A stretch of DNA of 64,000 bases from a virus, in IMG/VR virus record IMGVR_UViG_3300025809_000991, positions 86,962-150,961 of that record. One strand, given 5' to 3'. This document shows positions 1 through 64,000 of the stretch, one piece after another. The notes under the pieces were generated by a model. The model had not been told where the DNA came from. It saw nothing but the letters and a program-made list of their open reading frames with translations, and made no database searches. The position numbers and the translations under genes were made by a program. How positions within the stretch are numbered: the first letter of the stretch is position 1; each line of letters starts with the position of its first letter.

Positions 1-520
1 ATTTTTAAATATTACAACAAACGGTAGTGTATACCCAGATGAAAAAGTTATACAACAATTAAAATACTTTCCAAACAGTGTTATATCATTTAGTTTAGAT
101 GGCACTCATGAGCTAGCAGAGACCACCAGGTTTGGAATAAGTTGGAATACAATTGACAGTAACATTCGACGTTTTGCTGAAACCGACATTAATCTTTACG
201 CCAGTTGTACAGTAAGTATACTTAATTTTAATAAGTTATGGACATTACAAGATTATCTTAAACGTTACAATATAAAAGTTTCGTTTAGTGAATTAACGTT
301 TCCAAAACATTTAAGTATATATCAATTACCATTATCAGTTAGAGAACAATTTGTAACTGGTAACACGGAGTTAGACCGCATACTAACAGCAGACATTACG
401 ATTGATAATCAGTTAACCACAACTCGTGATTATATTAATATTATGGATCGACATCAAAAAACAGATTTTACTAGTGTAAATAAACAAGCATGGGAGATAA
501 TAAATGCTAATATCAGGTAA
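1..520 (+). CDS. Radical SAM protein, C-terminal part (cut by window edge)
   Basis: This is the last 172 residues of a reading frame open from base 2 to the TAA at 518-520; the start lies outside the window. Early in the visible part are TTNGS and ISFSLDGTHE, the typical strand motifs of the radical SAM TIM barrel (substrate/SAM side, after the missing CxxxCxxC). It then runs into a long tail with little similarity that I recognise. The 17-base overlap with the next gene suggests one operon. The radical SAM family call is fairly safe; the substrate is unknown. Confidence 0.65.
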   Translation, partial: FLNITTNGSVYPDEKVIQQLKYFPNSVISFSLDGTHELAETTRFGISWNTIDSNIRRFAETDINLYASCTVSILNFNKLWTLQDYLKRYNIKVSFSELTFPKHLSIYQLPLSVREQFVTGNTELDRILTADITIDNQLTTTRDYINIMDRHQKTDFTSVNKQAWEIINANIR

Positions 521-1061
521 TCCTACACAAGGGATAGCGCAATCGTTATCCCAGTTATATCCAGATGCCACTTTTATGAGTAGAAGTACCGGACATGACT
601 TGGTAGAAAGATCAGGAAGAGACGCATTTGCCGCTGAAGCACTCAATCATGATGTTATTATAGTTAACAGCGCACTATGGCAGTTTCAACAAACTGTGCT
701 ACTAGATACAGTGTACAAGAGCCTAAAGGATGCCAAGAAACTAGCACATATAGTAGTCATTGGTAGTACCACGGACCGTGTTAAGAACGGCAAGGCCTGG
801 TTATACAACGCTGAAAAGAAAGCACTACGTGATTACAGTAATACACTTAGCATTGGAGGTGTATGGAGTCGTATGCCCAAAGTAAGCTACATTAGTTTTG
901 GTACACTTAGTAATAATGAACATAAACACCCTGATAGACGATGTATGGCGATTGATACAGCCGCAGATTACATTAAATGGATAATAGATCAACCAGCACA
1001 TATTAATATAAATGAATTAAGTGTTGACCCTGTACAGGATGCCTATTGGTATGCCCTTTAG
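504..1061 (+). CDS. Short-chain dehydrogenase-like Rossmann protein
   Basis: A 185-residue protein that begins directly with a beta strand and a glycine loop (MLISGNPTQGIAQSL), as NAD(P)-binding short-chain dehydrogenases do. VVIGST near residue 88 and a Tyr-Asn-x-x-Lys-Lys stretch (residues 102-107) recall the SDR strand 5 and the YxxxK catalytic pair. It is shorter than a usual SDR (about 250) and may be a trimmed reductase. It sits between two radical SAM genes, overlapping both, so a reductive step in the same pathway is a reasonable inference. The substrate is unknown. Confidence 0.55.
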   Translation: MLISGNPTQGIAQSLSQLYPDATFMSRSTGHDLVERSGRDAFAAEALNHDVIIVNSALWQFQQTVLLDTVYKSLKDAKKLAHIVVIGSTTDRVKNGKAWLYNAEKKALRDYSNTLSIGGVWSRMPKVSYISFGTLSNNEHKHPDRRCMAIDTAADYIKWIIDQPAHININELSVDPVQDAYWYAL

Positions 1062-1725
1062 TAAAGATATTAGCTATTTACATTTTGGTCTGACAAGTAA
1101 ATGCACTCTGTCTTGTCCAGAGTGTGTACGTACAATGAGCAATCCTACGATTAATACATTATGGCGTGATATTAAAGAGCAACGACAAATTGATTGGCAT
1201 CAATATCGTGGAGTTATTAAAGATTTATCATACCAATCAATACTATTTTGTGGTAATTGGGGAGATCCAATATACTATCCTGATCTAATAGAGTTTATCG
1301 CTTATATTAAAACTGTTACTGATGTGCCTATCTATATTCATACAAACGGAAGTTACAAAGATGCTGACTTTTGGCGTCAGTTAGGAGCAGTACTACAACC
1401 ACTGGACCAAATATTGTTTAGTATTGACGGTCTATTAGAAGACGACCAGTATCGTGTTAATAACGATGCTCGGAGCAGACAGTTGGGAGTTCAGACACTT
1501 GTCAGTATGCCACCTAAAACAAGACCATTAGTAGTACAAAAACTTTTAGTATTCAGTTATAACGAAAACAACATTCTTAAAATTATTGACCAAAGTAGAC
1601 AACTAGGCTTTGATGTAATTAGAGTAAAATATCCTATTGTTGAAGAAAATCCACATCTAGAACCATCATATCGTGGCACAGATTTTGAGGTGTTGTTTAC
1701 AGAGAAAGGTGGACATCGTGAGTAA
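1039..1725 (+). CDS. Radical SAM enzyme core
   Basis: The iron-sulfur motif is clear near the N-terminus: CTLSCPEC fits CxxxCxxC, preceded by LHFGLTSKC. GNWGDPI (the GGEP-like SAM loop), YIHTNGS and ILFSIDGL follow in radical SAM order. I chose ATG 1039 over upstream GTG 1021 because the frame overlaps the previous gene; ATG 1051 is also possible. The protein stops right after the barrel and its SPASM-like auxiliary domain is coded by the next, overlapping frame. This looks like a SPASM-type peptide- or small-molecule-modifying enzyme; the substrate is unknown. Confidence 0.75.
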   Translation: MPIGMPFSKDISYLHFGLTSKCTLSCPECVRTMSNPTINTLWRDIKEQRQIDWHQYRGVIKDLSYQSILFCGNWGDPIYYPDLIEFIAYIKTVTDVPIYIHTNGSYKDADFWRQLGAVLQPLDQILFSIDGLLEDDQYRVNNDARSRQLGVQTLVSMPPKTRPLVVQKLLVFSYNENNILKIIDQSRQLGFDVIRVKYPIVEENPHLEPSYRGTDFEVLFTEKGGHRE

Positions 1726-1996
1726 TATTGATCCAAAATGTCAAACGACTGACGTTAATTACCATATTGAAATAAACGGAATGTTTTTACCATGCTGTTG
1801 GCTAGCCACACATCGTGAAAGTATTGATTATCTACGTGAAAAATTAGGCGATGATTATGACCTTTTGTTTTTGACAAATAACAATCCTTATAGTATAATG
1901 GACTTATGGGAAAAATATATTGAAGACAGTTGGTCAACAACTAGTCCTGTTCCTATATGTACAATGCAGTGTTCCAGAAAGACATTAAATGACTGA
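1718..1996 (+). CDS. Stand-alone SPASM-like domain protein
   Basis: A 92-residue protein with an auxiliary-cluster pattern: a Cys at residue 8, then INGMFLPCCW, and a final CTMQC. This layout (C...G.xxPCC...C.xxC) is that of SPASM domains, which normally lie at the C-terminus of radical SAM enzymes. The start is GTG 1718, preceded by AAAGGTGG, and it overlaps the stop of the radical SAM core by 8 bases in another frame. Either the enzyme is genuinely split into two subunits, or a frameshift separates what was one gene. Confidence 0.6.
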   Translation: MSNIDPKCQTTDVNYHIEINGMFLPCCWLATHRESIDYLREKLGDDYDLLFLTNNNPYSIMDLWEKYIEDSWSTTSPVPICTMQCSRKTLND

Positions 1997-3101
1997 CGAT
2001 TTAAAATGGAGTGAATATGACTTTACTAAAATACCCTTTGACGACCTTGTTAGTGTTGGTCAGCGTACTCTGCTGTATCGTGACTTATTTACTGTCAGTT
2101 GGCTACTTGGTAGATTTTGTAATTACAGATGTAGTTACTGTTGGCCTTACGCACGTTCAGATAGAAAAGATCATAGACCAACAGAGCTATGTCTTAGCAC
2201 AATTGATGAGATAAAGAGACAAGCACGTGGCAATGGTTTTAATAGCTTTCATTTTAGTCTGTCTGGCGGTGAGCCTACTTTTCATCCAGGATATCTGGAT
2301 ATTTTGCGTCATTTGGCTGATGATGTTACTAACACTAATTATACCTCTGTGCATATGACATCAAACTGTAGTCGCAATATGCGATGGTTCGAAGACTATG
2401 TAGAACGGGTAAAACCTTTCCATAGAGCTAGTATAACCGCTAGTTTACACACAGAACACTTAAATACACTTGACAAGCTACAAGAGTTTGCAGACAAGCT
2501 CATATTATGTCAGGAGCATGATGTACAGGTTACCATCAATATGGTTATGGTTCCGGAATGGTTCGAAAGGGATTGGGAAAATGCCTTGTTCTTCCACGAG
2601 CAAGGAATCAACGTCACACTCAAGCCACAAAGCGATCCAACGGCGTCAAGAGTCGTGGAAGGTTATACGGACGAGATGTTACAGCGATTGTGGAACGGCA
2701 TGCCGCAAATGGCGTATACTGAGGAAAAACGCAAGTGGGCAGATCGTCCAAGGCCTAGTTTCGAACTGCCGCCGTATACAATAGGTGATAATGATAAAAG
2801 TGTGCCCTGGCACATGCAGATTGAATTTAAAGATTCAACTGGCAAAAAATGGTACATGGATCAAGCAGAACGTTTTAATGCATTTAATTTTAATAAGTTT
2901 AAAGGCTGGAGTTGTAATGCTGGCTATCAAGGTATTATTATACGTGAACCAGATGGCAGTGTAAAGCGTAGTTATAGCTGTGCTGATGTACCATTGGGTA
3001 ATATTGAAACAGGATTTAAACTGTTTGATAAGCCCATGCCTTGTATTAGCGATAATTGTGTAAGCAGTGCTGATAGCAAAATTCCCAAACGTAAACTATA
3101 A
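1989..3101 (+). CDS. Radical SAM enzyme with C-terminal Cys region
   Basis: A 370-residue protein. CNYRCSYC near residues 44-51 is a textbook CxxxCxxC cluster motif, followed by SLSGGEPTFHPG (SAM-binding GGEP) and HMTSNCS. Cysteines near the C-terminus (GWSCNAG, YSCADV, MPCISDNC) suggest an auxiliary twitch or SPASM-like cluster. It overlaps the preceding SPASM-like gene by 8 bases and ends on a late promoter that serves the next gene. This is the third radical SAM protein in 3 kb; the reaction is unknown. Confidence 0.8.
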   Translation: MTDDLKWSEYDFTKIPFDDLVSVGQRTLLYRDLFTVSWLLGRFCNYRCSYCWPYARSDRKDHRPTELCLSTIDEIKRQARGNGFNSFHFSLSGGEPTFHPGYLDILRHLADDVTNTNYTSVHMTSNCSRNMRWFEDYVERVKPFHRASITASLHTEHLNTLDKLQEFADKLILCQEHDVQVTINMVMVPEWFERDWENALFFHEQGINVTLKPQSDPTASRVVEGYTDEMLQRLWNGMPQMAYTEEKRKWADRPRPSFELPPYTIGDNDKSVPWHMQIEFKDSTGKKWYMDQAERFNAFNFNKFKGWSCNAGYQGIIIREPDGSVKRSYSCADVPLGNIETGFKLFDKPMPCISDNCVSSADSKIPKRKL

Positions 3102-3104
3102 ATA
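3097..3104 (+). promoter_or_regulatory. T4-type late promoter TATAAATA
   Basis: TATAAATA overlaps the stop of the radical SAM gene and lies 23 bases before the ATG of the nitroreductase, with an AGGAGA ribosome-binding site in between. It matches the late promoter of T4-like phages and shows that this island is wired into phage late transcription. Confidence 0.65.
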
Positions 3105-3127
3105 TAATATATATAGGAGAATTTAGT

Positions 3128-3745
3128 ATGGAATTAACTGAATCAAGCATTAAAAAAGCTGTAATTAGATCGCAACATTGCCAACGTAATTGGAATTTAG
3201 AAAAAGAAATCCCACAAGAGGATTTACAAACAATGGTGCATGCTATTACAAATTGTCCTAGTAAGCAAAACGCCGCCTTCTATAATGTATATACTATTAC
3301 TGACAGAGACACAATTGAGCGTATCCATGAGAAAACTGAAGGGTTCTATCATAGAGATGAAGAGAAAATGGTTAGCAATAGTCAAACCCTTGCTAATGTA
3401 TTATTTGTGTTCACTAACAATACAGAAAAAAGTAATAGATTAAATAAAAAACGTGACAGTTATGGCGACAATGAAGCCAGTGTTGGTAGAGATTTACATA
3501 TGGCAACTGGCATTGCGGCAGGATATTTAAATTTAACCTCAAGTCTAATGGGGTATAACACAGGGTGTTGTGCATGTTTTGAAGGCGACGAGATACAAGA
3601 AATATTAAATACTGAAGACGAGATTGTATTGCTTATGGGTGTTGGTCATAAAGGCGACATTCCTAGAAGAATACACCACGCAGATAATAGTTTAACATTC
3701 CCTGCAATCCCAAAAGAAGATATAGCGGTAACTTATATAACATAA
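3128..3745 (+). CDS. Nitroreductase-family flavoprotein
   Basis: A 205-residue protein of the size of FMN-dependent nitroreductases. The N-terminal half has a RSQHCQRNW segment and a PSKQNAAFY stretch in the position of the family's FMN-contacting P(S)SxxN..P region. The C-terminal half has GIAAGYLNL...MGYNTGCCACF and LLMGVGHKG, matching the family's helix before the dimer interface and its final GxG strand. The usual role is NAD(P)H-dependent reduction, or oxidation as in azoline oxidases of peptide natural products. It has its own late promoter and good ribosome-binding site, and lies one base before the next gene. Confidence 0.75.
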   Translation: MELTESSIKKAVIRSQHCQRNWNLEKEIPQEDLQTMVHAITNCPSKQNAAFYNVYTITDRDTIERIHEKTEGFYHRDEEKMVSNSQTLANVLFVFTNNTEKSNRLNKKRDSYGDNEASVGRDLHMATGIAAGYLNLTSSLMGYNTGCCACFEGDEIQEILNTEDEIVLLMGVGHKGDIPRRIHHADNSLTFPAIPKEDIAVTYIT

Positions 3746-3746
3746 T

Positions 3747-4427
3747 ATGACAAAAACTGAACAACAGTACTTGGAAATGCACACTGCACCCTTGATTCCA
3801 CTTGACATGAAAGCAAATATGACCTTGTTTTCAGAGTGTATGCGTGAATACCAACATGCGTTTAGAGCATGGGGTGTCAGACATTTAGAACATCAACGTT
3901 ATGGATTACCATTAGTAAATGCCAATGGGCAGTTACATAACAATCCAGAACCAGTTTGCTATCCGCTAGACCAGTGGAATGCACAGCTAGCAGATGCTGA
4001 CCGTGTTAGGGATCATAGCTTTCAAGTACCAACAGAAATACTTTCTCATCGAGCATTTGATTTTTTAGAGCCACTTAAAGATTGTATATTACGTAGTTGC
4101 ATACTAAAATGGATGGATAACAGTATGTTTTATCCTCATACTGATACCAAACTTCAAGGACGTATACTGCGACTATGGGGTACAGATAGACCAGATATGG
4201 TTAAGTTACGTTTTGATCGTAATAGTGCTAGAAGCAATCCCAGAGATGTAGACAACACTGTGTTTGATTTAGCCGCACCAGACTGTGAAATTGAAGCTGG
4301 GCGTATGTATTTAATTGACACAAACATTATACACGATGCGCATAGTTATGCCAACAATACATATCAATTCTTTCTTAGCTTTGACAGAGATAAAAGTTAC
4401 GAAACTATACAACAATTAAAATTATGA
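3747..4427 (+). CDS. Asp/Asn-hydroxylase-like double-stranded beta-helix oxygenase
   Basis: A 226-residue protein. The core shows FYPHTDTKLQGRILRLW, giving an HxD metal pair, and later NIIHDAHSYANN, which would supply the distal His. This His-Asp-His arrangement is that of Fe(II)/2-oxoglutarate oxygenases. The stop overlaps the next gene (ATGA). Three such oxygenases lie within this island and one just past it, so oxidative tailoring is a theme. The exact substrate is unknown and the 2-oxoglutarate dependence is inferred from the fold. Confidence 0.6.
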   Translation: MTKTEQQYLEMHTAPLIPLDMKANMTLFSECMREYQHAFRAWGVRHLEHQRYGLPLVNANGQLHNNPEPVCYPLDQWNAQLADADRVRDHSFQVPTEILSHRAFDFLEPLKDCILRSCILKWMDNSMFYPHTDTKLQGRILRLWGTDRPDMVKLRFDRNSARSNPRDVDNTVFDLAAPDCEIEAGRMYLIDTNIIHDAHSYANNTYQFFLSFDRDKSYETIQQLKL

Positions 4428-5008
4428 AATATTTCACACCACTAGATTTACCGCAATATGATTTACTCAGTTGTATGAACGAGTTATTACAACAAGAAAA
4501 AATTGACTGGGGTACACACAGACAAATTTGTATTAATACTACACCTGATCAGCCCGACAACTATCATCATGGAGATGCTAGTTTAAAATATGATTGGAAT
4601 AATACAATTGATAAAGCAGATAAAGACGGTAATATAACACACTTTACTGTACCATTGCGAGATAAACATTTAAGAGAAAAGCACTTTACTCAGTTATGTA
4701 CGGTATTTGAAAATACTATATTTGCTAAAGTATACCAACAGTTAAGCAGTCAGTATACACTTGGTAGAGTTAGATTAATGACTAGTCTTCCTAAAACATG
4801 TTTAACTTGGCATCAAGATAGTACTAATAGAATACACTACCCACTAGTTACTGATCCAGGATGTCAAATGGTAATTGAAGATGAAGTTTTGCACATGCCA
4901 GAAAATACTTGGTGGTTAACACAAACTGAGCATCATAAACACACAGCATTTAATGCTAGTACAGACAATAGAATTCACTTAGTGGCGGTGGTTAGAAATG
5001 CTGTCTAA
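4424..5008 (+). CDS. Aspartyl/asparaginyl beta-hydroxylase-like oxygenase
   Basis: A 194-residue protein. TWHQDSTNRIHYPLVTD carries HxD plus an RIHxPL strand and ENTWWL..TEHHKHTAFNAS..NRIHLV carries the second His and the Arg that binds 2-oxoglutarate. This is a close match to the pattern of aspartyl/asparaginyl beta-hydroxylases. It is translationally coupled to its neighbours on both sides. It is the best motif match of the four oxygenases in the first 11.5 kb. Confidence 0.7.
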   Translation: MKYFTPLDLPQYDLLSCMNELLQQEKIDWGTHRQICINTTPDQPDNYHHGDASLKYDWNNTIDKADKDGNITHFTVPLRDKHLREKHFTQLCTVFENTIFAKVYQQLSSQYTLGRVRLMTSLPKTCLTWHQDSTNRIHYPLVTDPGCQMVIEDEVLHMPENTWWLTQTEHHKHTAFNASTDNRIHLVAVVRNAV

Positions 5009-5504
5009 ACGTATTGACAATCAACATATTGTACAAGTAGGCGAGTTTGTACGCCAATGTGAAAAACTTGGATACAACAATAACTCCAGTCTACAAAATA
5101 TGAAATGGGATTGGTGTTTGGAATCTGGTGCTTGGTTTGCCACATACATTGATGACGAAATTATAAGTTTAAGTGGTATACACCCTTTTGAAGATGGATA
5201 TAGAGCTTTATTTCGTGGTGCACAATTACGTTCACGTAACGTTGGACTAAACAGATACCACATGCAAAGTTACTGTTTTAGTACACAGTTGCCATTACAA
5301 TTAGAATACGCTCAAGATAAGCCTGTGTACATCACTACAAATATAGACAACGATGCCAGCGGTAAAATGGGAAGTGTTAATCGAACATTTTATCATTTAG
5401 CCAAATATGGTATTGTAGATTTTGTAAGAGCTGATGAAGTATTTTATACACAACAAAATATATGGAAATTAAATAATGAAAAATACAAAAATATTCGACT
5501 TTAA
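4998..5504 (+). CDS. GNAT-like protein of unknown function
   Basis: A 168-residue protein with alternating strands and helices (FATYIDDEIISLSGIH, then GYRALFRGAQLRSR) like an acyltransferase fold. Conserved-looking features are LPLQLEY, YITTN and a final WKLN. I recognise the general look from marine phage and SAR11 hypothetical proteins but cannot name a substrate. It overlaps both neighbours, so it belongs to the same operon. Confidence 0.5.
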   Translation: MLSKRIDNQHIVQVGEFVRQCEKLGYNNNSSLQNMKWDWCLESGAWFATYIDDEIISLSGIHPFEDGYRALFRGAQLRSRNVGLNRYHMQSYCFSTQLPLQLEYAQDKPVYITTNIDNDASGKMGSVNRTFYHLAKYGIVDFVRADEVFYTQQNIWKLNNEKYKNIRL

Positions 5505-5697
5505 ACATCTTAAAAAGGCTGGTGCCGGTTATTTTAAACACTTGACATTGGCTACATATTATAATATACTAGCATTAGGTGTGTTAGTAACAGGAATAAT
5601 TCACAGTTTTATACCGTGGCTATTTCCGTTTACCCCTTACTATCTAGCTAAGAGGATTGTAGATGGCACTGAACGAAACTTTAAAAAAGATAATTAA
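5476..5697 (+). CDS. Small one-helix membrane protein (DUF6356-like)
   Basis: A 73-residue protein with one strong hydrophobic segment (about residues 25-48) and an IHSFIPWLFPFTPYYLAK motif. The IHSxxP...T core recurs in the small membrane protein at 44576-44776, so the two look like distant relatives. It overlaps the oxygenase-side gene and the following ligase gene by about 30 bases each, as in a tightly packed operon. Confidence 0.6.
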   Translation: MKNTKIFDFKHLKKAGAGYFKHLTLATYYNILALGVLVTGIIHSFIPWLFPFTPYYLAKRIVDGTERNFKKDN

Positions 5698-6349
5698 TAC
5701 TGGTACGGCATTGCCAACCAGTGGTACTACTGGTGCGCCTAGACGTATATTTCAACCCCCACATAAACTACAAGCCGCTAATAGTGTAGCTAGACAAGTA
5801 CAAGATATTACTGTTAATAGTCGTATACTAACAGTGTGTACACTAACACATGCTGGCGGATTACTTGCGCAAACATTACCTGCCGTAGAAGTTGGTGCCC
5901 TGGTTGACATACAAAAGTTTAATCCTTATAGTTGGGTTAGACAAATTACAGATTATACACACAGTCATTTAACACCAGACATGGCTCGTGCTGTAATAAA
6001 AACTCGAGGATTTAGTAGTGTAAATTTGAGTGGCATAACTATTATGTGTGGTAGTGATAGAGTACACAGTCGTATTATTCAATCATTTATTGATCGTGGC
6101 GCCACGTTTATTGCTAATTGGGGTATGACAGAAGTAGGCCCAGTAGCAATTAATAGTACGTTTAATCCTGGTGACGTAGTCAGTTTAACTGAAAGTATAA
6201 TGGGCGAGCAAACACATTGTGATACAAAGATTGTAGACAATGAATTGCTAGTTAAAGGTGACATTTGTGTATATGACGATTGGTATCACACTGGTGACCT
6301 AGTAACATATAATAATGGAGTTTACTATTATCTCGGACGTATACAATAA
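5663..6349 (+). CDS. Minimal AMP-forming ligase (adenylation domain fragment)
   Basis: Only 228 residues, against about 500 for ANL-superfamily acyl-CoA synthetases. Core motifs are nevertheless present and in order: PTSGTTGAPR near residue 20 (ATP-binding A3), NWGMTEVGP near 152 (A5) and WYHTGDLV near 210 (A7). It ends at YLGRIQ, just where A8 and the C-terminal lid domain should begin. Missing parts are the first roughly 150 residues and the whole lid carrying the A10 lysine. Both edges overlap neighbouring genes, so this is a settled architecture rather than decay. It could activate a carboxylate for one of the cluster enzymes. Confidence 0.7.
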   Translation: MALNETLKKIINTGTALPTSGTTGAPRRIFQPPHKLQAANSVARQVQDITVNSRILTVCTLTHAGGLLAQTLPAVEVGALVDIQKFNPYSWVRQITDYTHSHLTPDMARAVIKTRGFSSVNLSGITIMCGSDRVHSRIIQSFIDRGATFIANWGMTEVGPVAINSTFNPGDVVSLTESIMGEQTHCDTKIVDNELLVKGDICVYDDWYHTGDLVTYNNGVYYYLGRIQ

Positions 6350-7052
6350 TCCAAACTTTGTTTTTGTAAGTTTTGAACCTGGTAGTAGAGGACACACTAT
6401 CGGGCGTGTCTTGTGCAGTTTACCAGAAGTGTATTGGTATAGTAATTCAGACAACGGTATTAATCCTTGGAACATATCGCACAAGTGTGATTGGATAATT
6501 CAACGTCGAGTAGCCCCCAAACATTTTGATAGGACTATGCCCAACGGAGAAGTATTGCCTCCAGTCTGGGATTATGTAAAAGATTTTGTTGATTGTGATA
6601 CATATTATCGTGACTTATTTCCAGCACAGTTTGAAAAAGCCCAAGGTCAACAATATCTAAACACACATCGGTTATTATACTGTACGCATAGTTTACCAGA
6701 AGAAATACTAACACAGTTTCCCAACAGTCGTGTAATTAATATTGTAGCAGATGCTGATGATATAGTAAATAGATATATGCACACAACGGCGCATTTTCCT
6801 GCCTATCTTAAACTTGAGTGGATGAATGGTAGCAAAACTAAATATGGAAAAATGCTATATCAATTAAGTAAACGTTGGGGATTGTTTTTTACAGTACAAG
6901 ATGTTTGGGAGCATTTAAACAGTGGAAGTTTTTATCAACATATAGAAACACAAATAAAAAATAATATGGCATTGAGGAATCAGACTAATAACAGCCGTGT
7001 ACTTAATGTTAGCTATAGAGAATACCGAAAGATGAAAGAGTTTATCGTATGA
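6315..7052 (+). CDS. Sulfotransferase-like P-loop protein 1
   Basis: A 245-residue protein with FVSFEPGSRGHTIGRVL near the N-terminus, in the position of the PAPS 5'-phosphosulfate loop of sulfotransferases. RVINIVADADDIVNRY sits where the 3'-phosphate site (strand, then RxP...S) is expected. It is the most divergent of three such proteins in this island. No ATG, GTG or TTG lies closer to the conserved region, so the start at 6315 is the only good choice. Function is inferred from fold-like motifs only. Confidence 0.45.
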   Translation: MEFTIISDVYNNPNFVFVSFEPGSRGHTIGRVLCSLPEVYWYSNSDNGINPWNISHKCDWIIQRRVAPKHFDRTMPNGEVLPPVWDYVKDFVDCDTYYRDLFPAQFEKAQGQQYLNTHRLLYCTHSLPEEILTQFPNSRVINIVADADDIVNRYMHTTAHFPAYLKLEWMNGSKTKYGKMLYQLSKRWGLFFTVQDVWEHLNSGSFYQHIETQIKNNMALRNQTNNSRVLNVSYREYRKMKEFIV

Positions 7053-7465
7053 AATATAAATTTTTAGACTTGCCTGCTGTGCCAGAGCATTTAATATTAC
7101 CAGTTGAACAAGTATTAGAACTTGAAAATATATTTGGCGGACGTAGCCCTAATTACACTATACACGAATGTCAAGCGGAATTGGCGGACTATCTTCAAGA
7201 ACAGTTTCCTGAATATACAAAGTTTCGTTATCAAACACTAGTACATGGTGTACCTGTACACAAAGACAGAGGACGAACGACAGCGTTAAACTATATTATT
7301 GACCCAGGCGGCGCTAATGTACACACTATTTGGTATGATGAAGATCAGGTAACCCCCACATGTGATGTTGTACTAGATAAACATCAGTGGCACATATTAG
7401 AAGTTGATTCATATCACACAGTTATGAACATAGAAGAAAGGCGCTTTGCGATTACAATAGCATGA
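7049..7465 (+). CDS. Small Fe(II)/2-oxoglutarate oxygenase-like protein
   Basis: A 138-residue protein, nearly all double-stranded beta-helix. VPVHKDRGRTTALNYII gives the HxD pair; WHILEVDSYHTVMNIEERRFAIT supplies the distal His and a following Arg. Both ends overlap neighbours by 4 bases. Its small size suggests a stripped-down oxygenase or a metal-binding relative without activity. Confidence 0.55.
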   Translation: MKYKFLDLPAVPEHLILPVEQVLELENIFGGRSPNYTIHECQAELADYLQEQFPEYTKFRYQTLVHGVPVHKDRGRTTALNYIIDPGGANVHTIWYDEDQVTPTCDVVLDKHQWHILEVDSYHTVMNIEERRFAITIA

Positions 7466-8169
7466 TAGATACAAATAAAATAATATTCTTTACTGGAGCA
7501 CCAGGAAGTAAATGGAGTGCCACTAGTGTATTACTAGCTAATACTCCAGTAATTGATATAAACATCAGTGACCGATCACCAGAGCGTGGGTATGATCATG
7601 GTCCAGAGTTTAATGGCGTTAAACACTTGGGCGCATATTTTGGTCCAGGATTTGAGTTTGGTGAATGGTTTCATGAACTACACACTGGAAAATATACACG
7701 TGAACAAGTGATTGCTGAAATAGAATTAGCTTATACAAATCATGACGGATATATTATAGTAAAGTGTCATCAGTTTGTTTACAGTTTAGATTGGATTGCT
7801 GAAACGTTTCCTGAAAGTAAAATTATGATTGTTATGCGACATCCAGAAGCATGTTGGGATGGTTGGCATGGAGTAGGTGGTATTAAAATTCCATATCCTG
7901 ATTATACTACGTTTTACAAAACAACTGAACAGGCAAAAGAGTTAATTAACCACGAGTGTATGTTAGCACGTAAATGGATTTATGAACGTGATTTAGCAGT
8001 ACACACTAGTACACCTAGACACTGGCGTGACGTTTGGAAGTTAGATGATACTGATGAAAATCGTCGGTACAGTCATAGTCTCATAGGATATCATCATAAA
8101 AATGATAATCCAACTGAACGATTGAGATATGATGTACAAATGAGTTACTATAATTTTGAGATGATCTAA
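7462..8169 (+). CDS. Sulfotransferase-like P-loop protein 2
   Basis: A 235-residue protein. IFFTGAPGSKWSATSVL is a phosphosulfate-loop-like P-loop, and ESKIMIVMRHPEACWDGWHGVGG matches the R-x-P...S-like 3'-phosphate site. It is clearly paralogous to the protein at 9905-10579: both share an AxxGPGxxxGxEF stretch, YPxYT and the V-GG-I-YP region. The real acceptor is unknown, and PAPS dependence is not proven by sequence. Confidence 0.6.
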   Translation: MIDTNKIIFFTGAPGSKWSATSVLLANTPVIDINISDRSPERGYDHGPEFNGVKHLGAYFGPGFEFGEWFHELHTGKYTREQVIAEIELAYTNHDGYIIVKCHQFVYSLDWIAETFPESKIMIVMRHPEACWDGWHGVGGIKIPYPDYTTFYKTTEQAKELINHECMLARKWIYERDLAVHTSTPRHWRDVWKLDDTDENRRYSHSLIGYHHKNDNPTERLRYDVQMSYYNFEMI

Positions 8170-8170
8170 A

Positions 8171-9265
8171 ATGGATTGTGTTGTAATAGTTAAATCAGGA
8201 GATGCGTGGTGGGATGATATCGCACTTAACTATAGTCAGTTAAGTATTGATCACAGTGTGAGCAGTAGATATAGTCAAAGCAAATATGATTACCATGTCA
8301 TTGATGTTTTTAAACAAGTTGATTATACAAAGTACGATCGTGTTTTAATTATACAAGCAGGTACTATATTAGTATGGGGAAACTACGAAAAGAACATTAT
8401 TCCTAGATTAAAAAATTATGAGAACATAAACATTTGTAGTGGTGCTGACGTCTGGCAACCACAGGGCGAAGGTACTATAGATTTAAAAATGAATATACAA
8501 TCAATTGATCCTTTTACTGCAAACACATTTACACACAGTCATAGCGCCGCTGTGACTAACTTAATAGACGATAGTAATATAAGTTATTTGATGCACAATG
8601 AAATCCCAGAATACGGAGCAACTAGTACGGCTGTTGATTGGGCCATAACAGTGAGTAGTGGATTCTTTATTAATGGGATATTAAATCATCATGGCATGCA
8701 CTCAGACACTGTAGTACATCATATAGACATAAGCAAGATAAGTTTAGCTGTTAGAAAATATACCATTCAAGAATGGGATGGTACAGATATAAAAAGTTGG
8801 ATCAAACACCTACAACAAAAATATCCAAGCATGCAGTTATTTAATAGACACAAGTTTACTGATAGAGATAATGATTACATGATTATCTGGGAAAATCTAC
8901 AAGCTGAATTTGCTGATTGGAGCTCACATTGGCAACAATACCAAAGTTTAGAGCATCACTATCATCGAGTAAATATCAGTAACCGATCAGACATCGATAA
9001 ATTGTTGTTACTAATTAAACAAGGCAATGGTGTAATATGGTGGAATGGAGCATTAAAACGCATGCCAGGAAACTTACTAAAAGACAGTAATGCCAGTCAT
9101 CAGTCAGCTATTGAATTTGTACGAACAATAGCAGAGCATAATCCAAATACAATATGTTATGGAAGCGATCATTGTAGCCGTCAATTTAATGGCGAACTAG
9201 CAAGTACAGTAGCTGAGTTAGTAGCAGAAAATAATAGTAGAGAATTATTGTGGCAGACGAAATAA
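8171..9265 (+). CDS. Protein of unknown function
   Basis: A 364-residue protein that I do not recognise. The first half reads as alternating strands and helices with a DRVLIIQAGTILVWGN segment, recalling nucleotide-sugar-binding folds, but no DxD signature is convincing. The C-terminal third (IWWNGALKRMPGN, TICYGSDHCSRQ) has conserved-looking aromatic and Cys residues. It lies between a sulfotransferase-like gene and the QueC-like gene, overlapping the latter, so it presumably acts in the same pathway. Confidence 0.55.
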   Translation: MDCVVIVKSGDAWWDDIALNYSQLSIDHSVSSRYSQSKYDYHVIDVFKQVDYTKYDRVLIIQAGTILVWGNYEKNIIPRLKNYENINICSGADVWQPQGEGTIDLKMNIQSIDPFTANTFTHSHSAAVTNLIDDSNISYLMHNEIPEYGATSTAVDWAITVSSGFFINGILNHHGMHSDTVVHHIDISKISLAVRKYTIQEWDGTDIKSWIKHLQQKYPSMQLFNRHKFTDRDNDYMIIWENLQAEFADWSSHWQQYQSLEHHYHRVNISNRSDIDKLLLLIKQGNGVIWWNGALKRMPGNLLKDSNASHQSAIEFVRTIAEHNPNTICYGSDHCSRQFNGELASTVAELVAENNSRELLWQTK

Positions 9266-9912
9266 AATTACCCACAGGGCCTATAGGCATATATCTAAGT
9301 GGCGGTAGTGACAGCGCAATATTGTTTTGGTTAATAGCGTCACAAAGACAGCATGACGTTGTGTTACTTACAGTTGCTAGTGATGATAAGAAATATAATA
9401 TAGAGCCTGCGCTAGCAGTAAGCAGGTGGATTCAGTGCTATACATCAGTAAAAATACTAGAGCATTGTGTAACAATAGCGCCAAACTTAGAATTACGCAA
9501 AGAATATAGAGATCAAGCTACTAATAATTTAACTGAGCAATACAATTTAAGTTGCTGGGTAAGTGGAAAAACCCGTAACCCAGATGTAAAGTTAAAGTAT
9601 CATGAACAAAGAAAAAAAGATAGAGATGTGTTACTGTCTAGAGTAATTCATAATCATTTCTATCGTCCGTTTTATGATGTTAATAAAAGCCATCTAGCAA
9701 TGATATATAAAAAATATAACTTAAAAGCATTACAGGATCTAACAGTAAGTTGCGAAACTAGTTACCCACCGTGTGAAGATTGTTGGTGGTGTGCAGAAAG
9801 AGAATGGGCATTTAGTACTACTAGAACAATGAGTGCTCTTGGTACACAAGTAGGTATTACTACTGGCAATACAGTTTTGCTAAGTTCTAGTTTGGGTGGC
9901 AATTATGTATAA
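9250..9912 (+). CDS. queC: QueC-like PP-loop ATPase (7-cyano-7-deazaguanine synthase-like)
   Basis: A 220-residue protein, the size of QueC. IYLSGGSDSAI near residue 17 is the PP-loop SGGxDS, and CETSYPPCEDCWWC near residues 176-189 matches the C-terminal four-Cys zinc site of QueC. QueC turns 7-carboxy-7-deazaguanine into preQ0 using ATP and ammonia. The start is GTG 9250, inside the end of the previous gene. QueE, QueD, FolE and DpdA-like genes lie 20-30 kb away on the other strand, so this could be the missing step. Its island setting also allows a different amidation or thiolation reaction. Confidence 0.6.
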   Translation: MADEIKLPTGPIGIYLSGGSDSAILFWLIASQRQHDVVLLTVASDDKKYNIEPALAVSRWIQCYTSVKILEHCVTIAPNLELRKEYRDQATNNLTEQYNLSCWVSGKTRNPDVKLKYHEQRKKDRDVLLSRVIHNHFYRPFYDVNKSHLAMIYKKYNLKALQDLTVSCETSYPPCEDCWWCAEREWAFSTTRTMSALGTQVGITTGNTVLLSSSLGGNYV

Positions 9913-10579
9913 AGGTAAAGATTTAATCATAGCAACTGGTACACCAGGCAGTCGTTGGAGCGGAGCAATTCGATGTATACAAAGTCAAGTAGACATCAAT
10001 ACGTCAGATGAAGTAAACACTGATAGTTATACTAACGGCGCTAAAGGTTGGCACAGAGGTGCATATTGGGGACCAGGACACGATTATGGTTTAGAGTTTG
10101 ATCGTCTGGATCAATTAAATCGTGACGATGTAATAGCACAATTTCAGGAACCTTTCGATGATTGGGATACTGGTATTAAGATCGTTAAAAGTCATTGGTT
10201 TAGTTATCATATACCTCAACTACGTGAATGGTTTCCTGAAGCAAAGTTCTTGGCATTTTGGATGCCAGATGACTTTTGTTTTGATTGGTGGCATCAAGTA
10301 GGAGGTTGGAATATAACTTATCCTCACTATACTTGGTATGAGAATGACAAGCGTATGAGAGAAAAAATTGCTATAGAGAATAAATTTATTCAACAACATT
10401 TTGATTTACAACAAAATAGTCTAGTAGAACTATTACATAAACTAGGACTAGATAATCAATTACACAAAGAAAAAGAACTTTGTAAACGAGATACAAAGTT
10501 CCAAGATCTTGCAAAAAATAAATCTATTGATCGAGTTCTAAACGACACTGTTCAACGAATTTATACTGGTGTTCTTTAG
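9905..10579 (+). CDS. Sulfotransferase-like P-loop protein 3
   Basis: A 224-residue paralogue of the 7462-8169 protein. LIIATGTPGSRWSGA is the P-loop-like start, and LAFWMPDDFCFDWWHQVGG replaces the usual Arg-Asx-Pro of the 3'-phosphate site with MPDD, so PAPS binding may be altered. ATG 9905 is preferred over GTG 9896 because a GGTGG precedes it. It ends tail-to-tail with a minus-strand gene, overlapping it by 4 bases, and closes the plus-strand island. Confidence 0.55.
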   Translation: MYKGKDLIIATGTPGSRWSGAIRCIQSQVDINTSDEVNTDSYTNGAKGWHRGAYWGPGHDYGLEFDRLDQLNRDDVIAQFQEPFDDWDTGIKIVKSHWFSYHIPQLREWFPEAKFLAFWMPDDFCFDWWHQVGGWNITYPHYTWYENDKRMREKIAIENKFIQQHFDLQQNSLVELLHKLGLDNQLHKEKELCKRDTKFQDLAKNKSIDRVLNDTVQRIYTGVL

Positions 10580-10836
10580 TCTTCAGATTCACTAATTACT
10601 ACACCATCAAATGTAGGATTATCTGGACGTTCGCTACGTTCAAATTCTCTTACTGCTTTCATTGGCCAAACTACAGTCCGTGTAATTGATGCGCCGCCTT
10701 CGTCTAGTACAGCATTCCAACTAGTATGACCTTCGCTATTTTGACCACAACTTCCGTGTGCAGTTAACCAAGCCTCCACCGTGTCAAATGTATCACTTGA
10801 TGTAGTTGTAAGTCTACTTACATGTGTATAAGCCAT
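10576..10836 (-). CDS. Small phage protein of unknown function
   Basis: An 86-residue protein with an HVSRLTTTSSDTFDTVEAWLTAHG start and an acidic end. No family recognised. A GGAGAATAAC ribosome-binding site precedes the ATG and a TATAAATA late promoter lies 22 bases upstream, so it is very likely expressed late. Confidence 0.6.
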   Translation of the reverse strand: MAYTHVSRLTTTSSDTFDTVEAWLTAHGSCGQNSEGHTSWNAVLDEGGASITRTVVWPMKAVREFERSERPDNPTFDGVVISESED

Positions 10837-10858
10837 GTTATTCTCCTGTTAGTACATT

Positions 10859-10866
10859 TATTTATA
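10859..10866 (-). promoter_or_regulatory. T4-type late promoter TATAAATA
   Basis: TATAAATA on the minus strand, 22 bases upstream of the ATG at 10836, overlapping the stop region of the next gene upstream. Confidence 0.65.
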
Positions 10867-11524
10867 CAGGTATTTGATTATTATATGTGCTGAATAAGTT
10901 ACGAGTATGTTCAGTAGCAACACCTGTAACTAACAGTGTACATCTTGGACCATTTCCAGCGTTTGCTGTACAATGTGGTACATTATACCAATCAAAACTG
11001 TATATTTCTCCAGCCCGATAACCAGTGTGAACAAAGTTTCCGTACTGTATAAAGTGACCTGGCTCCCAATCGTTTAGCATTACCATAAATCTATAAACAC
11101 TGTGCGGATCTGCTTTGTTCCATTTTTCTAATTTATCAATGTGTAAGTTCCAAACTTGACCAGGATGTTGTATGTGTACACGACTTTGTATCGGCTTCTC
11201 ACCTTCTACTAGTCCTAATGCATCTGTCATATGTTGAAATACAGGATGCAATTGGTATTCTAAATTAGTTAAACTAAGTCTAGGATCTGCACCTGCTCGC
11301 ATTAGATCATACTCTTCTGACTCAATGTCTGGACTTGTGCCATCTATTGGATTACGGTTACGCCATGTAATAGCTGTACTACTTTTTACAACAGTTTCTA
11401 GTTCTTTTTGCCATTGTCCAATAAAACGCCCGGCATAGCGCATTGAATCGTATGCCGGGTCCATTTTAAATGAGTCATAATGATAGCTTGTACGAGGCTT
11501 CAATTTGTCCCAATTGCTGTTCAT
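10862..11524 (-). CDS. Fe(II)/2-oxoglutarate oxygenase-like protein
   Basis: A 220-residue protein. WNLHIDKLEKWN gives an HxD pair, and VPHCTANAGNGPRCTLLVTG supplies the distal His and the 2-oxoglutarate Arg, as in aspartyl/asparaginyl hydroxylase-type enzymes. It is on the opposite strand to the three other oxygenases but directly next to that island. The ATG overlaps the stop of tctC by one base. The target could be a protein residue or a small molecule. Confidence 0.6.
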   Translation of the reverse strand: MNSNWDKLKPRTSYHYDSFKMDPAYDSMRYAGRFIGQWQKELETVVKSSTAITWRNRNPIDGTSPDIESEEYDLMRAGADPRLSLTNLEYQLHPVFQHMTDALGLVEGEKPIQSRVHIQHPGQVWNLHIDKLEKWNKADPHSVYRFMVMLNDWEPGHFIQYGNFVHTGYRAGEIYSFDWYNVPHCTANAGNGPRCTLLVTGVATEHTRNLFSTYNNQIPV

Positions 11525-12588
11525 TACTTAACCAAATCTGCTTTATAGATACTTTTAAGTCCTAGTGCTTCACTGTTAAACTTAACTAAGTTCTTGAGAG
11601 CATCTTCAGTAATAAAGCCCATCAATGTGTCACGCATTTGGTCACCTTGTTCTCCAATAAACCATTCGTAATTGCCGTTCTTTGCTTCAATAGCAGCCAT
11701 ACTTTTAGGATCATTATCTAATGCTGTCATTGCCGCACGTAAACGATCACGAAGTTCTGGATTGCCTTTGTTAATCCAAATTGCTTTTTGTAAACCGTCA
11801 CGGAAACTTTTTACAAGTACATACGCATCATAAAACTCTCCACTTGGTGCTACACCCCAACGTGCTTCAAATAATTGTTCTACTTGATATCCTGCTGGGT
11901 AGTTTGTATCGTCACTGTGTGTTCCAGTTGCTGGATCAAGTAGACCATGATGGAACCATAACTCTGCATTTTCATCTGGCTCTACGTGTTTTTGATATGT
12001 TGCTGGGTTCTCACGAGTACCGTTTAGATCTCCACGTTTAAATGCTAAACGTCTTTCACTACCACTCATGCCTTTAACCCATACTACATTTTCTTTAAAG
12101 CATTGAATATATTCGTCTACACTCTTGTCTGGTCCGCATAACATAAGTGTCATAGCAAATGCTTCTGGCACCATTCCTGAACCTGCTGGAAAACGTGGCT
12201 TACTCATGTCATCGCCAATACGTTTACCTGCGATAATATTTAAGTTCATAAGTGCAATTGATTCATACTCTGCGTAATCATAAGCTACATCCTCTTGTAA
12301 GAAACTAACACCGTTACCACCGTGTGATACCATAATAGTATTCTCATCAAAGCGTAAATTATTATGATACTCATTAAATCCTGGAATGTCACGAGCACCT
12401 GGAATTAATCGTAATGTAATTTTTTCACCTAAGTGTTTTTCAAGTTCTTTCTTTACAATCTCTGCCCATACAGTTGTGCCTTGACCAGGCTTCTGTGGTA
12501 CTACCATTGTGATTTCAGCAAATGCTACTGTAGCGATTGCCAGTGACGCAACTGCGCCTAATACTAAATTTCTGATTTTCATTTTCAT
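11524..12588 (-). CDS. tctC: Tripartite tricarboxylate transporter substrate-binding protein (TctC/Bug family)
   Basis: A 354-residue protein with a clear Sec signal peptide: basic MKMKIRN, then a hydrophobic run ending VAFAE at about residue 25. The mature part starts TMVVPQKPGQGTTVWAEI, matching the Bug-family P-xxPGGxxD-like ligand loop. It would sit in the host periplasm and deliver an organic acid to TctA, which lies 3 bases upstream. It is slightly longer than the usual 320 residues. Such a binding protein in a phage genome is an unusual auxiliary metabolic gene; the ligand cannot be read from sequence. Confidence 0.8.
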   Translation of the reverse strand: MKMKIRNLVLGAVASLAIATVAFAEITMVVPQKPGQGTTVWAEIVKKELEKHLGEKITLRLIPGARDIPGFNEYHNNLRFDENTIMVSHGGNGVSFLQEDVAYDYAEYESIALMNLNIIAGKRIGDDMSKPRFPAGSGMVPEAFAMTLMLCGPDKSVDEYIQCFKENVVWVKGMSGSERRLAFKRGDLNGTRENPATYQKHVEPDENAELWFHHGLLDPATGTHSDDTNYPAGYQVEQLFEARWGVAPSGEFYDAYVLVKSFRDGLQKAIWINKGNPELRDRLRAAMTALDNDPKSMAAIEAKNGNYEWFIGEQGDQMRDTLMGFITEDALKNLVKFNSEALGLKSIYKADLVK

Positions 12589-12591
12589 CTC

Positions 12592-14043
12592 CTATACAAA
12601 ATCAATACGTGCTTTATTAAAAAATATTCCCCAAATTGCGGCTGCAATTGCTAGGGTTATGAATACAGCTGGTAGTGGTTTTAGTAGCAAATCTTGCCAC
12701 CCATAACCAAATGTATCAAACTGTACCCAACTTGATTCTAATCTAGCACTAAGAATAAAACCAATCAAGAAGCTCACTCTACTGAACTTCAGATACTTCA
12801 TTGCCATGCCTACAACACAACAAATAGCTAACATAGCATAATCATCTATCATGCCTGTGTACTGTGTACTAGCCCAAACTAAACTTGCTAGTATAGGCCA
12901 GAAGTAATACTTAAACGGAAGGTTTGTTATATACACTGCATACTTGATAAACCCATAACTAATAGGCAGTATGAGTAACAAACTCCACAAGTAACTACTG
13001 AGTAGTACATCAAAAAATCTTTGATCTTCTAGTACACTTGGTGTACCTAGCTCAAGTCCAACATACATCAACAGTCCCATTACTATAACTTCAAATGGTG
13101 CGCCAGGGATACCAAACAACACTGTAGGAACATAACTGGTTGCCTTTTGTGCATTGTTTGCACCTTCACAACCTATTACTCCTCTAACATGACCTTGTCC
13201 AACATTTTCTCCATCACGTTTTCCAAGTGCAACAGTTTGGCTATATGCAAACCAATCAGCAATTGCTCCGCCTATGCCTGGTACTAGTCCGATAAAGCCT
13301 CCTATTAGACCTCCACGTAATCCATCCCACTTATAACGCCAAGTGTCTCGAACACCTTGTATTAGTTGTTCAACAATAACACCATTAGTTAATTTTATCT
13401 TTTCTGCTCGCATACGATATGCACTTACTAGTTCTGGAAATGCTAACACTCCTGCCATTAATGGTATTATTTGTACACCTGCTCCAAGATATTCCCAATC
13501 CATAGTCCAACGTACACTAGCAGTATTTGGATCCATACCAATATGCCCAACAGCAACGCCAGCAACTAATGCTACAGCGCCACGGAACCAATACTTACTA
13601 CTAACAAATATAACACAAGTCATAGCAAATATCAAGAACGAAAACATTTCTGCTGTACCAAAATACAGTACAATTTTAGTATAGTAAGGCAGAAACAAGA
13701 ACACAGCCAAGCCCCATATTAATCCGTTTATCCAACTTGTACTAATTGCAGCACTAAGTGCTCTAGCGGCTTCACCTCTTCTTGACATTGGAAATCCATC
13801 TACCATAGTAGCGGCGGCACCGCCTGCTCCTGGTATATTCATAACAACACCGCAAAATGTATCTCCTATACTGCTAGTAACTACAATGGCTGTAGTAAAC
13901 ACAACTAGCATGTAAGGATCTTCAAAGTAGCCTACAAAACTGTAAACTGCAATCAGTCCAGTTGTAGCACCAGCCACAGGAACGAGCCCTACGAAAAATC
14001 CGTAAAACACACCTAATAATAATACAACAATGTAATAGTCCAT
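12592..14043 (-). CDS. tctA: Tripartite tricarboxylate transporter large membrane subunit (TctA)
   Basis: A 483-residue polytopic membrane protein. Near the N-terminus is GLVPVAGATTGLIAV and in the middle GLVPGIGGAIADWFAYSQ, the duplicated glycine-rich TctA motifs. It starts in the host inner membrane and is close to the family's usual 500 residues. TctC follows 3 bases downstream. No TctB (small four-helix subunit) is visible nearby. The leader is unusual: the AAGGAG is separated from the ATG by a hairpin (14054-14070). Confidence 0.85.
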   Translation of the reverse strand: MDYYIVVLLLGVFYGFFVGLVPVAGATTGLIAVYSFVGYFEDPYMLVVFTTAIVVTSSIGDTFCGVVMNIPGAGGAAATMVDGFPMSRRGEAARALSAAISTSWINGLIWGLAVFLFLPYYTKIVLYFGTAEMFSFLIFAMTCVIFVSSKYWFRGAVALVAGVAVGHIGMDPNTASVRWTMDWEYLGAGVQIIPLMAGVLAFPELVSAYRMRAEKIKLTNGVIVEQLIQGVRDTWRYKWDGLRGGLIGGFIGLVPGIGGAIADWFAYSQTVALGKRDGENVGQGHVRGVIGCEGANNAQKATSYVPTVLFGIPGAPFEVIVMGLLMYVGLELGTPSVLEDQRFFDVLLSSYLWSLLLILPISYGFIKYAVYITNLPFKYYFWPILASLVWASTQYTGMIDDYAMLAICCVVGMAMKYLKFSRVSFLIGFILSARLESSWVQFDTFGYGWQDLLLKPLPAVFITLAIAAAIWGIFFNKARIDFV

Positions 14044-14053
14044 AGAAATACAA

Positions 14054-14076
14054 CAGCTAGAATCTAGCTGCTCCTT
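14054..14076 (-). promoter_or_regulatory. Hairpin between ribosome-binding site and tctA start
   Basis: On the minus strand AAGGAG (14071-14076) is followed by CAGCTAGATTCTAGCTG (14054-14070), a near-perfect inverted repeat, then ten bases and the tctA ATG. The linear spacing of 27 bases is too long, but folding the hairpin leaves about ten bases. This recalls hairpin-bridged start sites reported for T4 genes. Confidence 0.55.
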
Positions 14077-14144
14077 AAATTAAAAATATTGGGGGTTATA
14101 TTACTGAACTTCTTTTTGATCAGAGCGTTAGCAATATTGTATAC

Positions 14145-14825
14145 TTATTTAGTCCGCCACACAAAATACATTCTGTTCTTGTGTGAATCTGTTCTTAAAT
14201 CTAATATGTCAACGTTAAGCTGACTAGCACAGTTAACAACAAAGTTACTATCCCATGGATAAAAGCTAATCCAATTACTTTCGTCTGCTTCATGTGGTAA
14301 GCCTGGATTAACTCTAAAAAACATAACAGCACCAGGATTGCACAAACTAACAGCATGTTCTAGTTCTGCAAATATTTTATCAGTACTACCAAAATTAATA
14401 CTACCCAGTGCTAGTGTTGCATCAAACTTTTGAGATGGTCTATAATCTAGTAATTTTACTTTTACATCTGATTTATCGTTATACGGATCAATGCCTACTA
14501 AATTATCTATTTTGCCTTTAAACTCGTGATATCCACACCCAATATCTAACACTGCTCTAGGCTTTAATTTGTTTACTTCGTCAATTAATGTAAGCCCACT
14601 GTACTTGTATTTTTTCATTTCACTTTGCCATACATTGCAAAAGTAATGACTTAGTACCTTATCATCAATTCTGTCTACTAGTTCACCAATGGTGTCATAG
14701 TCTACATCGTCAATTTCTACATCAAACGTACCTTGTATGGCTTGCTTTAATGTTAATCGTTGTCGCAATAATTGTGGACTAGTATGTATTAGCTCTTCTA
14801 ATTTATAAAGAATTTTATGGTTCAT
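14145..14825 (-). CDS. SAM-dependent methyltransferase
   Basis: A 226-residue protein with a helical N-terminal 90 residues and a class I methyltransferase core: AVLDIGCGYHEFKG (motif I), LVGIDPYND (motif II acidic residue) and FDATLALGSINF (motif IV). It overlaps thyA by one base. I see no DNA-methylase motif such as DPPY, so a small molecule, RNA or protein target is more likely. Confidence 0.7.
   Translation of the reverse strand: MNHKILYKLEELIHTSPQLLRQRLTLKQAIQGTFDVEIDDVDYDTIGELVDRIDDKVLSHYFCNVWQSEMKKYKYSGLTLIDEVNKLKPRAVLDIGCGYHEFKGKIDNLVGIDPYNDKSDVKVKLLDYRPSQKFDATLALGSINFGSTDKIFAELEHAVSLCNPGAVMFFRVNPGLPHEADESNWISFYPWDSNFVVNCASQLNVDILDLRTDSHKNRMYFVWRTK
14146..14152 (-). promoter_or_regulatory. 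Late-type promoter CTAAATA
   Basis: CTAAATA on the minus strand at the end of the methyltransferase gene, about 100 bases upstream of tctA. The sequence fits the late promoter of marine T4-like phages and would drive tctA-tctC. Confidence 0.4.
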
Positions 14826-15721
14826 TATACCGCCATTGGTGCTTTAATAGTTGGCATTGGATCATATCCTACAAGATTATAATCACTTGGTTTAGTAGCT
14901 AGTAATTCTTCTAGTGTACTGAACTCTGGCATCTCTAGTATAGGACCATCCGCAGGTGTACGTTCTAGTTGTTGCTTTACTTGCTCCATGTGGTTATTGT
15001 ATATGTGGCAATCGCCGCCAGTCCATATAAATGTACCTACTTCTAAATCACATATTTGCGCTAGCATGTGAGTAAGCAAACTATAACTAGCAATGTTAAA
15101 CGGCACTCCCAAGAACATGTCAGCACTACGCTGATACAATTGACAACTTAGTTTGCCGTTCATTACCCTAAACTGTGCCAGTGTATGACAAGGAGGCAAC
15201 GTCATTTTATCAAGTTGATTAGGGTTCCAAGCACTTAGTATAATACGTCTACTATCTGGATTAGTTTTAATCTCATTAATGATCCAGCTAATCTGATCTG
15301 TACCTTTAAGGTGTGGTGTACTAACCCAATACTCTCCGTCGAAGTTACGCCATTGATGTCCATATACTGGACCAAGAACTTTATAGTCTTGATCGTCATC
15401 TTTTACATAGCCTAATTCTTTTGCTTGTTTGTTAGCGTTGGCAGTCCAGATGGTATTCTTATCCGACAGTTGTTCTCGATCTTTCTCAAATGTGATCTCT
15501 GCTAATCTACGTTCATCTGTATTGCCTTCTAAGAACCATAACAGCTCTCCTACTACACTCTTCCATGCTAGTTTCTTTGTTGTTACGGCTGGAAAATTAC
15601 TGTAAGATAATGGAACCCGCATCTGGTATCCAAAAATAGTACGAGTGCCAACGCCAGTACGGTCATTGACATCTTCTCCGTCATCCATAATACATTGTAG
15701 TGCTTCTAAATATTGGTACAT
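14825..15721 (-). CDS. thyA: Thymidylate synthase
   Basis: A 298-residue ThyA. DRTGVGTRTIFG near residue 21, the catalytic LPPCHTLAQF and LYQRSADMFLGVPFNIASYSLL are diagnostic, and HIYNNHMEQ follows. It makes dTMP from dUMP with methylene-tetrahydrofolate; the DHFR three genes upstream regenerates tetrahydrofolate. Start and stop each overlap neighbours by one base. Standard for T4-like phages. Confidence 0.97.
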   Translation of the reverse strand: MYQYLEALQCIMDDGEDVNDRTGVGTRTIFGYQMRVPLSYSNFPAVTTKKLAWKSVVGELLWFLEGNTDERRLAEITFEKDREQLSDKNTIWTANANKQAKELGYVKDDDQDYKVLGPVYGHQWRNFDGEYWVSTPHLKGTDQISWIINEIKTNPDSRRIILSAWNPNQLDKMTLPPCHTLAQFRVMNGKLSCQLYQRSADMFLGVPFNIASYSLLTHMLAQICDLEVGTFIWTGGDCHIYNNHMEQVKQQLERTPADGPILEMPEFSTLEELLATKPSDYNLVGYDPMPTIKAPMAV

Positions 15722-15897
15722 TAATCTTCTATCCTTTGCCAGTGTAACCCACCATCTTGTGGAAGTTTTCCTCGGTACTCAACTCCTGTTTCTTCGTCTA
15801 TTAGACGCCATTTAGTTGGACATTTTGTAACTACTTTAAGTTCTACTGCCATGTCTATAGCAGGTACTATAGTACCATCTTGAAGTGTTCTATTCAC
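15721..15897 (-). CDS. Small conserved phage protein, GTG start
   Basis: A 58-residue frame with GTG start at 15897, four bases after the stop of the kinase gene, ending TAATG with thyA. It reads VNRTLQDGTIVPAIDMAVE... and ends LHWQRIED. The fit between two stops and the one-base overlap support a real gene. No function known. Confidence 0.6.
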   Translation of the reverse strand: MNRTLQDGTIVPAIDMAVELKVVTKCPTKWRLIDEETGVEYRGKLPQDGGLHWQRIED

Positions 15898-15900
15898 TCT

Positions 15901-16332
15901 TTATTCTTTCTTATTATTAATACTCATCCAACGCTGTACTACTGGCATTAGTTGTTCATGTGCGTTGTCAAACCATTTCTCAACATGGTAGTCTACAAGC
16001 TCAGGTGTTTCAAACATATCATTCGTATCTTCAAATCTACCTCGAGAAATAGTATCCATCCACACTGTGTAGTCAGGATTAAACTCCATACGTGTAAGGT
16101 GTGTTGGACAAACAAAGTCAGCAACAGCAATCTTACCTGCCATAACTACACCATCTGCCAAGTATTTTATTCTTGATGCTTGTCTGTTTCGACCTTCAAG
16201 ACTAAAGTCCCAGTCGTTATATTGTGTTCTAACTGCGTCAGCATTTATGTGTACACCGCCAATTAGCTCTGCGAAAGGTTTTGCCAGTGTACTTTTGCCA
16301 CTACCAGGCAATCCAAATATTAATATCTTCAA
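15901..16332 (-). CDS. APS-kinase-like P-loop kinase
   Basis: A 143-residue protein: IFGLPGSGKSTLAKPF is a Walker A, HINADAVR matches the LDGDNVR of adenylylsulfate kinases, and VADFVCPTHLTRMEF matches their ISPFRxxR loop. It is shorter than CysC (about 200). APS kinase makes PAPS, the donor for sulfotransferases, and three sulfotransferase-like genes lie 6-9 kb away. A generic small-molecule or nucleotide kinase role is the alternative. The 4-base overlap with DHFR puts it in the thyA-DHFR operon. Confidence 0.6.
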   Translation of the reverse strand: MKILIFGLPGSGKSTLAKPFAELIGGVHINADAVRTQYNDWDFSLEGRNRQASRIKYLADGVVMAGKIAVADFVCPTHLTRMEFNPDYTVWMDTISRGRFEDTNDMFETPELVDYHVEKWFDNAHEQLMPVVQRWMSINNKKE

Positions 16333-16802
16333 CGTTTACTCCATACATCAACATAAACATCGCCTTGAAATTGACTTGATGTTAGACTATAGTTTTCTTG
16401 AATCAGTGTACTTGGTAAAAATGTGTCACAATTGTAATTGCCTTTGATTTGGCTTAAATGGAACTCGTCAATATAGTCCATCATACCTTCAATCAATCTA
16501 GCACCACCAATAATCCATACATCTTGTTCAGCATCCATCGACGATAGACGGCGGCGTAAGTCACTGATTGATAATACATCAACCTTAGCAAGTATATCAG
16601 AACTAGAAACAACAACATTGACACGATTGGACAACGGCTTGACGGGTAAACTATCCCATGTTGCCTTGCCCATTACTATAGTATGATTTAATGTTGATGC
16701 TTTAAACCATTTTAGGTCAGCAGGGTTGTGTGGCCAAGGAAGGGCACCGGATTTACCGATGCCCCAATTTTCATCACACGCTAGTATCGCTCGGATCATC
16801 AT
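16329..16802 (-). CDS. folA: Dihydrofolate reductase
   Basis: A 157-residue DHFR. AILACDENWGIGKSGALPWPH, with the WGIG loop and LPW, begins the protein; TIVMGKATWDSLP, NVVVSS and VWIIGGARL follow in order. An Asp in the HNPADLKWF segment replaces the usual acidic residue of the folate site. It reduces dihydrofolate made by ThyA. Confidence 0.95.
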   Translation of the reverse strand: MMIRAILACDENWGIGKSGALPWPHNPADLKWFKASTLNHTIVMGKATWDSLPVKPLSNRVNVVVSSSDILAKVDVLSISDLRRRLSSMDAEQDVWIIGGARLIEGMMDYIDEFHLSQIKGNYNCDTFLPSTLIQENYSLTSSQFQGDVYVDVWSKR

Positions 16803-17109
16803 CTTTTTCCTTGTTTAATAATTTTTCTGTAAGACCACGTACTTCAGCTTCTAGTTTATTATAGTCAATGACTATTTCTAAATCTTGAACTGGGCTTTGG
16901 TAATCTTCAGCCAAATCATCTACAGCAGCTAAAATGAAAAGGATTATGTTATCCTCTTCAATGTCTCTAATATCTTCACCTTCGAAGATAACTCTATCTC
17001 CGTTTTCCAATACTAGTATAAGACGTTCAATGTAGTCTAGTGGAACATTACCAATGTCAACATCACGTATTATATTCTGAAAAGTGCGATCCTTTTTACG
17101 TATTGGCAC
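16774..17109 (-). CDS. Conserved small phage protein
   Basis: A mostly beta/alpha acidic protein of 111 residues, starting VPIRKKDRTFQNIIRD. GTG 17109 is preferred, with AGAAGG about ten bases before it; GTG 17136 would overlap the upstream gene by 41 bases. The pattern PLDYIERLILVLENGDRV resembles conserved hypothetical proteins of marine T4-like phages. It overlaps DHFR by 29 bases. Function unknown. Confidence 0.6.
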   Translation of the reverse strand: MPIRKKDRTFQNIIRDVDIGNVPLDYIERLILVLENGDRVIFEGEDIRDIEEDNIILFILAAVDDLAEDYQSPVQDLEIVIDYNKLEAEVRGLTEKLLNKEKDDDPSDTSV

Positions 17110-17752
17110 TAACAGTTGCCTTCTTAGGACGCCCACGCTTTGGCTTTAAGTCAGGAGCCATATCGTATGCTTCATCTCTAAGACGTTCTGCTTCTGCTAA
17201 AAAAGTATCAGCTTGGCTTAATAAATTTTTGGCAATAGATGTTTCGTCCAATACTTGCTCACTAGTATTAACCGCTTGGTCAATAGTTTGTGTTGGATCA
17301 AATGTGGTTTGCGTCCGTGGCGGAGAGTCAGTATCATCTACCATTGAATTAGCAATATCACGTTCACTCATACCAGATGATTGCTTACGAACGATATGAT
17401 TGATATCACTTAACTTGACACTAGTATGATTATTTGGTGTCATGTTAATTTGATCTGTTGGATACTTTTTCAAGTAACCTTTATCATGAAGTCGTTTAAG
17501 CATATTTTCACCATCACTAAACAAACTACGATGCGCAATTTGATAAAATTCAATTGCATCTTGTGCTTCAGGTGATTGTACTACTCGTACTACATCATCG
17601 TGTTCCATATCTGGAAGACGTTCAGTTTCTACAATAAGACAGTTTTTGTCATCAATGACATTTCCTCTTTCATCGTAGATTTCACGGAAAACTACAACAC
17701 ACTTTAGTCCAGTATTAGCAATTTTTCCTATATGTTTCATATTCTTCGCCAT
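17096..17752 (-). CDS. Conserved phage protein with C-terminal AT-hook-like tail
   Basis: A 218-residue protein. The N-terminal part (KHIGKIANTGLKCVVVFREI) resembles marine T4-like phage hypotheticals. The C-terminus ends KPKRGRPKKA, a match to the AT-hook core RGRP that binds the minor groove of AT-rich DNA. A low-complexity TQTTFDPTQT stretch and a helix link the two. DNA binding is inferred from the tail alone. A possible role in genome organisation is speculative. Confidence 0.6.
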   Translation of the reverse strand: MAKNMKHIGKIANTGLKCVVVFREIYDERGNVIDDKNCLIVETERLPDMEHDDVVRVVQSPEAQDAIEFYQIAHRSLFSDGENMLKRLHDKGYLKKYPTDQINMTPNNHTSVKLSDINHIVRKQSSGMSERDIANSMVDDTDSPPRTQTTFDPTQTIDQAVNTSEQVLDETSIAKNLLSQADTFLAEAERLRDEAYDMAPDLKPKRGRPKKATVSANT

Positions 17753-17764
17753 TGGGATGCCTCC

Positions 17765-18058
17765 TTACTGTGCTTCCGTTGTTGGAGCAGCAGCATCAGC
17801 TTCAGCTGATTCTCCGTCACCTTGTTGTTCTTGGACACTTTGGATAAATGCCGCAAGACGGTTGAATACTGTTCCAACCTGTGCCGCTTCTGCCGCACGA
17901 AATGCGCCACGTGATACAGCAACGTCAATTACTTGCGCCGCATTTTGTAGATCAGCAACGCCCAGTGTTACTGGTTCTGCTTGTTCTACTTCTGGTAGTT
18001 CAGGTGTCGCACCATCTGTTGTGATTGGCTCTTCAGCTGTTTGGTTTTCATTAGTCAT
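17765..18058 (-). CDS. Small acidic phage protein
   Basis: A 97-residue protein with acidic, Thr/Glu-rich ends and a central helical part (DLQNAAQVIDVAVSRGAFRAAEAAQVG). AGGAGAATAAT precedes the ATG. A similar small acidic protein is common in marine T4-like phages; role unknown. Confidence 0.65.
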   Translation of the reverse strand: MTNENQTAEEPITTDGATPELPEVEQAEPVTLGVADLQNAAQVIDVAVSRGAFRAAEAAQVGTVFNRLAAFIQSVQEQQGDGESAEADAAAPTTEAQ

Positions 18059-18097
18059 ATTATTCTCCTATATTGACTTACTTTATTATATACGCAT

Positions 18098-18379
18098 TTA
18101 TTTATCATTGTCAGAAGACATGCTCATCTTATACGCAATTATGGTAGAGTAAAATGCTTCACCATCAGTGGGTTTTTCAAACCAAAACTGATACAATTTA
18201 CTCTTTAAACTTTTTATATGATAGAAACCTTGGCAACCATTAAAATCTAAACTGTCAATGTCAGGAGTATCATCAAACTCTACAACGTACCGATGTTTCA
18301 TCATAGCTGAAATTATACGTGTATCTAACATCATCATGTCTTGTTCGCTCAAGGCATATTTTTGTTTTATTATCTTCAT
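18098..18379 (-). CDS. Small phage protein of unknown function
   Basis: A 93-residue protein, MKIIKQKYALSEQDMMM at the start, with an FWFEKPTDGEAFYSTIIA segment that looks like a strand-helix unit. No family recognised. It lies between the VWA protein and the acidic protein. A CATAAATA lies only three bases before its ATG. Confidence 0.55.
   Translation of the reverse strand: MKIIKQKYALSEQDMMMLDTRIISAMMKHRYVVEFDDTPDIDSLDFNGCQGFYHIKSLKSKLYQFWFEKPTDGEAFYSTIIAYKMSMSSDNDK
18099..18106 (-). promoter_or_regulatory. Late-type promoter GATAAATA
   Basis: GATAAATA on the minus strand, overlapping the end of the 18098-18379 gene, 40 bases upstream of the ATG at 18058. Confidence 0.5.
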
Positions 18380-18385
18380 TATTAT

Positions 18386-19606
18386 TTATGCTGCCTGTTT
18401 TTGTGATTGTGCTTCATAGTAAACACTTTGTCCAAATGGCGCAACAGGTTTGCTCCATGGGTTTTTAATAAGGAACATTGTATCGCAATAGTCTGGATCT
18501 CCCCAACTTTTCCAAGGTTCACCATCTGTAAACATAATAAACTGATCTGGCTCAATACCACGTGCCTTCATAAAGTCCCAGTTAGGCATAAATTTAGTAC
18601 CGCCACCACCAGTCATTTCGAACTCTGTAATCGAACGTCCATCGTCATCTGTAAACTCATCGTAACCGCTAACTTCTGTATCAAAGCACCAGATACGAAT
18701 CTTATAGCTTTGAAACTGATCCATGATACCTTGTACTTCACTTAGGAAGTCACGAGTATCAGTATCGCTAATTGATCCACTAACGTCTAGCGCAATAGCA
18801 ATATCGATCTGTTGATCTTTTAACATGCCAGGTAGCACTACATTGTTAAACTGGCTCTTGCGGTTAGGTGTCATAAAAGTAAAGTCGCTAGTAAGGTTGC
18901 TCTCCAGTGTAACACGGATCATTTGACGCCAGTCCATTTTAGGCTCTGTAAGTTCGCCAATCATACGGCGTATATCGCCTGGTACATTACCAGCACCTAC
19001 ACTTTGCGCCGCTTGTATTACAGCATTTTTAAGTTCATCTGCGATAGCCTTTGCGTCATCTTTAGTGATAGTAGGTTTGCTTTTACCGTCTTTAGTGCCG
19101 TTACCACTAGTACCATTGTCTCCATCACCTTCGATATCCAAGTGAATATCTAGTGTTTGTTGTGGAGCAACACCGTCTTTCTTTAATTGGTCATATACAT
19201 TTTCAGTCCACCACTCGTCTGACTCATATTTTTTGTCATAAAGTGGTTTAACTTTATCAATTAAACGTCCAATCTTTTCACGTACTAGCATCGCATTAAT
19301 TTTATAATCGCCAGCCATGTTCCAGATTTGAGGATCACGATCACCTCTGCGGAGAAAGTGTTCATATACACAGTGTCCAACTTCATGTCCAACTAGGAAT
19401 ACTGTTTCATCTAAATCTAACTTGTTAACAAACTCTGCGTTATAGTAAAAGTTACGCCCATCAACAGCGGCAGTAGTACACCAGCCGTCTGGTTCTACTT
19501 CTACTAACTGTAGACGACAGGCAATGTTACCAAAAAATGGCTGCTTAAACAGCATTTTTACACGAGCTGTTACTAGTTTTTCTTTTGCTGATTTAAAAGT
19601 TTGCAT
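18386..19606 (-). CDS. VWA domain / metallopeptidase-like protein (DUF2201 type)
   Basis: A 406-residue protein. FLVGHEVGHCVYEHFLRRGD near residue 90 contains a zinc-metalloprotease-like HExxH. A von Willebrand A domain follows: IAIALDVSGSISDTDT near residue 270 holds the MIDAS DxSxS, with later TGGGGTKF and MFTDGEPW. The MoxR ATPase follows 1.1 kb upstream in its own transcription unit; such VWA-MoxR pairs act as chaperones that insert cofactors or remodel complexes. The pair is known in T4-like marine phages, but its role there is not established. Confidence 0.8.
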   Translation of the reverse strand: MQTFKSAKEKLVTARVKMLFKQPFFGNIACRLQLVEVEPDGWCTTAAVDGRNFYYNAEFVNKLDLDETVFLVGHEVGHCVYEHFLRRGDRDPQIWNMAGDYKINAMLVREKIGRLIDKVKPLYDKKYESDEWWTENVYDQLKKDGVAPQQTLDIHLDIEGDGDNGTSGNGTKDGKSKPTITKDDAKAIADELKNAVIQAAQSVGAGNVPGDIRRMIGELTEPKMDWRQMIRVTLESNLTSDFTFMTPNRKSQFNNVVLPGMLKDQQIDIAIALDVSGSISDTDTRDFLSEVQGIMDQFQSYKIRIWCFDTEVSGYDEFTDDDGRSITEFEMTGGGGTKFMPNWDFMKARGIEPDQFIMFTDGEPWKSWGDPDYCDTMFLIKNPWSKPVAPFGQSVYYEAQSQKQAA

Positions 19607-19631
19607 AGTATTCTCCGGTTGTTATACATAC

Positions 19632-19660
19632 ACTATAAACGATAATATACTGTATGTCAA
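19632..19660 (-). promoter_or_regulatory. Sigma70-type promoter for the VWA gene
   Basis: Minus strand TTGACA (19655-19660), 17 bases, TATAGT (19632-19637), then a GGAG ribosome-binding site before the ATG at 19606. Consensus -35, ideal spacing. Confidence 0.8.
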
Positions 19661-19685
19661 GCACTAAGTTTAATTATTTAAGAAA

Positions 19686-19715
19686 GAAGTAGGGCGCCCG
19701 CCGACACCCTACTTC
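19686..19715 (-). terminator. Intrinsic terminator after the MoxR gene
   Basis: Perfect 9-base inverted repeat GAAGTAGGG...CCCTACTTC with a GC-rich loop, followed on the minus strand by TTTCTT. It lies 21 bases past the MoxR stop and just upstream of the VWA promoter, so the two genes are separate transcription units. Confidence 0.75.
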
Positions 19716-19736
19716 ACCAGGAGTGACGTAACTGTG

Positions 19737-20828
19737 TTACGCCATTTCAATCAGCGTACCGTACTTGGCAATAAAGCCTTTCCAGTTCTTTAGCTGATTA
19801 AACTTTGGACGAATAGCATACTTGCCTAGCGCAATTGTACATGCCATAACAACCATTTCTGCTTCAAAGTTGTTTTGTACAAACTCAAGGAAGTTATCAA
19901 AACGTGTCATTTCGTCCTTTTTATTATCAAAGCTATCTTTAAGCTCGTAACATAGCGCAGTAGTAAGTGAATACTTGGCACTAATGTTATCTGTTTTCAG
20001 TTCTTTGACCTTACCGTCCAGAATGTCTGTAGGGTTAGGCAACTGAGCGGCAACTTGGCGGTGTGCTTTAAACTTGAGAGCAAGTCCTTCACCAATACCA
20101 GCGGCAACCATATCAGTTACTTCTTCTTCATTAAATCCTTCTACATCCTCAATAGTATCTGAGATAAACGCCCAAGTACGTGGTGTAGCAAACGAACGTT
20201 CAGCACTGCTAGCATCAAAGTTATACAAGTCGTCTTTAAACGTAGTAACATAACCAATTACGTCAGGATGCTGGTTGTTTTTAATAGCCCAGTCAAACCA
20301 GTCTTGAAAGTCAACACGTACTTCATAGTGTAGGAAGCGGTTAGCAAGCGGCTTAGGCATACGATATGTAACACCCTTGTCAGTCTCACGGTTACCTGCG
20401 GCGGCAATAACTACATTGTCTGGTAGTTTGTATTTGCCAATAGCACGGTTAAGGATCAACTGGTAAGCAGCAGCCTGTGTAGCAGGAGCGGCACCGTTAA
20501 GTTCGTCTAGGAACAGTACAATAATATCGTACTCTGCGGCTTCAGCTTCTGTAGGAAGTTCATCTGGAGAGCTAAAGCTCATCCGGTTAGTTTCCTTATT
20601 GTAGTAAGGATAACCTTTAAGGTCGGTTGGATCCCATAGTGACAAGCGAGCATCAATTAGCTTGGCTTTTTTGCCTTCAGCAATATAGGAATCTGTAATC
20701 TGTTGAAACGTTTCAGACTTGCCAATACCTGGTGGTCCCCAGACCATCATAGGACGTTTAGTACGAAAGTGATGCTTTACATACTTTTGAAGTTCTGAAA
20801 GTTTTACGGTGCGTGTTTGTAAATCCAT
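19737..20828 (-). CDS. MoxR-family AAA+ ATPase
   Basis: A 363-residue protein: MVWGPPGIGKSETFQQI near residue 30 is Walker A, IIVLFLDELNGA near 105 is Walker B (DELN), and VIAAAGNRETDKG the sensor 1. Residue order matches MoxR ATPases that work with a VWA partner, here the gene at 18386-19606. It has its own sigma70-type promoter and terminator and so may be expressed early. Confidence 0.88.
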   Translation of the reverse strand: MDLQTRTVKLSELQKYVKHHFRTKRPMMVWGPPGIGKSETFQQITDSYIAEGKKAKLIDARLSLWDPTDLKGYPYYNKETNRMSFSSPDELPTEAEAAEYDIIVLFLDELNGAAPATQAAAYQLILNRAIGKYKLPDNVVIAAAGNRETDKGVTYRMPKPLANRFLHYEVRVDFQDWFDWAIKNNQHPDVIGYVTTFKDDLYNFDASSAERSFATPRTWAFISDTIEDVEGFNEEEVTDMVAAGIGEGLALKFKAHRQVAAQLPNPTDILDGKVKELKTDNISAKYSLTTALCYELKDSFDNKKDEMTRFDNFLEFVQNNFEAEMVVMACTIALGKYAIRPKFNQLKNWKGFIAKYGTLIEMA

Positions 20829-20859
20829 TTTATATCTCCTGGTTGGATGTTATGTCTAC

Positions 20860-20888
20860 AGTATATAGACATTGGCGGACGGTGTCAA
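20860..20888 (-). promoter_or_regulatory. Sigma70-type promoter for the MoxR gene
   Basis: Minus strand TTGACA (20883-20888), 17 bases, TATACT (20860-20865), followed by AGGAGATATAAA and the ATG at 20828. Confidence 0.8.
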
Positions 20889-21115
20889 GCAAAAAGTTTA
20901 TTCATATTTGAAAATACAGCATTGTAAGCATTTACTTCATATTCGTAGTTCTCAAAAAACGTATCATCTTCTTCACCACTAGCACAATGCTCTTCCCAAA
21001 CACGGTTCATAGCGTTCATACCTTCAAGAGCATCGCCACGACCAAAGTTAGTAATTGTGTTCCAAGCAGTTTTAAAGTCTACTGTATCTTTGTAAAATGA
21101 AGGGATTCTAAACAT
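20885..21115 (-). CDS. Small phage protein
   Basis: A 76-residue protein, starting MFRIPSFYKDTVDFKTAWN. I use ATG 21115, which follows CAGGAGTTACAC; the upstream ATG 21145 would lie before the predicted transcription start of the sigma70-type promoter and is unlikely. Acidic C-terminal half. No family recognised. Confidence 0.65.
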   Translation of the reverse strand: MFRIPSFYKDTVDFKTAWNTITNFGRGDALEGMNAMNRVWEEHCASGEEDDTFFENYEYEVNAYNAVFSNMNKLFA

Positions 21116-21147
21116 GTGTAACTCCTGTTTGCTTAACTTATACATAT

Positions 21148-21176
21148 ACTATAGCACCAATACGTCTTGGTGTCAA
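21148..21176 (-). promoter_or_regulatory. Sigma70-type promoter
   Basis: Minus strand TTGACA (21171-21176), 17 bases, TATAGT (21148-21153). Drives the gene at 20885-21115. It fixes the start of that gene because transcription would begin near 21141. Confidence 0.8.
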
Positions 21177-21283
21177 GCCCTAAAAGGCACTTTTTTTCAC
21201 TTTTTTTGCTGAAATCAGATAAGTAGTAGTACAGAAAGCAGAATATCGCTTTTTGTACAACGAAAGAGAAAGGGAGAAGTATC

Positions 21284-21517
21284 ATGGATATTTTGAACAA
21301 AGTAAAAGAGTGGGCAGGCGCATTAGCAGAAGTTGGTGTTAGTTTAGCGGCTCTAGTGATCATCGCAGAAGTACTAGGTATGGGCAATATGCCATTCATG
21401 CCATCAGGACTATCTGTAGTAGACAACGTAAGTGCAATGTTAGCATCTCTAGGTGCTCAGGGCGTTATGGGTCTGATCGCAATATGGGTCTTATGGGGAA
21501 TTTGGAACCGTAAGTAA
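21284..21517 (+). CDS. Small two-helix membrane protein
   Basis: A 77-residue protein on the plus strand within a minus-strand region. A strong AAAGGGAGAAG ribosome-binding site precedes the ATG. A short amphipathic start (MDILNKVKEWAGALAEVG) is followed by a hydrophobic segment, and a second one (GVMGLIAIWVLWGIW) ends the protein. A terminator-like hairpin follows. The minus-strand frame over it has no such signals. Membrane role inferred; holin-like is possible but unproven. Confidence 0.65.
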   Translation: MDILNKVKEWAGALAEVGVSLAALVIIAEVLGMGNMPFMPSGLSVVDNVSAMLASLGAQGVMGLIAIWVLWGIWNRK

Positions 21518-21529
21518 TTAACCCTACTT

Positions 21530-21557
21530 GGCTGAAAACCTGTATAGGAAATCAGCC
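21530..21557. terminator. Bidirectional hairpin between convergent genes
   Basis: GGCTGA...TCAGCC with a nested CCTGTATAGG, placed between the plus-strand membrane protein and the minus-strand gene that ends at 21563. No long T-run, so termination is inferred. Confidence 0.5.
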
Positions 21558-21562
21558 CCACT

Positions 21563-21922
21563 TTAATCTAAGTTTGCTTCCATATGTTCTACCCAAGCGT
21601 CTAAATCATGACCGTATAATTTATACAACATACGATCTTCACTTCCATATAAAATTAATTCATGTCTAGTAATATAATAAGGATACTGGTTATATCTATC
21701 CAGTAATGTTCTGAGCTTGGCAGTAAACACTGCTGGCTCTTTGAGTATAAACCTTTCAGCTTCTACCCCCATATCCATCAAGACAACGACCCCAAACTTA
21801 GTTAAGCTGAGGCCTTTACCATTGCGGTAGTTTTTGAAAATGTTTCGTAGATTGAATCGTTCACCATATTGCATAGTTTTAGCATGTGCTAGTACTTGCT
21901 TATAAAAATCCGGTGTCATCAT
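21563..21922 (-). CDS. Conserved phage protein of unknown function
   Basis: A 119-residue, mostly helical protein ending in a YYITRHELILYGSEDRMLYKLYG stretch split by charged residues. It overlaps the upstream gene by 23 bases. Similar proteins exist in marine T4-like phages as far as I recall; no function. Confidence 0.6.
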   Translation of the reverse strand: MMTPDFYKQVLAHAKTMQYGERFNLRNIFKNYRNGKGLSLTKFGVVVLMDMGVEAERFILKEPAVFTAKLRTLLDRYNQYPYYITRHELILYGSEDRMLYKLYGHDLDAWVEHMEANLD

Positions 21923-22208
21923 CCTCTTTAACTACTGTTCCATCTGTAAGTTTAACAACTGTAAATCCAGTTGTTTTAAATAACTTGTTGAGTCTTTCCG
22001 CCAAATTAAACGCATGACCACTGTTACTAAAGCTAACTTTTTTATACTTAGGGCCTGGATAGTTTGTTAAGCTATTTAGACTGCGTAGATTAATAGGCTT
22101 ATTCTCATGAAATACTGCGTAGATTGCTTCAGCGGCTAGTAACTGTTCACTGCGAAATGATTTAGGATCAGTAAACTCCATTAAAATTGTTGGTTTGGGT
22201 CTAGCCAT
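21900..22208 (-). CDS. Conserved phage protein of unknown function
   Basis: A 102-residue protein (MARPKPTILMEFTDPKSFRSEQ) with a TNYPGPKYKKVSFSNSGHA core, which I recognise as a conserved marine-phage hypothetical. AAAAAGGAAG ribosome-binding site; AATAAATA lies 30 bases upstream of the ATG (22238-22245) as a possible late promoter. Confidence 0.65.
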   Translation of the reverse strand: MARPKPTILMEFTDPKSFRSEQLLAAEAIYAVFHENKPINLRSLNSLTNYPGPKYKKVSFSNSGHAFNLAERLNKLFKTTGFTVVKLTDGTVVKEDDDTGFL

Positions 22209-22259
22209 GTTGCTTCCTTTTTATACTATGTTAATAGTATTTATTAAAGTAGCACTAAA

Positions 22260-22457
22260 TTATAGCTCTTCGTCTTCTTCGTCAATTAGGTTAATACAAA
22301 TTGCCTGTTGTCCTGCTTTGAAATGACCGTCGCCTTTACCTACTTCGCCTGCTAATGCCTCTCTAGCATGGAAACATTCTACCATACTTGTGTGTAATGT
22401 AATAGGTTCAATATAAGGAGTTCTGTCATAGAAGTATATAAAAACTAATGCCCACAT
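22260..22457 (-). CDS. Small phage protein
   Basis: A 65-residue protein with a hydrophobic start (MWALVFIYFYD), a Cys-His pair in the middle and an acidic DEEDEEL end. It overlaps the upstream gene by one base. Possibly membrane-associated; no function known. Confidence 0.55.
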   Translation of the reverse strand: MWALVFIYFYDRTPYIEPITLHTSMVECFHAREALAGEVGKGDGHFKAGQQAICINLIDEEDEEL

Positions 22458-22822
22458 TAAAGATTATCCTTTGGAGCATAAGGTTGTTTGCCTACATATG
22501 GTTCGAAGTTTTTTCCATTTGCTACTAAACAAGCAATACCATCACCATATACACTAATTAATGTCCATGTTCCTGTATCTTGATTTGTAAAGAAAAAAGC
22601 ACCGCCGTTATATGGGCGTCCATCTTCCGCACTAAATTGTACTCCTTCTCCAGTAAACAACATTCTTTCACCATACTTTGCTGGTGTTCTTAACATATCT
22701 GCAACTGGCGCACAGGGCTGTTTTGTAATAAATGTTTTCATATTATTTGGTTCTTGTGTACTTGCACTGCTTACTGTGAATACCAATAGTAACCATGCGC
22801 TAAGTGCTATTAGATATTTCAT
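22457..22822 (-). CDS. Exported small protein
   Basis: A 121-residue protein with a signal peptide-like start (MKYLIALSAWLLLVFTVSSAS) predicted to be cut near residue 20. Two Cys in the mature part (QPCAPV, IACLVANG) could form a disulfide. It would act in the periplasm of the infected host. Function unknown; resembles small exported proteins seen in marine phages. Confidence 0.6.
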   Translation of the reverse strand: MKYLIALSAWLLLVFTVSSASTQEPNNMKTFITKQPCAPVADMLRTPAKYGERMLFTGEGVQFSAEDGRPYNGGAFFFTNQDTGTWTLISVYGDGIACLVANGKNFEPYVGKQPYAPKDNL

Positions 22823-23270
22823 TCTCCTGTGCTTTCCTTTTTATCGCCATGTTGACGTCTGTTTGTGACTTAAACGGACCAATAAATTGGTATGTGTCTA
22901 ATGTCTTTAGTCTAGGACAAAAAGCATCGCTCCATCCAAGACGTGGGAACTTAATCCCATAGTAACCAGCCGCAAAATGTTGTGTACTTGTGGCTGTCTT
23001 CTTAAAAATAGGCACTGTATCTTGTAGTGAAATATCGTGCGCTTGTTCGGTATTAGCAGAGTATCCATAAACAGTGTCGTTAATGTAGGTTCTAGTTTTC
23101 TTTTCTTCTACTGTGAAACTAGACATATCTGCGTATAGTGTCTCTGTACTATTTATATTATTATAAAATACGTAGCCATCATTAGAACTTTTTAGTGTTC
23201 CAACTTTACTGCCTTTGGATTCTACAATCCAAAATTTATTTTCTATTACTGTCTTTGCTTTGTATTTCAT
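22800..23270 (-). CDS. Conserved phage protein of unknown function
   Basis: A 156-residue protein: a beta-rich first half (FWIVESKGSKVGTLKSSN) and a GIKFPRLGWSDAFCPRLKTL segment. Both ends overlap neighbouring genes. The pattern is familiar from marine T4-like phages but unassigned. Confidence 0.6.
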   Translation of the reverse strand: MKYKAKTVIENKFWIVESKGSKVGTLKSSNDGYVFYNNINSTETLYADMSSFTVEEKKTRTYINDTVYGYSANTEQAHDISLQDTVPIFKKTATSTQHFAAGYYGIKFPRLGWSDAFCPRLKTLDTYQFIGPFKSQTDVNMAIKRKAQENEISNST

Positions 23271-23493
23271 TTTCTGGCCACATTAATCTATATTTTATAT
23301 ATGTTTCAGTATCTAATTCAGCCTCAATTATCGAGGTAAAATTGGCATTGTCTGTATCTACTTCCATATGATAGGTTATGTTTGTTCCGTTGAGTTGTAT
23401 CCACAACCCTACTTCACTTTCTAACCATACATCAAAATGATCAGCATCTCCACTAAGTGGAAACACTGCTACTTTAGTCTTAGTAGGACGCAT
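23236..23493 (-). CDS. Small phage protein
   Basis: An 85-residue beta-rich protein (VAVFPLSGDADHFDVWLESEVG). It overlaps both neighbours, including the start of the RNase H gene by 14 bases. No family recognised. Confidence 0.5.
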   Translation of the reverse strand: MRPTKTKVAVFPLSGDADHFDVWLESEVGLWIQLNGTNITYHMEVDTDNANFTSIIEAELDTETYIKYRLMWPENEIQSKDSNRK

Positions 23494-24460
23494 TCAGATA
23501 TTCTGAATGTGCTTCTGCTTGTTGACTTACACGTTGTAAGTCATGCTTGCCACAGAACTTCATAAAGTGTATACCTACTTGTGCTTTAGGATCTTTTTGT
23601 ACTTGCTCAACAATTGTTTCATCAAGTGCTTCTTTAATACCTACAGGCTGTGCTGTTAAGTCAATTAATTCCATATTACGTTGATAATCATCTAGTACAC
23701 GATGCTCTACACCTTCATGGTCTACCCACTTTTGTAACATAAAGTTATTCCAGTTAAAGCCTTTGTCGTTTTTATCAGCAAATGCTTCCAGTAATCCAAT
23801 CTTGTTCTTAGTACCTTTCTTACGAGCACCAGGATACGCACTAAACACATTATCACTTGTGTCGCCACGTATACACTTCTCAAATAGTATCCATGAAGGG
23901 TCGCCAATTTGCTTTTGCTCTTTAGTCGTCTTGTCCATAACAGGCTTACCACGGTCATTATAAACACCGTCTAAACAAATATGTTGATTAGTAATACCAT
24001 TATACTGTGTTACATTCTCATTAATTAGCTGATAAAAGTCACTGTCACTACTAATAATAACATGCTTATCATCAGGATGATTCTGTATCCAACGTGCAAT
24101 GAAGTCATCTGCTTCACATTGCTTATGTTGTAATACTGTACAATTAGAACGTTTTTCAATAAAGCCTTTAAGCTCATCAAATGCCGCAAAGAACTTTTGG
24201 TCCTCTTCTTGCTCACGTGGAGTAAGAGCATCTCGAGCTACTTTACGATTATCTTTATATGGAATATAATGATCCTTACGCCAGCTACGTCCTTCAAAAC
24301 AAAATACAACATGTGTACCGTCAAAGTCACGCCATGCTTTGTTGATAGCACTAAACATAATGTGATATGCCATGCCAATTTTAGTTTCAATGTCATCGCC
24401 ACGTACTACGTGACGTGCACGATAAAACATGTTAAGCGAGTCTACTAGGATATAAGTCAT
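23480..24460 (-). CDS. rnh: RNase H / 5'-3' exonuclease (FEN-like, T4 Rnh type)
   Basis: A 326-residue protein. TYILVDSLNMFYRAR starts the FEN/PIN nuclease core, with CEADDFIARW, IISSDSDFYQL and GDTSDNV providing the acidic metal-binding residues in order. This is the pattern of T4 RNase H (305 residues) and related 5' nucleases that remove RNA primers from lagging-strand fragments. It works with the clamp and polymerase at 39925-43564. Confidence 0.85.
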   Translation of the reverse strand: MTYILVDSLNMFYRARHVVRGDDIETKIGMAYHIMFSAINKAWRDFDGTHVVFCFEGRSWRKDHYIPYKDNRKVARDALTPREQEEDQKFFAAFDELKGFIEKRSNCTVLQHKQCEADDFIARWIQNHPDDKHVIISSDSDFYQLINENVTQYNGITNQHICLDGVYNDRGKPVMDKTTKEQKQIGDPSWILFEKCIRGDTSDNVFSAYPGARKKGTKNKIGLLEAFADKNDKGFNWNNFMLQKWVDHEGVEHRVLDDYQRNMELIDLTAQPVGIKEALDETIVEQVQKDPKAQVGIHFMKFCGKHDLQRVSQQAEAHSEYLNASY

Positions 24461-24469
24461 ATTGTGTCC

Positions 24470-24802
24470 TTAAAATGGATAATCTGTTTTGTCTTGTTTA
24501 TTATTATACGAATTTTGCAGTTTGTCAATGATTTTTTTCTCACGCCACTGGTTATGCTGCTCTGCTGTAAACGAAGCAAATAAATCGGCTTGCATCTCCA
24601 TAGTTTTAGGTACTTCGTGTGTTTCAACACTTAGGGGAATACCGTTTTCAACAAACCAGTTTACAGCATCATACTGTAAAAATTCTAACAACAAGTTTCT
24701 TGGATTGAATCGCATATCCATTTCATTTTTGTCACGAAACATATATGCACTGTACCTGTCATACCGCCTGCTGCAAACAGGCTGCTTATACATCATCGGC
24801 AT
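24470..24802 (-). CDS. Small phage protein
   Basis: A 110-residue protein (MPMMYKQPVCSRRYDRYSAYMFRDKNEMDMRF split by charges) ending basic and Lys-rich. AAGGA lies nine bases before the ATG. A sigma70-type promoter is immediately upstream and RNase H follows ten bases downstream, so it may lead that operon. Function unknown. Confidence 0.55.
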   Translation of the reverse strand: MPMMYKQPVCSRRYDRYSAYMFRDKNEMDMRFNPRNLLLEFLQYDAVNWFVENGIPLSVETHEVPKTMEMQADLFASFTAEQHNQWREKKIIDKLQNSYNNKQDKTDYPF

Positions 24803-24834
24803 CGGTATCGTCCTTGTTGTTATTGTTCTTGTGT

Positions 24835-24863
24835 ATTATTAAACAAATTTTGTAGTTTGTCAA
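24835..24863 (-). promoter_or_regulatory. Sigma70-type promoter upstream of the RNase H operon
   Basis: Minus strand TTGACA (24858-24863), 17 bases, AATAAT (24835-24840). The -10 is weaker than in the other members of this promoter family. Confidence 0.55.
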
Positions 24864-24871
24864 GCACTATT

Positions 24872-25222
24872 TTAATCTTGTACATCAAAATCTAAACTAT
24901 CTTCTTCTGCCGGCAACGCATCAATTAAAGTATCCCATCGAAAACTGCGCCAGCCATTGGCATTGGTATCATATACAACACATACTTCTGGATTAATCTT
25001 ACGTACTTTTTCTTCAGTAAGCGGATCTTTCTTAGTTGCTTTTGGAATAATATCTTTACTAAGTGTACATGTCATCTTGCGATAGTCGCCGTTTATCTTA
25101 GTAAACTCAATAACAACTTCTCCTTGTTTAAGTTGTTGTTGAATGTCGGTTTTTTGTTGTTCATTCATATCTTTAATCCCATAAATTATATGTGTAGTTT
25201 TGGCTGGAACTATTAGTCCCAC
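24872..25222 (-). CDS. Sm-like SH3-fold protein (WYL_2/DUF2693-like)
   Basis: A protein of 116 residues from GTG 25222, or about 98 from the internal ATG reading MNEQQKTD. VVIEFTKINGDYRKMTCTLS, then EVCVVYDTNANGWRSFRWDTL, is the strand pattern of a small SH3-like family very common in marine T4-like phages. Function unknown; RNA or DNA binding is possible. Confidence 0.65.
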   Translation of the reverse strand: MGLIVPAKTTHIIYGIKDMNEQQKTDIQQQLKQGEVVIEFTKINGDYRKMTCTLSKDIIPKATKKDPLTEEKVRKINPEVCVVYDTNANGWRSFRWDTLIDALPAEEDSLDFDVQD

Positions 25223-25240
25223 AAATTTTCTTACGCAAAT

Positions 25241-25248
25241 GATAAATA
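25241..25248 (+). promoter_or_regulatory. Late-type promoter GATAAATA (plus strand)
   Basis: GATAAATA, 28 bases before the ATG of the homing endonuclease, with AAAGGAGA between. It gives the inserted gene its own late transcription. Confidence 0.6.
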
Positions 25249-25276
25249 ACTATAACACGGTTAAAGGAGATTGTCA

Positions 25277-25957
25277 ATGGCTTACACATATCTAATAGGA
25301 TGGAGCAAACACGATAAGTTTTACTACGGTGCTCGCTGGGCAAAAGATTGCTCACCTGACGATTTATGGAATACATATTTCACTTCCTCTAAACACGTTA
25401 AAGCGTTTCGTAAAGAACACGGAGAACCTGATATTATACAAGTTCGCACAGTGTTCAATGATGATAATAAGTGTAAACTTCATGAGCGTAAAGCCCTTGA
25501 GAAGTTGAACGTACTTAAAAGCGATAAATGGTTAAACAAGAATATCAACGGCATGTTCCTTCCTACTGGTCCTATGTCTGAAGAGCATATTGTTAACAGA
25601 GTAGCAAGTTTCAAACGCACTATGCAAGGTAGAGGCACAATGACTGGAAAGACACATAGTAGCGAAACTAAAGACAAAATACGACTTGCTCATGCAGGTG
25701 TTCCTAAATCTGAGGAACACATTGCCAATATGCGTAATCGTCTACAGGATACTACTACGCTTACTTGCCCACATTGCGACAAAACTGGTGACTATAAGAA
25801 TATGAATCGTTGGCATATGGATCGCTGTAAGCATAATCCTAATCGCCTTACTGACAAAGATCCTAAACTTGTTACTTGTACTAAATGTGGACATACTACT
25901 AAACAATCACCTAACTTCTATAGAAACCATAACAAGCATTGTAAGTTACGTCCATAA
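25277..25957 (+). CDS. GIY-YIG-type homing endonuclease with zinc-finger-like tail
   Basis: About 226 residues. The start MAYTYLIGWSKHDKFYYGARW has the spaced Y-I and YYG of a GIY-YIG nuclease. A central SEETKDKIRLAHAG-type repeat appears twice (GKTHSSETKDKIRLAH and GVPKSEEHIANMRN), resembling NUMOD3 DNA-binding motifs. Two CxxC zinc-binding pairs follow (CPHCDKTG, CTKCGHTT), each with a later His-x-x-x-Cys. ATG 25277 is fixed by AAAGGAGA six bases upstream. It runs against its neighbours, as a mobile insertion would, and ends overlapping the next gene by 12 bases. Confidence 0.75.
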   Translation: MAYTYLIGWSKHDKFYYGARWAKDCSPDDLWNTYFTSSKHVKAFRKEHGEPDIIQVRTVFNDDNKCKLHERKALEKLNVLKSDKWLNKNINGMFLPTGPMSEEHIVNRVASFKRTMQGRGTMTGKTHSSETKDKIRLAHAGVPKSEEHIANMRNRLQDTTTLTCPHCDKTGDYKNMNRWHMDRCKHNPNRLTDKDPKLVTCTKCGHTTKQSPNFYRNHNKHCKLRP

Positions 25958-26416
25958 ATTTTCGTAATACTTTCCAAATAGTTTAAATCCGTTTGACATA
26001 CGGTCTTGATGTGCCTTAACTCCTTCGCTATCCCACTTGTTGTAATCGTAATTTTCCATCCAATCATCACGACACTTTTGTTCAAATGCCCAGATCATTT
26101 CATCTAAGATCCAATCCCAACGTTCGAAATGTTTTGGATCAGTCTCACCGCCTTTACTGTATACAGATAGTTCTTTTTTAGTAGCACGTAGTTCTTTAGG
26201 AACGTCCTTCATATCTACTATCGGAGCGCCAATTTTTGTAGCGTTTAGTTGTACTAGCATAGGTAGGATAATAGGAGCAAGAGTATTATCCATGCTCCAG
26301 GTATCATACTTGTGAATCTTTATACTTGTTCGTTGCTGTTGACTATAACCAAACCAGTTGTATAACCAGTTGTGATAGAACCTATGAGTAGGATATTTTC
26401 CAATTTTAACTTTCAT
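25946..26416 (-). CDS. Conserved phage protein of unknown function
   Basis: A 156-residue protein: MKVKIGKYPTHRFYHNWLYNW at the start, then IKIHKYDTWSMDNTLAPIILPML. The middle part is widely conserved in marine T4-like phages as I recall. The last third is rich in Trp, Asp and Tyr. It is followed, convergently, by the homing endonuclease. Confidence 0.65.
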   Translation of the reverse strand: MKVKIGKYPTHRFYHNWLYNWFGYSQQQRTSIKIHKYDTWSMDNTLAPIILPMLVQLNATKIGAPIVDMKDVPKELRATKKELSVYSKGGETDPKHFERWDWILDEMIWAFEQKCRDDWMENYDYNKWDSEGVKAHQDRMSNGFKLFGKYYENLWT

Positions 26417-26649
26417 TGGTTAGTAAACTCCGGCCATTGTGTGGAAAAGTTATCCGCATCTTGTTTATATTCAAACATATAAGTGTCCTCATAGTTATCA
26501 GTGTATTTTTTAAAGTCCCATTGTGTCGACAGTAATTGAACCTTGCACCATTCTTTTCCACGATCTCTGAGATCAGAATGTAGACGTACACTGTAGCACG
26601 TTCCACGTTGCCAGTTCTTTTTATATTCGAATATCTCTATTGGCGTCAT
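26413..26649 (-). CDS. Small conserved phage protein
   Basis: A 78-residue protein with a YKKNWQRGTCYSVRLHSDLRDRGKEWC core split around Gly. The VRLHSDLxDxGKxWC pattern is typical of a small conserved cyanophage/pelagiphage family. Overlaps the next gene by 4 bases. Function unknown. Confidence 0.65.
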   Translation of the reverse strand: MTPIEIFEYKKNWQRGTCYSVRLHSDLRDRGKEWCKVQLLSTQWDFKKYTDNYEDTYMFEYKQDADNFSTQWPEFTNQ

Positions 26650-26653
26650 AGCT

Positions 26654-26917
26654 CTAGTCTTCGCCAGTAGCGTCTAGTGCGACACTGCGGCACAAATCGT
26701 TAAACCATAAGTCAACAATTTTTTCAGGTGTCTCACCAGCATAGCCAGCTTCTCCTAGCAGTCCTACAAAATCTTCGTTCCAATCTAGTTCAAAGTAACC
26801 TTGTGTTGGGTTCTCTTTATCAAAATGTACTTCAATAACTTTAACCCAAGGACCAATAGCAGTCTCTTTTGTTACTTCTTTACTTTTGGAAAAAACGTTT
26901 TTTAGTTTATTAAGCAT
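26654..26917 (-). CDS. Small phage protein
   Basis: An 87-residue protein from ATG 26917 (MLNKLKNVFSKSKEVTKE), which follows GGATGGA and overlaps metK by 8 bases. The earlier ATG 27016 would overlap metK by over 100 bases. GPWVKVIEVHFDKENPTQGYFELDWN is the central strand region. Function unknown. Confidence 0.6.
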   Translation of the reverse strand: MLNKLKNVFSKSKEVTKETAIGPWVKVIEVHFDKENPTQGYFELDWNEDFVGLLGEAGYAGETPEKIVDLWFNDLCRSVALDATGED

Positions 26918-28001
26918 TCCATCCAATCCTTTCCCATGGTACATCTTTGTTTCCAAAGTGTCCGTATGTGCAGTTTTCGCTATAGTTAGTATAGTTGAAT
27001 AAATCAAATCTGTCAATGATTCCTTTTGGGGTTAAGTCAATTTCACGCTCAATAAAGTTAGCAATACTAGCATTGTGTCCATTACTGTCAACATAAATGC
27101 TTGTAGGTTCTTTTACACCAATAGCATAAGATAACTGGATATTACACCAGTCTGCCATGCTGTCTGCTACTACATTCTTCGCAAGCCATCTGGCCATGTA
27201 GGCTGCACTTCTGTCGACTTTTGTTGGGTCTTTGCCACTAAACGCACCGCCACCATGAGGAGCAAAACCCCCATAAGTATCAACAATAATTTTTCGCCCA
27301 GTAACACCAGCATCACCGTCAGGACCGCCAATAACGAAATTTCCAGTAGGGTTAAGATGCCATGTAGTTCTTTCATCGACTAAATCTCCTAATTCTTCCA
27401 TTGCGGCAAGTTTACAAAGGTGTCGAGCCTCTTGTACATTGCCTTCTGTGTGCTGAGTACTTATCACGACTTGATCAATGCGTTTGATTACACCGTCACG
27501 TCTAGCACCATAGTACTCTACACTTACTTGACTCTTAGCATCTGGTCCTAGTATATTACCACGCTTGCTTTTCAAGTTCTTTAAGATCTCGTGACTGTAA
27601 TGAATAGGTGCTGGCATCATACTGTCTGTATGATTACAAGCATAGCCAAACATTAGTCCTTGATCTCCTGCTCCAAAGTCGTCTGTGCCTAGAGCAATGT
27701 CTCCACTTTGTGCGTGTATCTCATTGTAGATGTTTAAGTTGTCCCAATGGAACCCGTCTTGTTCGTATCCGATTTCTTTAACTTTGTCACGTATAATCTC
27801 TTTTACGTTGTTTACATTAAAGTTCTTTACTTCACCCGCTACCGTTACATGGTTAGTGGTTACAAGTGTTTCAACAGCAACACGAGTTGTCTCGTCGCCA
27901 TTAGCTAGTCCAGCATCCACCAGGGCATCAGATATCTGATCTGCTACTTTATCTGGATGACCGTCACTTACACTTTCGCTTGTAAAAATATAGTTGTTCA
28001 T
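26910..28001 (-). CDS. metK: S-adenosylmethionine synthetase
   Basis: A 363-residue MetK, near full length (about 380). FTSESVSDGHPDKVADQ is the N-terminal signature; GAGDQGLMFGYA near residue 120 and GGGAFSGKDPTKVDRS near 255 are the ATP/methionine and phosphate motifs. It makes SAM from ATP and methionine. The genome has an unusual number of SAM users (radical SAM proteins, several methyltransferases), so local SAM supply makes sense. Confidence 0.95.
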   Translation of the reverse strand: MNNYIFTSESVSDGHPDKVADQISDALVDAGLANGDETTRVAVETLVTTNHVTVAGEVKNFNVNNVKEIIRDKVKEIGYEQDGFHWDNLNIYNEIHAQSGDIALGTDDFGAGDQGLMFGYACNHTDSMMPAPIHYSHEILKNLKSKRGNILGPDAKSQVSVEYYGARRDGVIKRIDQVVISTQHTEGNVQEARHLCKLAAMEELGDLVDERTTWHLNPTGNFVIGGPDGDAGVTGRKIIVDTYGGFAPHGGGAFSGKDPTKVDRSAAYMARWLAKNVVADSMADWCNIQLSYAIGVKEPTSIYVDSNGHNASIANFIEREIDLTPKGIIDRFDLFNYTNYSENCTYGHFGNKDVPWERIGWNA

Positions 28002-28013
28002 TTATTAACCTTT

Positions 28014-29120
28014 TTATTTGGTGAAGACGTATACGCCTTCCCACTTTTCTCGACCTGCTAGTTTATCATTGCCAACACCAGGCCGTGTGTTAAGCATCAT
28101 CTTAATTGTTTCTGTATGTTTGAACCCAACCTTCTCTGCGGTTTGTATCCATCTATCTACAACTTTGAATTCATCTTTTGTAGTTTTGTAATCTGCTATG
28201 TTAGTAGCAAAAATACCATCATTATTTAATCCACGGTATATATTTTCCATAGTAGGAACAGTATATCCATCAAACCATTCGTCCAGTGTATTAAATTGTA
28301 CCATACACTGTGTAGGCTCATCACTGTACTTTTCTAAGTTAAAGTAAGGAGGACTACTAAATGCTAAGTCTATATCTTCTGGTTGAAAGTCCTGTGATGT
28401 TTGGCAATGTATCTCTGCGTTACCGCCAATTATACTGTTTAAGTAATTTAAATATTGATATGTTTCTGTGTTTGGGTCTGTACCAATATACTTATACCGC
28501 ATGTTACTGCTAGTAATACCAAGTAAACGTCCGCCATAACCACAACTATAGTCGTATACATTACCCCATATAACTGGACACAGACGCTCAACAATACTTT
28601 TGGCGTTTTGTGCTTTAAAGTTAGTTACATTTTCTCCAGTAACTAGCTCTAGACTTCTGCGCATTGCTGTAGGATAACACAACTTGTTGCCTTCTCTAAA
28701 CTCAAAACAAATACGTATAGCACGTTTTAGTTTAGCATCATCAAAAAACCTATCTTTAAGACTGTTACTTCCACGACCCTTGGGCTCTGCTGTTTGCATG
28801 TTTGTAAAGATAAAGCGATTGATAGTTTGTCCAGCATTATTGCCTAACCCTAATCTATCTCCTTGGACATTGTTGTATGACTTATTACAGAATTCACGTA
28901 TAGCAGTCTTTAGTCCTGTCTCAGTATAGTATATAATAGGAACAATACCTCTTGTACGATACAGAGCAAAGACGGCATTTATGGTACCGTCTGGATCACG
29001 TTCATAAGTTTCTTTTGTGTGTTTGTCGAATTCAGGATACAAGTCTTCGTACCCTGTAAACTCGTCACTAAAGATATACTCAGGTGTTATATTCCAGAAT
29101 TTATATATCTCGTCGATCAT
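28014..29120 (-). CDS. DNA N4/N6 methyltransferase
   Basis: A 368-residue protein. VYDYSCGYGGRLLGI near residue 200 is the SAM-binding motif I and LAFSSPPYFNLEKY near 255 the catalytic SPPY of DNA amino-methyltransferases. It shares this layout with the gene at 30291-31214 and they are probably paralogues. No restriction partner is adjacent, so a lone modification enzyme is likely. Confidence 0.8.
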   Translation of the reverse strand: MIDEIYKFWNITPEYIFSDEFTGYEDLYPEFDKHTKETYERDPDGTINAVFALYRTRGIVPIIYYTETGLKTAIREFCNKSYNNVQGDRLGLGNNAGQTINRFIFTNMQTAEPKGRGSNSLKDRFFDDAKLKRAIRICFEFREGNKLCYPTAMRRSLELVTGENVTNFKAQNAKSIVERLCPVIWGNVYDYSCGYGGRLLGITSSNMRYKYIGTDPNTETYQYLNYLNSIIGGNAEIHCQTSQDFQPEDIDLAFSSPPYFNLEKYSDEPTQCMVQFNTLDEWFDGYTVPTMENIYRGLNNDGIFATNIADYKTTKDEFKVVDRWIQTAEKVGFKHTETIKMMLNTRPGVGNDKLAGREKWEGVYVFTK

Positions 29121-29206
29121 TATAGTTCTTTACGTATCTTCTCATAATTAATTGGTGCTTCCATTGCCCTACGTAACTGTTCGTTTTGTTTAAGTTCCCC
29201 AGGCAT
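29120..29206 (-). CDS. Very small ORF between queE and the methyltransferase
   Basis: A 28-residue frame, MPGELKQNEQLRRAMEAPIN then YEKIRKEL, ending TAATG with the methyltransferase start. It begins inside queE. The tidy overlap and charged composition suggest a real small gene; a longer frame through queE on the same strand looks like a shadow. Confidence 0.35.
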   Translation of the reverse strand: MPGELKQNEQLRRAMEAPINYEKIRKEL

Positions 29207-30089
29207 TTCCGAAGAGTGATATGTGTAGTCTGGGTGTGAATCTCCATCCTCTTTCCATACACGCTTCAGCCACGTCTTTAACGTTGAGGGAATATTCTTC
29301 ACTGCGACCGCCCATTGGCATAAGATATACTGGACATTCCACCCCGGCACTTCTGTAAGCCTCCACAGCCCTCGTAACTTCGTCAAAGTCGTCAGCAGTA
29401 GCCACAACAAACTTAAGATAAAGGTCGCTATCAGTAACACACTGGTACTCACTAGCAACATCAGGTTTAATAGCAGTTTCCCAAGGTTCTCCACTGACAC
29501 TAAGTTTTGGGGAACAACTCCAAGTGACTGTAATTCTGTCGCTATTGTTGAGATATTCGAATAACTCGTCGTGTAGATGTTGTGTAGTGTTTGTTTCAAA
29601 TGTAACATTTTTTAAATCTTTCATGCGTGGATGCTCAAATAGTTCTACATACAGGCGTTGCCATGCTAACAATGGTTCGCCGCCTGTCATAATCAAATGT
29701 ACGTCTTGACCATTGTCCATTGTCCATTTGCCTTCGGGTAATAGACTAAGTAAGTGTTCAACTACTTCATCTACAGTTGCTTGTCGATTAAAGTGTTTAA
29801 ACTCTGGATAGATACTTGCGTATGTATCGCAACCTGTGTGGATAATAGGCAGGTCTGTAAACTCTTTAGTTGTTTCATGTACACCTGCGTCAAGTAATCC
29901 TTGTACTTCAGCATTATGAATAATGCCTGCTTTTTGTTTTACATCACGCATTGGCTCGTTCTTTAAGCCAAAGTTCATACAACGAAAGTTACAACCAAAA
30001 GTACGCAAGAACACACTAGGTACTCCTACAAACTTACCTTCGCCTTGTACGCTATAAAACGCTTCACTATATCTAAGTTTCATCTTCAT
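29190..30089 (-). CDS. queE: QueE: 7-carboxy-7-deazaguanine synthase
   Basis: A 299-residue radical SAM enzyme. YSEAFYSVQGEGKFVGVPSVFLRTFGC is the QueE opening (split here: SVQGEG, then FLRTFGC), HLIMTGGEPLL the SAM loop, and later FKFV-like and FTPRLHI strands match QueE. It converts 6-carboxytetrahydropterin to 7-carboxy-7-deazaguanine. Odd feature: C33 and C37 are followed by Phe where the third cluster Cys should be. The likely third ligand is C87 in GCDTYAS, after a 49-residue insertion. Confidence 0.88.
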   Translation of the reverse strand: MKMKLRYSEAFYSVQGEGKFVGVPSVFLRTFGCNFRCMNFGLKNEPMRDVKQKAGIIHNAEVQGLLDAGVHETTKEFTDLPIIHTGCDTYASIYPEFKHFNRQATVDEVVEHLLSLLPEGKWTMDNGQDVHLIMTGGEPLLAWQRLYVELFEHPRMKDLKNVTFETNTTQHLHDELFEYLNNSDRITVTWSCSPKLSVSGEPWETAIKPDVASEYQCVTDSDLYLKFVVATADDFDEVTRAVEAYRSAGVECPVYLMPMGGRSEEYSLNVKDVAEACMERGWRFTPRLHISLFGNAWGT

Positions 30090-30303
30090 CCTTCTTTGTT
30101 AAACTCCATGCTCCATGGTCAAGTTCTTGCCATACAAGAGTATCTCCTACATCCCATCCTACTTGATTAAGCGCATCAGGAGGAAATTCTACAAACAGCT
30201 CTTTTGTTTCGCCCTGTTCTTGTACAGTAATAACCCAATTATTATTATCTATTTTACGATATGGTTCACTATTTGTCAAGTTAATTCCTTTCAACATTTC
30301 CAA
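30073..30303 (-). CDS. Small AbrB/MazE-like protein
   Basis: A 76-residue protein; EFPPDALNQVGWDVGDTLVWQELDHGAWSL contains the swapped-hairpin-like pattern LP-x-L-x-x-xGW-xxGDxLxW of AbrB/MazE-type small DNA-binding folds. Common in marine T4-like phages. Overlaps both neighbours. Whether it binds DNA is not clear. Confidence 0.55.
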   Translation of the reverse strand: MEMLKGINLTNSEPYRKIDNNNWVITVQEQGETKELFVEFPPDALNQVGWDVGDTLVWQELDHGAWSLTKKDEDET

Positions 30304-31214
30304 ATGTATATTTTGTCTTGTTTCTTTTTGCCTGTTTGTTGGCCTAGTTGTTGCTTTAAGTCTTCTTCATCATCACATACTGGCAGTCCGTTTGCGACAG
30401 CATCATCATACATTTTAGGACTAATGTTAAAGCACACATGTCCTCCTGCTTGTATATTGTCAACACACTTTTGCCAGATAGGAATGAAGAATCCTTTATA
30501 AAATGCTTCGTCACTATCCCATACTTCCATGTGTTCATATATTTCTAGATTAACATATGGAGGACTTGTTAACACAAAGTCATACTCTAACTTACTAAAG
30601 TCTACATCAAGTGCGCTTTGCCAAATCATTTCTAATTTACCAGATTGTTCTTCTTCTATTAGTGGATTATTAAATTCACTATAGCCGCTAAGATACTTCA
30701 TCATACGATCATATGCTGATTTCATATTAGTATTTGTATCAATGCCAGTATAGTTAATGCCTAATGCCCAAGCACCAAGCATACGTCCACCCCAACCTGC
30801 TGTAGGATCTAATACACTTTTAACTGAATACTTCTTGTATAGATACTTGGCTGTTGTACTTTTAAACATTACAATACTACCAAGATTAATTCTAAAGCAC
30901 TCAAAAATATTACCTGCGGCAGTACGCCCGCCTCTGTTACGCTTACGTGCGCTATCTATAAGTTTTTTCCATGCTGGTTTATCAGCATACAGCTCATGAA
31001 TAGTTTTGCCTTTTTCACGCTTACAGTTTAGTAAGTTTTTAAATTGAAAGTGATATAGGAAAGGATTGCCATAAAAGTTATTGCGATTCTCATCAGCATC
31101 AAAGTTCTTTAAGTTTTTAAGATCTCGATTTAGATCATCATTACTAATCAGTTTGTGATCTTCCACATCTGTTATTGTAACACTGTCTAGATTTTCATTA
31201 ACTGGTTTAAGCAT
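30291..31214 (-). CDS. DNA N4/N6 methyltransferase (second)
   Basis: A 307-residue protein. VLDPTAGWGGRMLGAWA near residue 140 is motif I and FVLTSPPYVNLEIYEHME near 215 the catalytic SPPY. It has a sigma70-type promoter of its own. The C-terminus is Lys/Gln-rich and ends IYIWKC. It resembles the 28014-29120 protein in order and motif sequence (GWGGR/GYGGR, SPPY-x-NLE), which suggests duplication. Confidence 0.8.
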   Translation of the reverse strand: MLKPVNENLDSVTITDVEDHKLISNDDLNRDLKNLKNFDADENRNNFYGNPFLYHFQFKNLLNCKREKGKTIHELYADKPAWKKLIDSARKRNRGGRTAAGNIFECFRINLGSIVMFKSTTAKYLYKKYSVKSVLDPTAGWGGRMLGAWALGINYTGIDTNTNMKSAYDRMMKYLSGYSEFNNPLIEEEQSGKLEMIWQSALDVDFSKLEYDFVLTSPPYVNLEIYEHMEVWDSDEAFYKGFFIPIWQKCVDNIQAGGHVCFNISPKMYDDAVANGLPVCDDEEDLKQQLGQQTGKKKQDKIYIWKC

Positions 31215-31252
31215 TGTTGTCCTGTAGTCATTATGACACCTTGTATAGTAAC

Positions 31253-31281
31253 ACTATACTACGATAACTTTTAATTGTCAA
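31253..31281 (-). promoter_or_regulatory. Sigma70-type promoter for the methyltransferase-queE operon
   Basis: Minus strand TTGACA (31276-31281), 17 bases, TATAGT (31253-31258). The ATG at 31214 follows. Confidence 0.8.
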
Positions 31282-31288
31282 GATATTT

Positions 31289-32395
31289 TTATACTAGTTT
31301 TTGCCAGCCAATAAACTCAGGGTTCCTTAAACTCTGTATTCTGACTGTTGGGTTAGTTTCAAACATGCCATTAGCATAACGAATGTATATTATAATTGCG
31401 GCATTTTCTATACTACCTGGCATACCAATTTCAGCAAGGTACTTTTGTGAAGTACCGTCTGGTGCTCCATATTTTAAATTTTTAATGGAAATATCGTCTA
31501 AGTCATTAACACTTGGGACAAAGAATAAGCTCTTAGGCGTAGCATAAAAATACGATTTGTCTTCAAATGCTAGTGTTGTTGTTAATTTAGATCTGTCTTG
31601 TAATGAGTTTTCAATAACTTTCTCAAAAGTTTTGGCAATATCTAAGTATAGTGGTTCAGCATACTGTTTCTTAGTGGACCAATTAGCTTGGAACCAATCT
31701 CCAAAAACACGTTGCCATTTGGCATTCTTTGATACTGAATTTAAAATATCGTTGCGTGATAGTTCTACTTTGTTTTTACCTTCGCAATAAAATTTATCTT
31801 GTTGCGATAGATATGTAATAGCGTATTTGTCTGTTATTGGCGCAATGCGAGTGTCTGGACTTTTCTGTGCAAGATCCATAACATCATTAAAGATTGCTTG
31901 CTTCATTTTAATATAATCTTCTTCAGCATGATACGCAAATACGTCAATACCGTATTCGCCATCAATGCCTAGTGATTTTGGAGTTAGATTTTTAAGTGTA
32001 ATACCACCAGCATCTTTAACACTAATACCAGAACATTCATGATCAATAAATTCTACATCAGCAACTGGTCCAGCATTAGCACCACCTACCCAACCAAAGC
32101 GAGTAGGCATAGTAGACAATTTACTAGCCATATGTGATTGATACAGTTCACCAATATTTCTCCAAGCAGAAAAAATCTTCTCATTGTAATCTGGTACTAA
32201 AAACTTTTGTATTCCAGCAACAACAGCTTCTGGGTTTTCTAATTTTGATAAGTCAAAACTTCCAGCAACATCATTAGGATCAAATTCTTTTGCTCCAGCA
32301 AACGTATGTAGTAAGCCTACTTCACTGTTGTAACGTACTCCTGAACTATTGCCGCCTTCATTAATGTTATCTGGTTTAAACTGTGTATATCTCAT
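31289..32395 (-). CDS. Phage protein, possible PD-(D/E)XK-like nuclease
   Basis: A 368-residue protein. GPVADVEFIDHECSGISVKD near residue 110 places an acidic residue and a xSxK after a strand, as in PD-(D/E)XK nucleases, but the alignment is only a motif-level guess. The rest does not match a family I know. A TATAAATA lies five bases before the ATG, so the transcript may be leaderless. Confidence 0.45.
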   Translation of the reverse strand: MRYTQFKPDNINEGGNSSGVRYNSEVGLLHTFAGAKEFDPNDVAGSFDLSKLENPEAVVAGIQKFLVPDYNEKIFSAWRNIGELYQSHMASKLSTMPTRFGWVGGANAGPVADVEFIDHECSGISVKDAGGITLKNLTPKSLGIDGEYGIDVFAYHAEEDYIKMKQAIFNDVMDLAQKSPDTRIAPITDKYAITYLSQQDKFYCEGKNKVELSRNDILNSVSKNAKWQRVFGDWFQANWSTKKQYAEPLYLDIAKTFEKVIENSLQDRSKLTTTLAFEDKSYFYATPKSLFFVPSVNDLDDISIKNLKYGAPDGTSQKYLAEIGMPGSIENAAIIIYIRYANGMFETNPTVRIQSLRNPEFIGWQKLV

Positions 32396-32400
32396 GTTAT

Positions 32401-32408
32401 TATTTATA
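32401..32408 (-). promoter_or_regulatory. T4-type late promoter TATAAATA close to ATG
   Basis: TATAAATA followed by ATAAC and the ATG of the 31289-32395 gene. Transcription would start at or next to the ATG. Confidence 0.5.
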
Positions 32409-32414
32409 CGTATA

Positions 32415-33158
32415 CTATTTTGATTCTTCTTTTTCGTCTAGCTCTTCTTGGTACCATTCCCATGCTTCTTTCCACTCGTCGCTATCTTCAGCCATTGGCT
32501 GATCTTCCCAACGTTTGTTGAACCAAGATACACTAGCATAGTAACCTTTACCTCGGCTATCGCACCAATCGTATTCTTTCTCAATTTCTGTTTTGTTATA
32601 CCATAATCGTTCAATCATTTCGCCATGATCTGTTTCCACAATACTGACAGTAATCAAGTCTTTATTAAACTCTTCATCATCAGCTAGTTCAAGAGTCCAT
32701 CCGCCAAAGTCGCCTTTTTCTGAACTATAAAATACTAATACAGGTACACTGTCATCTTCTTCACCATCTGCTGGTTCTTCTTGTGTATAACATTCTCTAC
32801 CATACAACTGATATGGCTCTATATCGATACGGTCTTCCCACTCATAGTTTGGCTCGCCATGTTCTCCAGTAGTACATGGAAATACCATAACTTCTGTTCC
32901 ATTTGAAGCAGTTTGGTGATGGATATCTTCAATATCATACCAACTATTATAGTATTCGCCTTCTGGTAAAATGTCAGGACTATCAGGATCAAATCCTTCT
33001 TCTTCTCCAGCATCTTCTCCAGATTCAAGTGCCATAAGATGATCAAGTAATTCATCTTGATCACGTTCATGCCAGTAAGTAACAAACTCTGGGGTCACTG
33101 TGCCAATGGTCATTTCGCCGCCATAATTGCTACCACGTAAAAAATATTTCTTAGTCAT
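32415..33158 (-). CDS. Acidic conserved phage protein
   Basis: A 247-residue, very acidic protein (many Asp/Glu runs such as DAGEEEGFDPD and DGEEDDSV) with Trp/Tyr-rich C-terminus (WEDQPM, WKEAWEWYQEEL). KKYFLRGSNYGGEMTIGTV at the start is a conserved marine phage pattern. A DNA-mimic role is imaginable from the charge but unsupported. Confidence 0.6.
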   Translation of the reverse strand: MTKKYFLRGSNYGGEMTIGTVTPEFVTYWHERDQDELLDHLMALESGEDAGEEEGFDPDSPDILPEGEYYNSWYDIEDIHHQTASNGTEVMVFPCTTGEHGEPNYEWEDRIDIEPYQLYGRECYTQEEPADGEEDDSVPVLVFYSSEKGDFGGWTLELADDEEFNKDLITVSIVETDHGEMIERLWYNKTEIEKEYDWCDSRGKGYYASVSWFNKRWEDQPMAEDSDEWKEAWEWYQEELDEKEESK

Positions 33159-33402
33159 TATTATTCTCCCGATCGTATTTTACATCTTCATATCGCATCA
33201 TTAGGTTGTTTATACCTATTTGCATAACACTGTATTCATTTAGTTCTGATGCAAATGTTTCAATTTCAGAAACTTGATTGTCAGTAAGTTCTTCTAGTTC
33301 TTCTACACCATAGTATTCGAAAACATATTCATCTACTGATTCAATAATTTCACGTTCAAAGTTATCTTCATACTTGTGTATTTTATTCCATTCAAACGCC
33401 AT
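33151..33402 (-). CDS. Small phage protein
   Basis: An 83-residue acidic helical protein from ATG 33402 (MAFEWNKIHKYEDNF), which follows the upstream stop by one base. The longer start at 33444 would overlap that gene. Function unknown. Confidence 0.6.
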   Translation of the reverse strand: MAFEWNKIHKYEDNFEREIIESVDEYVFEYYGVEELEELTDNQVSEIETFASELNEYSVMQIGINNLMMRYEDVKYDRENNND

Positions 33403-33403
33403 G

Positions 33404-33586
33404 TTATTTGTCTTTTGCTGGCGGCTTAGCAGCTGGTCTTCCACGCTTGCCTACTTTAAAAGTATACACTATATCATCTGGATCTGTTCTTGCGTGTGCT
33501 GGTAACACAGTTATCTTGTTACCTTTTTTAGCTAAAAACTCTTTAACTAATCTTGCGTCTTCTTCTGTTTTTTCTGCTTTACCCAT
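33404..33586 (-). CDS. Small protein with AT-hook-like tail
   Basis: A 60-residue protein from ATG 33586, preceded by GGAGAAT and overlapping the upstream stop (TAATG). MGKAEKTEEDARLVKEFLAK is helical, and the end KVGKRGRPAAKPPAKDK carries an AT-hook RGRP core. Together with the 17096-17752 protein it is the second AT-hook-like tail in the window. Confidence 0.6.
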   Translation of the reverse strand: MGKAEKTEEDARLVKEFLAKKGNKITVLPAHARTDPDDIVYTFKVGKRGRPAAKPPAKDK

Positions 33587-34092
33587 TAGTATTCTCCTAC
33601 ATTTTCCCAAGGATAAACTAACCACACATCCTCTTCTGCTTTATTAATTTCATGACAAGTGTACGCACACTGCCCTTTAAATTCACTTGCTAAGTTGTCT
33701 GTTAGTGTAGCAAATCTTACATTTTGACCCCACGCTGATTTCCAACCAGCGACATCATTTGGAAAACATCCTGCTTGCCAATCATCTATAATCCAATTAA
33801 ATGTAGCACCAGTATCGTTAATGTCGTCTACAATAAGAATGTTTTTTCCATCGTAAGCATCTTCTGCCATCCAACAGTTACTTTCGCTTTCACTGTCATC
33901 ATCACGTAAACTTACTTTAAGTGCTTCGCAACGAATGCCTGTCATGTTACTAATAATAGTAGCAGGTACATTCCCTCCACGAGTAAGTCCTACAATGTAA
34001 TCAGGACGCCAGTTGTCCTTGTACATTTGATTAACAATACTAACACACATGCGTTCAATGTCAGTCCAACTGTAATAATGTTTTTTAATCAT
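33586..34092 (-). CDS. Phosphoribosyltransferase-like protein
   Basis: A 168-residue protein: YIVGLTRGGNVPATIIS near residue 32 and NILIVDDINDTGATFNW near 84 match the purine/pyrimidine phosphoribosyltransferase fold, the latter being the PRPP-binding loop. Similar to xanthine-guanine type enzymes. A role in nucleotide salvage or in handling free 7-deazaguanine bases is possible; the base is not known. Confidence 0.75.
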   Translation of the reverse strand: MIKKHYYSWTDIERMCVSIVNQMYKDNWRPDYIVGLTRGGNVPATIISNMTGIRCEALKVSLRDDDSESESNCWMAEDAYDGKNILIVDDINDTGATFNWIIDDWQAGCFPNDVAGWKSAWGQNVRFATLTDNLASEFKGQCAYTCHEINKAEEDVWLVYPWENVGEY

Positions 34093-34378
34093 TTATTAAT
34101 CCTATCTTTGCCGTTAACATAACATCCTTTGAACGGAATGTCAACCTAATTGTTTGTCCACCTTGCGAACCATACTGGAAGTCTTCCCAGTAAAAATCTG
34201 TTTTATATTTTAGACCATAGTGACCTAATTTGTTACATAATTCTGCGAGGGCATCAATTGGTGTATAACCAGCATTTAGCGCACCCCCAGATCCTGATTT
34301 GTGATTCTCCCTGTCAGATAAACCACTGACAGGGATACTCAATTCAGACCCAAAGTTTTTATATTTTGGAGTTTTCAT
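34085..34378 (-). CDS. Small phage protein
   Basis: A 97-residue protein with a Gly/Ser-rich start (KSGSGGALNAGYTPIDAL) and a beta end (GQTIRLTFRSKDVMLTAKIG). Overlaps folE by one base and the phosphoribosyltransferase by 8. Function unknown. Confidence 0.55.
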   Translation of the reverse strand: MKTPKYKNFGSELSIPVSGLSDRENHKSGSGGALNAGYTPIDALAELCNKLGHYGLKYKTDFYWEDFQYGSQGGQTIRLTFRSKDVMLTAKIGLIND

Positions 34379-35070
34379 TATTTGCCTTGAGCAAATGATT
34401 GCTGTAGTTTAATATTGTCCATGAACTCTTTTTTAGTTCCTTGGTCATTATGGAAGCTACCTTTAAGTACAGTTGTTTGTGTTAAACTACTGTGTGCGCC
34501 TATTCCTCTATTCTCACAACAACCATGTGTTGCTTGGATATAGACACCAACGTCTGTACTACCAGTTGCTGACATGATTTCCCTAGCAATATCAGTAGCT
34601 AGTTCTTCTTGTAGTGTTCCACGTCTAGCACACCATTGAGCAATACGTGTGTACTTGCTTAAACCAATAAGTGTGTCTGCAGCAATAATACCTATGTACG
34701 CTACACCTGCCACTGGCTGATGATGGTGTGAACACATACTTTTAAGCTCACTACGTACTACCAACATTCCTTCATATCGATCCGCTGAATCGTTTGGAAA
34801 GGCTGTTGCTGGTGGCATAGGTTCGTAACGACCCGCCATTATTTCATTATAATACATTTTAGCTAAACGCTTTGCTGTACCTTTTGAATTGGGATCATTA
34901 TGACGATCAATTACAAGTGTATCTAATACACTTTCAAACGCTACAGCAGCTTCGTCAATCAATAGATCCTTTTCACCGTCTTTGATGTAGTCACTAATGT
35001 TATCGCCTGCCCAATAACGTTTGTCGTCTTTTTTTAGTCTGTTAATTACTAAATCGGAAGTCTTGTTCAT
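34378..35070 (-). CDS. folE: GTP cyclohydrolase I
   Basis: A 230-residue FolE. SMCSHHHQPVAG puts zinc ligand C113 and H115-H117; THGCCENRG puts the second zinc Cys (C184/C185). RIAQWCARR and ATDIAREIM match the family core. It opens GTP to dihydroneopterin triphosphate, the first step of both folate and 7-deazaguanine synthesis. QueD, QueE and a DpdA-like gene nearby favour the 7-deazaguanine role. Confidence 0.95.
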   Translation of the reverse strand: MNKTSDLVINRLKKDDKRYWAGDNISDYIKDGEKDLLIDEAAVAFESVLDTLVIDRHNDPNSKGTAKRLAKMYYNEIMAGRYEPMPPATAFPNDSADRYEGMLVVRSELKSMCSHHHQPVAGVAYIGIIAADTLIGLSKYTRIAQWCARRGTLQEELATDIAREIMSATGSTDVGVYIQATHGCCENRGIGAHSSLTQTTVLKGSFHNDQGTKKEFMDNIKLQQSFAQGK

Positions 35071-35089
35071 ATACTATGTTCCTTTTCGT

Positions 35090-36151
35090 TTATTGTAGTA
35101 TGTTGTCTATCATAACACTACTATTTAGATAATCTTTAATAAGAATGTTACGTTGTTCTTCTAGTTTGTTTGTATACTGATCAAAGTTGTCTAGTTTCTC
35201 TTGAATAAAGGCTGTTAGCTGTGGTCTATTTTCCACGTATGCTACATAGTCTTTAGTCCATTCACTTGGATACTTAAACTCTGGCAGATACATTTCGCTG
35301 TAACTACAGCGATCCGGCACGATTGGAATAGCACCTGTTAGTACTGCTTCCATTACACTAATGCCTAGGTTTTCATGTAACGCACAACTAAAAATTGCCT
35401 TACACCCTCCCATCTTAGCATAATATTCAGCTTTGTCAAGGTTCATTTTTTGTGTAATGACCATTCTAAAGTCGTTAGACAAGTCTTCAGCAATTTCTGG
35501 TTGCTTGTCATCATTATAGCGATGTGGCCACATAACTGTATTTGTTTTAGGTGTAGTTTGATATTGTGTTAAGTTATCAACAATAAGCTCGTGTGGTTGC
35601 CCACTGCGTATAGCTTTATTATAATTACCTTGTGGAATATTTAAGTTACGTAAAAACATGTCCTTGTGAAAGTTTGTAGCATAGTAATTATAATCACTAC
35701 TATGATACCAGCTCTTCTCAACATGATTGGGCCAGTCTGGTTGCATCTTATACCCAAGTATGTCACTTGGATCATATGCTCCAGCATGCCAAATACTATG
35801 TATCTCTACTGGAATGTCCAGTAAGTCACTCATGTATTTGATAGGTGTAATGATAAAGTTCCAAGCATCAGTTATCAGAAACTTATCGCCTGCCTTAACT
35901 TTACCGTTACTAAACAGTTTACTTACCGCTGTAGTCTGTGTTGACTTATATACATTAGTAGCACCAAAGTCAAGGAAAGCACCTTCTGTTCTCACATCAG
36001 GTTTAAAGTCCTCGCCATCAATTGTTACTACATGATAATCTAAATTACGTTCAGCTATCTCTTTTTGTAGTATAAGTGGAATGTTATCATACCATTGCTT
36101 AGAATAACGTTGGTCAATCGGTTCTATCGGTATAATATAAATTGTTTTCAT
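35090..36151 (-). CDS. Glycosyltransferase (GT-B type)
   Basis: A 353-residue protein. The second half carries LHENLGISVMEAVLTGAIPIVPDRCSYSEMYLP, split around the ExxxxG pattern (HENLGISVMEAVLTG) that binds the nucleotide sugar in GT4-like enzymes. The first half has HSIWHAGAYDPSD. It overlaps the cytidylyltransferase-cupin gene by one base. An acceptor such as the modified base, the sugar from the fused activating enzyme, or a host surface glycan cannot be told from sequence. Confidence 0.75.
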   Translation of the reverse strand: MKTIYIIPIEPIDQRYSKQWYDNIPLILQKEIAERNLDYHVVTIDGEDFKPDVRTEGAFLDFGATNVYKSTQTTAVSKLFSNGKVKAGDKFLITDAWNFIITPIKYMSDLLDIPVEIHSIWHAGAYDPSDILGYKMQPDWPNHVEKSWYHSSDYNYYATNFHKDMFLRNLNIPQGNYNKAIRSGQPHELIVDNLTQYQTTPKTNTVMWPHRYNDDKQPEIAEDLSNDFRMVITQKMNLDKAEYYAKMGGCKAIFSCALHENLGISVMEAVLTGAIPIVPDRCSYSEMYLPEFKYPSEWTKDYVAYVENRPQLTAFIQEKLDNFDQYTNKLEEQRNILIKDYLNSSVMIDNILQ

Positions 36152-36906
36152 TAATCTCTTCTTTCAATGTCATCTTCACTAAGTTCATCGCCCATCCACA
36201 CTTCAATTACTTTTGCTGTTGTGGTGCCGACGTTTGTTGCTTTGTGCCAAGTGTGTACAGGAATATCGATACTTTGTCCTGATGTATATAGTATACTTGA
36301 TTTGTCGCCATTGTCAAACTCTAAATCCATACGAATATCGCCTTCAACTACATGCCAGTGTTCACTACGAATAAAGTGTCGTTGATCACTTAGTGGAGTT
36401 TCAGTACCAAATGCTAGCTCTTTAACTGCCCAACCTGGACCATTATGTAACACTGTGTAACTACCCCAAGCACGTTGTGTTGTAGGCTGACTCCACTCTT
36501 TAAGTATCCAACTACTACTATTCTTTTTGTCTTCTCCACCAACTCCAAATTCAAATTGTACTTCGTCATAAATCATTTCTGGAATATTATCTGAAGTGCG
36601 ATCTCCACCATTGGCAAAGATTACAGTATCACTTCTTGTTTTAGTAGATAACATTTGAAATATTGCGTTACATGCTGTGTCGTCTTCGTCATTAAATCCA
36701 ATAACTTGATCAACACACCCTAGCTCTTCAATAATATTACAACGTTCATGAAAAGGCATAAATGGCCTACCCTTTTTACGGGTAAGCCAATCATCTGAAT
36801 TCACAGCAACTACAAGTTTGTCTCCAAGTTTTCTAGCTGACTTAAAGTACGCAATATGTCCACTATGTAATGGATCAAATCCACCAGATACAACTACAAT
36901 TTTCAT
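36151..36906 (-). CDS. Cytidylyltransferase-cupin fusion
   Basis: A 251-residue two-domain protein. Residues 1-about 140 are a nucleotidyltransferase with SGGFDPLHSGHIAYF (HxGH) and the RfaE/HldE-like FANGGDR. Residues about 150-245 form a cupin like the mannose-6-phosphate isomerase type II domain: HFIRSEHWHVVEGD and IPVHTWHKATN. This fusion suggests a sugar-nucleotide maker. Coupled by one base to the glycosyltransferase and by four bases to dpdA. Confidence 0.8.
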   Translation of the reverse strand: MKIVVVSGGFDPLHSGHIAYFKSARKLGDKLVVAVNSDDWLTRKKGRPFMPFHERCNIIEELGCVDQVIGFNDEDDTACNAIFQMLSTKTRSDTVIFANGGDRTSDNIPEMIYDEVQFEFGVGGEDKKNSSSWILKEWSQPTTQRAWGSYTVLHNGPGWAVKELAFGTETPLSDQRHFIRSEHWHVVEGDIRMDLEFDNGDKSSILYTSGQSIDIPVHTWHKATNVGTTTAKVIEVWMGDELSEDDIERRD

Positions 36907-38417
36907 ACAGTACTCTCCATTGATTCTAAAAAGTCAATTGCGTCAGCTTCTTGTTCAGCTGACATCTCATTGGATTCTTCTGAAACAGCACCTTCAACTT
37001 CAAACAAGTTACTAAAACTACCAGCACTTGATGTTTGTAGTTTTTGTCCACTAAAGTTAGCTAACATACCTGCCGCTTCGTCTAGCATTGTCATAGGTTT
37101 CTCACTGCGGAACAGTTGATCAATAAACTGTGTCATGTACACAATGTTACGTGGAACATATGGACTAAACACTTCATCTTTACTGTTAGGTTTAAGTTTA
37201 CGCCATTTTCTGTAGTCTGTACTTACTGTTGCGTTTACCATGTCAGTTAACGCATTAGCACGTTGTACACTTTCAATATGACTGTATACATTGTGTGACA
37301 TTAGTAGCATATAACTAAAACTATCCCAACTTGTTTTGCCTTCTTTGCCTACTTTATTAAGCATACCAGGCGAGTAGTGACAAATGTCACCCAAGTTAAG
37401 ACGTTCGCCAATTGGACTACCAAACGGAAATGCTTGTTTACTTCCACTTAGTGCTTTACTGTCCATTGCTTTATCCATAACATAACCAAAGCGATCTGAC
37501 TTATGAACGTGCTGTGTATACATTGTACCATTTGCTGTTGCCAAGAAAGGACTCGCACAGTCAAACATAACATTAATATCTTCGTTAACATGCTCACGTA
37601 AACTACGTTGGATTGCTGTATAAGCCGCTGCCCATTCTAGTCTACCAATGCCCAAGTAGTGTAGCACATCACGTTTGCCACGCTCTAGTTGCTGATCATC
37701 ACGCATCTTAATAAGTGTACGTAGTACAATGTTGATGTCGTTCTTAGCACTACCACCAAACGCAAAGCCTTCGAGATCATGATGTTTCATTTTCTCATAC
37801 CAGTGTTCTGCTTCAGCCCAGTTGCGCCCTTGCATAACATTAAGATACTTTGTTTGGTATTTGCGGTTCTTTTTAAACCAGTTTACATTAAAGTCAGTGT
37901 AGTCCAAACATTCGTTGAATGATGAAATACCTGTTCGTTCTGTAAATGTAGGATCCGCCGCTAGTGTTGGAATATCCAGGATCATACTGTAATCACCTGT
38001 GTGTTCCAACCAGTTTAAGATCTTCTGACGTAAACTGTCATCAGTTTTAAAGTTATCCCAATCACACTGGATAACACCTTTAATAATCTGAAAGCCGCCA
38101 CTGTCACAAAGCATAAACGTTTTGTCACGATCACGGCCTTGTACCATTGCGTCTGATTCATTAGCTTTATCTAGATTAAGTTGAGCATGACCTGCGGAGT
38201 ATAACCCCCACTTATAACTATAGTAAGCATCCTTCTCATTAAGAAAGTTCATGCCTTCCATGCCAGTTTCAAAACCTGCTGGCATACGTTCTGGCAAAAT
38301 ATGATTGCCAGAAGCACGTTGCTTTGCGATAAAGTTATTATAGAACGTACTAATACTAGGCAAAAATACTGCGTAGTCTTTGTTACGTTCTGTTAAGTTT
38401 ACACGAGTTGCTGTCAT
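36903..38417 (-). CDS. dpdA: DpdA-like tRNA-guanine transglycosylase family protein (DNA 7-deazaguanine insertion)
   Basis: A 504-residue protein from ATG 38417, one base after the upstream stop. LCDSGGFQ at 104-110 matches the TGT general-acid region (D102 in Zymomonas), LNVMQGRNW and EGFAFGG match the base-binding loops, and VMFDCASPFLATANG near 284-297 contains the nucleophile Asp (D286). Phage TGT homologues with FolE, QueD and QueE nearby are the DpdA enzymes that put 7-deazaguanines into DNA in place of guanine. The C-terminal extension (about 120 residues) is acidic. Confidence 0.85.
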   Translation of the reverse strand: MTATRVNLTERNKDYAVFLPSISTFYNNFIAKQRASGNHILPERMPAGFETGMEGMNFLNEKDAYYSYKWGLYSAGHAQLNLDKANESDAMVQGRDRDKTFMLCDSGGFQIIKGVIQCDWDNFKTDDSLRQKILNWLEHTGDYSMILDIPTLAADPTFTERTGISSFNECLDYTDFNVNWFKKNRKYQTKYLNVMQGRNWAEAEHWYEKMKHHDLEGFAFGGSAKNDINIVLRTLIKMRDDQQLERGKRDVLHYLGIGRLEWAAAYTAIQRSLREHVNEDINVMFDCASPFLATANGTMYTQHVHKSDRFGYVMDKAMDSKALSGSKQAFPFGSPIGERLNLGDICHYSPGMLNKVGKEGKTSWDSFSYMLLMSHNVYSHIESVQRANALTDMVNATVSTDYRKWRKLKPNSKDEVFSPYVPRNIVYMTQFIDQLFRSEKPMTMLDEAAGMLANFSGQKLQTSSAGSFSNLFEVEGAVSEESNEMSAEQEADAIDFLESMESTV

Positions 38418-38418
38418 A

Positions 38419-38757
38419 CTATGCCGCTCGTTTCTGATACACACCTACATGAATCTTTAGTTTCTTATCACTGCGATCTTGTGACATTTTTACGCTTACA
38501 TCATATGTAATAGCGTTATCACGGATATTACTAAAGATGTTAAAGTCATTAATTAGACCCACGTATCTAAGATCACTTAGGTATGTAGTGAATAGACGGC
38601 GAACAGTTCGTTCACTTCCGTCATTGGTTGCAAGAATACCATCATATGGTTCGATAATCTTAATAAGATCCCATTTGATGTCGTTAACGCTTACTCGCCC
38701 TTGGCGAAGTTCACGGATATTAGTACCTAAACTATGCATAGCTACACGTTGCTCCAT
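38419..38757 (-). CDS. Small phage protein between QueD-like gene and dpdA
   Basis: About 112 residues. The start could be 38757 (AGGATGGGG upstream), 38739 (8-base overlap with the QueD-like stop) or the GTG at 38772. The body has IKWDLIKIIEPYDGILATND and a winged-helix-like VRRLFTTYLSDLRYVGLI. Possible DNA-binding accessory of the modification enzymes; not proven. Confidence 0.5.
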   Translation of the reverse strand: MEQRVAMHSLGTNIRELRQGRVSVNDIKWDLIKIIEPYDGILATNDGSERTVRRLFTTYLSDLRYVGLINDFNIFSNIRDNAITYDVSVKMSQDRSDKKLKIHVGVYQKRAA

Positions 38758-39172
38758 TTTCCCCATCCTCACTAATAGTGATTGTCATTTTGCGGTTGGG
38801 ATATTTTGTGTTAATTGTATCTGCAAGATCATCACAAATCATCTCACAGGATTTAAAATCGAGTTGCAGAGTTCCGTCTGCGTAGAGGCTTTCCAACCAT
38901 CTCTTGAATTGGATAAATTCAACGTCTCGATCGTCATGGAATACTTCAAGTTCTACCTTAAAGTGGAAAATATGTCGATGTATGTATCCTAGGAAACTTA
39001 CATCTTGTTCATCACCAGTTGCCAACTTAGGGTCATCTAGTGCTGCTGGGTACTTGTGTAAACCTTCCTTGCGGAATGTTACCCAAATATTTGTGCTTGA
39101 CTTCTTCATCTTAGTATCCTCTTCTCTCATACGCCTAAGCATATAATCATAATAACCTTCACGGTTAGTCAT
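38732..39172 (-). CDS. queD: QueD-like 6-carboxytetrahydropterin synthase
   Basis: A 146-residue protein from ATG 39172; ATG 39109 with GAGGATA upstream is the alternative start. IHRHIFHFKVELEVFHDD has the paired His of the zinc site, VEFIQFKRWLES matches the VMDFGDLKxxL strand of PTPS-fold enzymes, and SCEMICDDLADTI with ITISEDGENG matches the C-terminal TAENxA...xxE region. It is divergent, so the family call rests on order of motifs and on the FolE, QueE and DpdA neighbours. Confidence 0.6.
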   Translation of the reverse strand: MTNREGYYDYMLRRMREEDTKMKKSSTNIWVTFRKEGLHKYPAALDDPKLATGDEQDVSFLGYIHRHIFHFKVELEVFHDDRDVEFIQFKRWLESLYADGTLQLDFKSCEMICDDLADTINTKYPNRKMTITISEDGENGATCSYA

Positions 39173-39341
39173 TATCTGAAACGTCGATTTTCTTCTCAAG
39201 GCGTTGAATAGTTTGCAACAACTCCCAAAGTTTCCAATCTACAGCTTTCGCAAGTTCCATTACTTGTGTTCGGAACGCAGCGTCAGATATTTCATCAGGT
39301 GCTACTGTTGAGTCTTCAATTACACGGATCTTCTTAACCAT
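39165..39341 (-). CDS. Small conserved phage protein
   Basis: A 58-residue frame: MVKKIRVIEDSTVAPDEISD, then helical LAKAVDWKLWELLQTIQRLEKKI. GGAGAACATA precedes the ATG and both ends overlap neighbours by 8 bases, the pattern of the whole operon. Function unknown. Confidence 0.65.
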   Translation of the reverse strand: MVKKIRVIEDSTVAPDEISDAAFRTQVMELAKAVDWKLWELLQTIQRLEKKIDVSDND

Positions 39342-39528
39342 TATGTTCTCCTAATTGGTTAGTTAGTTTTACTATCTCCTGTTTTAGGAGCAGTTTTTCT
39401 TTCTTAAGTTTTTTAATACTAAGTTCAGCACTAGTATGTTTATACAACTGTTCTATCTGTTTGTCAAGAGCTTTATGCTTACTTTCTAAACTTTTTAACC
39501 GTTGTTCGATGTTTGGGGGCATTTTCAA
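39334..39528 (-). CDS. YdcH/DUF465-like small coiled-coil protein
   Basis: A 64-residue protein. IEQRLKSLESKHKALDKQIEQLY and IKKLKKEKLLLKQEIVKL (read in parts) form a helical hairpin of the DUF465 family. Start at 39528 overlaps the upstream gene by 50 bases; an internal ATG (MPPNIEQ, 39522) is possible. Function in host or phage unknown. Confidence 0.65.
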   Translation of the reverse strand: MKMPPNIEQRLKSLESKHKALDKQIEQLYKHTSAELSIKKLKKEKLLLKQEIVKLTNQLGEHNG

Positions 39529-39925
39529 CCCTTTCCCTTAAATCACTTGTACTAAACCTATGGTCTCTTCTGTTGAAGTGAAGTTCAATACCTCGTTTGC
39601 GACAAGTTTCCTTGCCAGTGAAATCCTTTTCTCGATATTCATCACCTAACATGCGTACATTTATATTATACATATTTAGAATATCAATCAAATCTTGTTC
39701 AGTCTGATATGTGATAATTTCATCTACATACTTGACTGCGCTTAGTTGTAAATGTCTTTCAACTAAACTTTGTACTGGACGATTCTTTTCGTCCGGTCTA
39801 TCAATAGTTGGGTCAGTTTGTAACCCAACTATTAGATATTCACAATGCTCTTTAGCTTCACGTAACATAGCAATATGACCAGCATGAAGCAAATCAAATA
39901 CACTACACGTAAACCCAACTCGCAT
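39479..39925 (-). CDS. Nucleotidyltransferase (TagD/glycerol-3-phosphate cytidylyltransferase-like)
   Basis: A 148-residue single-domain protein: GFTCSVFDLLHAGHIAMLREA near residue 4 contains the HxGH motif, LGDEYREKDFTGKE and RFSTSDLRERV (the STSxxRxR) complete it. It activates an unknown phosphorylated substrate as a CDP compound. This is the second cytidylyltransferase in 4 kb. Overlaps the sliding clamp by one base. Confidence 0.8.
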   Translation of the reverse strand: MRVGFTCSVFDLLHAGHIAMLREAKEHCEYLIVGLQTDPTIDRPDEKNRPVQSLVERHLQLSAVKYVDEIITYQTEQDLIDILNMYNINVRMLGDEYREKDFTGKETCRKRGIELHFNRRDHRFSTSDLRERVENAPKHRTTVKKFRK

Positions 39926-40644
39926 TAGCTTTGCGCCGGGAAGATGTATTCGTACACAGCCATGCCGTTGTCTACATCAATCTTTAACGCACCAGCATCA
40001 CTAAATCGCATAGTAATATCACCATTAAGATTTAGTACACTTTGTACTTCAGCAACTGGATATTTCCAGCTTTGTTTAAGCTCACCAGATACACTAGCTT
40101 CAAATGTAAAGTTACCAGTGTGTCCACTGTCATCACCAAAATAAAACTTTAGTGAATCACCATCTGTTTTCGCAATGAAGACATTCTCTTCACTGTTTGC
40201 TTGTGCTTGCATCTTAAATCGTGCTACACTAGCACTATGTGGAGCAACTTCTACATCCCAATTAGCACCTTTAAAACGTACTTCTGGAATACGCTGTGTA
40301 ATAAGTTCTTTGCTCATAAAGCGGAAGTCATTTTTAAAATCACCACCTGCGTTTACAAACTTCATAGTAAATGGTACTTCTTCACCATTACGTTCACGCA
40401 TTTCAACACTGATATTTGCGTTCTCAGTATATTCAGAAATGTTAAGGATAACGTTTAGTTTATCCAAGTTTGGCAATCCAATTACCCCAGCCAATTCGCT
40501 GCGTGGTGTTTTGTAAGTTGCCTTTACAATTACTTTGTTGTCGTCATCTTTAGCTTCAATAACACTTCCGTTAGTAACCTTTACTGCGTCAATGTTACCC
40601 ACATTACGGGTATGCTTTACGATGTCGAGAAGATAGTCTCTCAT
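39925..40644 (-). CDS. 45: Sliding clamp (gp45-like)
   Basis: A 239-residue, beta-rich protein of the size of T4 gp45 (228). The ends match clamp patterns: MRDYLLDIVKHTRNVGNIDAVKV at the N-terminus and a strand run ending DNGMAVYEYIFPAQS. No sequence signature is decisive; the position between the Smr protein and the polymerase and the conserved length support the call. It would tether the polymerase to DNA. Confidence 0.6.
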   Translation of the reverse strand: MRDYLLDIVKHTRNVGNIDAVKVTNGSVIEAKDDDNKVIVKATYKTPRSELAGVIGLPNLDKLNVILNISEYTENANISVEMRERNGEEVPFTMKFVNAGGDFKNDFRFMSKELITQRIPEVRFKGANWDVEVAPHSASVARFKMQAQANSEENVFIAKTDGDSLKFYFGDDSGHTGNFTFEASVSGELKQSWKYPVAEVQSVLNLNGDITMRFSDAGALKIDVDNGMAVYEYIFPAQS

Positions 40645-40883
40645 ACTGTTTTCCTTTTCTTTAGTATTACGTTATAACTGCCTTGTGTGCGGACATTAAA
40701 TCTATATTCTCGCACATGTATATTTAGATTTAACCAAGTTTCTATTTCATTACGAATTAAGCCTTGGCCACATATGATTTCACAACGTTTAATATTACTA
40801 TAATAACACTCACCTATGAATCTGTCAACACTTTTCCACGCTTCATGTATATGTTTTCCATGTAAATCTAAACTTGTTTTCAT
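40641..40883 (-). CDS. Smr-domain protein
   Basis: An 80-residue protein that is a stand-alone Smr (MutS2 C-terminal) domain: SLDLHGKHIHEAW with the LDxHG motif, EIICGQGLIRNEIETWL with the central GxG-like loop, and GSYNVILKK at the end. Smr proteins are nicking nucleases or RNA-cleaving domains. Four-base overlaps with both clamp and polymerase imply a replication link. Confidence 0.75.
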   Translation of the reverse strand: MKTSLDLHGKHIHEAWKSVDRFIGECYYSNIKRCEIICGQGLIRNEIETWLNLNIHVREYRFNVRTQGSYNVILKKRKTV

Positions 40884-43564
40884 CCAAAATCAAACAGACT
40901 CTCAAATGTAGTCTTGTCCTCTGCTTTTGATAAGTCAATTGGTAGTACACCAAGTAAGTTATCAATCTTTTTAGTAATGATTGTTTCCTCCATAAGATCT
41001 ACATCAAACGGTAGTTCTTTGAACCAGTCTGGAGGGATTATTGAATCTGTAGGATATCCTATGCTAGTGAATCCCATTGGATTCGGTTTCAGTTTACAGA
41101 CAATAGTTTTCATACCATCAACAATGTCTGGACTGTATTTATCGTTGTTAATACCCTTGAGTCTATTGTAGTTGATTGCGGCTCTTACGTGTCCAGGCAT
41201 GTTTGCTTTACCAGTGTACACGCCTTTCTTATCCCATTCTAACCCTGTATAATGTGTTAGCTTGTTAACACGCTTTGGTGTGCCAATCTCCCACGGATCT
41301 TTTTGTCTAAACTCTTGACGGAACTCAATAATGCGAGCAATCAAATCATCATCAGTTGTACCTGTTAGCGTTTTAAGCAGTAGTTCACTGAGAAAGTCTT
41401 GCATAAATGCTGGTGTGTCACTACGCTTTAAGTCCAAGCCCATTGCTTTAATCTTACCTGGCTTGTCGTCTTTGTCTTCTCTATAGCCTTCGTTATCATA
41501 TACTAGGATAGCATAACGCTTCTTTTTAATAAAGATACCAGACAAGGCAACCATTTCACGAGCGGCGGCAATAATCTCACCTTGCTTTTGGTCAAGTACA
41601 TTATGTGCTTGTGCCATATATCCAGGAAACGTTGTGTTTGCTTGATCGCATACAGTGTCATAAAGTTCAGTAACCTTGTCTTTATTCCACTCAAACTCTC
41701 CGCTTTCAATCTTGTCTTTAAAGATAGGGTACGCACTAAAGTAGATACTATCCGTGTCGCCATACACAATTGTATCGCCTACGTGATTGTATTCTCCAGT
41801 AAACAGTTCATTAACACTAGCACCCATATGTCTAGCAATAGTACGTCCTGTTAATGTTGTTGATTGTCCCATGCGTGGATCATTAAAACGTGATCCTTGA
41901 TTAAGTAACGCACCATACAAACTGTTCAAGTTAATCTTTTTAACTAGTTGTCGCTTGTCCCAGTATCCAAACTTGGCATCATCTTTACCTTGTACAGCTC
42001 TAGCTTCTTTCTGCATAACTTTACGTTCAGCATACCAACGCTCTAGCAATCCAGGAATAATACCTTTTTTGTCTTGTCTAATAATAGTAGCATTACTACT
42101 AATAACCCAAGGCTGATCGCTTTCAAAGACAATGCTATATATTTCAGCACCAGTTGCCATTAGCTCTTCGCCGTTTTCAAAGTCAATCCACAGTTGCGTT
42201 TCAGTATCCTTTGCCATTACAAGCTCATACTCTGGACAAGCAAACTTGCCCTCCCACGCTCTTGCGGCTTCCCATTTATATTCCTGTAGTAGTGGCACAG
42301 TTAATGTGTGTCTAACCTGCCCTACAATAGTTTCTGTACTCAAGTTAAGGCTACGTAGGATACTAGGATACAGACTGTTTAAGTCCATACTGCCAATCCA
42401 CTCGTGCCTACCACGTACAGGAGTAGCAACATACGCACCTGCGGCTTGTGTTGATTGTGGATAATGCTTTTGTACTTTATCACGTACTTTGTCAGGAACA
42501 ATTAGTCCACGATGATGTGCTTCATTAATAATAGCTTGGTCAGTAACCGCAACAGCACCCATTGTTGTCTGAATAAGAACTGTATTATCGTGCGCAATAA
42601 CATTTGCTAAGTCAATAAACTGTAGCTTGGCATCTAGTTTAACTAGTAGCTCAACGTCTTGTCTGTTGTAGTCAATAAACGTATAGAAGTCGTTGTTGTA
42701 TAACTGGTCAAGTGTGCCTTTGTATTCAACTTTCTTTTCGCCTAGTTCATACTCTGCAATAGCATCCAAACTGTAGCTGTGCATTTCGTGATATGTGTAT
42801 TTTTGATACAGTTGCAAATAGTCTAAGTGCAAACGTCCAATAGTATCAAACGTCTCTTGTGACTTTCCATAACGCTCAAACTCTCTGCGTTTAGGATATT
42901 GATCCCACAAGCAAAACTTTTTAGTATACTCTTTACCAATTGTTCTAGAAATACGGTTTACTGTGTATGGAATGTCGAAGCCTTCGCTGTTCCATCCACT
43001 CATTACATCCGCATCATCAATTAATTCAAGGAAAGTTTTTAGTAGTTCTTCCTCTGTATCCATTAACATAGTGTCTGGAAAGCGACTACATATCTCTGCT
43101 GCATCTTCACGGCTAAGTGTGTCTGGTTTACACACTAAACATACTGTAGTTTTAAGCCAACTAAGATGAACTGCGATTGCTGTAATAGCGTTAAACGGAT
43201 CTTCAGGCGGAGCAAATCCTACGTCTTTATCAAAGTCAACCTCAATATCAAAAAAGGCTAAGTTTAAGTTAGGAGTATCTTTACCCAAGTAGTTGTCTGC
43301 TAAACACTTAAACGTGCGGTTAACATCACTTTCAAAAAGTTTTTGTCCGCCATACATCTTCTTTTCTTTTTTAAACGCTCTGCCATTAGTTGTAGCATAA
43401 CGTGATAGTTTATCGCCAAAGATACTGTCGTACTTTCCACGCTGATCCTTGTAATAAAAGCCATAGCTAGCAGGATACTCACGGAATACCCGCCGCCCTT
43501 TTTCATCACGTTCAGTAACGTGGATAATATCTTTGTTTTGATCGAAGTAAGCGTCTACATACAT
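40880..43564 (-). CDS. 43: Family B DNA polymerase (T4 gp43-like)
   Basis: An 894-residue replicative polymerase (T4 gp43 is 898). FFDIEVDFD near residue 105 is exonuclease motif I and SGWNSEGFDIPYTVNR motif II; polymerase motifs are MDLNSLYPSI near 395, VKKINLNSLYGALLNQG, and YGDTDSIYF near 600, with KKKRYAIL following. Copies phage DNA with 3'-5' proofreading, loaded on the clamp. Starts one base over the flavin reductase stop. Confidence 0.97.
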   Translation of the reverse strand: MYVDAYFDQNKDIIHVTERDEKGRRVFREYPASYGFYYKDQRGKYDSIFGDKLSRYATTNGRAFKKEKKMYGGQKLFESDVNRTFKCLADNYLGKDTPNLNLAFFDIEVDFDKDVGFAPPEDPFNAITAIAVHLSWLKTTVCLVCKPDTLSREDAAEICSRFPDTMLMDTEEELLKTFLELIDDADVMSGWNSEGFDIPYTVNRISRTIGKEYTKKFCLWDQYPKRREFERYGKSQETFDTIGRLHLDYLQLYQKYTYHEMHSYSLDAIAEYELGEKKVEYKGTLDQLYNNDFYTFIDYNRQDVELLVKLDAKLQFIDLANVIAHDNTVLIQTTMGAVAVTDQAIINEAHHRGLIVPDKVRDKVQKHYPQSTQAAGAYVATPVRGRHEWIGSMDLNSLYPSILRSLNLSTETIVGQVRHTLTVPLLQEYKWEAARAWEGKFACPEYELVMAKDTETQLWIDFENGEELMATGAEIYSIVFESDQPWVISSNATIIRQDKKGIIPGLLERWYAERKVMQKEARAVQGKDDAKFGYWDKRQLVKKINLNSLYGALLNQGSRFNDPRMGQSTTLTGRTIARHMGASVNELFTGEYNHVGDTIVYGDTDSIYFSAYPIFKDKIESGEFEWNKDKVTELYDTVCDQANTTFPGYMAQAHNVLDQKQGEIIAAAREMVALSGIFIKKKRYAILVYDNEGYREDKDDKPGKIKAMGLDLKRSDTPAFMQDFLSELLLKTLTGTTDDDLIARIIEFRQEFRQKDPWEIGTPKRVNKLTHYTGLEWDKKGVYTGKANMPGHVRAAINYNRLKGINNDKYSPDIVDGMKTIVCKLKPNPMGFTSIGYPTDSIIPPDWFKELPFDVDLMEETIITKKIDNLLGVLPIDLSKAEDKTTFESLFDFG

Positions 43565-44262
43565 TAGCCGACAAATGCCCTTTCTTGTACAAACGTTCCT
43601 TGTGTACGTTTGTTGCCTTCGTTAAATCCGAGGCTGTTAAAGTGTTCTTTTAAATCATTGTTAAATGCTACACTTCCACATAACATTATACGCTGTTCTG
43701 CGGGGTTGTCAATCTTTACAGTACCGTCTGCCATGAACACTTGAATACGTCCTTGTAGTTCAGCAGGCTCTTGTGTAACTGTGCTGATGTATTCAATGGG
43801 CATCTCATTCAAGAAGTCTCGGTAACAGTCCTGTTCAGCATGTAGCCTAGTAGTCCATGTTACTGTAATGTTCTCAAATAGATCATATGTTTCTGGTTCA
43901 CGTAGTAAACTAATAAACGGAGCAATACCAGTACCACTTGCCATCATTACTAGATGTCCGCCTAGTTCTAAGTTAGCAAGTATAAGTGTACCTGTTGGCT
44001 TCTCACCTACAAGAATAGTATCGCCTACTACAATGTGTTGTAGTTTACTAGTAAGCGGTCCGTCTTGTACTTTAATACTGTAAAATTCTATGTAGTCGTC
44101 ATATGGACCACTGGTAATACTATACGCTCTACTTGGAGCATCCTCTAAACCAATCATAACGAACTCCCCCGCAGTAAATCTATAACTGCGAGGTCGCTCT
44201 GTTCTAATTCTAAAAAGTTTATCTGTATAGTGTTGGACTTCAATAACTTTTAAGTCTAGCAC
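43564..44262 (-). CDS. Ferredoxin/flavodoxin-NADP reductase-like flavoprotein
   Basis: A 232-residue protein in the Fpr family: SRAYSITSGPYDD binds FAD, LVMMASGTGIAPFISLL binds NADP, and VTWTTRLHAEQDCY and GTFVQERAFVG finish the pattern. It transfers electrons between NADPH and a small redox protein. Possible clients are the radical SAM proteins and other redox enzymes. It lies directly upstream of the polymerase with one-base overlap. Confidence 0.85.
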   Translation of the reverse strand: MLDLKVIEVQHYTDKLFRIRTERPRSYRFTAGEFVMIGLEDAPSRAYSITSGPYDDYIEFYSIKVQDGPLTSKLQHIVVGDTILVGEKPTGTLILANLELGGHLVMMASGTGIAPFISLLREPETYDLFENITVTWTTRLHAEQDCYRDFLNEMPIEYISTVTQEPAELQGRIQVFMADGTVKIDNPAEQRIMLCGSVAFNNDLKEHFNSLGFNEGNKRTQGTFVQERAFVG

Positions 44263-44263
44263 A

Positions 44264-44527
44264 TTAATGTCCTTTGCCGACAGCCGCCAATAATTCTTCT
44301 AATTCGCTGAAATCGTCTGATACTTTTGCGAACTCTTGTTTATAAGCAATACGTATTGCTTTGTTAATAGTTGCTGGCTTCATATCTAGCTCTTCAGCAA
44401 CTGCGCTTACTGTATCTTTCAGTCCACCTTTAAGTGTTTCCACTTCTGATGTTACTTGGATACCTTCGTTAATAATTTGTTTAAGTTTGTTAATCTCACT
44501 ATCACTAAATGCTCGTGACATATTCAT
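44264..44527 (-). CDS. dsbA: DsbA-like dsDNA-binding protein (late transcription)
   Basis: An 87-residue helical protein of the size of T4 DsbA (89). GLKDTVSAVAEELDMKPATINKAIRIAYKQEF then VSDDFSELEELLAAV (read in parts) matches the DsbA-like pattern. T4 DsbA is thought to help late transcription. It has a sigma70-type promoter of its own. Sequence similarity is modest. Confidence 0.65.
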   Translation of the reverse strand: MNMSRAFSDSEINKLKQIINEGIQVTSEVETLKGGLKDTVSAVAEELDMKPATINKAIRIAYKQEFAKVSDDFSELEELLAAVGKGH

Positions 44528-44550
44528 CTCCTTTAGCTTGTTATCCTACT

Positions 44551-44579
44551 ACTATATGTTAGATTTGCTAGGTTGTCAA
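44551..44579 (-). promoter_or_regulatory. Sigma70-type promoter for the dsbA-polymerase operon
   Basis: Minus strand TTGACA (44574-44579), 17 bases, TATAGT (44551-44556). Followed by AGGAGATGAAT and the dsbA ATG at 44527. Confidence 0.8.
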
Positions 44580-44776
44580 GTCTTTTTACGAGTGTTTAGT
44601 ATATCATTCATAACATTACTTGCGGTATGAGTAAAGCATCTTGGAGCAATACTGTGAATAATCAGTGCTGGCACCAAGAGCTGTAATTTAACAGCGGCTT
44701 TTAAGGCATGTCCCATGTGTTGTAGTCCAGTTTCGCCTACTTTATCTAAGTGGGCCTTACATTGTTTACTGTACAT
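44576..44776 (-). CDS. Small membrane protein, DUF6356-like
   Basis: A 66-residue protein with a hydrophobic ALKAAVKLQLLVPALIIHSIAP segment (split) and C-terminal TASNVMNDI. The IHSxxP...T motif also occurs in the 5476-5697 protein. Overlaps the upstream gene by one base. Function unknown. Confidence 0.55.
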   Translation of the reverse strand: MYSKQCKAHLDKVGETGLQHMGHALKAAVKLQLLVPALIIHSIAPRCFTHTASNVMNDILNTRKKT

Positions 44777-45051
44777 TATTTTTCCAACTCTTTTAGTCTT
44801 GCTTCTATTGCATCTATCTTTGCTGTTATTTTTGGATACTTTTTACGCCATGCGTCTTCTGGTTGTTCTAACCAAGTCCATCCATAACGTTCTACAAGGA
44901 AGTCCATGCTGTTATCTACTTTGGAATAAAACCAAAGCCCAGCTCTAGTAGTGCTCAAGTATGCTAAACTAACTGCACCTATAATACTACCACCAATACT
45001 TGTGTATATCCACAGTCTATTGGTAGCCATGTCGCTTATCATATCCCACAT
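44776..45051 (-). CDS. Small membrane-anchored protein
   Basis: A 91-residue protein from ATG 45051 (TAGTATG after the upstream stop), reading MWDMISDMATNRLWIYTS. One hydrophobic segment (IGGSIIGAVSLAYLS) is followed by a hydrophilic C-terminus with a helical IDAIEARLKELEK end. Possibly part of a lysis set; not proven. Confidence 0.55.
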   Translation of the reverse strand: MWDMISDMATNRLWIYTSIGGSIIGAVSLAYLSTTRAGLWFYSKVDNSMDFLVERYGWTWLEQPEDAWRKKYPKITAKIDAIEARLKELEK

Positions 45052-45052
45052 A

Positions 45053-45205
45053 CTATTCAGATTTCCAAATAGTCCAACCGCCATACGCAATCATAGCATA
45101 CGCAATTAAGTTTACAGGTACCAATATCATTGCTACACCTGAAGCTACTAGTACAACACCATCAAGTGTCGTTCTCTCTTTTAGTCTGTTCTTTAACCAA
45201 CTCAT
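45053..45205 (-). CDS. Small two-helix membrane protein
   Basis: A 50-residue protein from ATG 45205, preceded by GGAGGAGATATAACG. MSWLKNRLKERTTLDG starts it, then two hydrophobic runs (VVLVASGVAMILVPV and LIAYAMIAYGGW). The longer upstream start lacks such a site. A holin-like role is possible given the endolysin downstream of it. Confidence 0.6.
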   Translation of the reverse strand: MSWLKNRLKERTTLDGVVLVASGVAMILVPVNLIAYAMIAYGGWTIWKSE

Positions 45206-45299
45206 CGTTATATCTCCTCCAATAGTTGTTGCGCTCATTAGTACTAGTATGTTCTGCTTCATGCTTTTTGTATACTTTTAAATAATGAGCTATGTCCAT
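45162..45299 (-). CDS. Small charged protein
   Basis: A 45-residue frame, MDIAHYLKVYKKHEAEHTST, then NERNNYWRRYNDELVKEQ. GGAGAGTAAC precedes the ATG and follows the upstream stop (TAACATG). It overlaps the next gene by 44 bases, including its ribosome-binding site. A real but very small gene is likely. Confidence 0.5.
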   Translation of the reverse strand: MDIAHYLKVYKKHEAEHTSTNERNNYWRRYNDELVKEQTKRENDT

Positions 45300-45300
45300 G

Positions 45301-45495
45301 TTACTCTCCAAACATGTTTACTAGTTCTGGACCAAAGCTGCCCGCCGCCCATCCTAATGCTACAATACTAATTACTCCAATTAGTAACCATTTCATTTTA
45401 AAATCATCAACTGACATCTTTATAGCAACTAATTCGTTACCTAATACACGTAGTTGTATTTCCATTTTACCTTTATCGTCTACTTCTTGCGACAT
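45301..45495 (-). CDS. Small membrane protein
   Basis: A 64-residue protein from ATG 45495, after GGAGAATAGT and the endolysin stop. Hydrophilic first half, one hydrophobic segment (WLLIGVISIVALGWAAGSF) and a short tail. Its place beside the endolysin suits a lysis role such as a holin-like protein, but this is inferred. Confidence 0.55.
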   Translation of the reverse strand: MSQEVDDKGKMEIQLRVLGNELVAIKMSVDDFKMKWLLIGVISIVALGWAAGSFGPELVNMFGE

Positions 45496-45496
45496 A

Positions 45497-46345
45497 CTAT
45501 TCTCCAAACATCATTGCTAAACTAACAGGCCCCATAACACCGTCTGGCGTAAGTCCGTTCTCTTCTTGCCAGTGCTTAATGTGTGCTTCAGTACCTCTAC
45601 CAAAAACACCATCAGCCCCGATTTCTAATTCTTCTTGTACAGCACGTACTGTTGGTCCACGTGAGCCTACACGAATAGTTTCGTATACCATTTGTGCTGG
45701 TTCCCAGTGTCCGCCTAGAACTTCCATAGCATGTTCATAATGCTTCTTACGATCTTCTAGTCCAATGTAGCCGCCGTTAATACGTTTAGTAGCACCTTTA
45801 ACATCACGACTGTCACAATACTTGTTTAGGCCGTTTGTGTCCCAGAACCAACATGCTGAGTCTAAGGCGCCTTTTTTTGTTCTGACGTACTCGACTGCCG
45901 CTTCTGGTGACATATCGACGTCTTCTCCGAATTTTGTATAATTGTATCTGCCTGTAAGTTGTAGAATGCCACCGCCCCTGAATCTCCAACCATCTCCGGA
46001 ATCGGTATCGCCGTTGTCCATTCTATTTGCGTAAATAACATTCGCAATTTTTCTAGGCTTTCTGTGATAAGGTTCCGCATCTCTACCTGCTCTCTTAAAA
46101 TACTTGCCAAAAATAGCATCTAGTGCTTTGGCGCTATAGTTGAGGTTCTCACTCAACACTCTAAAGTTATTACTTTCATGTCCGCACTGTGCGATAAACA
46201 TTGCTACTCGTGCTGGTGTATCTACTTCCCATAGAGGAAGGATTTCACACATTGCGTCATACCAATCTTCAGCTTCGTCATTGCCACGAAGCATCTCAAT
46301 AACCATGTCTTCTGTGAATTCAAATTCAAAATCTTCTACTGCCAT
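45497..46345 (-). CDS. Endolysin: GH19 chitinase-like domain plus peptidoglycan-binding domain
   Basis: A 282-residue protein. Residues about 30-200 are GH19-like: MFIAQCGHESNNFRVLSENLNYSA with the catalytic Glu, then FRGGGILQLTGRYNY, and ATKRINGGYIGLEDR. The C-terminal part, IRVGSRGPTVRAVQEELEIGADGVFGRGTEAHIKHWQ (read in parts), is a PG_binding_1 repeat. It cuts the host cell wall for lysis. No signal peptide, so a holin would be needed. Confidence 0.9.
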   Translation of the reverse strand: MAVEDFEFEFTEDMVIEMLRGNDEAEDWYDAMCEILPLWEVDTPARVAMFIAQCGHESNNFRVLSENLNYSAKALDAIFGKYFKRAGRDAEPYHRKPRKIANVIYANRMDNGDTDSGDGWRFRGGGILQLTGRYNYTKFGEDVDMSPEAAVEYVRTKKGALDSACWFWDTNGLNKYCDSRDVKGATKRINGGYIGLEDRKKHYEHAMEVLGGHWEPAQMVYETIRVGSRGPTVRAVQEELEIGADGVFGRGTEAHIKHWQEENGLTPDGVMGPVSLAMMFGE

Positions 46346-46372
46346 TTTACAAATCCTTGTTTTATGTATGTG

Positions 46373-46380
46373 TATTTATT
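46373..46380 (-). promoter_or_regulatory. Late-type promoter AATAAATA
   Basis: AATAAATA on the minus strand, 27 bases upstream of the endolysin ATG (46345), with AAGGATTTG between. Fits late expression of lysis genes. Confidence 0.5.
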
Positions 46381-46975
46381 TTACAAACGCTCCTGTGCGT
46401 CCATGAATATCCGGATCTACTACATATTTGTATCCATCTGGGGGTTTTTGGTCTTGTCCCTGCCATACAGGTATGTACTCGTATTGACCTTCAGGGAAAT
46501 CTGGATTATGTCTTAGATGTATTTCTATTAGATTCCCGCCTATGTACTCTGCGTTTATCTTACTGTATTTATTTTTAATATTATCTAAGCAACTAGGTAA
46601 TGGTATTTGAACATCTACTTTTACCCAACGATCCCATTGTGTATAGGTGGCTGGATTTTTATGTCCTTGTACTGCTAGTACTTGCTCCCCATTGAGATAA
46701 TCTACACTAATATGATCACCTTCAAATATTTCACACCAAAAATGTCCAGGTGTTAGATGATCTGTAAACTCTTTAATATATTGCTTTTGCGCACCTAGCC
46801 CAAGTCCTATAGCGTTTACACAAGGTCTTACAATATAGTAATCCGATTGTGAAACTCTAGTCCCTACTGGCCCACACGTATAACCAAGACGTCTTGCTAG
46901 TATAAGTTTATCGAATATCCATAAGTCTTCAGGAGCAGTTGTTGCCCATGCTATTTCTTCTGTACAAAGATTCAT
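46376..46975 (-). CDS. Conserved phage protein, possibly ATP-grasp-like
   Basis: A 199-residue protein. YIVRPCVNAIGLGLGAQ, GHFWCEIFEGDHISVDY and GGNLIEIHLRHNPDF follow each other in an order that recalls ATP-grasp ligases, in which the last strand carries the metal ligands. It is conserved in marine phages; the substrate is unknown. Directly coupled (ATGA) to the Cys-rich protein upstream. Confidence 0.5.
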   Translation of the reverse strand: MNLCTEEIAWATTAPEDLWIFDKLILARRLGYTCGPVGTRVSQSDYYIVRPCVNAIGLGLGAQKQYIKEFTDHLTPGHFWCEIFEGDHISVDYLNGEQVLAVQGHKNPATYTQWDRWVKVDVQIPLPSCLDNIKNKYSKINAEYIGGNLIEIHLRHNPDFPEGQYEYIPVWQGQDQKPPDGYKYVVDPDIHGRTGAFVK

Positions 46976-47145
46976 AGCATTTGTTCGACGCCACTATCCT
47001 GCCATGGCCATATTTTCGATTCATGTTCAGCTAAAATTTTAGATTCACAATTACAGTGTCCACATACGTCATTAATACACTCGGGACAGTTTACTTTGTC
47101 ACAATGACACGCATGTCCACATTTTGTACAAGTTTTTGTATGCAC
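46972..47145 (-). CDS. Cys-rich mini-protein (zinc-ribbon-like)
   Basis: A 57-residue protein from GTG 47145, with AAGGAAA in front. Nine Cys lie in its first 33 residues: CTKCGHACHC near 6-15 and CPECINDVCGHCNC near 20-33. This could bind two zinc ions. It then has a helical, acidic tail. A TATAAATA late promoter lies 55 bases upstream. No known partner; the next gene is coupled to it by overlap. Confidence 0.65.
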   Translation of the reverse strand: MHTKTCTKCGHACHCDKVNCPECINDVCGHCNCESKILAEHESKIWPWQDSGVEQML

Positions 47146-47199
47146 ATTGTTTCCTTTTTTAAGTAGCGTAAGGCCGATCTGGCTTTTATGTCTTTACTC

Positions 47200-47207
47200 T
47201 ATTTATA
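47200..47207 (-). promoter_or_regulatory. T4-type late promoter TATAAATA
   Basis: TATAAATA at the end of the 47203-47592 gene, upstream of the Cys-rich mini-protein. Confidence 0.6.
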
Positions 47208-47592
47208 ACCAAATTCTTTGTGGTACACTTGGAGTAACACCGTGTGTTTCATCCAGTGCTTCTACTGCTGCTCTAACTTCATCACCTATTAAACGGATAT
47301 TCACATGCCAACCATCTAAGGCTTGCATCTCAGGATACTCCATGTCATTATCATCTGTCAGTGTATTGCCTGTAGGTTCACTTAGTGTTCCCACAACATC
47401 AATAGCATAGTTAGATGTGTTAGGTACTAAGTAAGGATCACCTACGTTTGTAGTGGTCTCCTCGCCTGTATCCTCGTTTACTGTAGTTTCAGTGTCTTGT
47501 GTATAGAAGTCTGATAATACTGTAGTCATTGCGGCTTCGTTTGTTAACTTTAAATAAAAGTCAATCTTTATTGTTTCTAATTCTTCGCTCAT
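47203..47592 (-). CDS. Small phage protein in the tail-fibre region
   Basis: A 129-residue acidic protein (MSEELETIKIDFYLKLTNEAAM) with a Thr/Glu-rich middle and a RLIGDEVRAAVEALDETHG end. It follows the tail-fibre-like gene by four-base overlap, so a tail-associated or chaperone role is plausible. No family match. Confidence 0.5.
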   Translation of the reverse strand: MSEELETIKIDFYLKLTNEAAMTTVLSDFYTQDTETTVNEDTGEETTTNVGDPYLVPNTSNYAIDVVGTLSEPTGNTLTDDNDMEYPEMQALDGWHVNIRLIGDEVRAAVEALDETHGVTPSVPQRIWL

Positions 47593-49208
47593 GTTGTTAG
47601 CTCCTGTAATTGTGCATTAGTTAGTCTGCGAGGGTAGTATTTGATTGATTTGATGTGACCGTTTATCAGGTTAGAACTTGGGTTAGGGGGGTAATAGTGA
47701 CCTATCCCTAACGAAGATATTCCAGAAGGAACCGTTCCTGATGTATCAGTGACCGTTGTTGCGCCATTGAGAGAAGCGGCAAAGTCATTCTCGGCATATC
47801 CAGCAGAAAACTTAACAAGTTCAGAGGTTGTAACTCTTAAACCCGCGTTTAGTTCTACCTGTCCGACACCAGCAGTTGTAACAACTAACGTGTTAACAGA
47901 CGTTGCGTAGTAAGCTATTCGGTTTGTAGGACTACCATCACTTAACCCGAAAGCACCATACTGCTCGTTATTAGGTTTATTACTATTAAACTCCACAACA
48001 ACACTACCAACCTTCTGGTTATACCCAAAGGCACTCGTAGGAATAGTAGCAATATCTGCCGCCCTAGTAGCTGTGCTACCTGATGTTGGGATGTAGGACG
48101 AAGGGAAGCCGCCAGCTTCTAGTTGATGCCCCCAAAAGTAGATACCTGAAGTTCCATCAGGTACAAATCCTTGAGAACCATCTGTATCGAGAAACTCAAT
48201 AGCAGGGTATGGTCTTACACTAGACGTTATGTAAGCCGCAGAACATCTGTACCAACCATTACCCACATCCTCTATAGACTTTAATATTTCAGTACCACCA
48301 GTTGTCGTTGCAGTTACAGCACTTAAATCAAACTTAGTTATTGTGCCACCATTTTGATTTCTCTGAGATACTTCAATGAGGTTATAGCCATTGGATTTTG
48401 CATAGAAACTATAAGTCTCCTTGCTACCATCACCTGCACTGTAGGAGCTAGAATACTGAAATAAATGTCTAGGATATGATGTATCCGGGGTTATCAAATC
48501 AGCAGTTGTTGTACCGTCAGGGCTAACCGCAGAGTCTGAAGTTTTTGTAATACCAAATGAACTGTTAGTGCTAGTATCTGAACTGTTAAGGTATAGGTTA
48601 GTCCTAGCTTCTTCAATCAGTAAGCCTTTGACTGCACCAGTAGCATCGTACTCAATCCGAGGTACGTTGTTACCATGGTTAAAAAGTTGGAGTGTGCCAT
48701 CAGCTTGGTCGAAGAGGACTTCTTTGACTGAGATATTGTCGAACTCAGAAGAATTGCCGTTTGTTGGGGATTGATTAAATAAGCATAGGCTAAAAGTAGA
48801 CGAGGCCACAAATGTCACAGAAAAATAATTAGTTACTGTTGAGGCTGATCCACTCAGTAATACCACTTGCACAGCACCCGCCGAATTTGATACACCTATA
48901 GCTGGATTGCCACCAGAGACCGCCCTACGGGAGCCTGTTAATCTATACGCCTTGCCTACAACAAGTGGGACACCTTGAATGGCGCAACCGTAGCCATTAC
49001 TAGAGTCACTGGTAATCAACAGCTTGCCAGATGAAGCATCTAAAGCCCCTGACCAGTTTGTCCCATCTACCCAACCTGTCGTGCCACTCGAAAAGTCACC
49101 ATTAGTAACTAACTCGTTACCGTAGCTAATTTTTCTTAAAGCTGTACCACCTGATGCTCTGGTGAATGTTATTAAGTCTGTTGCACTATTTAAATTCTTA
49201 GTACCCAT
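47589..49208 (-). CDS. Tail-fibre-like adhesin with carbohydrate-binding folds
   Basis: A 539-residue protein from ATG 49208 (GGAG upstream, one base after the previous stop). It reads LITFTRASGGTALRKIS, then NELVTNGDFSSGTTGW, a CBM_4_9/galactose-binding pattern, and later YIPTSGSTATRAADIATIPTS and a LamG-like C-terminus (LINGHIKSIKYYPRRLTNAQL). It probably recognises host glycans. Its composition looks richer in G and C than its neighbours, which hints at recent transfer or exchange. Confidence 0.75.
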   Translation of the reverse strand: MGTKNLNSATDLITFTRASGGTALRKISYGNELVTNGDFSSGTTGWVDGTNWSGALDASSGKLLITSDSSNGYGCAIQGVPLVVGKAYRLTGSRRAVSGGNPAIGVSNSAGAVQVVLLSGSASTVTNYFSVTFVASSTFSLCLFNQSPTNGNSSEFDNISVKEVLFDQADGTLQLFNHGNNVPRIEYDATGAVKGLLIEEARTNLYLNSSDTSTNSSFGITKTSDSAVSPDGTTTADLITPDTSYPRHLFQYSSSYSAGDGSKETYSFYAKSNGYNLIEVSQRNQNGGTITKFDLSAVTATTTGGTEILKSIEDVGNGWYRCSAAYITSSVRPYPAIEFLDTDGSQGFVPDGTSGIYFWGHQLEAGGFPSSYIPTSGSTATRAADIATIPTSAFGYNQKVGSVVVEFNSNKPNNEQYGAFGLSDGSPTNRIAYYATSVNTLVVTTAGVGQVELNAGLRVTTSELVKFSAGYAENDFAASLNGATTVTDTSGTVPSGISSLGIGHYYPPNPSSNLINGHIKSIKYYPRRLTNAQLQELTT

Positions 49209-49209
49209 A

Positions 49210-51606
49210 TTATTCACTCCAATCTAATACTGTGAAACTTGTTGTGGATGAGCCATCAAATGTTAATTGTAATGATGGTTCTGTGGATGGTTCTGTTGCT
49301 TCAACTATACCTGCGTCTGTTAAGTCTTCATCCCACATTCTGAATTGAGCTATTGTACCCATGAAGGTTTGGCCAAGTTCTAAGGCAGTAGATGACAAGT
49401 CAGGGAGAATCGTAGGGGTTGTGTTGGCTGTCAGGAGTGTACCCTCGTGAGCGCCGTTGATGAACGTAGAGCCATAACGACCAGCAATGTTGAAGGGTAC
49501 GTTAGTGCCAGGAGAGTAGACGTTAGTTTCGCCTTCTGAATTATCGTAACCAGAAGTTCCGTCTCTTTGAGCAAAGACAGGTTGCCCTGTTCTACCGCCA
49601 GAAGTTGTAATGCGAGTGTCGATATAGTTAGAAGAGGATAGTTGCCAACGGTATGGTTGAACGTCTAGTGTCGTATTCCTATCAGCATACGTCATCTTGC
49701 CATCCATCTGGATAGACAGTTTATAGTTGACCTCTTTGACGGATACGTTGTCGATTGTTATTTGTCCATCAGTCCTCGTCGATATTGAAAAGCCATCAGG
49801 GTGAACAGACGTGACAACACCAGAGAAAACACCAATGGGGATGTTTGCTATTGGACCACTATATACAGGTGTCCTTCCGAAGTTAATATAGACGCTGGTA
49901 CTGGAGTCAACTTTGGCTGTGACTTTAAAAGAACAAAGGTAAGTTTTACCAACTGTAGAGCCGTTAAGTTGTTTAGTCTCCGAGTAATCTCCATGAGGTG
50001 CCGTTTGAACAAGCTGACCACCAATAACATTAGACGTGCCTGTAGCGTTGGCGTTCTGTGTCCAGCCAGTCAGACCGTCAGAGAAATCCCCATTAGTAAC
50101 CAACTCAGTGCCAGTAACCTCAACAGGAGTAGGATAAGGCAGATTAGCCGCAGGGACGGTTAGTGTCTCAGCCGCCCTTGTTACAGTTGAACCTGATGTT
50201 GGGATGTAACTAGATGGGGTTGCGCCAGCTTCTATTTGTATACCGTAAACATGTAAGAGAGCAGGAATATTGCTAGTAGGACGTGCAATGCCATCACCAT
50301 TGACTGTAGTCCCCGTACTTGTGTAAGTAAATGAGAATCTCTGCCACTCGGAGGTTGCTATAAAGTCTTGATTAAAAGCACCATTTTGTGCATAAAGTTG
50401 AAAGGCTTCATCTGTTCCATCATAAGACTTAACCCAAGCTGATATGGTGTACGTCTGACCAGTGGTTCTAGAATGGTTGAATTGAAAATAACCAGTTCCG
50501 CCGAATGAAAACTTCGAAGCATTTGATGTCCCGTCTGGGGAAACAGCATCATTTGGGGTTATTATTGCATTCTTTACCCAACTCGAATGAGTAAAGTCAT
50601 TACTATAAGTAACCAAGTTAGTCCTAGCTTCACTCTCGTGGAGGATGCCTTCGTTAACCCAAGCAGAGCCATTGTAGACGTGATGTCCAACTCTTGGTAG
50701 GTAAACAGCAGAACTTGTTGTTGGGGCGTAGGTTTCAAAGCCTGTAGGTTGTGATGGGTTGTTCACCATGCCACCTAAGTCACTGCGGTAAGCGTGTGGA
50801 TGCCAGATTTCTACGTCACCTATTTGATTAGATACAGGGTTTTGACTTTGTTTTCCAATTACATAGTAAAGAGAAGTGTCATTACCTCCAACTGTGAATT
50901 CAAGATCAACCAAGTTCCAAGTGCTTGTTACTGGAACATTAGTATATATGTTATTGTTCGCTTGATTTGTCCCACCATTAATCCCAAACGGCAGTATCGT
51001 TACAGTGTCACTTCTTACCCAGAAGGAAAATGTAATTATATCTCCTGCAGTATATGTGACAAAAGAACGAATATAACTATGAAAGTTAGTAGAGCTAATT
51101 GTAAAGGTAGCCGCTGTGGTTGTCCCATCTGGAGCAACAGCATTGTCTACAACAGCCCCGCCAGCATTTGCTTGAGACCACAGATTTAGCTCTTCAGACC
51201 TAGGCAAAAGGTTATGTGGAGCCCATTTGAGAAGACCATCTGAGTCTACCATCGTAGCTTGACCTGCGCGAGCATGAGTCACACTGTTAGCTAGAGTGCT
51301 ATCTGCACCGCCTGTCTTAAATACATTTCCAGTAAAATCAAAAACTAGTTTTGGCTCAAAAGCAAGTATTGCATACACAGATGTTGTTGAGTTCCAAGGA
51401 CGACCTGGTAATAGGCCGCCTGTATTGGGGTTATTTACTACATTGTTGGTGTCATTATCACCAACAGCATAACGTGTAGGTAGTTGAGTTGCGTCTGCTG
51501 TTACATCAGTATAACGCCCTGGCTCTATTACATTACGAGCTACTCTATCAGCATTTGCTAAAGCAAGTTTATCATCTTGTCTCTCACGTTTAGTTAGAAT
51601 TGGCAT
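49210..51606 (-). CDS. Large tail-fibre-like adhesin
   Basis: A 798-residue protein. The start (MPILTKRERQDDKLALANADR) is phage-virion-like. It has two carbohydrate-binding-like units with TNLVTYSNDFTHSSW and ELVTNGDFSDGLTGWTQN, the shared YIPTSGSTVTRAAE signature, and a LamG-like end (LGQTFMGTIAQFRMWDEDL). It shares the YIPTSGST-x-TRAA element with its neighbour, so the two are related. Receptor binding is inferred. Confidence 0.75.
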   Translation of the reverse strand: MPILTKRERQDDKLALANADRVARNVIEPGRYTDVTADATQLPTRYAVGDNDTNNVVNNPNTGGLLPGRPWNSTTSVYAILAFEPKLVFDFTGNVFKTGGADSTLANSVTHARAGQATMVDSDGLLKWAPHNLLPRSEELNLWSQANAGGAVVDNAVAPDGTTTAATFTISSTNFHSYIRSFVTYTAGDIITFSFWVRSDTVTILPFGINGGTNQANNNIYTNVPVTSTWNLVDLEFTVGGNDTSLYYVIGKQSQNPVSNQIGDVEIWHPHAYRSDLGGMVNNPSQPTGFETYAPTTSSAVYLPRVGHHVYNGSAWVNEGILHESEARTNLVTYSNDFTHSSWVKNAIITPNDAVSPDGTSNASKFSFGGTGYFQFNHSRTTGQTYTISAWVKSYDGTDEAFQLYAQNGAFNQDFIATSEWQRFSFTYTSTGTTVNGDGIARPTSNIPALLHVYGIQIEAGATPSSYIPTSGSTVTRAAETLTVPAANLPYPTPVEVTGTELVTNGDFSDGLTGWTQNANATGTSNVIGGQLVQTAPHGDYSETKQLNGSTVGKTYLCSFKVTAKVDSSTSVYINFGRTPVYSGPIANIPIGVFSGVVTSVHPDGFSISTRTDGQITIDNVSVKEVNYKLSIQMDGKMTYADRNTTLDVQPYRWQLSSSNYIDTRITTSGGRTGQPVFAQRDGTSGYDNSEGETNVYSPGTNVPFNIAGRYGSTFINGAHEGTLLTANTTPTILPDLSSTALELGQTFMGTIAQFRMWDEDLTDAGIVEATEPSTEPSLQLTFDGSSTTSFTVLDWSE

Positions 51607-51615
51607 TATACTTCC

Positions 51616-51927
51616 TTAGTTCTTTACGTTCTTTGCTTTGCCCTTGCGATTAGGATTAGGGTCTTTTGATTTTTTACGTTTAACTGCGGTAGCAATACCT
51701 TTTGCTCCGTCTTTTTTGCCGTCTTTGTTTTTGTCAGCATTACGTAGTTTAGCGGCTGCGCTTTTACTTAGACACTTTGGTTTGCCTTTGCCTTCGCCAT
51801 CTCCACATTTGCCAACACGTTCGCCTTTGCTGTTGTAACGATCCCAGCCACCTCCGCCGGCCCCGCCTTTTTTGCCTTTGCCGAACCATGCCCGTAAATC
51901 TTCTGTTATGATGTCTTCTATAAGCAT
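51616..51927 (-). CDS. Small basic virion-type protein (DUF5872-like)
   Basis: A 103-residue protein: N-terminal MLIEDIITED resembling a capsid-targeting sequence, Gly-rich stretch, then GKPKCLSKSAAAKLRNADKN, KDPNPNRKGKAKNVKN. This Cys/Lys-rich C-terminal module is widespread in marine phage proteins. Possible DNA-binding or packaged internal protein. TATAAATA lies five bases before the ATG. Confidence 0.6.
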   Translation of the reverse strand: MLIEDIITEDLRAWFGKGKKGGAGGGGWDRYNSKGERVGKCGDGEGKGKPKCLSKSAAAKLRNADKNKDGKKDGAKGIATAVKRKKSKDPNPNRKGKAKNVKN

Positions 51928-51932
51928 GTAAA

Positions 51933-51940
51933 TATTTATA
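51933..51940 (-). promoter_or_regulatory. T4-type late promoter TATAAATA close to ATG
   Basis: TATAAATA, then TTTAC and the ATG at 51927. Like the site at 32401, it would start transcription at or beside the start codon. Confidence 0.5.
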
Positions 51941-52790
51941 CCGGGTTGTCTATTATCAATAAGTTAAACGTACTACTTACTAGTGAATTGTTTACACTAC
52001 TATAAGCACGTACTTCTATATCTGTTTGTTCTGTAAACTGTATTGGAATCTTATAATCTTTAGTGTATGTAGTTGCGCTAACTGTAATAATATCTTTAGC
52101 ATTCCAAGCACCAGCTGGTGTTTTTGCCATAAATGTAGCAATAGCATCTGTATTTTGCTTACCACAACCAACAGTCCATTGTGTCAAATATGCTGTTTTT
52201 CCTACTGGTACTGTATACAACGCCATGAATGTTTGTCCACGTCCTGCTGCATTACTACCAGTGCCATCAACTCCAATTTGAGCAACTATTGTTGTAGATA
52301 CCAGACTAGTAATATTAATAATACCTTCATTAACTCCGCTTGTGCCTGATGTTACAACCTTTACACGAAACACACGTTTAAACAATTGAGTACTTGCACT
52401 ACCAATCTCAACAGTTTCTAAAATAACCTCTCCAGCATCATTACAACCTTGTATCTCTACAGTACGAGCACCTGATCCAGATGCGCTATCATTAACACTG
52501 CTGCTAGTAACTGAAAGTTTCTCGCCAGTGGATAGATACGTATATATACCTCCACCGTCCCAAATTGTTTCTTTGTCGCTGTCTACATCAGTGTTCATGC
52601 CGAACTTTTCAATATAACCAGTACCATCAACCGCACCTGCGCTAATGTTAATAATCCAATCATAACTACTACCAGTTGTTCTTAGTAGCGGTTGCCCTTG
52701 CTGATTATAATCCATAGCTTTATGAACATTTAAAATGTTTGGTTCATCTGCGTGAATATAATCTGTGCTATTTTGATTCCGGTTACCCAT
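51936..52790 (-). CDS. Virion structural-type protein
   Basis: A 284-residue beta-rich, Ser/Thr/Gly-rich protein (MGNRNQNSTDYIHADEPN). No catalytic signature. The amino-acid make-up and place, between CTS-type proteins and tail fibres, suggest a head or tail decoration protein. Resembles marine phage structural proteins. Confidence 0.6.
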   Translation of the reverse strand: MGNRNQNSTDYIHADEPNILNVHKAMDYNQQGQPLLRTTGSSYDWIINISAGAVDGTGYIEKFGMNTDVDSDKETIWDGGGIYTYLSTGEKLSVTSSSVNDSASGSGARTVEIQGCNDAGEVILETVEIGSASTQLFKRVFRVKVVTSGTSGVNEGIINITSLVSTTIVAQIGVDGTGSNAAGRGQTFMALYTVPVGKTAYLTQWTVGCGKQNTDAIATFMAKTPAGAWNAKDIITVSATTYTKDYKIPIQFTEQTDIEVRAYSSVNNSLVSSTFNLLIIDNPV

Positions 52791-52793
52791 TTA

Positions 52794-54614
52794 TTACTTC
52801 TTACTTTTTCCCCAGTTGGCTGCTCCAACTTTACGACATTTTGTTAATGCGCCACTAGCATAAGCACTTGGCCATACTTTATAACGTGATTTTACTTTAC
52901 GATAACAAGCATCTTTTTCGCCTGCCGCTTCGTCAAACTGTGCTTCAGTCATTACATCGCCTTTAGTTTCTTTGTCAGCAAAAATACTGTCTTTACGGCG
53001 TTTCATTTTACCCATTGGTGTTGCTACACTGGCAATAGCACCTGCGCTTGTCATTTCTTCAAGTGCTGTATCAAATACATCATGAACAATTGATTCTACG
53101 CCAGCTCTGCTTTTTGCTTTCATATCGGATACGTCTTGCCAATACTCATCATCTAGTTCTTTGTCTGTTTTAGGGTTAATAAGTCTCTGTAAATCATCAT
53201 GTGCGTCATTAAATGTGTCTTGTATTTGTGGCTCAGGACCATCTACACCATTTACTAATTCTTGTAGTGCGCCTGGAATATTACCTTGATTAATTGTAGC
53301 AACTGCTTGATTTAAATCTCTGTGTGTAAACTTTGCTTGGGCATCAATACCTTTAAGTTGCTTCATTGCTTTTTTAAGGATATCTTGTATTTGTCCTTGG
53401 CTCATAACTTTTTTACCAATGTCAGTTAACGTACCGTCTTTGTTGTACATTTGATTGACTTGCTTTTTCTCTTCTGGGCTAAGTGTTTCTTCAACTTCGT
53501 CCATTTCTTTCTCATGTGAGCTGTGACCTAAGTGCTTGTGCACAAGTTCATCTAGTGCACGATGGAACGCATCTACTTCGTCATTGCTCATTTCTTCTTT
53601 TACGTCGATGTCACGTTCGTCTTTCATGTTACTATAGTCGTTGTCAAGTGCTTTGAATTCGCCATAACTCATATACATATCTGTGTCTGGATCGTAGTAC
53701 GAACCTTCTTTTGGATCATAATAAACTACCTTACCACTTAGTGTACTGAATGGTCCTTCTAGACCGTCACGTTCTTGATAACGATCTCTGTTAATTGGCG
53801 GCAACTCTTTATATCCTTCAGCATGCATTGCCGCCATATGTGCTTTGTACTTTGCTGTACCTTTTTTGTGTGGGCTATCGCCTTCTCCAACTGCCTGCTG
53901 TACTGCTTTATTAATATCATTACGCATTTGTAAGTTTGCTGGACGGGCTTGTGGACGTGGACTTGACATTGGAGCTAGTTTTTTAGGACGTAACTTGGGA
54001 CGTGGGCTAGACATATTTGATGGACCTAATCCTTGATTTTCTGGATGTGCCATTTGATCTCTATGACCAGCTCTTGGATTAAATTCAAAGTCTTTAGTAT
54101 CATATGTGTTTTCAAGTGTACGTACAAGCTCTTCTTCTTTTGTTGTAAGGTTAGGATACGCTTCCATTACACGTTGCCATGTTTTAAGTGTAGCAATATC
54201 TTTAAGATCTGATTCAGTTAAATTACGTCCATTGTAAAATACATTACTGTGATGTTGCGCTGTACTTTCGTCTAGTTTTTGTTTTGCTACTAAACTACTT
54301 GTCATTTTTTGTTCAGCAACTACACGATATTCGTCTAGTGCTAGTTTATAGTCTGTTGTGATACGTTTATATTCTTCACGCATAATTTTAACTTCAGCTT
54401 TACGCTCTTCTAGTGGATATAAATTTACATACTCTTTAATTACATTTTGTAGTTTTGTTTTTGAAATGTCCCAGTCAATAATACCACGAGCATAGCATTC
54501 AAATATGGTGTACATATTTGCTTTAATTTTATCATATGGCTGTTGTGTAACAGCATAATTAGTTCTGCTTTGTCTAGCTTCTGCTATGATTTGTTTTGCT
54601 ATTTTGTGTATCAT
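52794..54614 (-). CDS. Large virion-associated protein with N-terminal targeting-like sequence
   Basis: A 606-residue protein. It starts MIHKIAKQIIAEARQ, with an IIAE|A site like the T4 CTS. Two copies of a SSPRPxLRP / SSPRPxARP repeat lie near residue 215, and many charged helices follow. The C-terminus, CYRKVKSRYKVWPSAYASGALTKCRKVG (read in parts), is a conserved module of marine phage structural proteins. Likely internal or structural; function unknown. Confidence 0.6.
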   Translation of the reverse strand: MIHKIAKQIIAEARQSRTNYAVTQQPYDKIKANMYTIFECYARGIIDWDISKTKLQNVIKEYVNLYPLEERKAEVKIMREEYKRITTDYKLALDEYRVVAEQKMTSSLVAKQKLDESTAQHHSNVFYNGRNLTESDLKDIATLKTWQRVMEAYPNLTTKEEELVRTLENTYDTKDFEFNPRAGHRDQMAHPENQGLGPSNMSSPRPKLRPKKLAPMSSPRPQARPANLQMRNDINKAVQQAVGEGDSPHKKGTAKYKAHMAAMHAEGYKELPPINRDRYQERDGLEGPFSTLSGKVVYYDPKEGSYYDPDTDMYMSYGEFKALDNDYSNMKDERDIDVKEEMSNDEVDAFHRALDELVHKHLGHSSHEKEMDEVEETLSPEEKKQVNQMYNKDGTLTDIGKKVMSQGQIQDILKKAMKQLKGIDAQAKFTHRDLNQAVATINQGNIPGALQELVNGVDGPEPQIQDTFNDAHDDLQRLINPKTDKELDDEYWQDVSDMKAKSRAGVESIVHDVFDTALEEMTSAGAIASVATPMGKMKRRKDSIFADKETKGDVMTEAQFDEAAGEKDACYRKVKSRYKVWPSAYASGALTKCRKVGAANWGKSKK

Positions 54615-54617
54615 TTC

Positions 54618-56231
54618 TTATCCATATCTCTTTAAGTTTAGTGGGTCTCTAATATTTATAGGGCTGAACTTCATTTGATTAGCCGTTGACTTAATGCGAT
54701 CACCACTGCCAGCATCACCACCAACACGTCTACTTGTCGTCTTGCCTTTAGGTTTTTCCTTGGTTTTTGTCTTAGTATCAGTTTTACCTTTTTTCCCAAT
54801 AACTATCCCGGCATGTGGATTAGGGGTTATAGCAGGAGGGGTGTACTTTTTTGGTAATTCTTTTGGTAATTCTTTTGGTAATTCTTTTGGCAACTCTGGT
54901 TCTGTAAATGGTTTACCCCTTTTAGGTAACTCAGGGAACTCAGGAGCATTAGGGTCAAATGCAGGGGGAGTGAATTCTCCAGGTACTATTGGATTTTCCA
55001 GATCCTTGTCGGTTCTTTTTGGTTGTTTAGGTGGGGTAGTTACAACTTTAGGGCCTTTTGGAGTTGGCTCTACAGGTGGCTTTGGTGCTTTAAACGGATC
55101 ATCCCTTTTAGGTAAATCAGGGAACTCAGGAGCATTAGGGTCAAATTCAGGGGGAGTGAATTCTCCAGGTACTATTGGATTTTCCAGATCCTTGTCGGTT
55201 CTTTTTGGTTGGGTTGGTGATTTAGTTATAACTTTAGGGCCTTTTGGAGCTGGCTCTATAGGTGTTTCTGGTGCTTTAAATGGTTTACCCCTTTTAGGTA
55301 ACTCAGGGAACTCAGGAGCATTAGGGTCAAATTCAGGGGGAGTGAATTCTCCAGTTGGGTTGTTAATTGTGCCTGGGGTAAACGATGGTGTGATCAATGG
55401 TGGAATATTTGTAAAATTAACAACAGGAGGAATATCTTGAGGTTTTTGTTGTGCTTTTTTAATAAGCTCGTTATCACTTGCTTTATTTTGAGCATCTCTA
55501 CCTGCTTGCGCAATTCTCATTATTTTATCTTGATAACCTGCATCTGGATTTGCTGTGCCGTTATCTAAGTGTGTTTTTCCAAACTCTTTGTCCCATTCTT
55601 GTTGATCTCTGCGGTATTCAGCTTGACGTTGTGATAGTAATCGAGCAGCTTGATCTCTCATACCAGCAGCACCAAATTGTGATTGTTGAGTTAAATGTTT
55701 TATTTCATACGCATCATCGTCTCTTGAATTCTGTCTAGGTGATCTTGGAACTACCATTGCTAAATCATTGCCATAGGCTCGACCAGCATTACCTTGTTTA
55801 ATATCTTTAGCATTGTTTGATTTTGCCCAGTCCCATATTTCAACGCCGGCATCAGCTAAATCCCAACCTAGCATTGCTACATTTAATACTGCTGCTACTG
55901 CTGGCGCAAGTGGGCCTGATGCTACACTTGAAATTGTTGCTACACCATGTCTTGCTGCTGATCTGGCTCCTACAGACGATAGTCTTTGTAGTAGAGTTTT
56001 GTTCTTTTTAATAAATTCGTTTGCAGATTTTCTGTCTGCTTCTGACATTTTACTAAGAGCATCTTTTGCTGCAGCTCGACGAGAATCTAAATCAATAACT
56101 TCTCCAGTAGTTGGTCTAGTATTATCGTTAGCAGGTATTCTTATCCTCACTTGATCAAAATCAAGTTTAATAGCTGCTTCTTCGTTAACAATAGATTCAA
56201 TAACTTTTTCAGTAAAATCAGTAAACTTCAT
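54618..56231 (-). CDS. Proline-rich repeat virion protein
   Basis: A 537-residue protein. N-terminus MKFTDFTEKVIESIVNEEA looks like a targeting sequence. A hydrophobic section near residues 100-130 (VASGPLAPAVAAVLNVAML) could span a membrane. The middle and end hold three long repeats rich in Pro (GEFTPPEFDPNAPEFPELPKRGKPF type, ending DKDLENPIVP) and PKEL repeats. Structural or membrane-passage role is inferred; no family known. Confidence 0.65.
   Translation of the reverse strand: MKFTDFTEKVIESIVNEEAAIKLDFDQVRIRIPANDNTRPTTGEVIDLDSRRAAAKDALSKMSEADRKSANEFIKKNKTLLQRLSSVGARSAARHGVATISSVASGPLAPAVAAVLNVAMLGWDLADAGVEIWDWAKSNNAKDIKQGNAGRAYGNDLAMVVPRSPRQNSRDDDAYEIKHLTQQSQFGAAGMRDQAARLLSQRQAEYRRDQQEWDKEFGKTHLDNGTANPDAGYQDKIMRIAQAGRDAQNKASDNELIKKAQQKPQDIPPVVNFTNIPPLITPSFTPGTINNPTGEFTPPEFDPNAPEFPELPKRGKPFKAPETPIEPAPKGPKVITKSPTQPKRTDKDLENPIVPGEFTPPEFDPNAPEFPDLPKRDDPFKAPKPPVEPTPKGPKVVTTPPKQPKRTDKDLENPIVPGEFTPPAFDPNAPEFPELPKRGKPFTEPELPKELPKELPKELPKKYTPPAITPNPHAGIVIGKKGKTDTKTKTKEKPKGKTTSRRVGGDAGSGDRIKSTANQMKFSPINIRDPLNLKRYG
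54653..54660 (-). promoter_or_regulatory. T4-type late promoter TATAAATA
   Basis: TATAAATA 38 bases upstream of the ATG at 54614, with AAAGAGATATGGATAAG between. Confidence 0.55.
54848..55362 (-). repeat. Coding tandem repeats in the proline-rich protein
   Basis: Three imperfect copies (about 105, 105 and 75 bases, 54916-55022, 55105-55212, 55288-55362) that on the plus strand share TCAGGGAACTCAGGAGCATT, plus four short 15-base repeats at 54848-54894 that code PKEL. Copies 1 and 2 are nearly identical DNA, so the array is recent. Confidence 0.75.
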
Positions 56232-56233
56232 TA

Positions 56234-56710
56234 TTACATTCCTTCAGGTGGCAATTCGTTTGGTATTTCCATTGGCATGTCGTCTACTACTTCAGGTTGT
56301 CCGTCAGTCATTTGAACGTATTCCATATAATGTTTTACTGAACTAATATAATCAGCTGCTTTTGTGATTTTGCTTTGTACCCAAGGTTCTAAATTTTCGT
56401 TATCTTGGATCATACCGTGTAACTGAATAGCATACTTTGAAAGTTTGTATAGTTCACTTTTTGCCATCCAACCATCGTCGTCAGTGTCATCTAGGACACC
56501 TTCCATGATTTCACTCATGTATACAACTGGCTCACGGCCTTCTTTAAGTTCTGTAATATGACGCTTCAAATAGCTTTTTGCTACATCAATGTCTTCAAAA
56601 ACTTTTACTTCTTTGTTATTAACATCACGCACTGCGTAACCTTCAGCTACTTTTGCCACTGATGGTTTAGCTTGCGCCTGTTGTGCTGTTTGTATTTTTT
56701 CTAATCTCAT
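56234..56710 (-). CDS. Conserved virion-type protein
   Basis: A 158-residue protein. DGWMAKSELYKLSKYAIQLHGMIQ, then EPWVQSKITKAADYISSVKHYMEY, is a helical module I recall as common in marine T4-like phage structural proteins. Ends Pro-rich. A GATAAATA late promoter lies 29 bases upstream. Confidence 0.65.
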   Translation of the reverse strand: MRLEKIQTAQQAQAKPSVAKVAEGYAVRDVNNKEVKVFEDIDVAKSYLKRHITELKEGREPVVYMSEIMEGVLDDTDDDGWMAKSELYKLSKYAIQLHGMIQDNENLEPWVQSKITKAADYISSVKHYMEYVQMTDGQPEVVDDMPMEIPNELPPEGM

Positions 56711-56739
56711 TGAGACACTCCGGATTTTCTATATATAGT

Positions 56740-56747
56740 TATTTATC
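56740..56747 (-). promoter_or_regulatory. Late-type promoter GATAAATA
   Basis: GATAAATA upstream of the ATG at 56710, with CCGGAGTG before the start. Confidence 0.55.
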
Positions 56748-56773
56748 GTAAACTGTTATTTGTTAATAACATG

Positions 56774-57412
56774 TTATGTTAACGGAAGCTCTGTATCAGG
56801 AGTAAAGAAGTCTTTTTTACGCATAACTGTTTTTGCTACTAAGTCTAGCTCTTGATTACTACTATCCCAATTTAGTACAAAAGGTAGATTAACATCACTG
56901 CGCATATCTTTAATGACAGCTTCCGCATCTGGACCCATTTGTGCTATTTGCTTACCATACTTATTATAAGCGTCTTTAAACAAAATAGCAAGCTCTTTTA
57001 GAGTAATTTGCGTTTTATTTCTGTTATCATTTACACGGTCTAAAAAGTGTCGTGTAAACTCTACATCAATGCCAACTGATGAAAACATTTTATCTAGATG
57101 TTTTTCTAGTGTATCCAACATTGTTTGCGTTATTATTGTAGGGAGTTGTTCTCCCTCAGTCATATATTTGTCACGGTACATACGTTCAACTTCTTTGGGA
57201 CTTACTCCTCCAAAACTACGTGATATATCAAAAGCATAGCTGCCAATACTACTTCTTTTGTCTTTACTCATTACAAGACGATGCATTGCGTCAAGCATAG
57301 CTTTATTGAATGCGTCTTGTTTTTGTTTTTGGACTTTGTCCTCTAAATCTTCTGTACTCATCACTTCCTCCAATTGAGGGAAGTTGATGTTTAATAATTC
57401 TGATAATTTCAT
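56774..57412 (-). CDS. Virion-type protein with small nuclease-toxin-like C-terminal part
   Basis: A 212-residue protein: MKLSELLNINFPQLEEVMS at the start, a helical middle, and a C-terminal part with VEFTRHFLDRVNDNRN, ITLKELAILFKDAYNKYGKQI and LDLVAKTVMRKKDF. The FTRHFxxRxNxxRN motif is very common in marine phage proteins, and loosely recalls the barnase/RelE-like toxin fold with His and Arg. The toxin reading is a guess. Confidence 0.55.
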   Translation of the reverse strand: MKLSELLNINFPQLEEVMSTEDLEDKVQKQKQDAFNKAMLDAMHRLVMSKDKRSSIGSYAFDISRSFGGVSPKEVERMYRDKYMTEGEQLPTIITQTMLDTLEKHLDKMFSSVGIDVEFTRHFLDRVNDNRNKTQITLKELAILFKDAYNKYGKQIAQMGPDAEAVIKDMRSDVNLPFVLNWDSSNQELDLVAKTVMRKKDFFTPDTELPLT

Positions 57413-57627
57413 CTTAAATCATCCCTGTATTCTACTACATAGTAATCCATTGGTTCTTTACTCATTAGTTCAAAGGTCTCACCATGAACATTTATACCTG
57501 CCAATCGTTTCATATTCTTCTTATGAAATTTTACTACATGTATGCGGCGCTCAACGCCACGATGTTTTACTTCAAGTATATATTGTGGAAACATACTGCG
57601 CCACCACTTTTTAAAAAACATCTTCAT
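57409..57627 (-). CDS. Small conserved phage protein
   Basis: A 72-residue basic protein: HRGVERRIHVVKFHKKNMKRL and EPMDYYVVEYRDDLR. Typical of pelagiphage small proteins as I recall. Overlaps neighbours by four bases on each side. Confidence 0.6.
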   Translation of the reverse strand: MKMFFKKWWRSMFPQYILEVKHRGVERRIHVVKFHKKNMKRLAGINVHGETFELMSKEPMDYYVVEYRDDLR

Positions 57628-59564
57628 TTCTTCTTACCAGCTTTCATGTTGGCACACCAGTGATACATCTTTGCTTTCTCACCGCTGGCTTTTTTTGCTT
57701 TTGCTCGTAATTCTGTTACGCTACCATTACAACTAGCACCTGACTTCTTTACTCTGCCTGGTCTGCTTTTGCCTTTTACTTTACCGTCTGCGAAGTTTTC
57801 GTTAAACTGTTTACCGTATTTGATATCTTGTTCACGTTCTTGTTTCCAAAGTATTTCTACTTTTTCATATGGAACATATTCTACCGATACAGTATCTTTG
57901 CCAGCCTGCATAGCATCTACTAATCTATGATACCCATTTACCAGATATACATGGCCTGATGGAAGTTTTGTAACTGCCAACGGAGCATCTGTTCTACTTC
58001 CACCACCTACTGATTGTGCGATTGCCATACCAGCATCACTGATAGTCAAGTCGCTAATTTTCATTTCTATTGCTTCATTAACTGCTTCTTTCACAGGAGC
58101 ATTTGGATTCTTAATCTTAAAGGAAGCAAATTGTCCTCTATCTGTGACTTCTAAATTCCATCCAAGTTTACTTGCTAGTTGTTGACCAAAACGTTTGTAT
58201 AGTTTAGCTCTACTATCTTCTGCCTCGCCGTCCTTGTCAGAACTAAAATCAATTTGTGTTACTTTAGATAAATCTACCTTATTAGCCATCCAGTCTTTTA
58301 TAACTGCAACTACTGTAGCAAAGATTCTAAACTGATCTCCGTCACCTGTTTTGTCCATTGATCCGTCTACCGCAAAGTCAATAGTCCAACTTTCACCTGG
58401 CTCGCCTACTGAAAACATAACCATTAGTTCGCCCATATCCATTTCAGCTTTAGCTAGAAAAGAGTCATCGCCGTTATATGTATCATCCCAATAATATGAA
58501 TAAGGATTATCAAATGCTTCTGTAATTGATTCGTTAACTGTGAACTTCCAAGACTTAATCTTGCTAGGAACAATAACACCACGTGGTGCCGAATATCGCT
58601 GGACATCTAGGTTATCTTGCCACCAAACACCGTCGAGTCCTTGTTGTTCTGCAAATATTGGTAGTACAAACTCTAGCACACCTGTTGAATCTATACGATT
58701 TTGTCTTGTTTCTTTTTTCAGCTTATCAGTAGGAACAATGCCGCCCTTGTCTACTGTTACATCCATATGCTTTAGTTCTTCATCATACTCTGCTTCGGCA
58801 TCTGCCATTGAGTCGAAAGTTGAACAAAGATCATCTTCCATTTCATCATCATAGTAACATACTGTAACAGTTTCTTGCTGTTCTAAGTAGCCATTTTCGA
58901 TTGCCCATTGTTTGATTTGTTTATTGTGTGCGTCTGAAAGACTATGTACATCTAAGAATTTATTGCCTTCTTTTGTAGCACTGTGAGTATCACCTGTTAC
59001 GTGACCTCTAGCAATCTGCTTCCAAGCATCAGGATGTGTACTTACGCTTAATCCTGCACCCTCGAAGCCATCACGCTTCTCAGATGAATCCATCGTGCCG
59101 ACATGGTATAATCCTTTGAGTGTTTTAACTGGTAGACCATCTTTTGCTTCATTGAATGCTTTAGTCGTTGCTTTCTTTGCACTAGCACCGTCTGGGTGTT
59201 TAGGGTTGATACCAACAGGTTCACCGTTCATTAGTTCACTGATATTAGCAGTTTTACTAATTTTATCTAGTAACTGATGTAGTTTGTCATTTTTATCATA
59301 ACCGTTAGTCTCATAGCCTGCCTTGCCACGAACTTCTGTACGCTTGCCTGTAGCAGTGTCAACAATATTTAATACCATCATATCAGTATCACGTTCTAAT
59401 TGTAGTTTGTAACCTTCTACAACTGTGCTTTCTTTAAGGTAAGGTAAACTAAACCACAGTTTAAACCACTCAGGAGTACCAGGCTTTACACCCTTTTCCT
59501 TTTCAATGTCATGTAGTCGTTTACTAGTATGACTCATGTTTTCTGTGATTTGATCGATCTTCAT
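57624..59564 (-). CDS. Polyvalent-type protein: ADP-ribosyltransferase-like and ParB-like domains
   Basis: A 646-residue protein. MKIDQITENM (cut-like QITE|N) starts it. Residues about 150-345 look like a phage polyvalent-protein ADP-ribosyltransferase: GLYHVGTMDSSE, GAGLSVSTHPDAW, then QGLDGVWWQDN and APRGVIVPSKI. Residues 503-566 carry a ParB-like strand-helix unit (APLAVTKLPSGHVYLVNGYHRLVDA, split). The end (ASCNGSVTELRAKAKKASGEK, MYHWCANMK) is a conserved marine phage module. It could be a head-packaged effector like T4 Alt. Confidence 0.65.
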   Translation of the reverse strand: MKIDQITENMSHTSKRLHDIEKEKGVKPGTPEWFKLWFSLPYLKESTVVEGYKLQLERDTDMMVLNIVDTATGKRTEVRGKAGYETNGYDKNDKLHQLLDKISKTANISELMNGEPVGINPKHPDGASAKKATTKAFNEAKDGLPVKTLKGLYHVGTMDSSEKRDGFEGAGLSVSTHPDAWKQIARGHVTGDTHSATKEGNKFLDVHSLSDAHNKQIKQWAIENGYLEQQETVTVCYYDDEMEDDLCSTFDSMADAEAEYDEELKHMDVTVDKGGIVPTDKLKKETRQNRIDSTGVLEFVLPIFAEQQGLDGVWWQDNLDVQRYSAPRGVIVPSKIKSWKFTVNESITEAFDNPYSYYWDDTYNGDDSFLAKAEMDMGELMVMFSVGEPGESWTIDFAVDGSMDKTGDGDQFRIFATVVAVIKDWMANKVDLSKVTQIDFSSDKDGEAEDSRAKLYKRFGQQLASKLGWNLEVTDRGQFASFKIKNPNAPVKEAVNEAIEMKISDLTISDAGMAIAQSVGGGSRTDAPLAVTKLPSGHVYLVNGYHRLVDAMQAGKDTVSVEYVPYEKVEILWKQEREQDIKYGKQFNENFADGKVKGKSRPGRVKKSGASCNGSVTELRAKAKKASGEKAKMYHWCANMKAGKKK

Positions 59565-59761
59565 GTTTTAGTTAGTCCTAAATTAAATGCTTGATTAGGA
59601 GTAGCACCAGGAACACCAAGAGGCTTTGGTTTTCCGCCTTTGTTCATTGGGAAAAACTTAGCTGCTTGACGTTCTGTTTCGCCAGGCTTAACATCTACTG
59701 TAGTGTTATATTTGGTTATCTTACCAACACCTGCTTCTGATATAATCTGAGAGATTTTCAT
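59561..59761 (-). CDS. Small protein with capsid-targeting-like start
   Basis: A 66-residue protein starting MKISQIISEAGVGKI, with IISE|A as a T4-like cleavage site; the rest is short and basic (GETERQAAKFFPMNKGGKPKP). Both ends overlap neighbouring genes by four bases. Possibly an internal protein. Confidence 0.5.
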   Translation of the reverse strand: MKISQIISEAGVGKITKYNTTVDVKPGETERQAAKFFPMNKGGKPKPLGVPGATPNQAFNLGLTKT

Positions 59762-60903
59762 CTTGTTACCATTGTTAGTAATTGTAATATAGCATTAGGG
59801 TTTACTGTTTGTCTTGGTGTTGCTAAACTTTGTACACCACGTCTCATTAGATCAGCATCTTCTGGATTAATGTATTTCTTACTTTCAAACTCTTGTATAT
59901 TACCCATAATTTTGTTTACGTCAATTGGAAGAGCTTGTTGTTCTTCTTCTGCTTCTTGTTGAATATTTTTACTGTTAGCACCACCTTTGGCACGTATTGC
60001 TTGTAAGTCATCTAGTGCTTTTACTAATGCTGCTACTTTGGTTGCTAATACTTTATTACTATTTAAAGCATAATCAGCATTGCGAAATCCTTGTGTACCA
60101 GCTTGCATTTGCTTTACCATTTGTGTAGTTTGGTCAACAATGTTCTTCATCAAACTATCAACATTCATAGTACCATATCCAGGCACTGCTACTGTACTTT
60201 TGTTTGGTTCGTCTTTATTAAAGTCTTCTAGCTCTTCGCCCATTACACGATCAGCAAGTTTAACACCTGCACGATTTGCGATTTTTCTAATAGCGTTAAT
60301 ACCTTTTCCAGTTTTGTATGCCGCTTTAAGCATAGCCATCATTACTGGTGCGGCTAGTCCTGCTACTGCCGCCATAGCCGTAACTTCAGCAACACTAGCT
60401 ATATCTTCGTCTAGTACACTTTCAGATTGTTTTCTAAGTACTGCATTCTTAGCGCCCGGCTTTTTCGCATCATACTCAACACCCATCTTGTCCCAGAACT
60501 TCTTGGCTTTCTTTTGAATGTCGTGTATATCTAAATTGCCTGACTTTGTTGTATCAACAATATCACGTACAATCTTTTTGCCGTGTCCGCTTTTTCTATA
60601 CTTTGGTTTTAGTTCAATATCAATCAAACCTAAAATTTCACCTTGGTCTGGTCCATCATCACTTGCTACTCTTACAACACAATAACCAATTTCACCTTTA
60701 GCAAAATCACCGCCATTAGCATCAATAAGAGCGTGACTATATATTTGATACTTTAGTCTCAACTCACCAGCGTTACTTGCTCCGTCTCTAAAGCCGCCTA
60801 CTAGGGCATATTCATCACCACTATATTGTGTAAGTCCGAACCCATCTGGACCATGTAAAGTCATTGCTGGCATTTCACTCAGGTTTAAATCAGTTGCTTT
60901 CAT
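59758..60903 (-). CDS. GNAT acetyltransferase-like virion protein
   Basis: A 381-residue protein starting MKATDLNLSEMPAMT. Residues about 60-150 hold a GNAT-like acetyltransferase core: GEILGLIDIELKPKYRKSGHGKKIV (motif A, with the RxxGxG-like KSGHGK) and AKKFWDKMGVEY (motif B). A hydrophobic segment near residues 175-205 could be membrane-linked (VTAMAAVAGLAAPVMMAML). Packaged and injected acetyltransferase is an inference. Confidence 0.6.
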   Translation of the reverse strand: MKATDLNLSEMPAMTLHGPDGFGLTQYSGDEYALVGGFRDGASNAGELRLKYQIYSHALIDANGGDFAKGEIGYCVVRVASDDGPDQGEILGLIDIELKPKYRKSGHGKKIVRDIVDTTKSGNLDIHDIQKKAKKFWDKMGVEYDAKKPGAKNAVLRKQSESVLDEDIASVAEVTAMAAVAGLAAPVMMAMLKAAYKTGKGINAIRKIANRAGVKLADRVMGEELEDFNKDEPNKSTVAVPGYGTMNVDSLMKNIVDQTTQMVKQMQAGTQGFRNADYALNSNKVLATKVAALVKALDDLQAIRAKGGANSKNIQQEAEEEQQALPIDVNKIMGNIQEFESKKYINPEDADLMRRGVQSLATPRQTVNPNAILQLLTMVTR

Positions 60904-61520
60904 GTTACCACTTCCTGCTTATACGTACTAAGTTGTTCTACTAAGAAGCCTTTGTGCTTGCCTCTACTAATATATTTACCCATGCTTTTCTTCCAGTGTA
61001 AGGTATTATAGTTCCAGTCTTTCTCTGCACATAGTTCTTTAAATTCTAAACCGTTTACAATATATTCTACGCCTTCGTTTGTAGTAATGCGATACGTGTA
61101 TTGTTCGCTACGCATACGAGAACTTTTAGAACCGCCCTTGGCATGCCATTCTTTAGAATTTCCTGTAAAGTTTTTAGCATATTGCTGTCCTGCTTTGCGC
61201 TGATGCTCTATAAATGCATCGTAATCGTATTGTTTTAATCCATGTAAGTAATGCTTTCCACCGTACGACATATTGTAAGACATAGTATCTTTCACTACAT
61301 CTTCGTTGACGATTTTTAATTCTAAGTCCCATAGTGCATCTGTATTGTCTGCTGTTGCAATAATTTCTTTAGTAAAGTTTTCAACACCGTACTTTGCAAT
61401 AGCATTTTTAATGCCTATACCACTACCCATATAGGAGTCATTTACATCTTTAGTAGCGTGCCTACCAATGTAATATTTTCCATTTATCTGGTTAGTTATT
61501 TTATAGATAGTATAATGCAT
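60900..61520 (-). CDS. GIY-YIG homing endonuclease
   Basis: A 206-residue protein from ATG 61520, which overlaps the upstream stop (TGATG). TIYKITNQINGKYYIGRHATK has the GIY-YIG motif. Further on it has DVNDSYMGSG and a LELKIVNEDVV helix, typical of segment/HEG proteins. It carries a helix-turn-helix-like end. It lies in a same-strand operon, unlike the HEG at 25277. Confidence 0.8.
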   Translation of the reverse strand: MHYTIYKITNQINGKYYIGRHATKDVNDSYMGSGIGIKNAIAKYGVENFTKEIIATADNTDALWDLELKIVNEDVVKDTMSYNMSYGGKHYLHGLKQYDYDAFIEHQRKAGQQYAKNFTGNSKEWHAKGGSKSSRMRSEQYTYRITTNEGVEYIVNGLEFKELCAEKDWNYNTLHWKKSMGKYISRGKHKGFLVEQLSTYKQEVVT

Positions 61521-61897
61521 CACCAGGCCCTGCAACTCCAATATCTTGCCTTGGTCTTTGGTCCTGGATTATCGCAATTATGTCTTGCTCTAAAACTCTT
61601 ACGTGCTTTTGGATTGCTTTTGCGTATACGCATTGTTGGACGTTTAGCACTTGTGCCGCCATGACCAAAGTTAACTTTTTTTACTTTGTCGCCATCTTTT
61701 ACATATACTTTAAACTTTTTAACATCGCCACGCATTGGCTTGTTTAATTTAACTTTACGTCCTTGATACTCTGCTTCGAATAAATCATTTTCACATATAC
61801 TATATGCCAAATATCCAAACTCTTCGTGGAAGTCTTGATTGTCTTCTAGAGTAATTTCAGTCTGTTCGACTATTTGTGTAACTTCATTTATTTTCAT
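61520..61897 (-). CDS. Small virion-type protein with conserved basic Cys tail
   Basis: A 125-residue protein starting MKINEVTQIVEQ. The C-terminus has KARKSFRARHNCDNPGPKTK and RYWSCRAW, a conserved marine phage module with two Cys. A terminator-like hairpin with a late promoter in its loop precedes the gene. Possibly DNA- or RNA-binding internal protein. Confidence 0.6.
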   Translation of the reverse strand: MKINEVTQIVEQTEITLEDNQDFHEEFGYLAYSICENDLFEAEYQGRKVKLNKPMRGDVKKFKVYVKDGDKVKKVNFGHGGTSAKRPTMRIRKSNPKARKSFRARHNCDNPGPKTKARYWSCRAW

Positions 61898-61900
61898 AAA

Positions 61901-61945
61901 AACGCCCTCAGTAATACTATTATAAAGTATTTATCTAAGGGCGTT
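61901..61945 (-). promoter_or_regulatory. Late promoter inside a terminator-like hairpin
   Basis: On the minus strand AACGCCCT...AGGGCGTTTTT forms an 8-base inverted repeat (61901-61908 with 61938-61945), followed by T residues that merge into the ATG at 61897. Its loop contains the late promoter GATAAATA (61928-61935). The ribosome-binding site GAGGG overlaps the stem. Confidence 0.5.
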
Positions 61946-61956
61946 AGTTAGTTTAA

Positions 61957-62421
61957 TTATGCGTCATCTGTGAAATCGTCGTCGTCTGAGCCAACTTCAA
62001 TATCGTCATCACCAGCTTCTTCAACTTGTGCTGCGCCATCTGCTACAGATGTTGCAAAGTTCCATGGAACACTTTTGCCATCATAAGCATTACTGCCTGT
62101 TGAGCTCGGTGCTGATAGCGTAACTTTACGTCCAGCAATTTTACTTACTGTGTATGTTTCCGCATCATCCATTTTGAATGAAATAGCCATTTCACCTGCT
62201 ACTAGTGCCGCTGGTAGTTTACCAGTTGCTAGTGTACATGTGTGTTCAGTATCATCTGTGCCCAGTGCTGAGCATACGAATCTTTTAGATCCTTTTTGTC
62301 TCACAATAAAGCCTTCTTTTACTCCAGATCCATTGTGAAAACTTACTTTAATTTCTTCACCTGCCGCTGTTGGTCCTACATCAGCTTTAGCAAAGAATCT
62401 TTTGTTTAGTGGTCTTCCCAT
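61957..62421 (-). CDS. Small virion-type protein
   Basis: A 154-residue protein from ATG 62421 (GGAGAAAACAA in front), starting MGRPLNKRFFAKADVGP and ending in an acidic run (DDDIEVGSDDDDF). The MGRPLNK start is a common marine phage structural motif. Beta-rich in the middle, probably structural. Confidence 0.65.
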   Translation of the reverse strand: MGRPLNKRFFAKADVGPTAAGEEIKVSFHNGSGVKEGFIVRQKGSKRFVCSALGTDDTEHTCTLATGKLPAALVAGEMAISFKMDDAETYTVSKIAGRKVTLSAPSSTGSNAYDGKSVPWNFATSVADGAAQVEEAGDDDIEVGSDDDDFTDDA

Positions 62422-62975
62422 TTGTTTTCTCCTTGACGTTCTAAGTCTACGGGGTTGAATCCCCATAAAGTCCTCCGTGGACTAGTAGTATTTATCGGAT
62501 ATCTACGTATTCCTATCGCCCGAGATGGATTGTACAAATCATAACGCACTTGGTTGGCTTGATTACCACCAAGTATAACCCACTTACCATTGGCTGTTTT
62601 TCCATAATAAAAGCCAACATGACCTTGCCAACCCTGATTACCCCTTGGAAACACAACAACATCTCCACGTTGTATATCTCCAGGTTCTACACGATCGCCC
62701 CAATATAAAAAACTTCTAGCCATGAGCGGAGGATACTTGGTTTGATCGTTTAGATTAGGTATGCTGTCTATTTCTAGTACAGCATTAACAAATGCCGCAC
62801 ACCATTCTGTACGTACAGGATCTACATCTAATAGTTCTTTAAGTTCGTTACGATGTACTCGTTCCTGTAAGCCAATATAAGGCTGTGCTGACATTACACT
62901 GTTGTTATTTTCTGCGATACCAACACTGCAAGCACCAAGTACTAGTACAGTACAAATTGAATATAATGATTTCAT
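62406..62975 (-). CDS. Lipoprotein CHAP-like peptidase
   Basis: A 189-residue protein with a lipobox signal (SICTVLVLGAC): cleavage before Cys would anchor it in a membrane. The mature part carries the family TIGR02594-like peptidase motifs: EWCAAFVNAVLEI (catalytic Cys), GDVVVFPRGNQGWQGHVGFYYG (catalytic His) and ILGGNQANQV. It likely cuts peptidoglycan. CTAAATA lies five bases before the ATG. Confidence 0.75.
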   Translation of the reverse strand: MKSLYSICTVLVLGACSVGIAENNNSVMSAQPYIGLQERVHRNELKELLDVDPVRTEWCAAFVNAVLEIDSIPNLNDQTKYPPLMARSFLYWGDRVEPGDIQRGDVVVFPRGNQGWQGHVGFYYGKTANGKWVILGGNQANQVRYDLYNPSRAIGIRRYPINTTSPRRTLWGFNPVDLERQGENKWEDH

Positions 62976-62980
62976 GTGGA

Positions 62981-62987
62981 TATTTAG
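62981..62987 (-). promoter_or_regulatory. Late-type promoter CTAAATA close to ATG
   Basis: CTAAATA, then TCCAC and the ATG at 62975. Third case in this window of a late promoter at five bases before the start codon. Confidence 0.4.
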
Positions 62988-63766
62988 TTATCTATAAAGA
63001 AATTTTCAATCTTAATATAAGGCGTAGAGTCATCAATGTTACATAATATTTTACTAGTAACAACATTAATTTCTATACCATTATTAATACGGGTTTCAAA
63101 CATTTCTATAAATGGATTATGCTTTGTGTGTACCCATACTTTTACAGCACCATATTCACTAGCACAAATGTACCAACGAATTTGTTTATGAGTGTACGCA
63201 TAAACACTACGTACAAGCAGTTTACGATTTTCATAATCCTTGGGGTCTTTAAGTTTTGCTTCAATGTTACTAGTAAAATAACTGACATAGTTATTAAATG
63301 GCACTGTACCTTGAATACGTCTTGACGCTTTTTCTAGTCGTTGTCTGTCCCAACTTTCACTAAGTTGATCAATCGCAGTGTCTACATTGTATTGTAGCTC
63401 AAGCCAACGTGCTAGTCCAATGTAACGATTGATGTCTTCTGTTCTACGAGTACTAGAATAACTATTACTGACGTTAGGTTGACTATCAAATGATGATATA
63501 GCGTCACTTTGGTATGGTTTATTCTCAATAAATTTTTGTAGTGTTTTACGAAAACTAGATAACCCTTCGCCAGTTAGTTTAGCATTAATGAATAATGTAC
63601 GATAATATTCCCAAATAGATTCAGCTTTGGTATCAGTAAGGTGTTGGTTAGTTAATCTAAAAACATTAAAGTTACTTGTTTCCTTGGGAATACACTTAAA
63701 CTTAAACGTAGACGTATACGATTCGAACACCGTTACATCGTTATCAGTTAGTTCAGGGTCTCTCAT
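62984..63766 (-). CDS. Phage protein of unknown function
   Basis: A 260-residue protein (MRDPELTDNDVTVFESYTSTFKFK split) with many charged helices and a C-terminal part rich in Ile and Asn. No family recognised. It is coupled to the gene at the window edge and upstream of the lipoprotein. Confidence 0.55.
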   Translation of the reverse strand: MRDPELTDNDVTVFESYTSTFKFKCIPKETSNFNVFRLTNQHLTDTKAESIWEYYRTLFINAKLTGEGLSSFRKTLQKFIENKPYQSDAISSFDSQPNVSNSYSSTRRTEDINRYIGLARWLELQYNVDTAIDQLSESWDRQRLEKASRRIQGTVPFNNYVSYFTSNIEAKLKDPKDYENRKLLVRSVYAYTHKQIRWYICASEYGAVKVWVHTKHNPFIEMFETRINNGIEINVVTSKILCNIDDSTPYIKIENFFIDN

Positions 63767-64000
63767 GCCGCAATCTTTCCAGTAAACGCATCAGTATTCA
63801 TAAAGTGACGTTGTAGTAGTTGGTTACTTGCTAAGTTTTTACATTTTGCTTCTACCATAATATCAGCCCACTGCCAATGTGAGAGTGCCCAGTCATTTAC
63901 AGCATCATTCCACAAATAGTCTGAATGCGCTCTTAGTTTTCCCTTCTTAAAGCCTTGCTCTTCAAGTTCTGGAAAGTCTGGCTTGTGTGTTCTAGAGTGT
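63763..64000 (-). CDS. Unknown protein, C-terminal part (cut by window edge)
   Basis: A frame open from the window end to the TGA at 63763-63765, about 79 residues, with AHSDYLWNDAVNDWALSHWQWADIMVEAK (split) and ending FMNTDAFTGKIAA. Its stop overlaps the next gene's ATG. No family recognised. Confidence 0.5.
   Translation of the reverse strand, partial: HSRTHKPDFPELEEQGFKKGKLRAHSDYLWNDAVNDWALSHWQWADIMVEAKCKNLASNQLLQRHFMNTDAFTGKIAA

Follow-up and report, generated by a model that had tools for sequence, protein, structure and literature searches.

A radical SAM-rich biosynthetic island with a conserved seven-gene core on a T4-like jumbo-phage fragment

The DNA considered here, which we call the window, is a stretch of 64,000 nucleotides at positions 86,962 to 150,961 of the virus record IMGVR_UViG_3300025809_000991; contig positions refer to the record as a whole. 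Nucleotides 1-10579 of the window are the 3' tail of an island of about 54 kb (contig 43.2-97.5 kb), which begins some 44 kb before the window on a 151-kb fragment of a T4-like jumbo phage and encodes 18 radical SAM (rSAM) proteins. The genes that a first-pass annotation had claimed for this tail are all present, and all on the plus strand; they are given below with two genes from elsewhere in the window.

2..520, plus strand: C-terminal part of a larger rSAM protein, its gene (contig 86363-87481) cut by the window edge; PF04055
504..1061, plus strand: SDR-like reductase c4, often just upstream of c0; YxxxK-type motif by eye
1021..1725, plus strand: rSAM domain protein of a split rSAM/SPASM pair; PF04055, 1.9e-6
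1718..1996, plus strand: separate SPASM-like partner with a PCCW motif; PF13186, E=0.04
1989..3101, plus strand: rSAM c0, with a twitch-like C-terminus; PF04055, 5e-15
3097..3104, plus strand: TATAAATA, T4-type late promoter-like site of the nitroreductase cassette
3128..3745, plus strand: nitroreductase-family flavoprotein c3; PF00881, 3e-11
3747..4427, plus strand: possible 2-oxoglutarate-type oxygenase; HxD...H by eye, no Pfam match
4424..5008, plus strand: Asp/Asn-hydroxylase-type oxygenase c2; PF05118, 1e-9
4998..5504, plus strand: GNAT-like c21, first of a three-gene cassette with the next two genes; no Pfam match
5476..5697, plus strand: DUF6356 small single-span membrane protein; PF19883, 7e-7, one hydrophobic segment
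5663..6349, plus strand: half-size AMP-binding (adenylating) domain; PF00501, 3.6e-15
6315..7052, plus strand: P-loop protein, weakly sulfotransferase-like; PF13469, E=0.004, below cut-off
7049..7465, plus strand: possible beta-helix oxygenase; no Pfam match
7462..8169, plus strand: P-loop protein, weakly sulfotransferase-like; PF13469, E=0.001, below cut-off
8171..9265, plus strand: protein of unknown family; sub-threshold matches only
9250..9912, plus strand: QueC-like PP-loop ATPase, TxSC[ED]...CxxCxxC; PF06508, 24.9 bits, cut-off 22
9896..10579, plus strand: P-loop protein with GxPGSxWS, end of the island; no Pfam match
26910..28001, minus strand: MetK, S-adenosylmethionine synthetase; three MetK domains, 5e-57 to 5e-32
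43564..44262, minus strand: flavin/NAD reductase-like protein; PF00175, 1.5e-5

The three rSAM genes of the first-pass annotation (2-520, 1021-1725 and 1989-3101) all match PF04055. In the first, the match lies at contig 86690-87172 (36 bits), and a twitch-like N-terminal region and Cys-rich sequence can be read in the full gene; in the second it falls just under the cut-off. The proposed separate SPASM partner is real: an rSAM ORF with a short SPASM-like ORF behind it recurs in six loci, including one Bdellovibrionota contig; L016, L080, L136 and L126 show this two-gene arrangement. The SPASM-like ORF likely begins at a GTG codon overlapping the preceding stop (GTGAGTAA). The nitroreductase, whose family has 28 members among the loci fetched and which has a paralog at contig 84546, likewise stands, as do the QueC-like enzyme, a PP-loop protein (E 1.6e-5), and the minimal AMP-forming ligase, which is half an AMP-binding domain (profile positions 170-374 of 384; median 228 aa across 8 loci).

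Other assignments are borne out in part. The Rossmann reductase at 504-1061 has its motif and its conservation in its favor (at 50% clustering, 27 other loci carry homologs; Bdellovibrionota locus L130 has a homolog at 41%) but no Pfam match, and among the three beta-helix oxygenases only that at 4424-5008, found in 30 loci, has one. The GNAT-like protein is unconfirmed; the gene order c21-c35-c29 recurs in several loci. The three sulfotransferase assignments are weak, the best E being 0.001 and two of the P-loop proteins scoring 17.7 and 19.8 bits against a PF13469 cut-off of 27, with no match for the third. That third protein, at 9896..10579, resembles the one at 7462-8169 by eye, and the latter, the one tested, has no PDB relative.

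The annotation had also taken the site at 3097 to mark late phage expression. The TATAAATA site exists and occurs again before the nitroreductase paralog, but such motifs are no commoner in the window than chance would give (7 against 8.7 expected), which rules it out as proof of late expression. By reading, ATAAATA and a strong Shine-Dalgarno sequence lie just upstream of about 20 of the 28 homologous nitroreductase genes, a recurrence that supports a putative late promoter at this position.

Tail-fibre genes lie directly before the island, and fibre-type genes also lie upstream of it in those phages whose island start was read. Islands of 40-55 kb in marine jumbo phages combine a conserved core with changing tailoring enzymes; 10-22 rSAM matches occur in 15 of 16 related viral records, and the record G007 has a single match, c0. 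The suspicion that a host contig had been wrongly joined to phage sequence is refuted: the arrangement is repeated on several independent contigs and T4-like genes flank the island on both sides, so that misassembly, like chance co-location in view of the conserved gene order, can be set aside. Elsewhere on the genome, MetK (in 6 of 17 viral records; a PNP-family nucleosidase is in 5 of 17) is a possible source of SAM and the flavin/NAD reductase-like protein of electrons, and a QueE-like rSAM is also encoded by the phage.

The conserved core comprises seven genes, in the following order.

Contig 45896: GT1
Contig 67469: GT2
Contig 68179: methyltransferase-like protein
Contig 69236: 75-aa protein
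Contig 70330: rSAM c9
Contig 72256: rSAM c1
Contig 88950: rSAM c0

This order is the same in all six phages read (G000, G001, G004, G009, G015 and G016), contrary to the random order that the first-pass annotation had considered, and the tailoring genes between the core genes differ from phage to phage. The islands are not random collections. The 10.6-kb segment does not stand as a unit, however, as the bulk of the conserved system is located before the window begins and the part from 3.1 to 10.6 kb, common mostly to close relatives, is a lineage-specific add-on. Such restriction, the large turnover of cassettes and the presence of c0 alone in G007 would fit a plastic region that has collected accessory genes with no relation to one another and no shared product. 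We consider this quite improbable, given that the seven core genes keep their order, that the core is also clustered, in all but the 75-aa protein, on Bdellovibrionota chromosomes, and that c0 and c1 are under strong purifying selection.

The constant 3'-terminal rSAM of the islands, c0, was found in at least 363 viral loci or contigs. Its median identity is 86% for the protein versus 51% at third codon positions; ThyA in the same phages, at 59%, falls far below it. On Bdellovibrionota contigs c0 is 57-65% identical. Among 50,697 catalogued phage records c0 has no match at the sensitivity used and c1 matches only two Vibrio phages, at 21%; a PHROGs search with c0, GT1, GT2 and other unknowns gave unspecific matches. 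The predicted c0 model (pLDDT 84) has BlsE and viperin as its best PDB matches and is nearest to BlsE, a sugar-nucleoside decarboxylase, which tells little about its substrate since all rSAMs share the core fold. An assignment as viperin was rejected (40.5 bits against an NCBIfam cut-off of 180). Because many c0 genes have a promoter to themselves (47 of 81) and c0 survives in G007 without the rest, it may act partly independently. Of ten island rSAMs compared with NF033640 (N_Twi_rSAM; cut-off 170 bits), a model that names a domain architecture without known function, six score above the cut-off (219-413 bits); the rSAM at contig 85209 (161 bits), c9 (41) and c0 (39) score below it, so that neither c0 nor c9 is a member.

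The glycosyltransferase family A4 is present in 17 of 17 viral records, G007 included, and has a D[GA]DN motif with an invariant Asp67. No glycosyltransferase profile reaches its cut-off, and a PDB sequence search with GT1 and GT2 found nothing. The AF2 model of the GT1 family (pLDDT 85) matches structures that, among those listed, are almost all GT-A (TarP, TarS, RmlT, SunS, WrtF and mimivirus R699), at a remote level (E 4e-4, TM about 0.3). Two further DxD proteins before GT1 (43183 and 44091) are related to one another (98%) and weakly to glycogenin; with no Pfam family, they were not accepted as known glycosyltransferases. A relation of A8 to A4 was rejected by profile comparison. Alongside these are NDP-sugar genes (PF01370, PF03721/PF00984, PF01041, PF05711, PF08484, PF00834 and PF00483) and a carbamoyltransferase (PF16861, 4.5e-51), and an amidinotransferase in a Bdellovibrionota cluster (StrB1/SxtG, 1e-29) has a homolog (49%) in phage G009.

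Conservation of the GT-A-like glycosyltransferases, together with the NDP-sugar genes, argues for a sugar-based product rather than a bare peptide; we give a probability of about 0.52 to a sugar-based product assembled in the cytosol. In such a pathway, NDP-sugar enzymes encoded in the first half of the island (UDP-glucose-dehydrogenase family, epimerases, DegT aminotransferase, nucleotidyltransferases, C- and O-methyltransferases) would make unusual activated sugars, which GT-A-type glycosyltransferases would assemble into a short glycan in the cytosol. The rSAMs c9, c1 and c0 would then carry out conserved radical edits on the sugar chain or its nucleotide-sugar precursors, and variable rSAMs, including the B12 type, would add phage-specific decoration together with QueC-like ligases, carbamoyl- and amidinotransferases, oxygenases and nitroreductases.

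Peptides are frequent substrates of twitch/SPASM rSAMs, a point that counts against a sugar product, and such enzymes could, together with QueC-like ligases and oxygenases, act in a RiPP-like manner on a ribosomally made peptide or on a protein of the phage or host; the 75-aa protein would then serve as precursor or partner. Peptide maturases are numerous among the rSAM sub-hits, the 75-aa protein adjoins c9 in 6 of 6 islands read, and QueC-family enzymes can attach deazaguanine to protein N-termini (PMC13329287). We nevertheless judge this alternative unlikely: the 75-aa protein is conserved over its whole length, lacks a variable core and did not turn up in those Bdellovibrionota loci that carry c9, c1 and c0, no other recurring small ORF was seen, and the glycosyltransferases and NDP-sugar genes would be left unexplained.

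For a sugar-based product, the phage's own fibre or virion proteins are the acceptor we tentatively rank first, because the island comes after the fibre genes and neither a flippase nor a lipid-linked transferase was seen. A diffusible small molecule and a host envelope glycan are each doubtful as acceptor, and anything else is improbable. Bdellovibrionota carry no phage fibres, and so the acceptor there must be something other than fibres. Remodeling of host LPS or capsule to exclude competing phages would suit the position of the Bdellovibrionota copies near membrane glycosyltransferase-like genes and further glycan genes, as well as the genomic position of the island, which is like that of the hypervariable host-recognition cluster of pelagimyophages, for whose glycosyltransferases competitor exclusion has been proposed (PMC7029224). 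Against it, no flippase, polymerase or lipid-linked sugar transferase was seen in the phage islands read, and we hold it to be decidedly unlikely; the islands encode almost no membrane proteins, and our own has no multi-span one.

Hypermodification of phage DNA bases, one of the products first suggested, is the least probable of the alternatives. Known thymine hypermodification systems employ rSAM, PLP and ligase enzymes, and a QueE-like rSAM is at hand; work cited in PMC12619734 indicates that phage glycosyltransferases can glycosylate DNA. The nucleobase reading is nonetheless weakened because no dCMP/dUMP hydroxymethylase, the expected type of handle, was found in the 17 viral records, several of them fragments; a thymidylate synthase-family gene is in 5 of 17, and all through the c12 family the ThyA-type Asn (FNIASYSLL) is retained.

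To our knowledge, phages that make or modify glycans do so with small sets of genes; here, a third of the fragment is taken up by a biosynthetic island that encodes 18 radical enzymes. The first-pass view of a phage-borne biosynthetic gene set holds, and we found no description of such a composition in the literature. rSAM-rich T4-like phages have already been noticed in print; for the core, the Bdellovibrionota link and the mechanism we found no description. The T4-like virus TARA_ERS488813_N000010, another rSAM-rich marine genome, has 12 rSAM genes reported under Fe-S metabolism (PMC5332604); it probably carries the same kind of island. Neither gene order nor a pathway is given there. The cluster of pelagimyophages and cyanomyophages is, like ours, a large T4-like island with glycosyltransferases beside tail-fibre genes (mean 44.6 kb; between the VrlC and gp14 genes in pelagimyophages), in which rSAM cassettes are mentioned (PMC7029224). 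That mention is a passing remark, with no core, order, Bdellovibrionota link or mechanism, whereas rSAMs predominate in the present island, which has a conserved core. Membership in the pelagimyophages, suggested by the place of the island, is doubtful because the nearest gp23 relatives are the jumbo T4-like phages PA5oct, Phosso and CBB (66-70%).

Virus-encoded glycan assembly is also known from chloroviruses, which share a conserved core glycan, and mimivirus (PMC7826918, PMC9614988), the source of R699. Their glycosyltransferase families and hosts are different. We know of no rSAM battery in their glycosylation. With aminoglycoside and nucleoside antibiotic pathways (StrB1, TobZ-type, BtrN/BlsE-type rSAM) only the toolbox is alike (DegT aminotransferase, carbamoyl-/amidinotransferase, sugar-acting rSAM, methyltransferases), and with saxitoxin-type clusters there are carbamoyl- and amidinotransferases in common; as neither scyllo-inosose synthase nor another core synthase was seen in the genes read, we make no saxitoxin-type claim.

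We tentatively suggest that these islands form a distinct class, a phage-borne combinatorial rSAM assembly line that would have been exchanged between Bdellovibrionota and marine jumbo phages, in which a near-invariant core would build a scaffold, probably a glycan or glycosylated small molecule, to be edited by phage-specific rSAMs, PP-loop ligases and oxygenases. If so, one architecture would give many chemically new products. The fixed core and variable tailoring make it testable what rSAM-rich marine phages make and why they have diversified it, and the Bdellovibrionota chromosomes offer a cellular copy of the core where gene removals might be made. The QueC-like proteins form a coherent family common to phages and Bdellovibrionota (alignment A7), in which the canonical QueC motifs VPxRN, YPDC and YxQxHxxE are absent. 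TxNPP stands in place of VPxRN, and the likeness to QueC, QatC and Cap9 (PMC13329287) lies in the SGGxDS PP-loop and the C-terminal Cys cluster.

The first-pass annotation described a plus-strand island of radical SAM (rSAM), oxygenase, ligase and sulfotransferase-like genes in the first 10.6 kb of the window. That gene set is real, but its extent and unit required correction. The island is a single plus-strand run that begins upstream of the window, after tail-fibre-type genes, and spans contig positions 43183-97540 of the 150,961-base IMG/VR virus record (the window being 86962-150961). Open reading frames cover about 97% of it, and 51 of 61 gene junctions overlap or are separated by at most 4 bases; this tally is approximate, since a few of the ORFs counted are calling artefacts. 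The finding is more interesting than originally stated, with a function that we infer. The major capsid protein shares 66-70% identity with its counterparts in the jumbo T4-like phages PA5oct, Vibrio 2.275.O, Sinorhizobium Phosso and Pectobacterium CBB, so this sequence is probably one piece of a jumbo genome.

The island is a population-wide system. Its constant 3'-terminal rSAM, c0 (window 1989-3098), matches at least 363 viral loci, the best 80 at 83-96% identity, and in most of these 80 it is the final or near-final rSAM of the run. Fifteen of 16 c0-bearing viral records hold 10-22 rSAM matches; the other, G007, has c0 only. Six phages (G000, G001, G004, G009, G015 and G016) share a common order, starting with two DxD proteins (43183 and 44091 types), followed by the glycosyltransferase-like GT1, a 48088-type rSAM (5/6 phages), NDP-sugar genes and the glycosyltransferase-like GT2, then a methyltransferase-like protein, a 75-aa protein, the rSAMs c9 and c1, variable genes and c0; the middle segment is inverted in G016. 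The GT1/GT2 family is present in 17/17 viral records, and window 3.1-10.6 kb is mostly common to close relatives only (e.g. loci L010 and L011). The 75-aa protein, which could be assigned to no known family, is encoded upstream of the window at contig 69236-69463 and seen also in L133, L136, L138, L141, L143 and L145; it is conserved in every island that we read as well as in G007. The latter is a 146-kb viral record without the island (L140, L141), whose one rSAM match, c0, is accompanied by one GT2-like gene and a nitroreductase.

Pairs of c0 sequences have a median identity of 86% at the protein level and 51% at third codon positions; for the same genome pairs, protein identity is 81% for c1, 67% for c13, 59% for ThyA and 54% for a MoxR-type ATPase. 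The pattern points to purifying selection on c0 and c1. Since third positions are slightly more alike in c0 (50%) than in ThyA (43%), a somewhat later exchange may contribute to the similarity of c0.

In a scan of 84,980 genomes, c0 was also found at 57-65% identity on contigs of Bdellovibrionota/Oligoflexia MAGs; L090 and L091 (c0 79-89%) look like phage contigs within other bins. The Bdellovibrionota neighbours are varying subsets of c1 (47-60%), c9 (35-46%), GT1/GT2 and the methyltransferase-like gene; the 75-aa protein was not found in these loci. Genes for tuf and nusG/rplK/rplA are normally close neighbours. In one Bdellovibrionota MAG (L122-L124) the rSAM cluster is flanked by tuf on one side and nusG/rplK/rplA-type genes on the other, and is therefore chromosomal. 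The c0-bearing genomes of this phylum have 9-25 N_Twi_rSAM matches, and c0 occurs in 17 of 291 genomes sampled from it. In the c0 tree the Bdellovibrionota sequences form one group (100/99) separate from the phage sequences, a topology consistent with one phage-Bdellovibrionota exchange in either direction.

The PF04055 profile matches 17 places on 16 proteins of the source record's island; with two further rSAMs, at 62308 (NF033640, 225 bits) and window 1021-1725, the total is 18. Two B12-binding rSAMs, one carbamoyltransferase and NDP-sugar genes are also encoded, with no multi-span membrane protein in this island, together with four QueC-like proteins:

contig 71445, plus strand, QueC-like protein
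contig 73659, plus strand, QueC-like protein
contig 78557, plus strand, QueC-like protein
contig 96211, plus strand, QueC-like protein

These PP-loop proteins form a coherent family (motifs SGGxDS, TxNPP and TxSC[ED]...CxxCxxCxER) remote from both QueC and Cap9. Overlapping or adjacent genes divide an rSAM domain from a SPASM-like domain at window 1021-1996 and in L016, L080, L136 and L126, an arrangement present in phages and one Bdellovibrionota contig.

The GT1 model (pLDDT 85) has remote but consistent matches in the PDB to GT-A glycosyltransferases (E from 4e-4), and the c0 model (pLDDT 84) most resembles BlsE, viperin, anSME, EpeE and MoaA. A Bdellovibrionota amidinotransferase is a clear StrB1/SxtG relative, with a homolog at 49% in phage G009. 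Our working model builds on directly observed gene content, order, conservation and distribution, and on the absence of multi-span membrane proteins from the source record's island; in it, island genes would supply NDP-sugars, and a glycan would be assembled, edited by radical chemistry and attached to an acceptor. MetK (6/17 viral records) and a PNP-family (MtnN-like) nucleosidase (5/17) match high SAM demand and 5'-deoxyadenosine removal, although neither is universal.

A near-consensus sigma-70 promoter, near-perfect TTGACA-N16/17-TATAAT, precedes c0 in 47 of 81 loci (L019-L038, L046-L062 and others), compared with 21 of 1,756 other genes that have a site 4-7 bases ahead of their start codon. 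Its -10 box ends 5-7 bases 5' of the ATG, which predicts a leaderless mRNA. The source phage has no such c0 promoter, and its c0 overlaps the gene upstream. The nitroreductase cassette instead carries ATAAATA-type sites and a strong Shine-Dalgarno sequence. By these upstream signals, many phages express the nitroreductase separately from c0, with c0 probably driven by host sigma factor and the nitroreductase probably a late gene.

Nishimura et al. (PMC5332604) counted 12 rSAM genes in a T4-like genome, and rSAM cassettes in a hypervariable island are mentioned by Zaragoza-Solas et al. (PMC7029224); our searches of the openly licensed literature turned up no account of the core or its gene order, of the link to Bdellovibrionota, or of what the system does.

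Outside the island, the window holds:

window 26910-28001, minus strand, phage-encoded MetK
window 29190-30089, minus strand, QueE-like rSAM
window 36151-36906, minus strand, cytidylyltransferase fused to a mannose-6-phosphate-isomerase-type cupin
window 39479-39925, minus strand, second cytidylyltransferase

None of the PP-loop proteins checked is a canonical QueC that would accompany the QueE-like rSAM. Both cytidylyltransferase genes are additional sugar-nucleotide genes beyond the island. Beside the island lies a minus-strand pair of TctC- and TctA-like genes (window 11524-14043), resembling a tripartite tricarboxylate transporter, with homologs in L090, G004 and G009.
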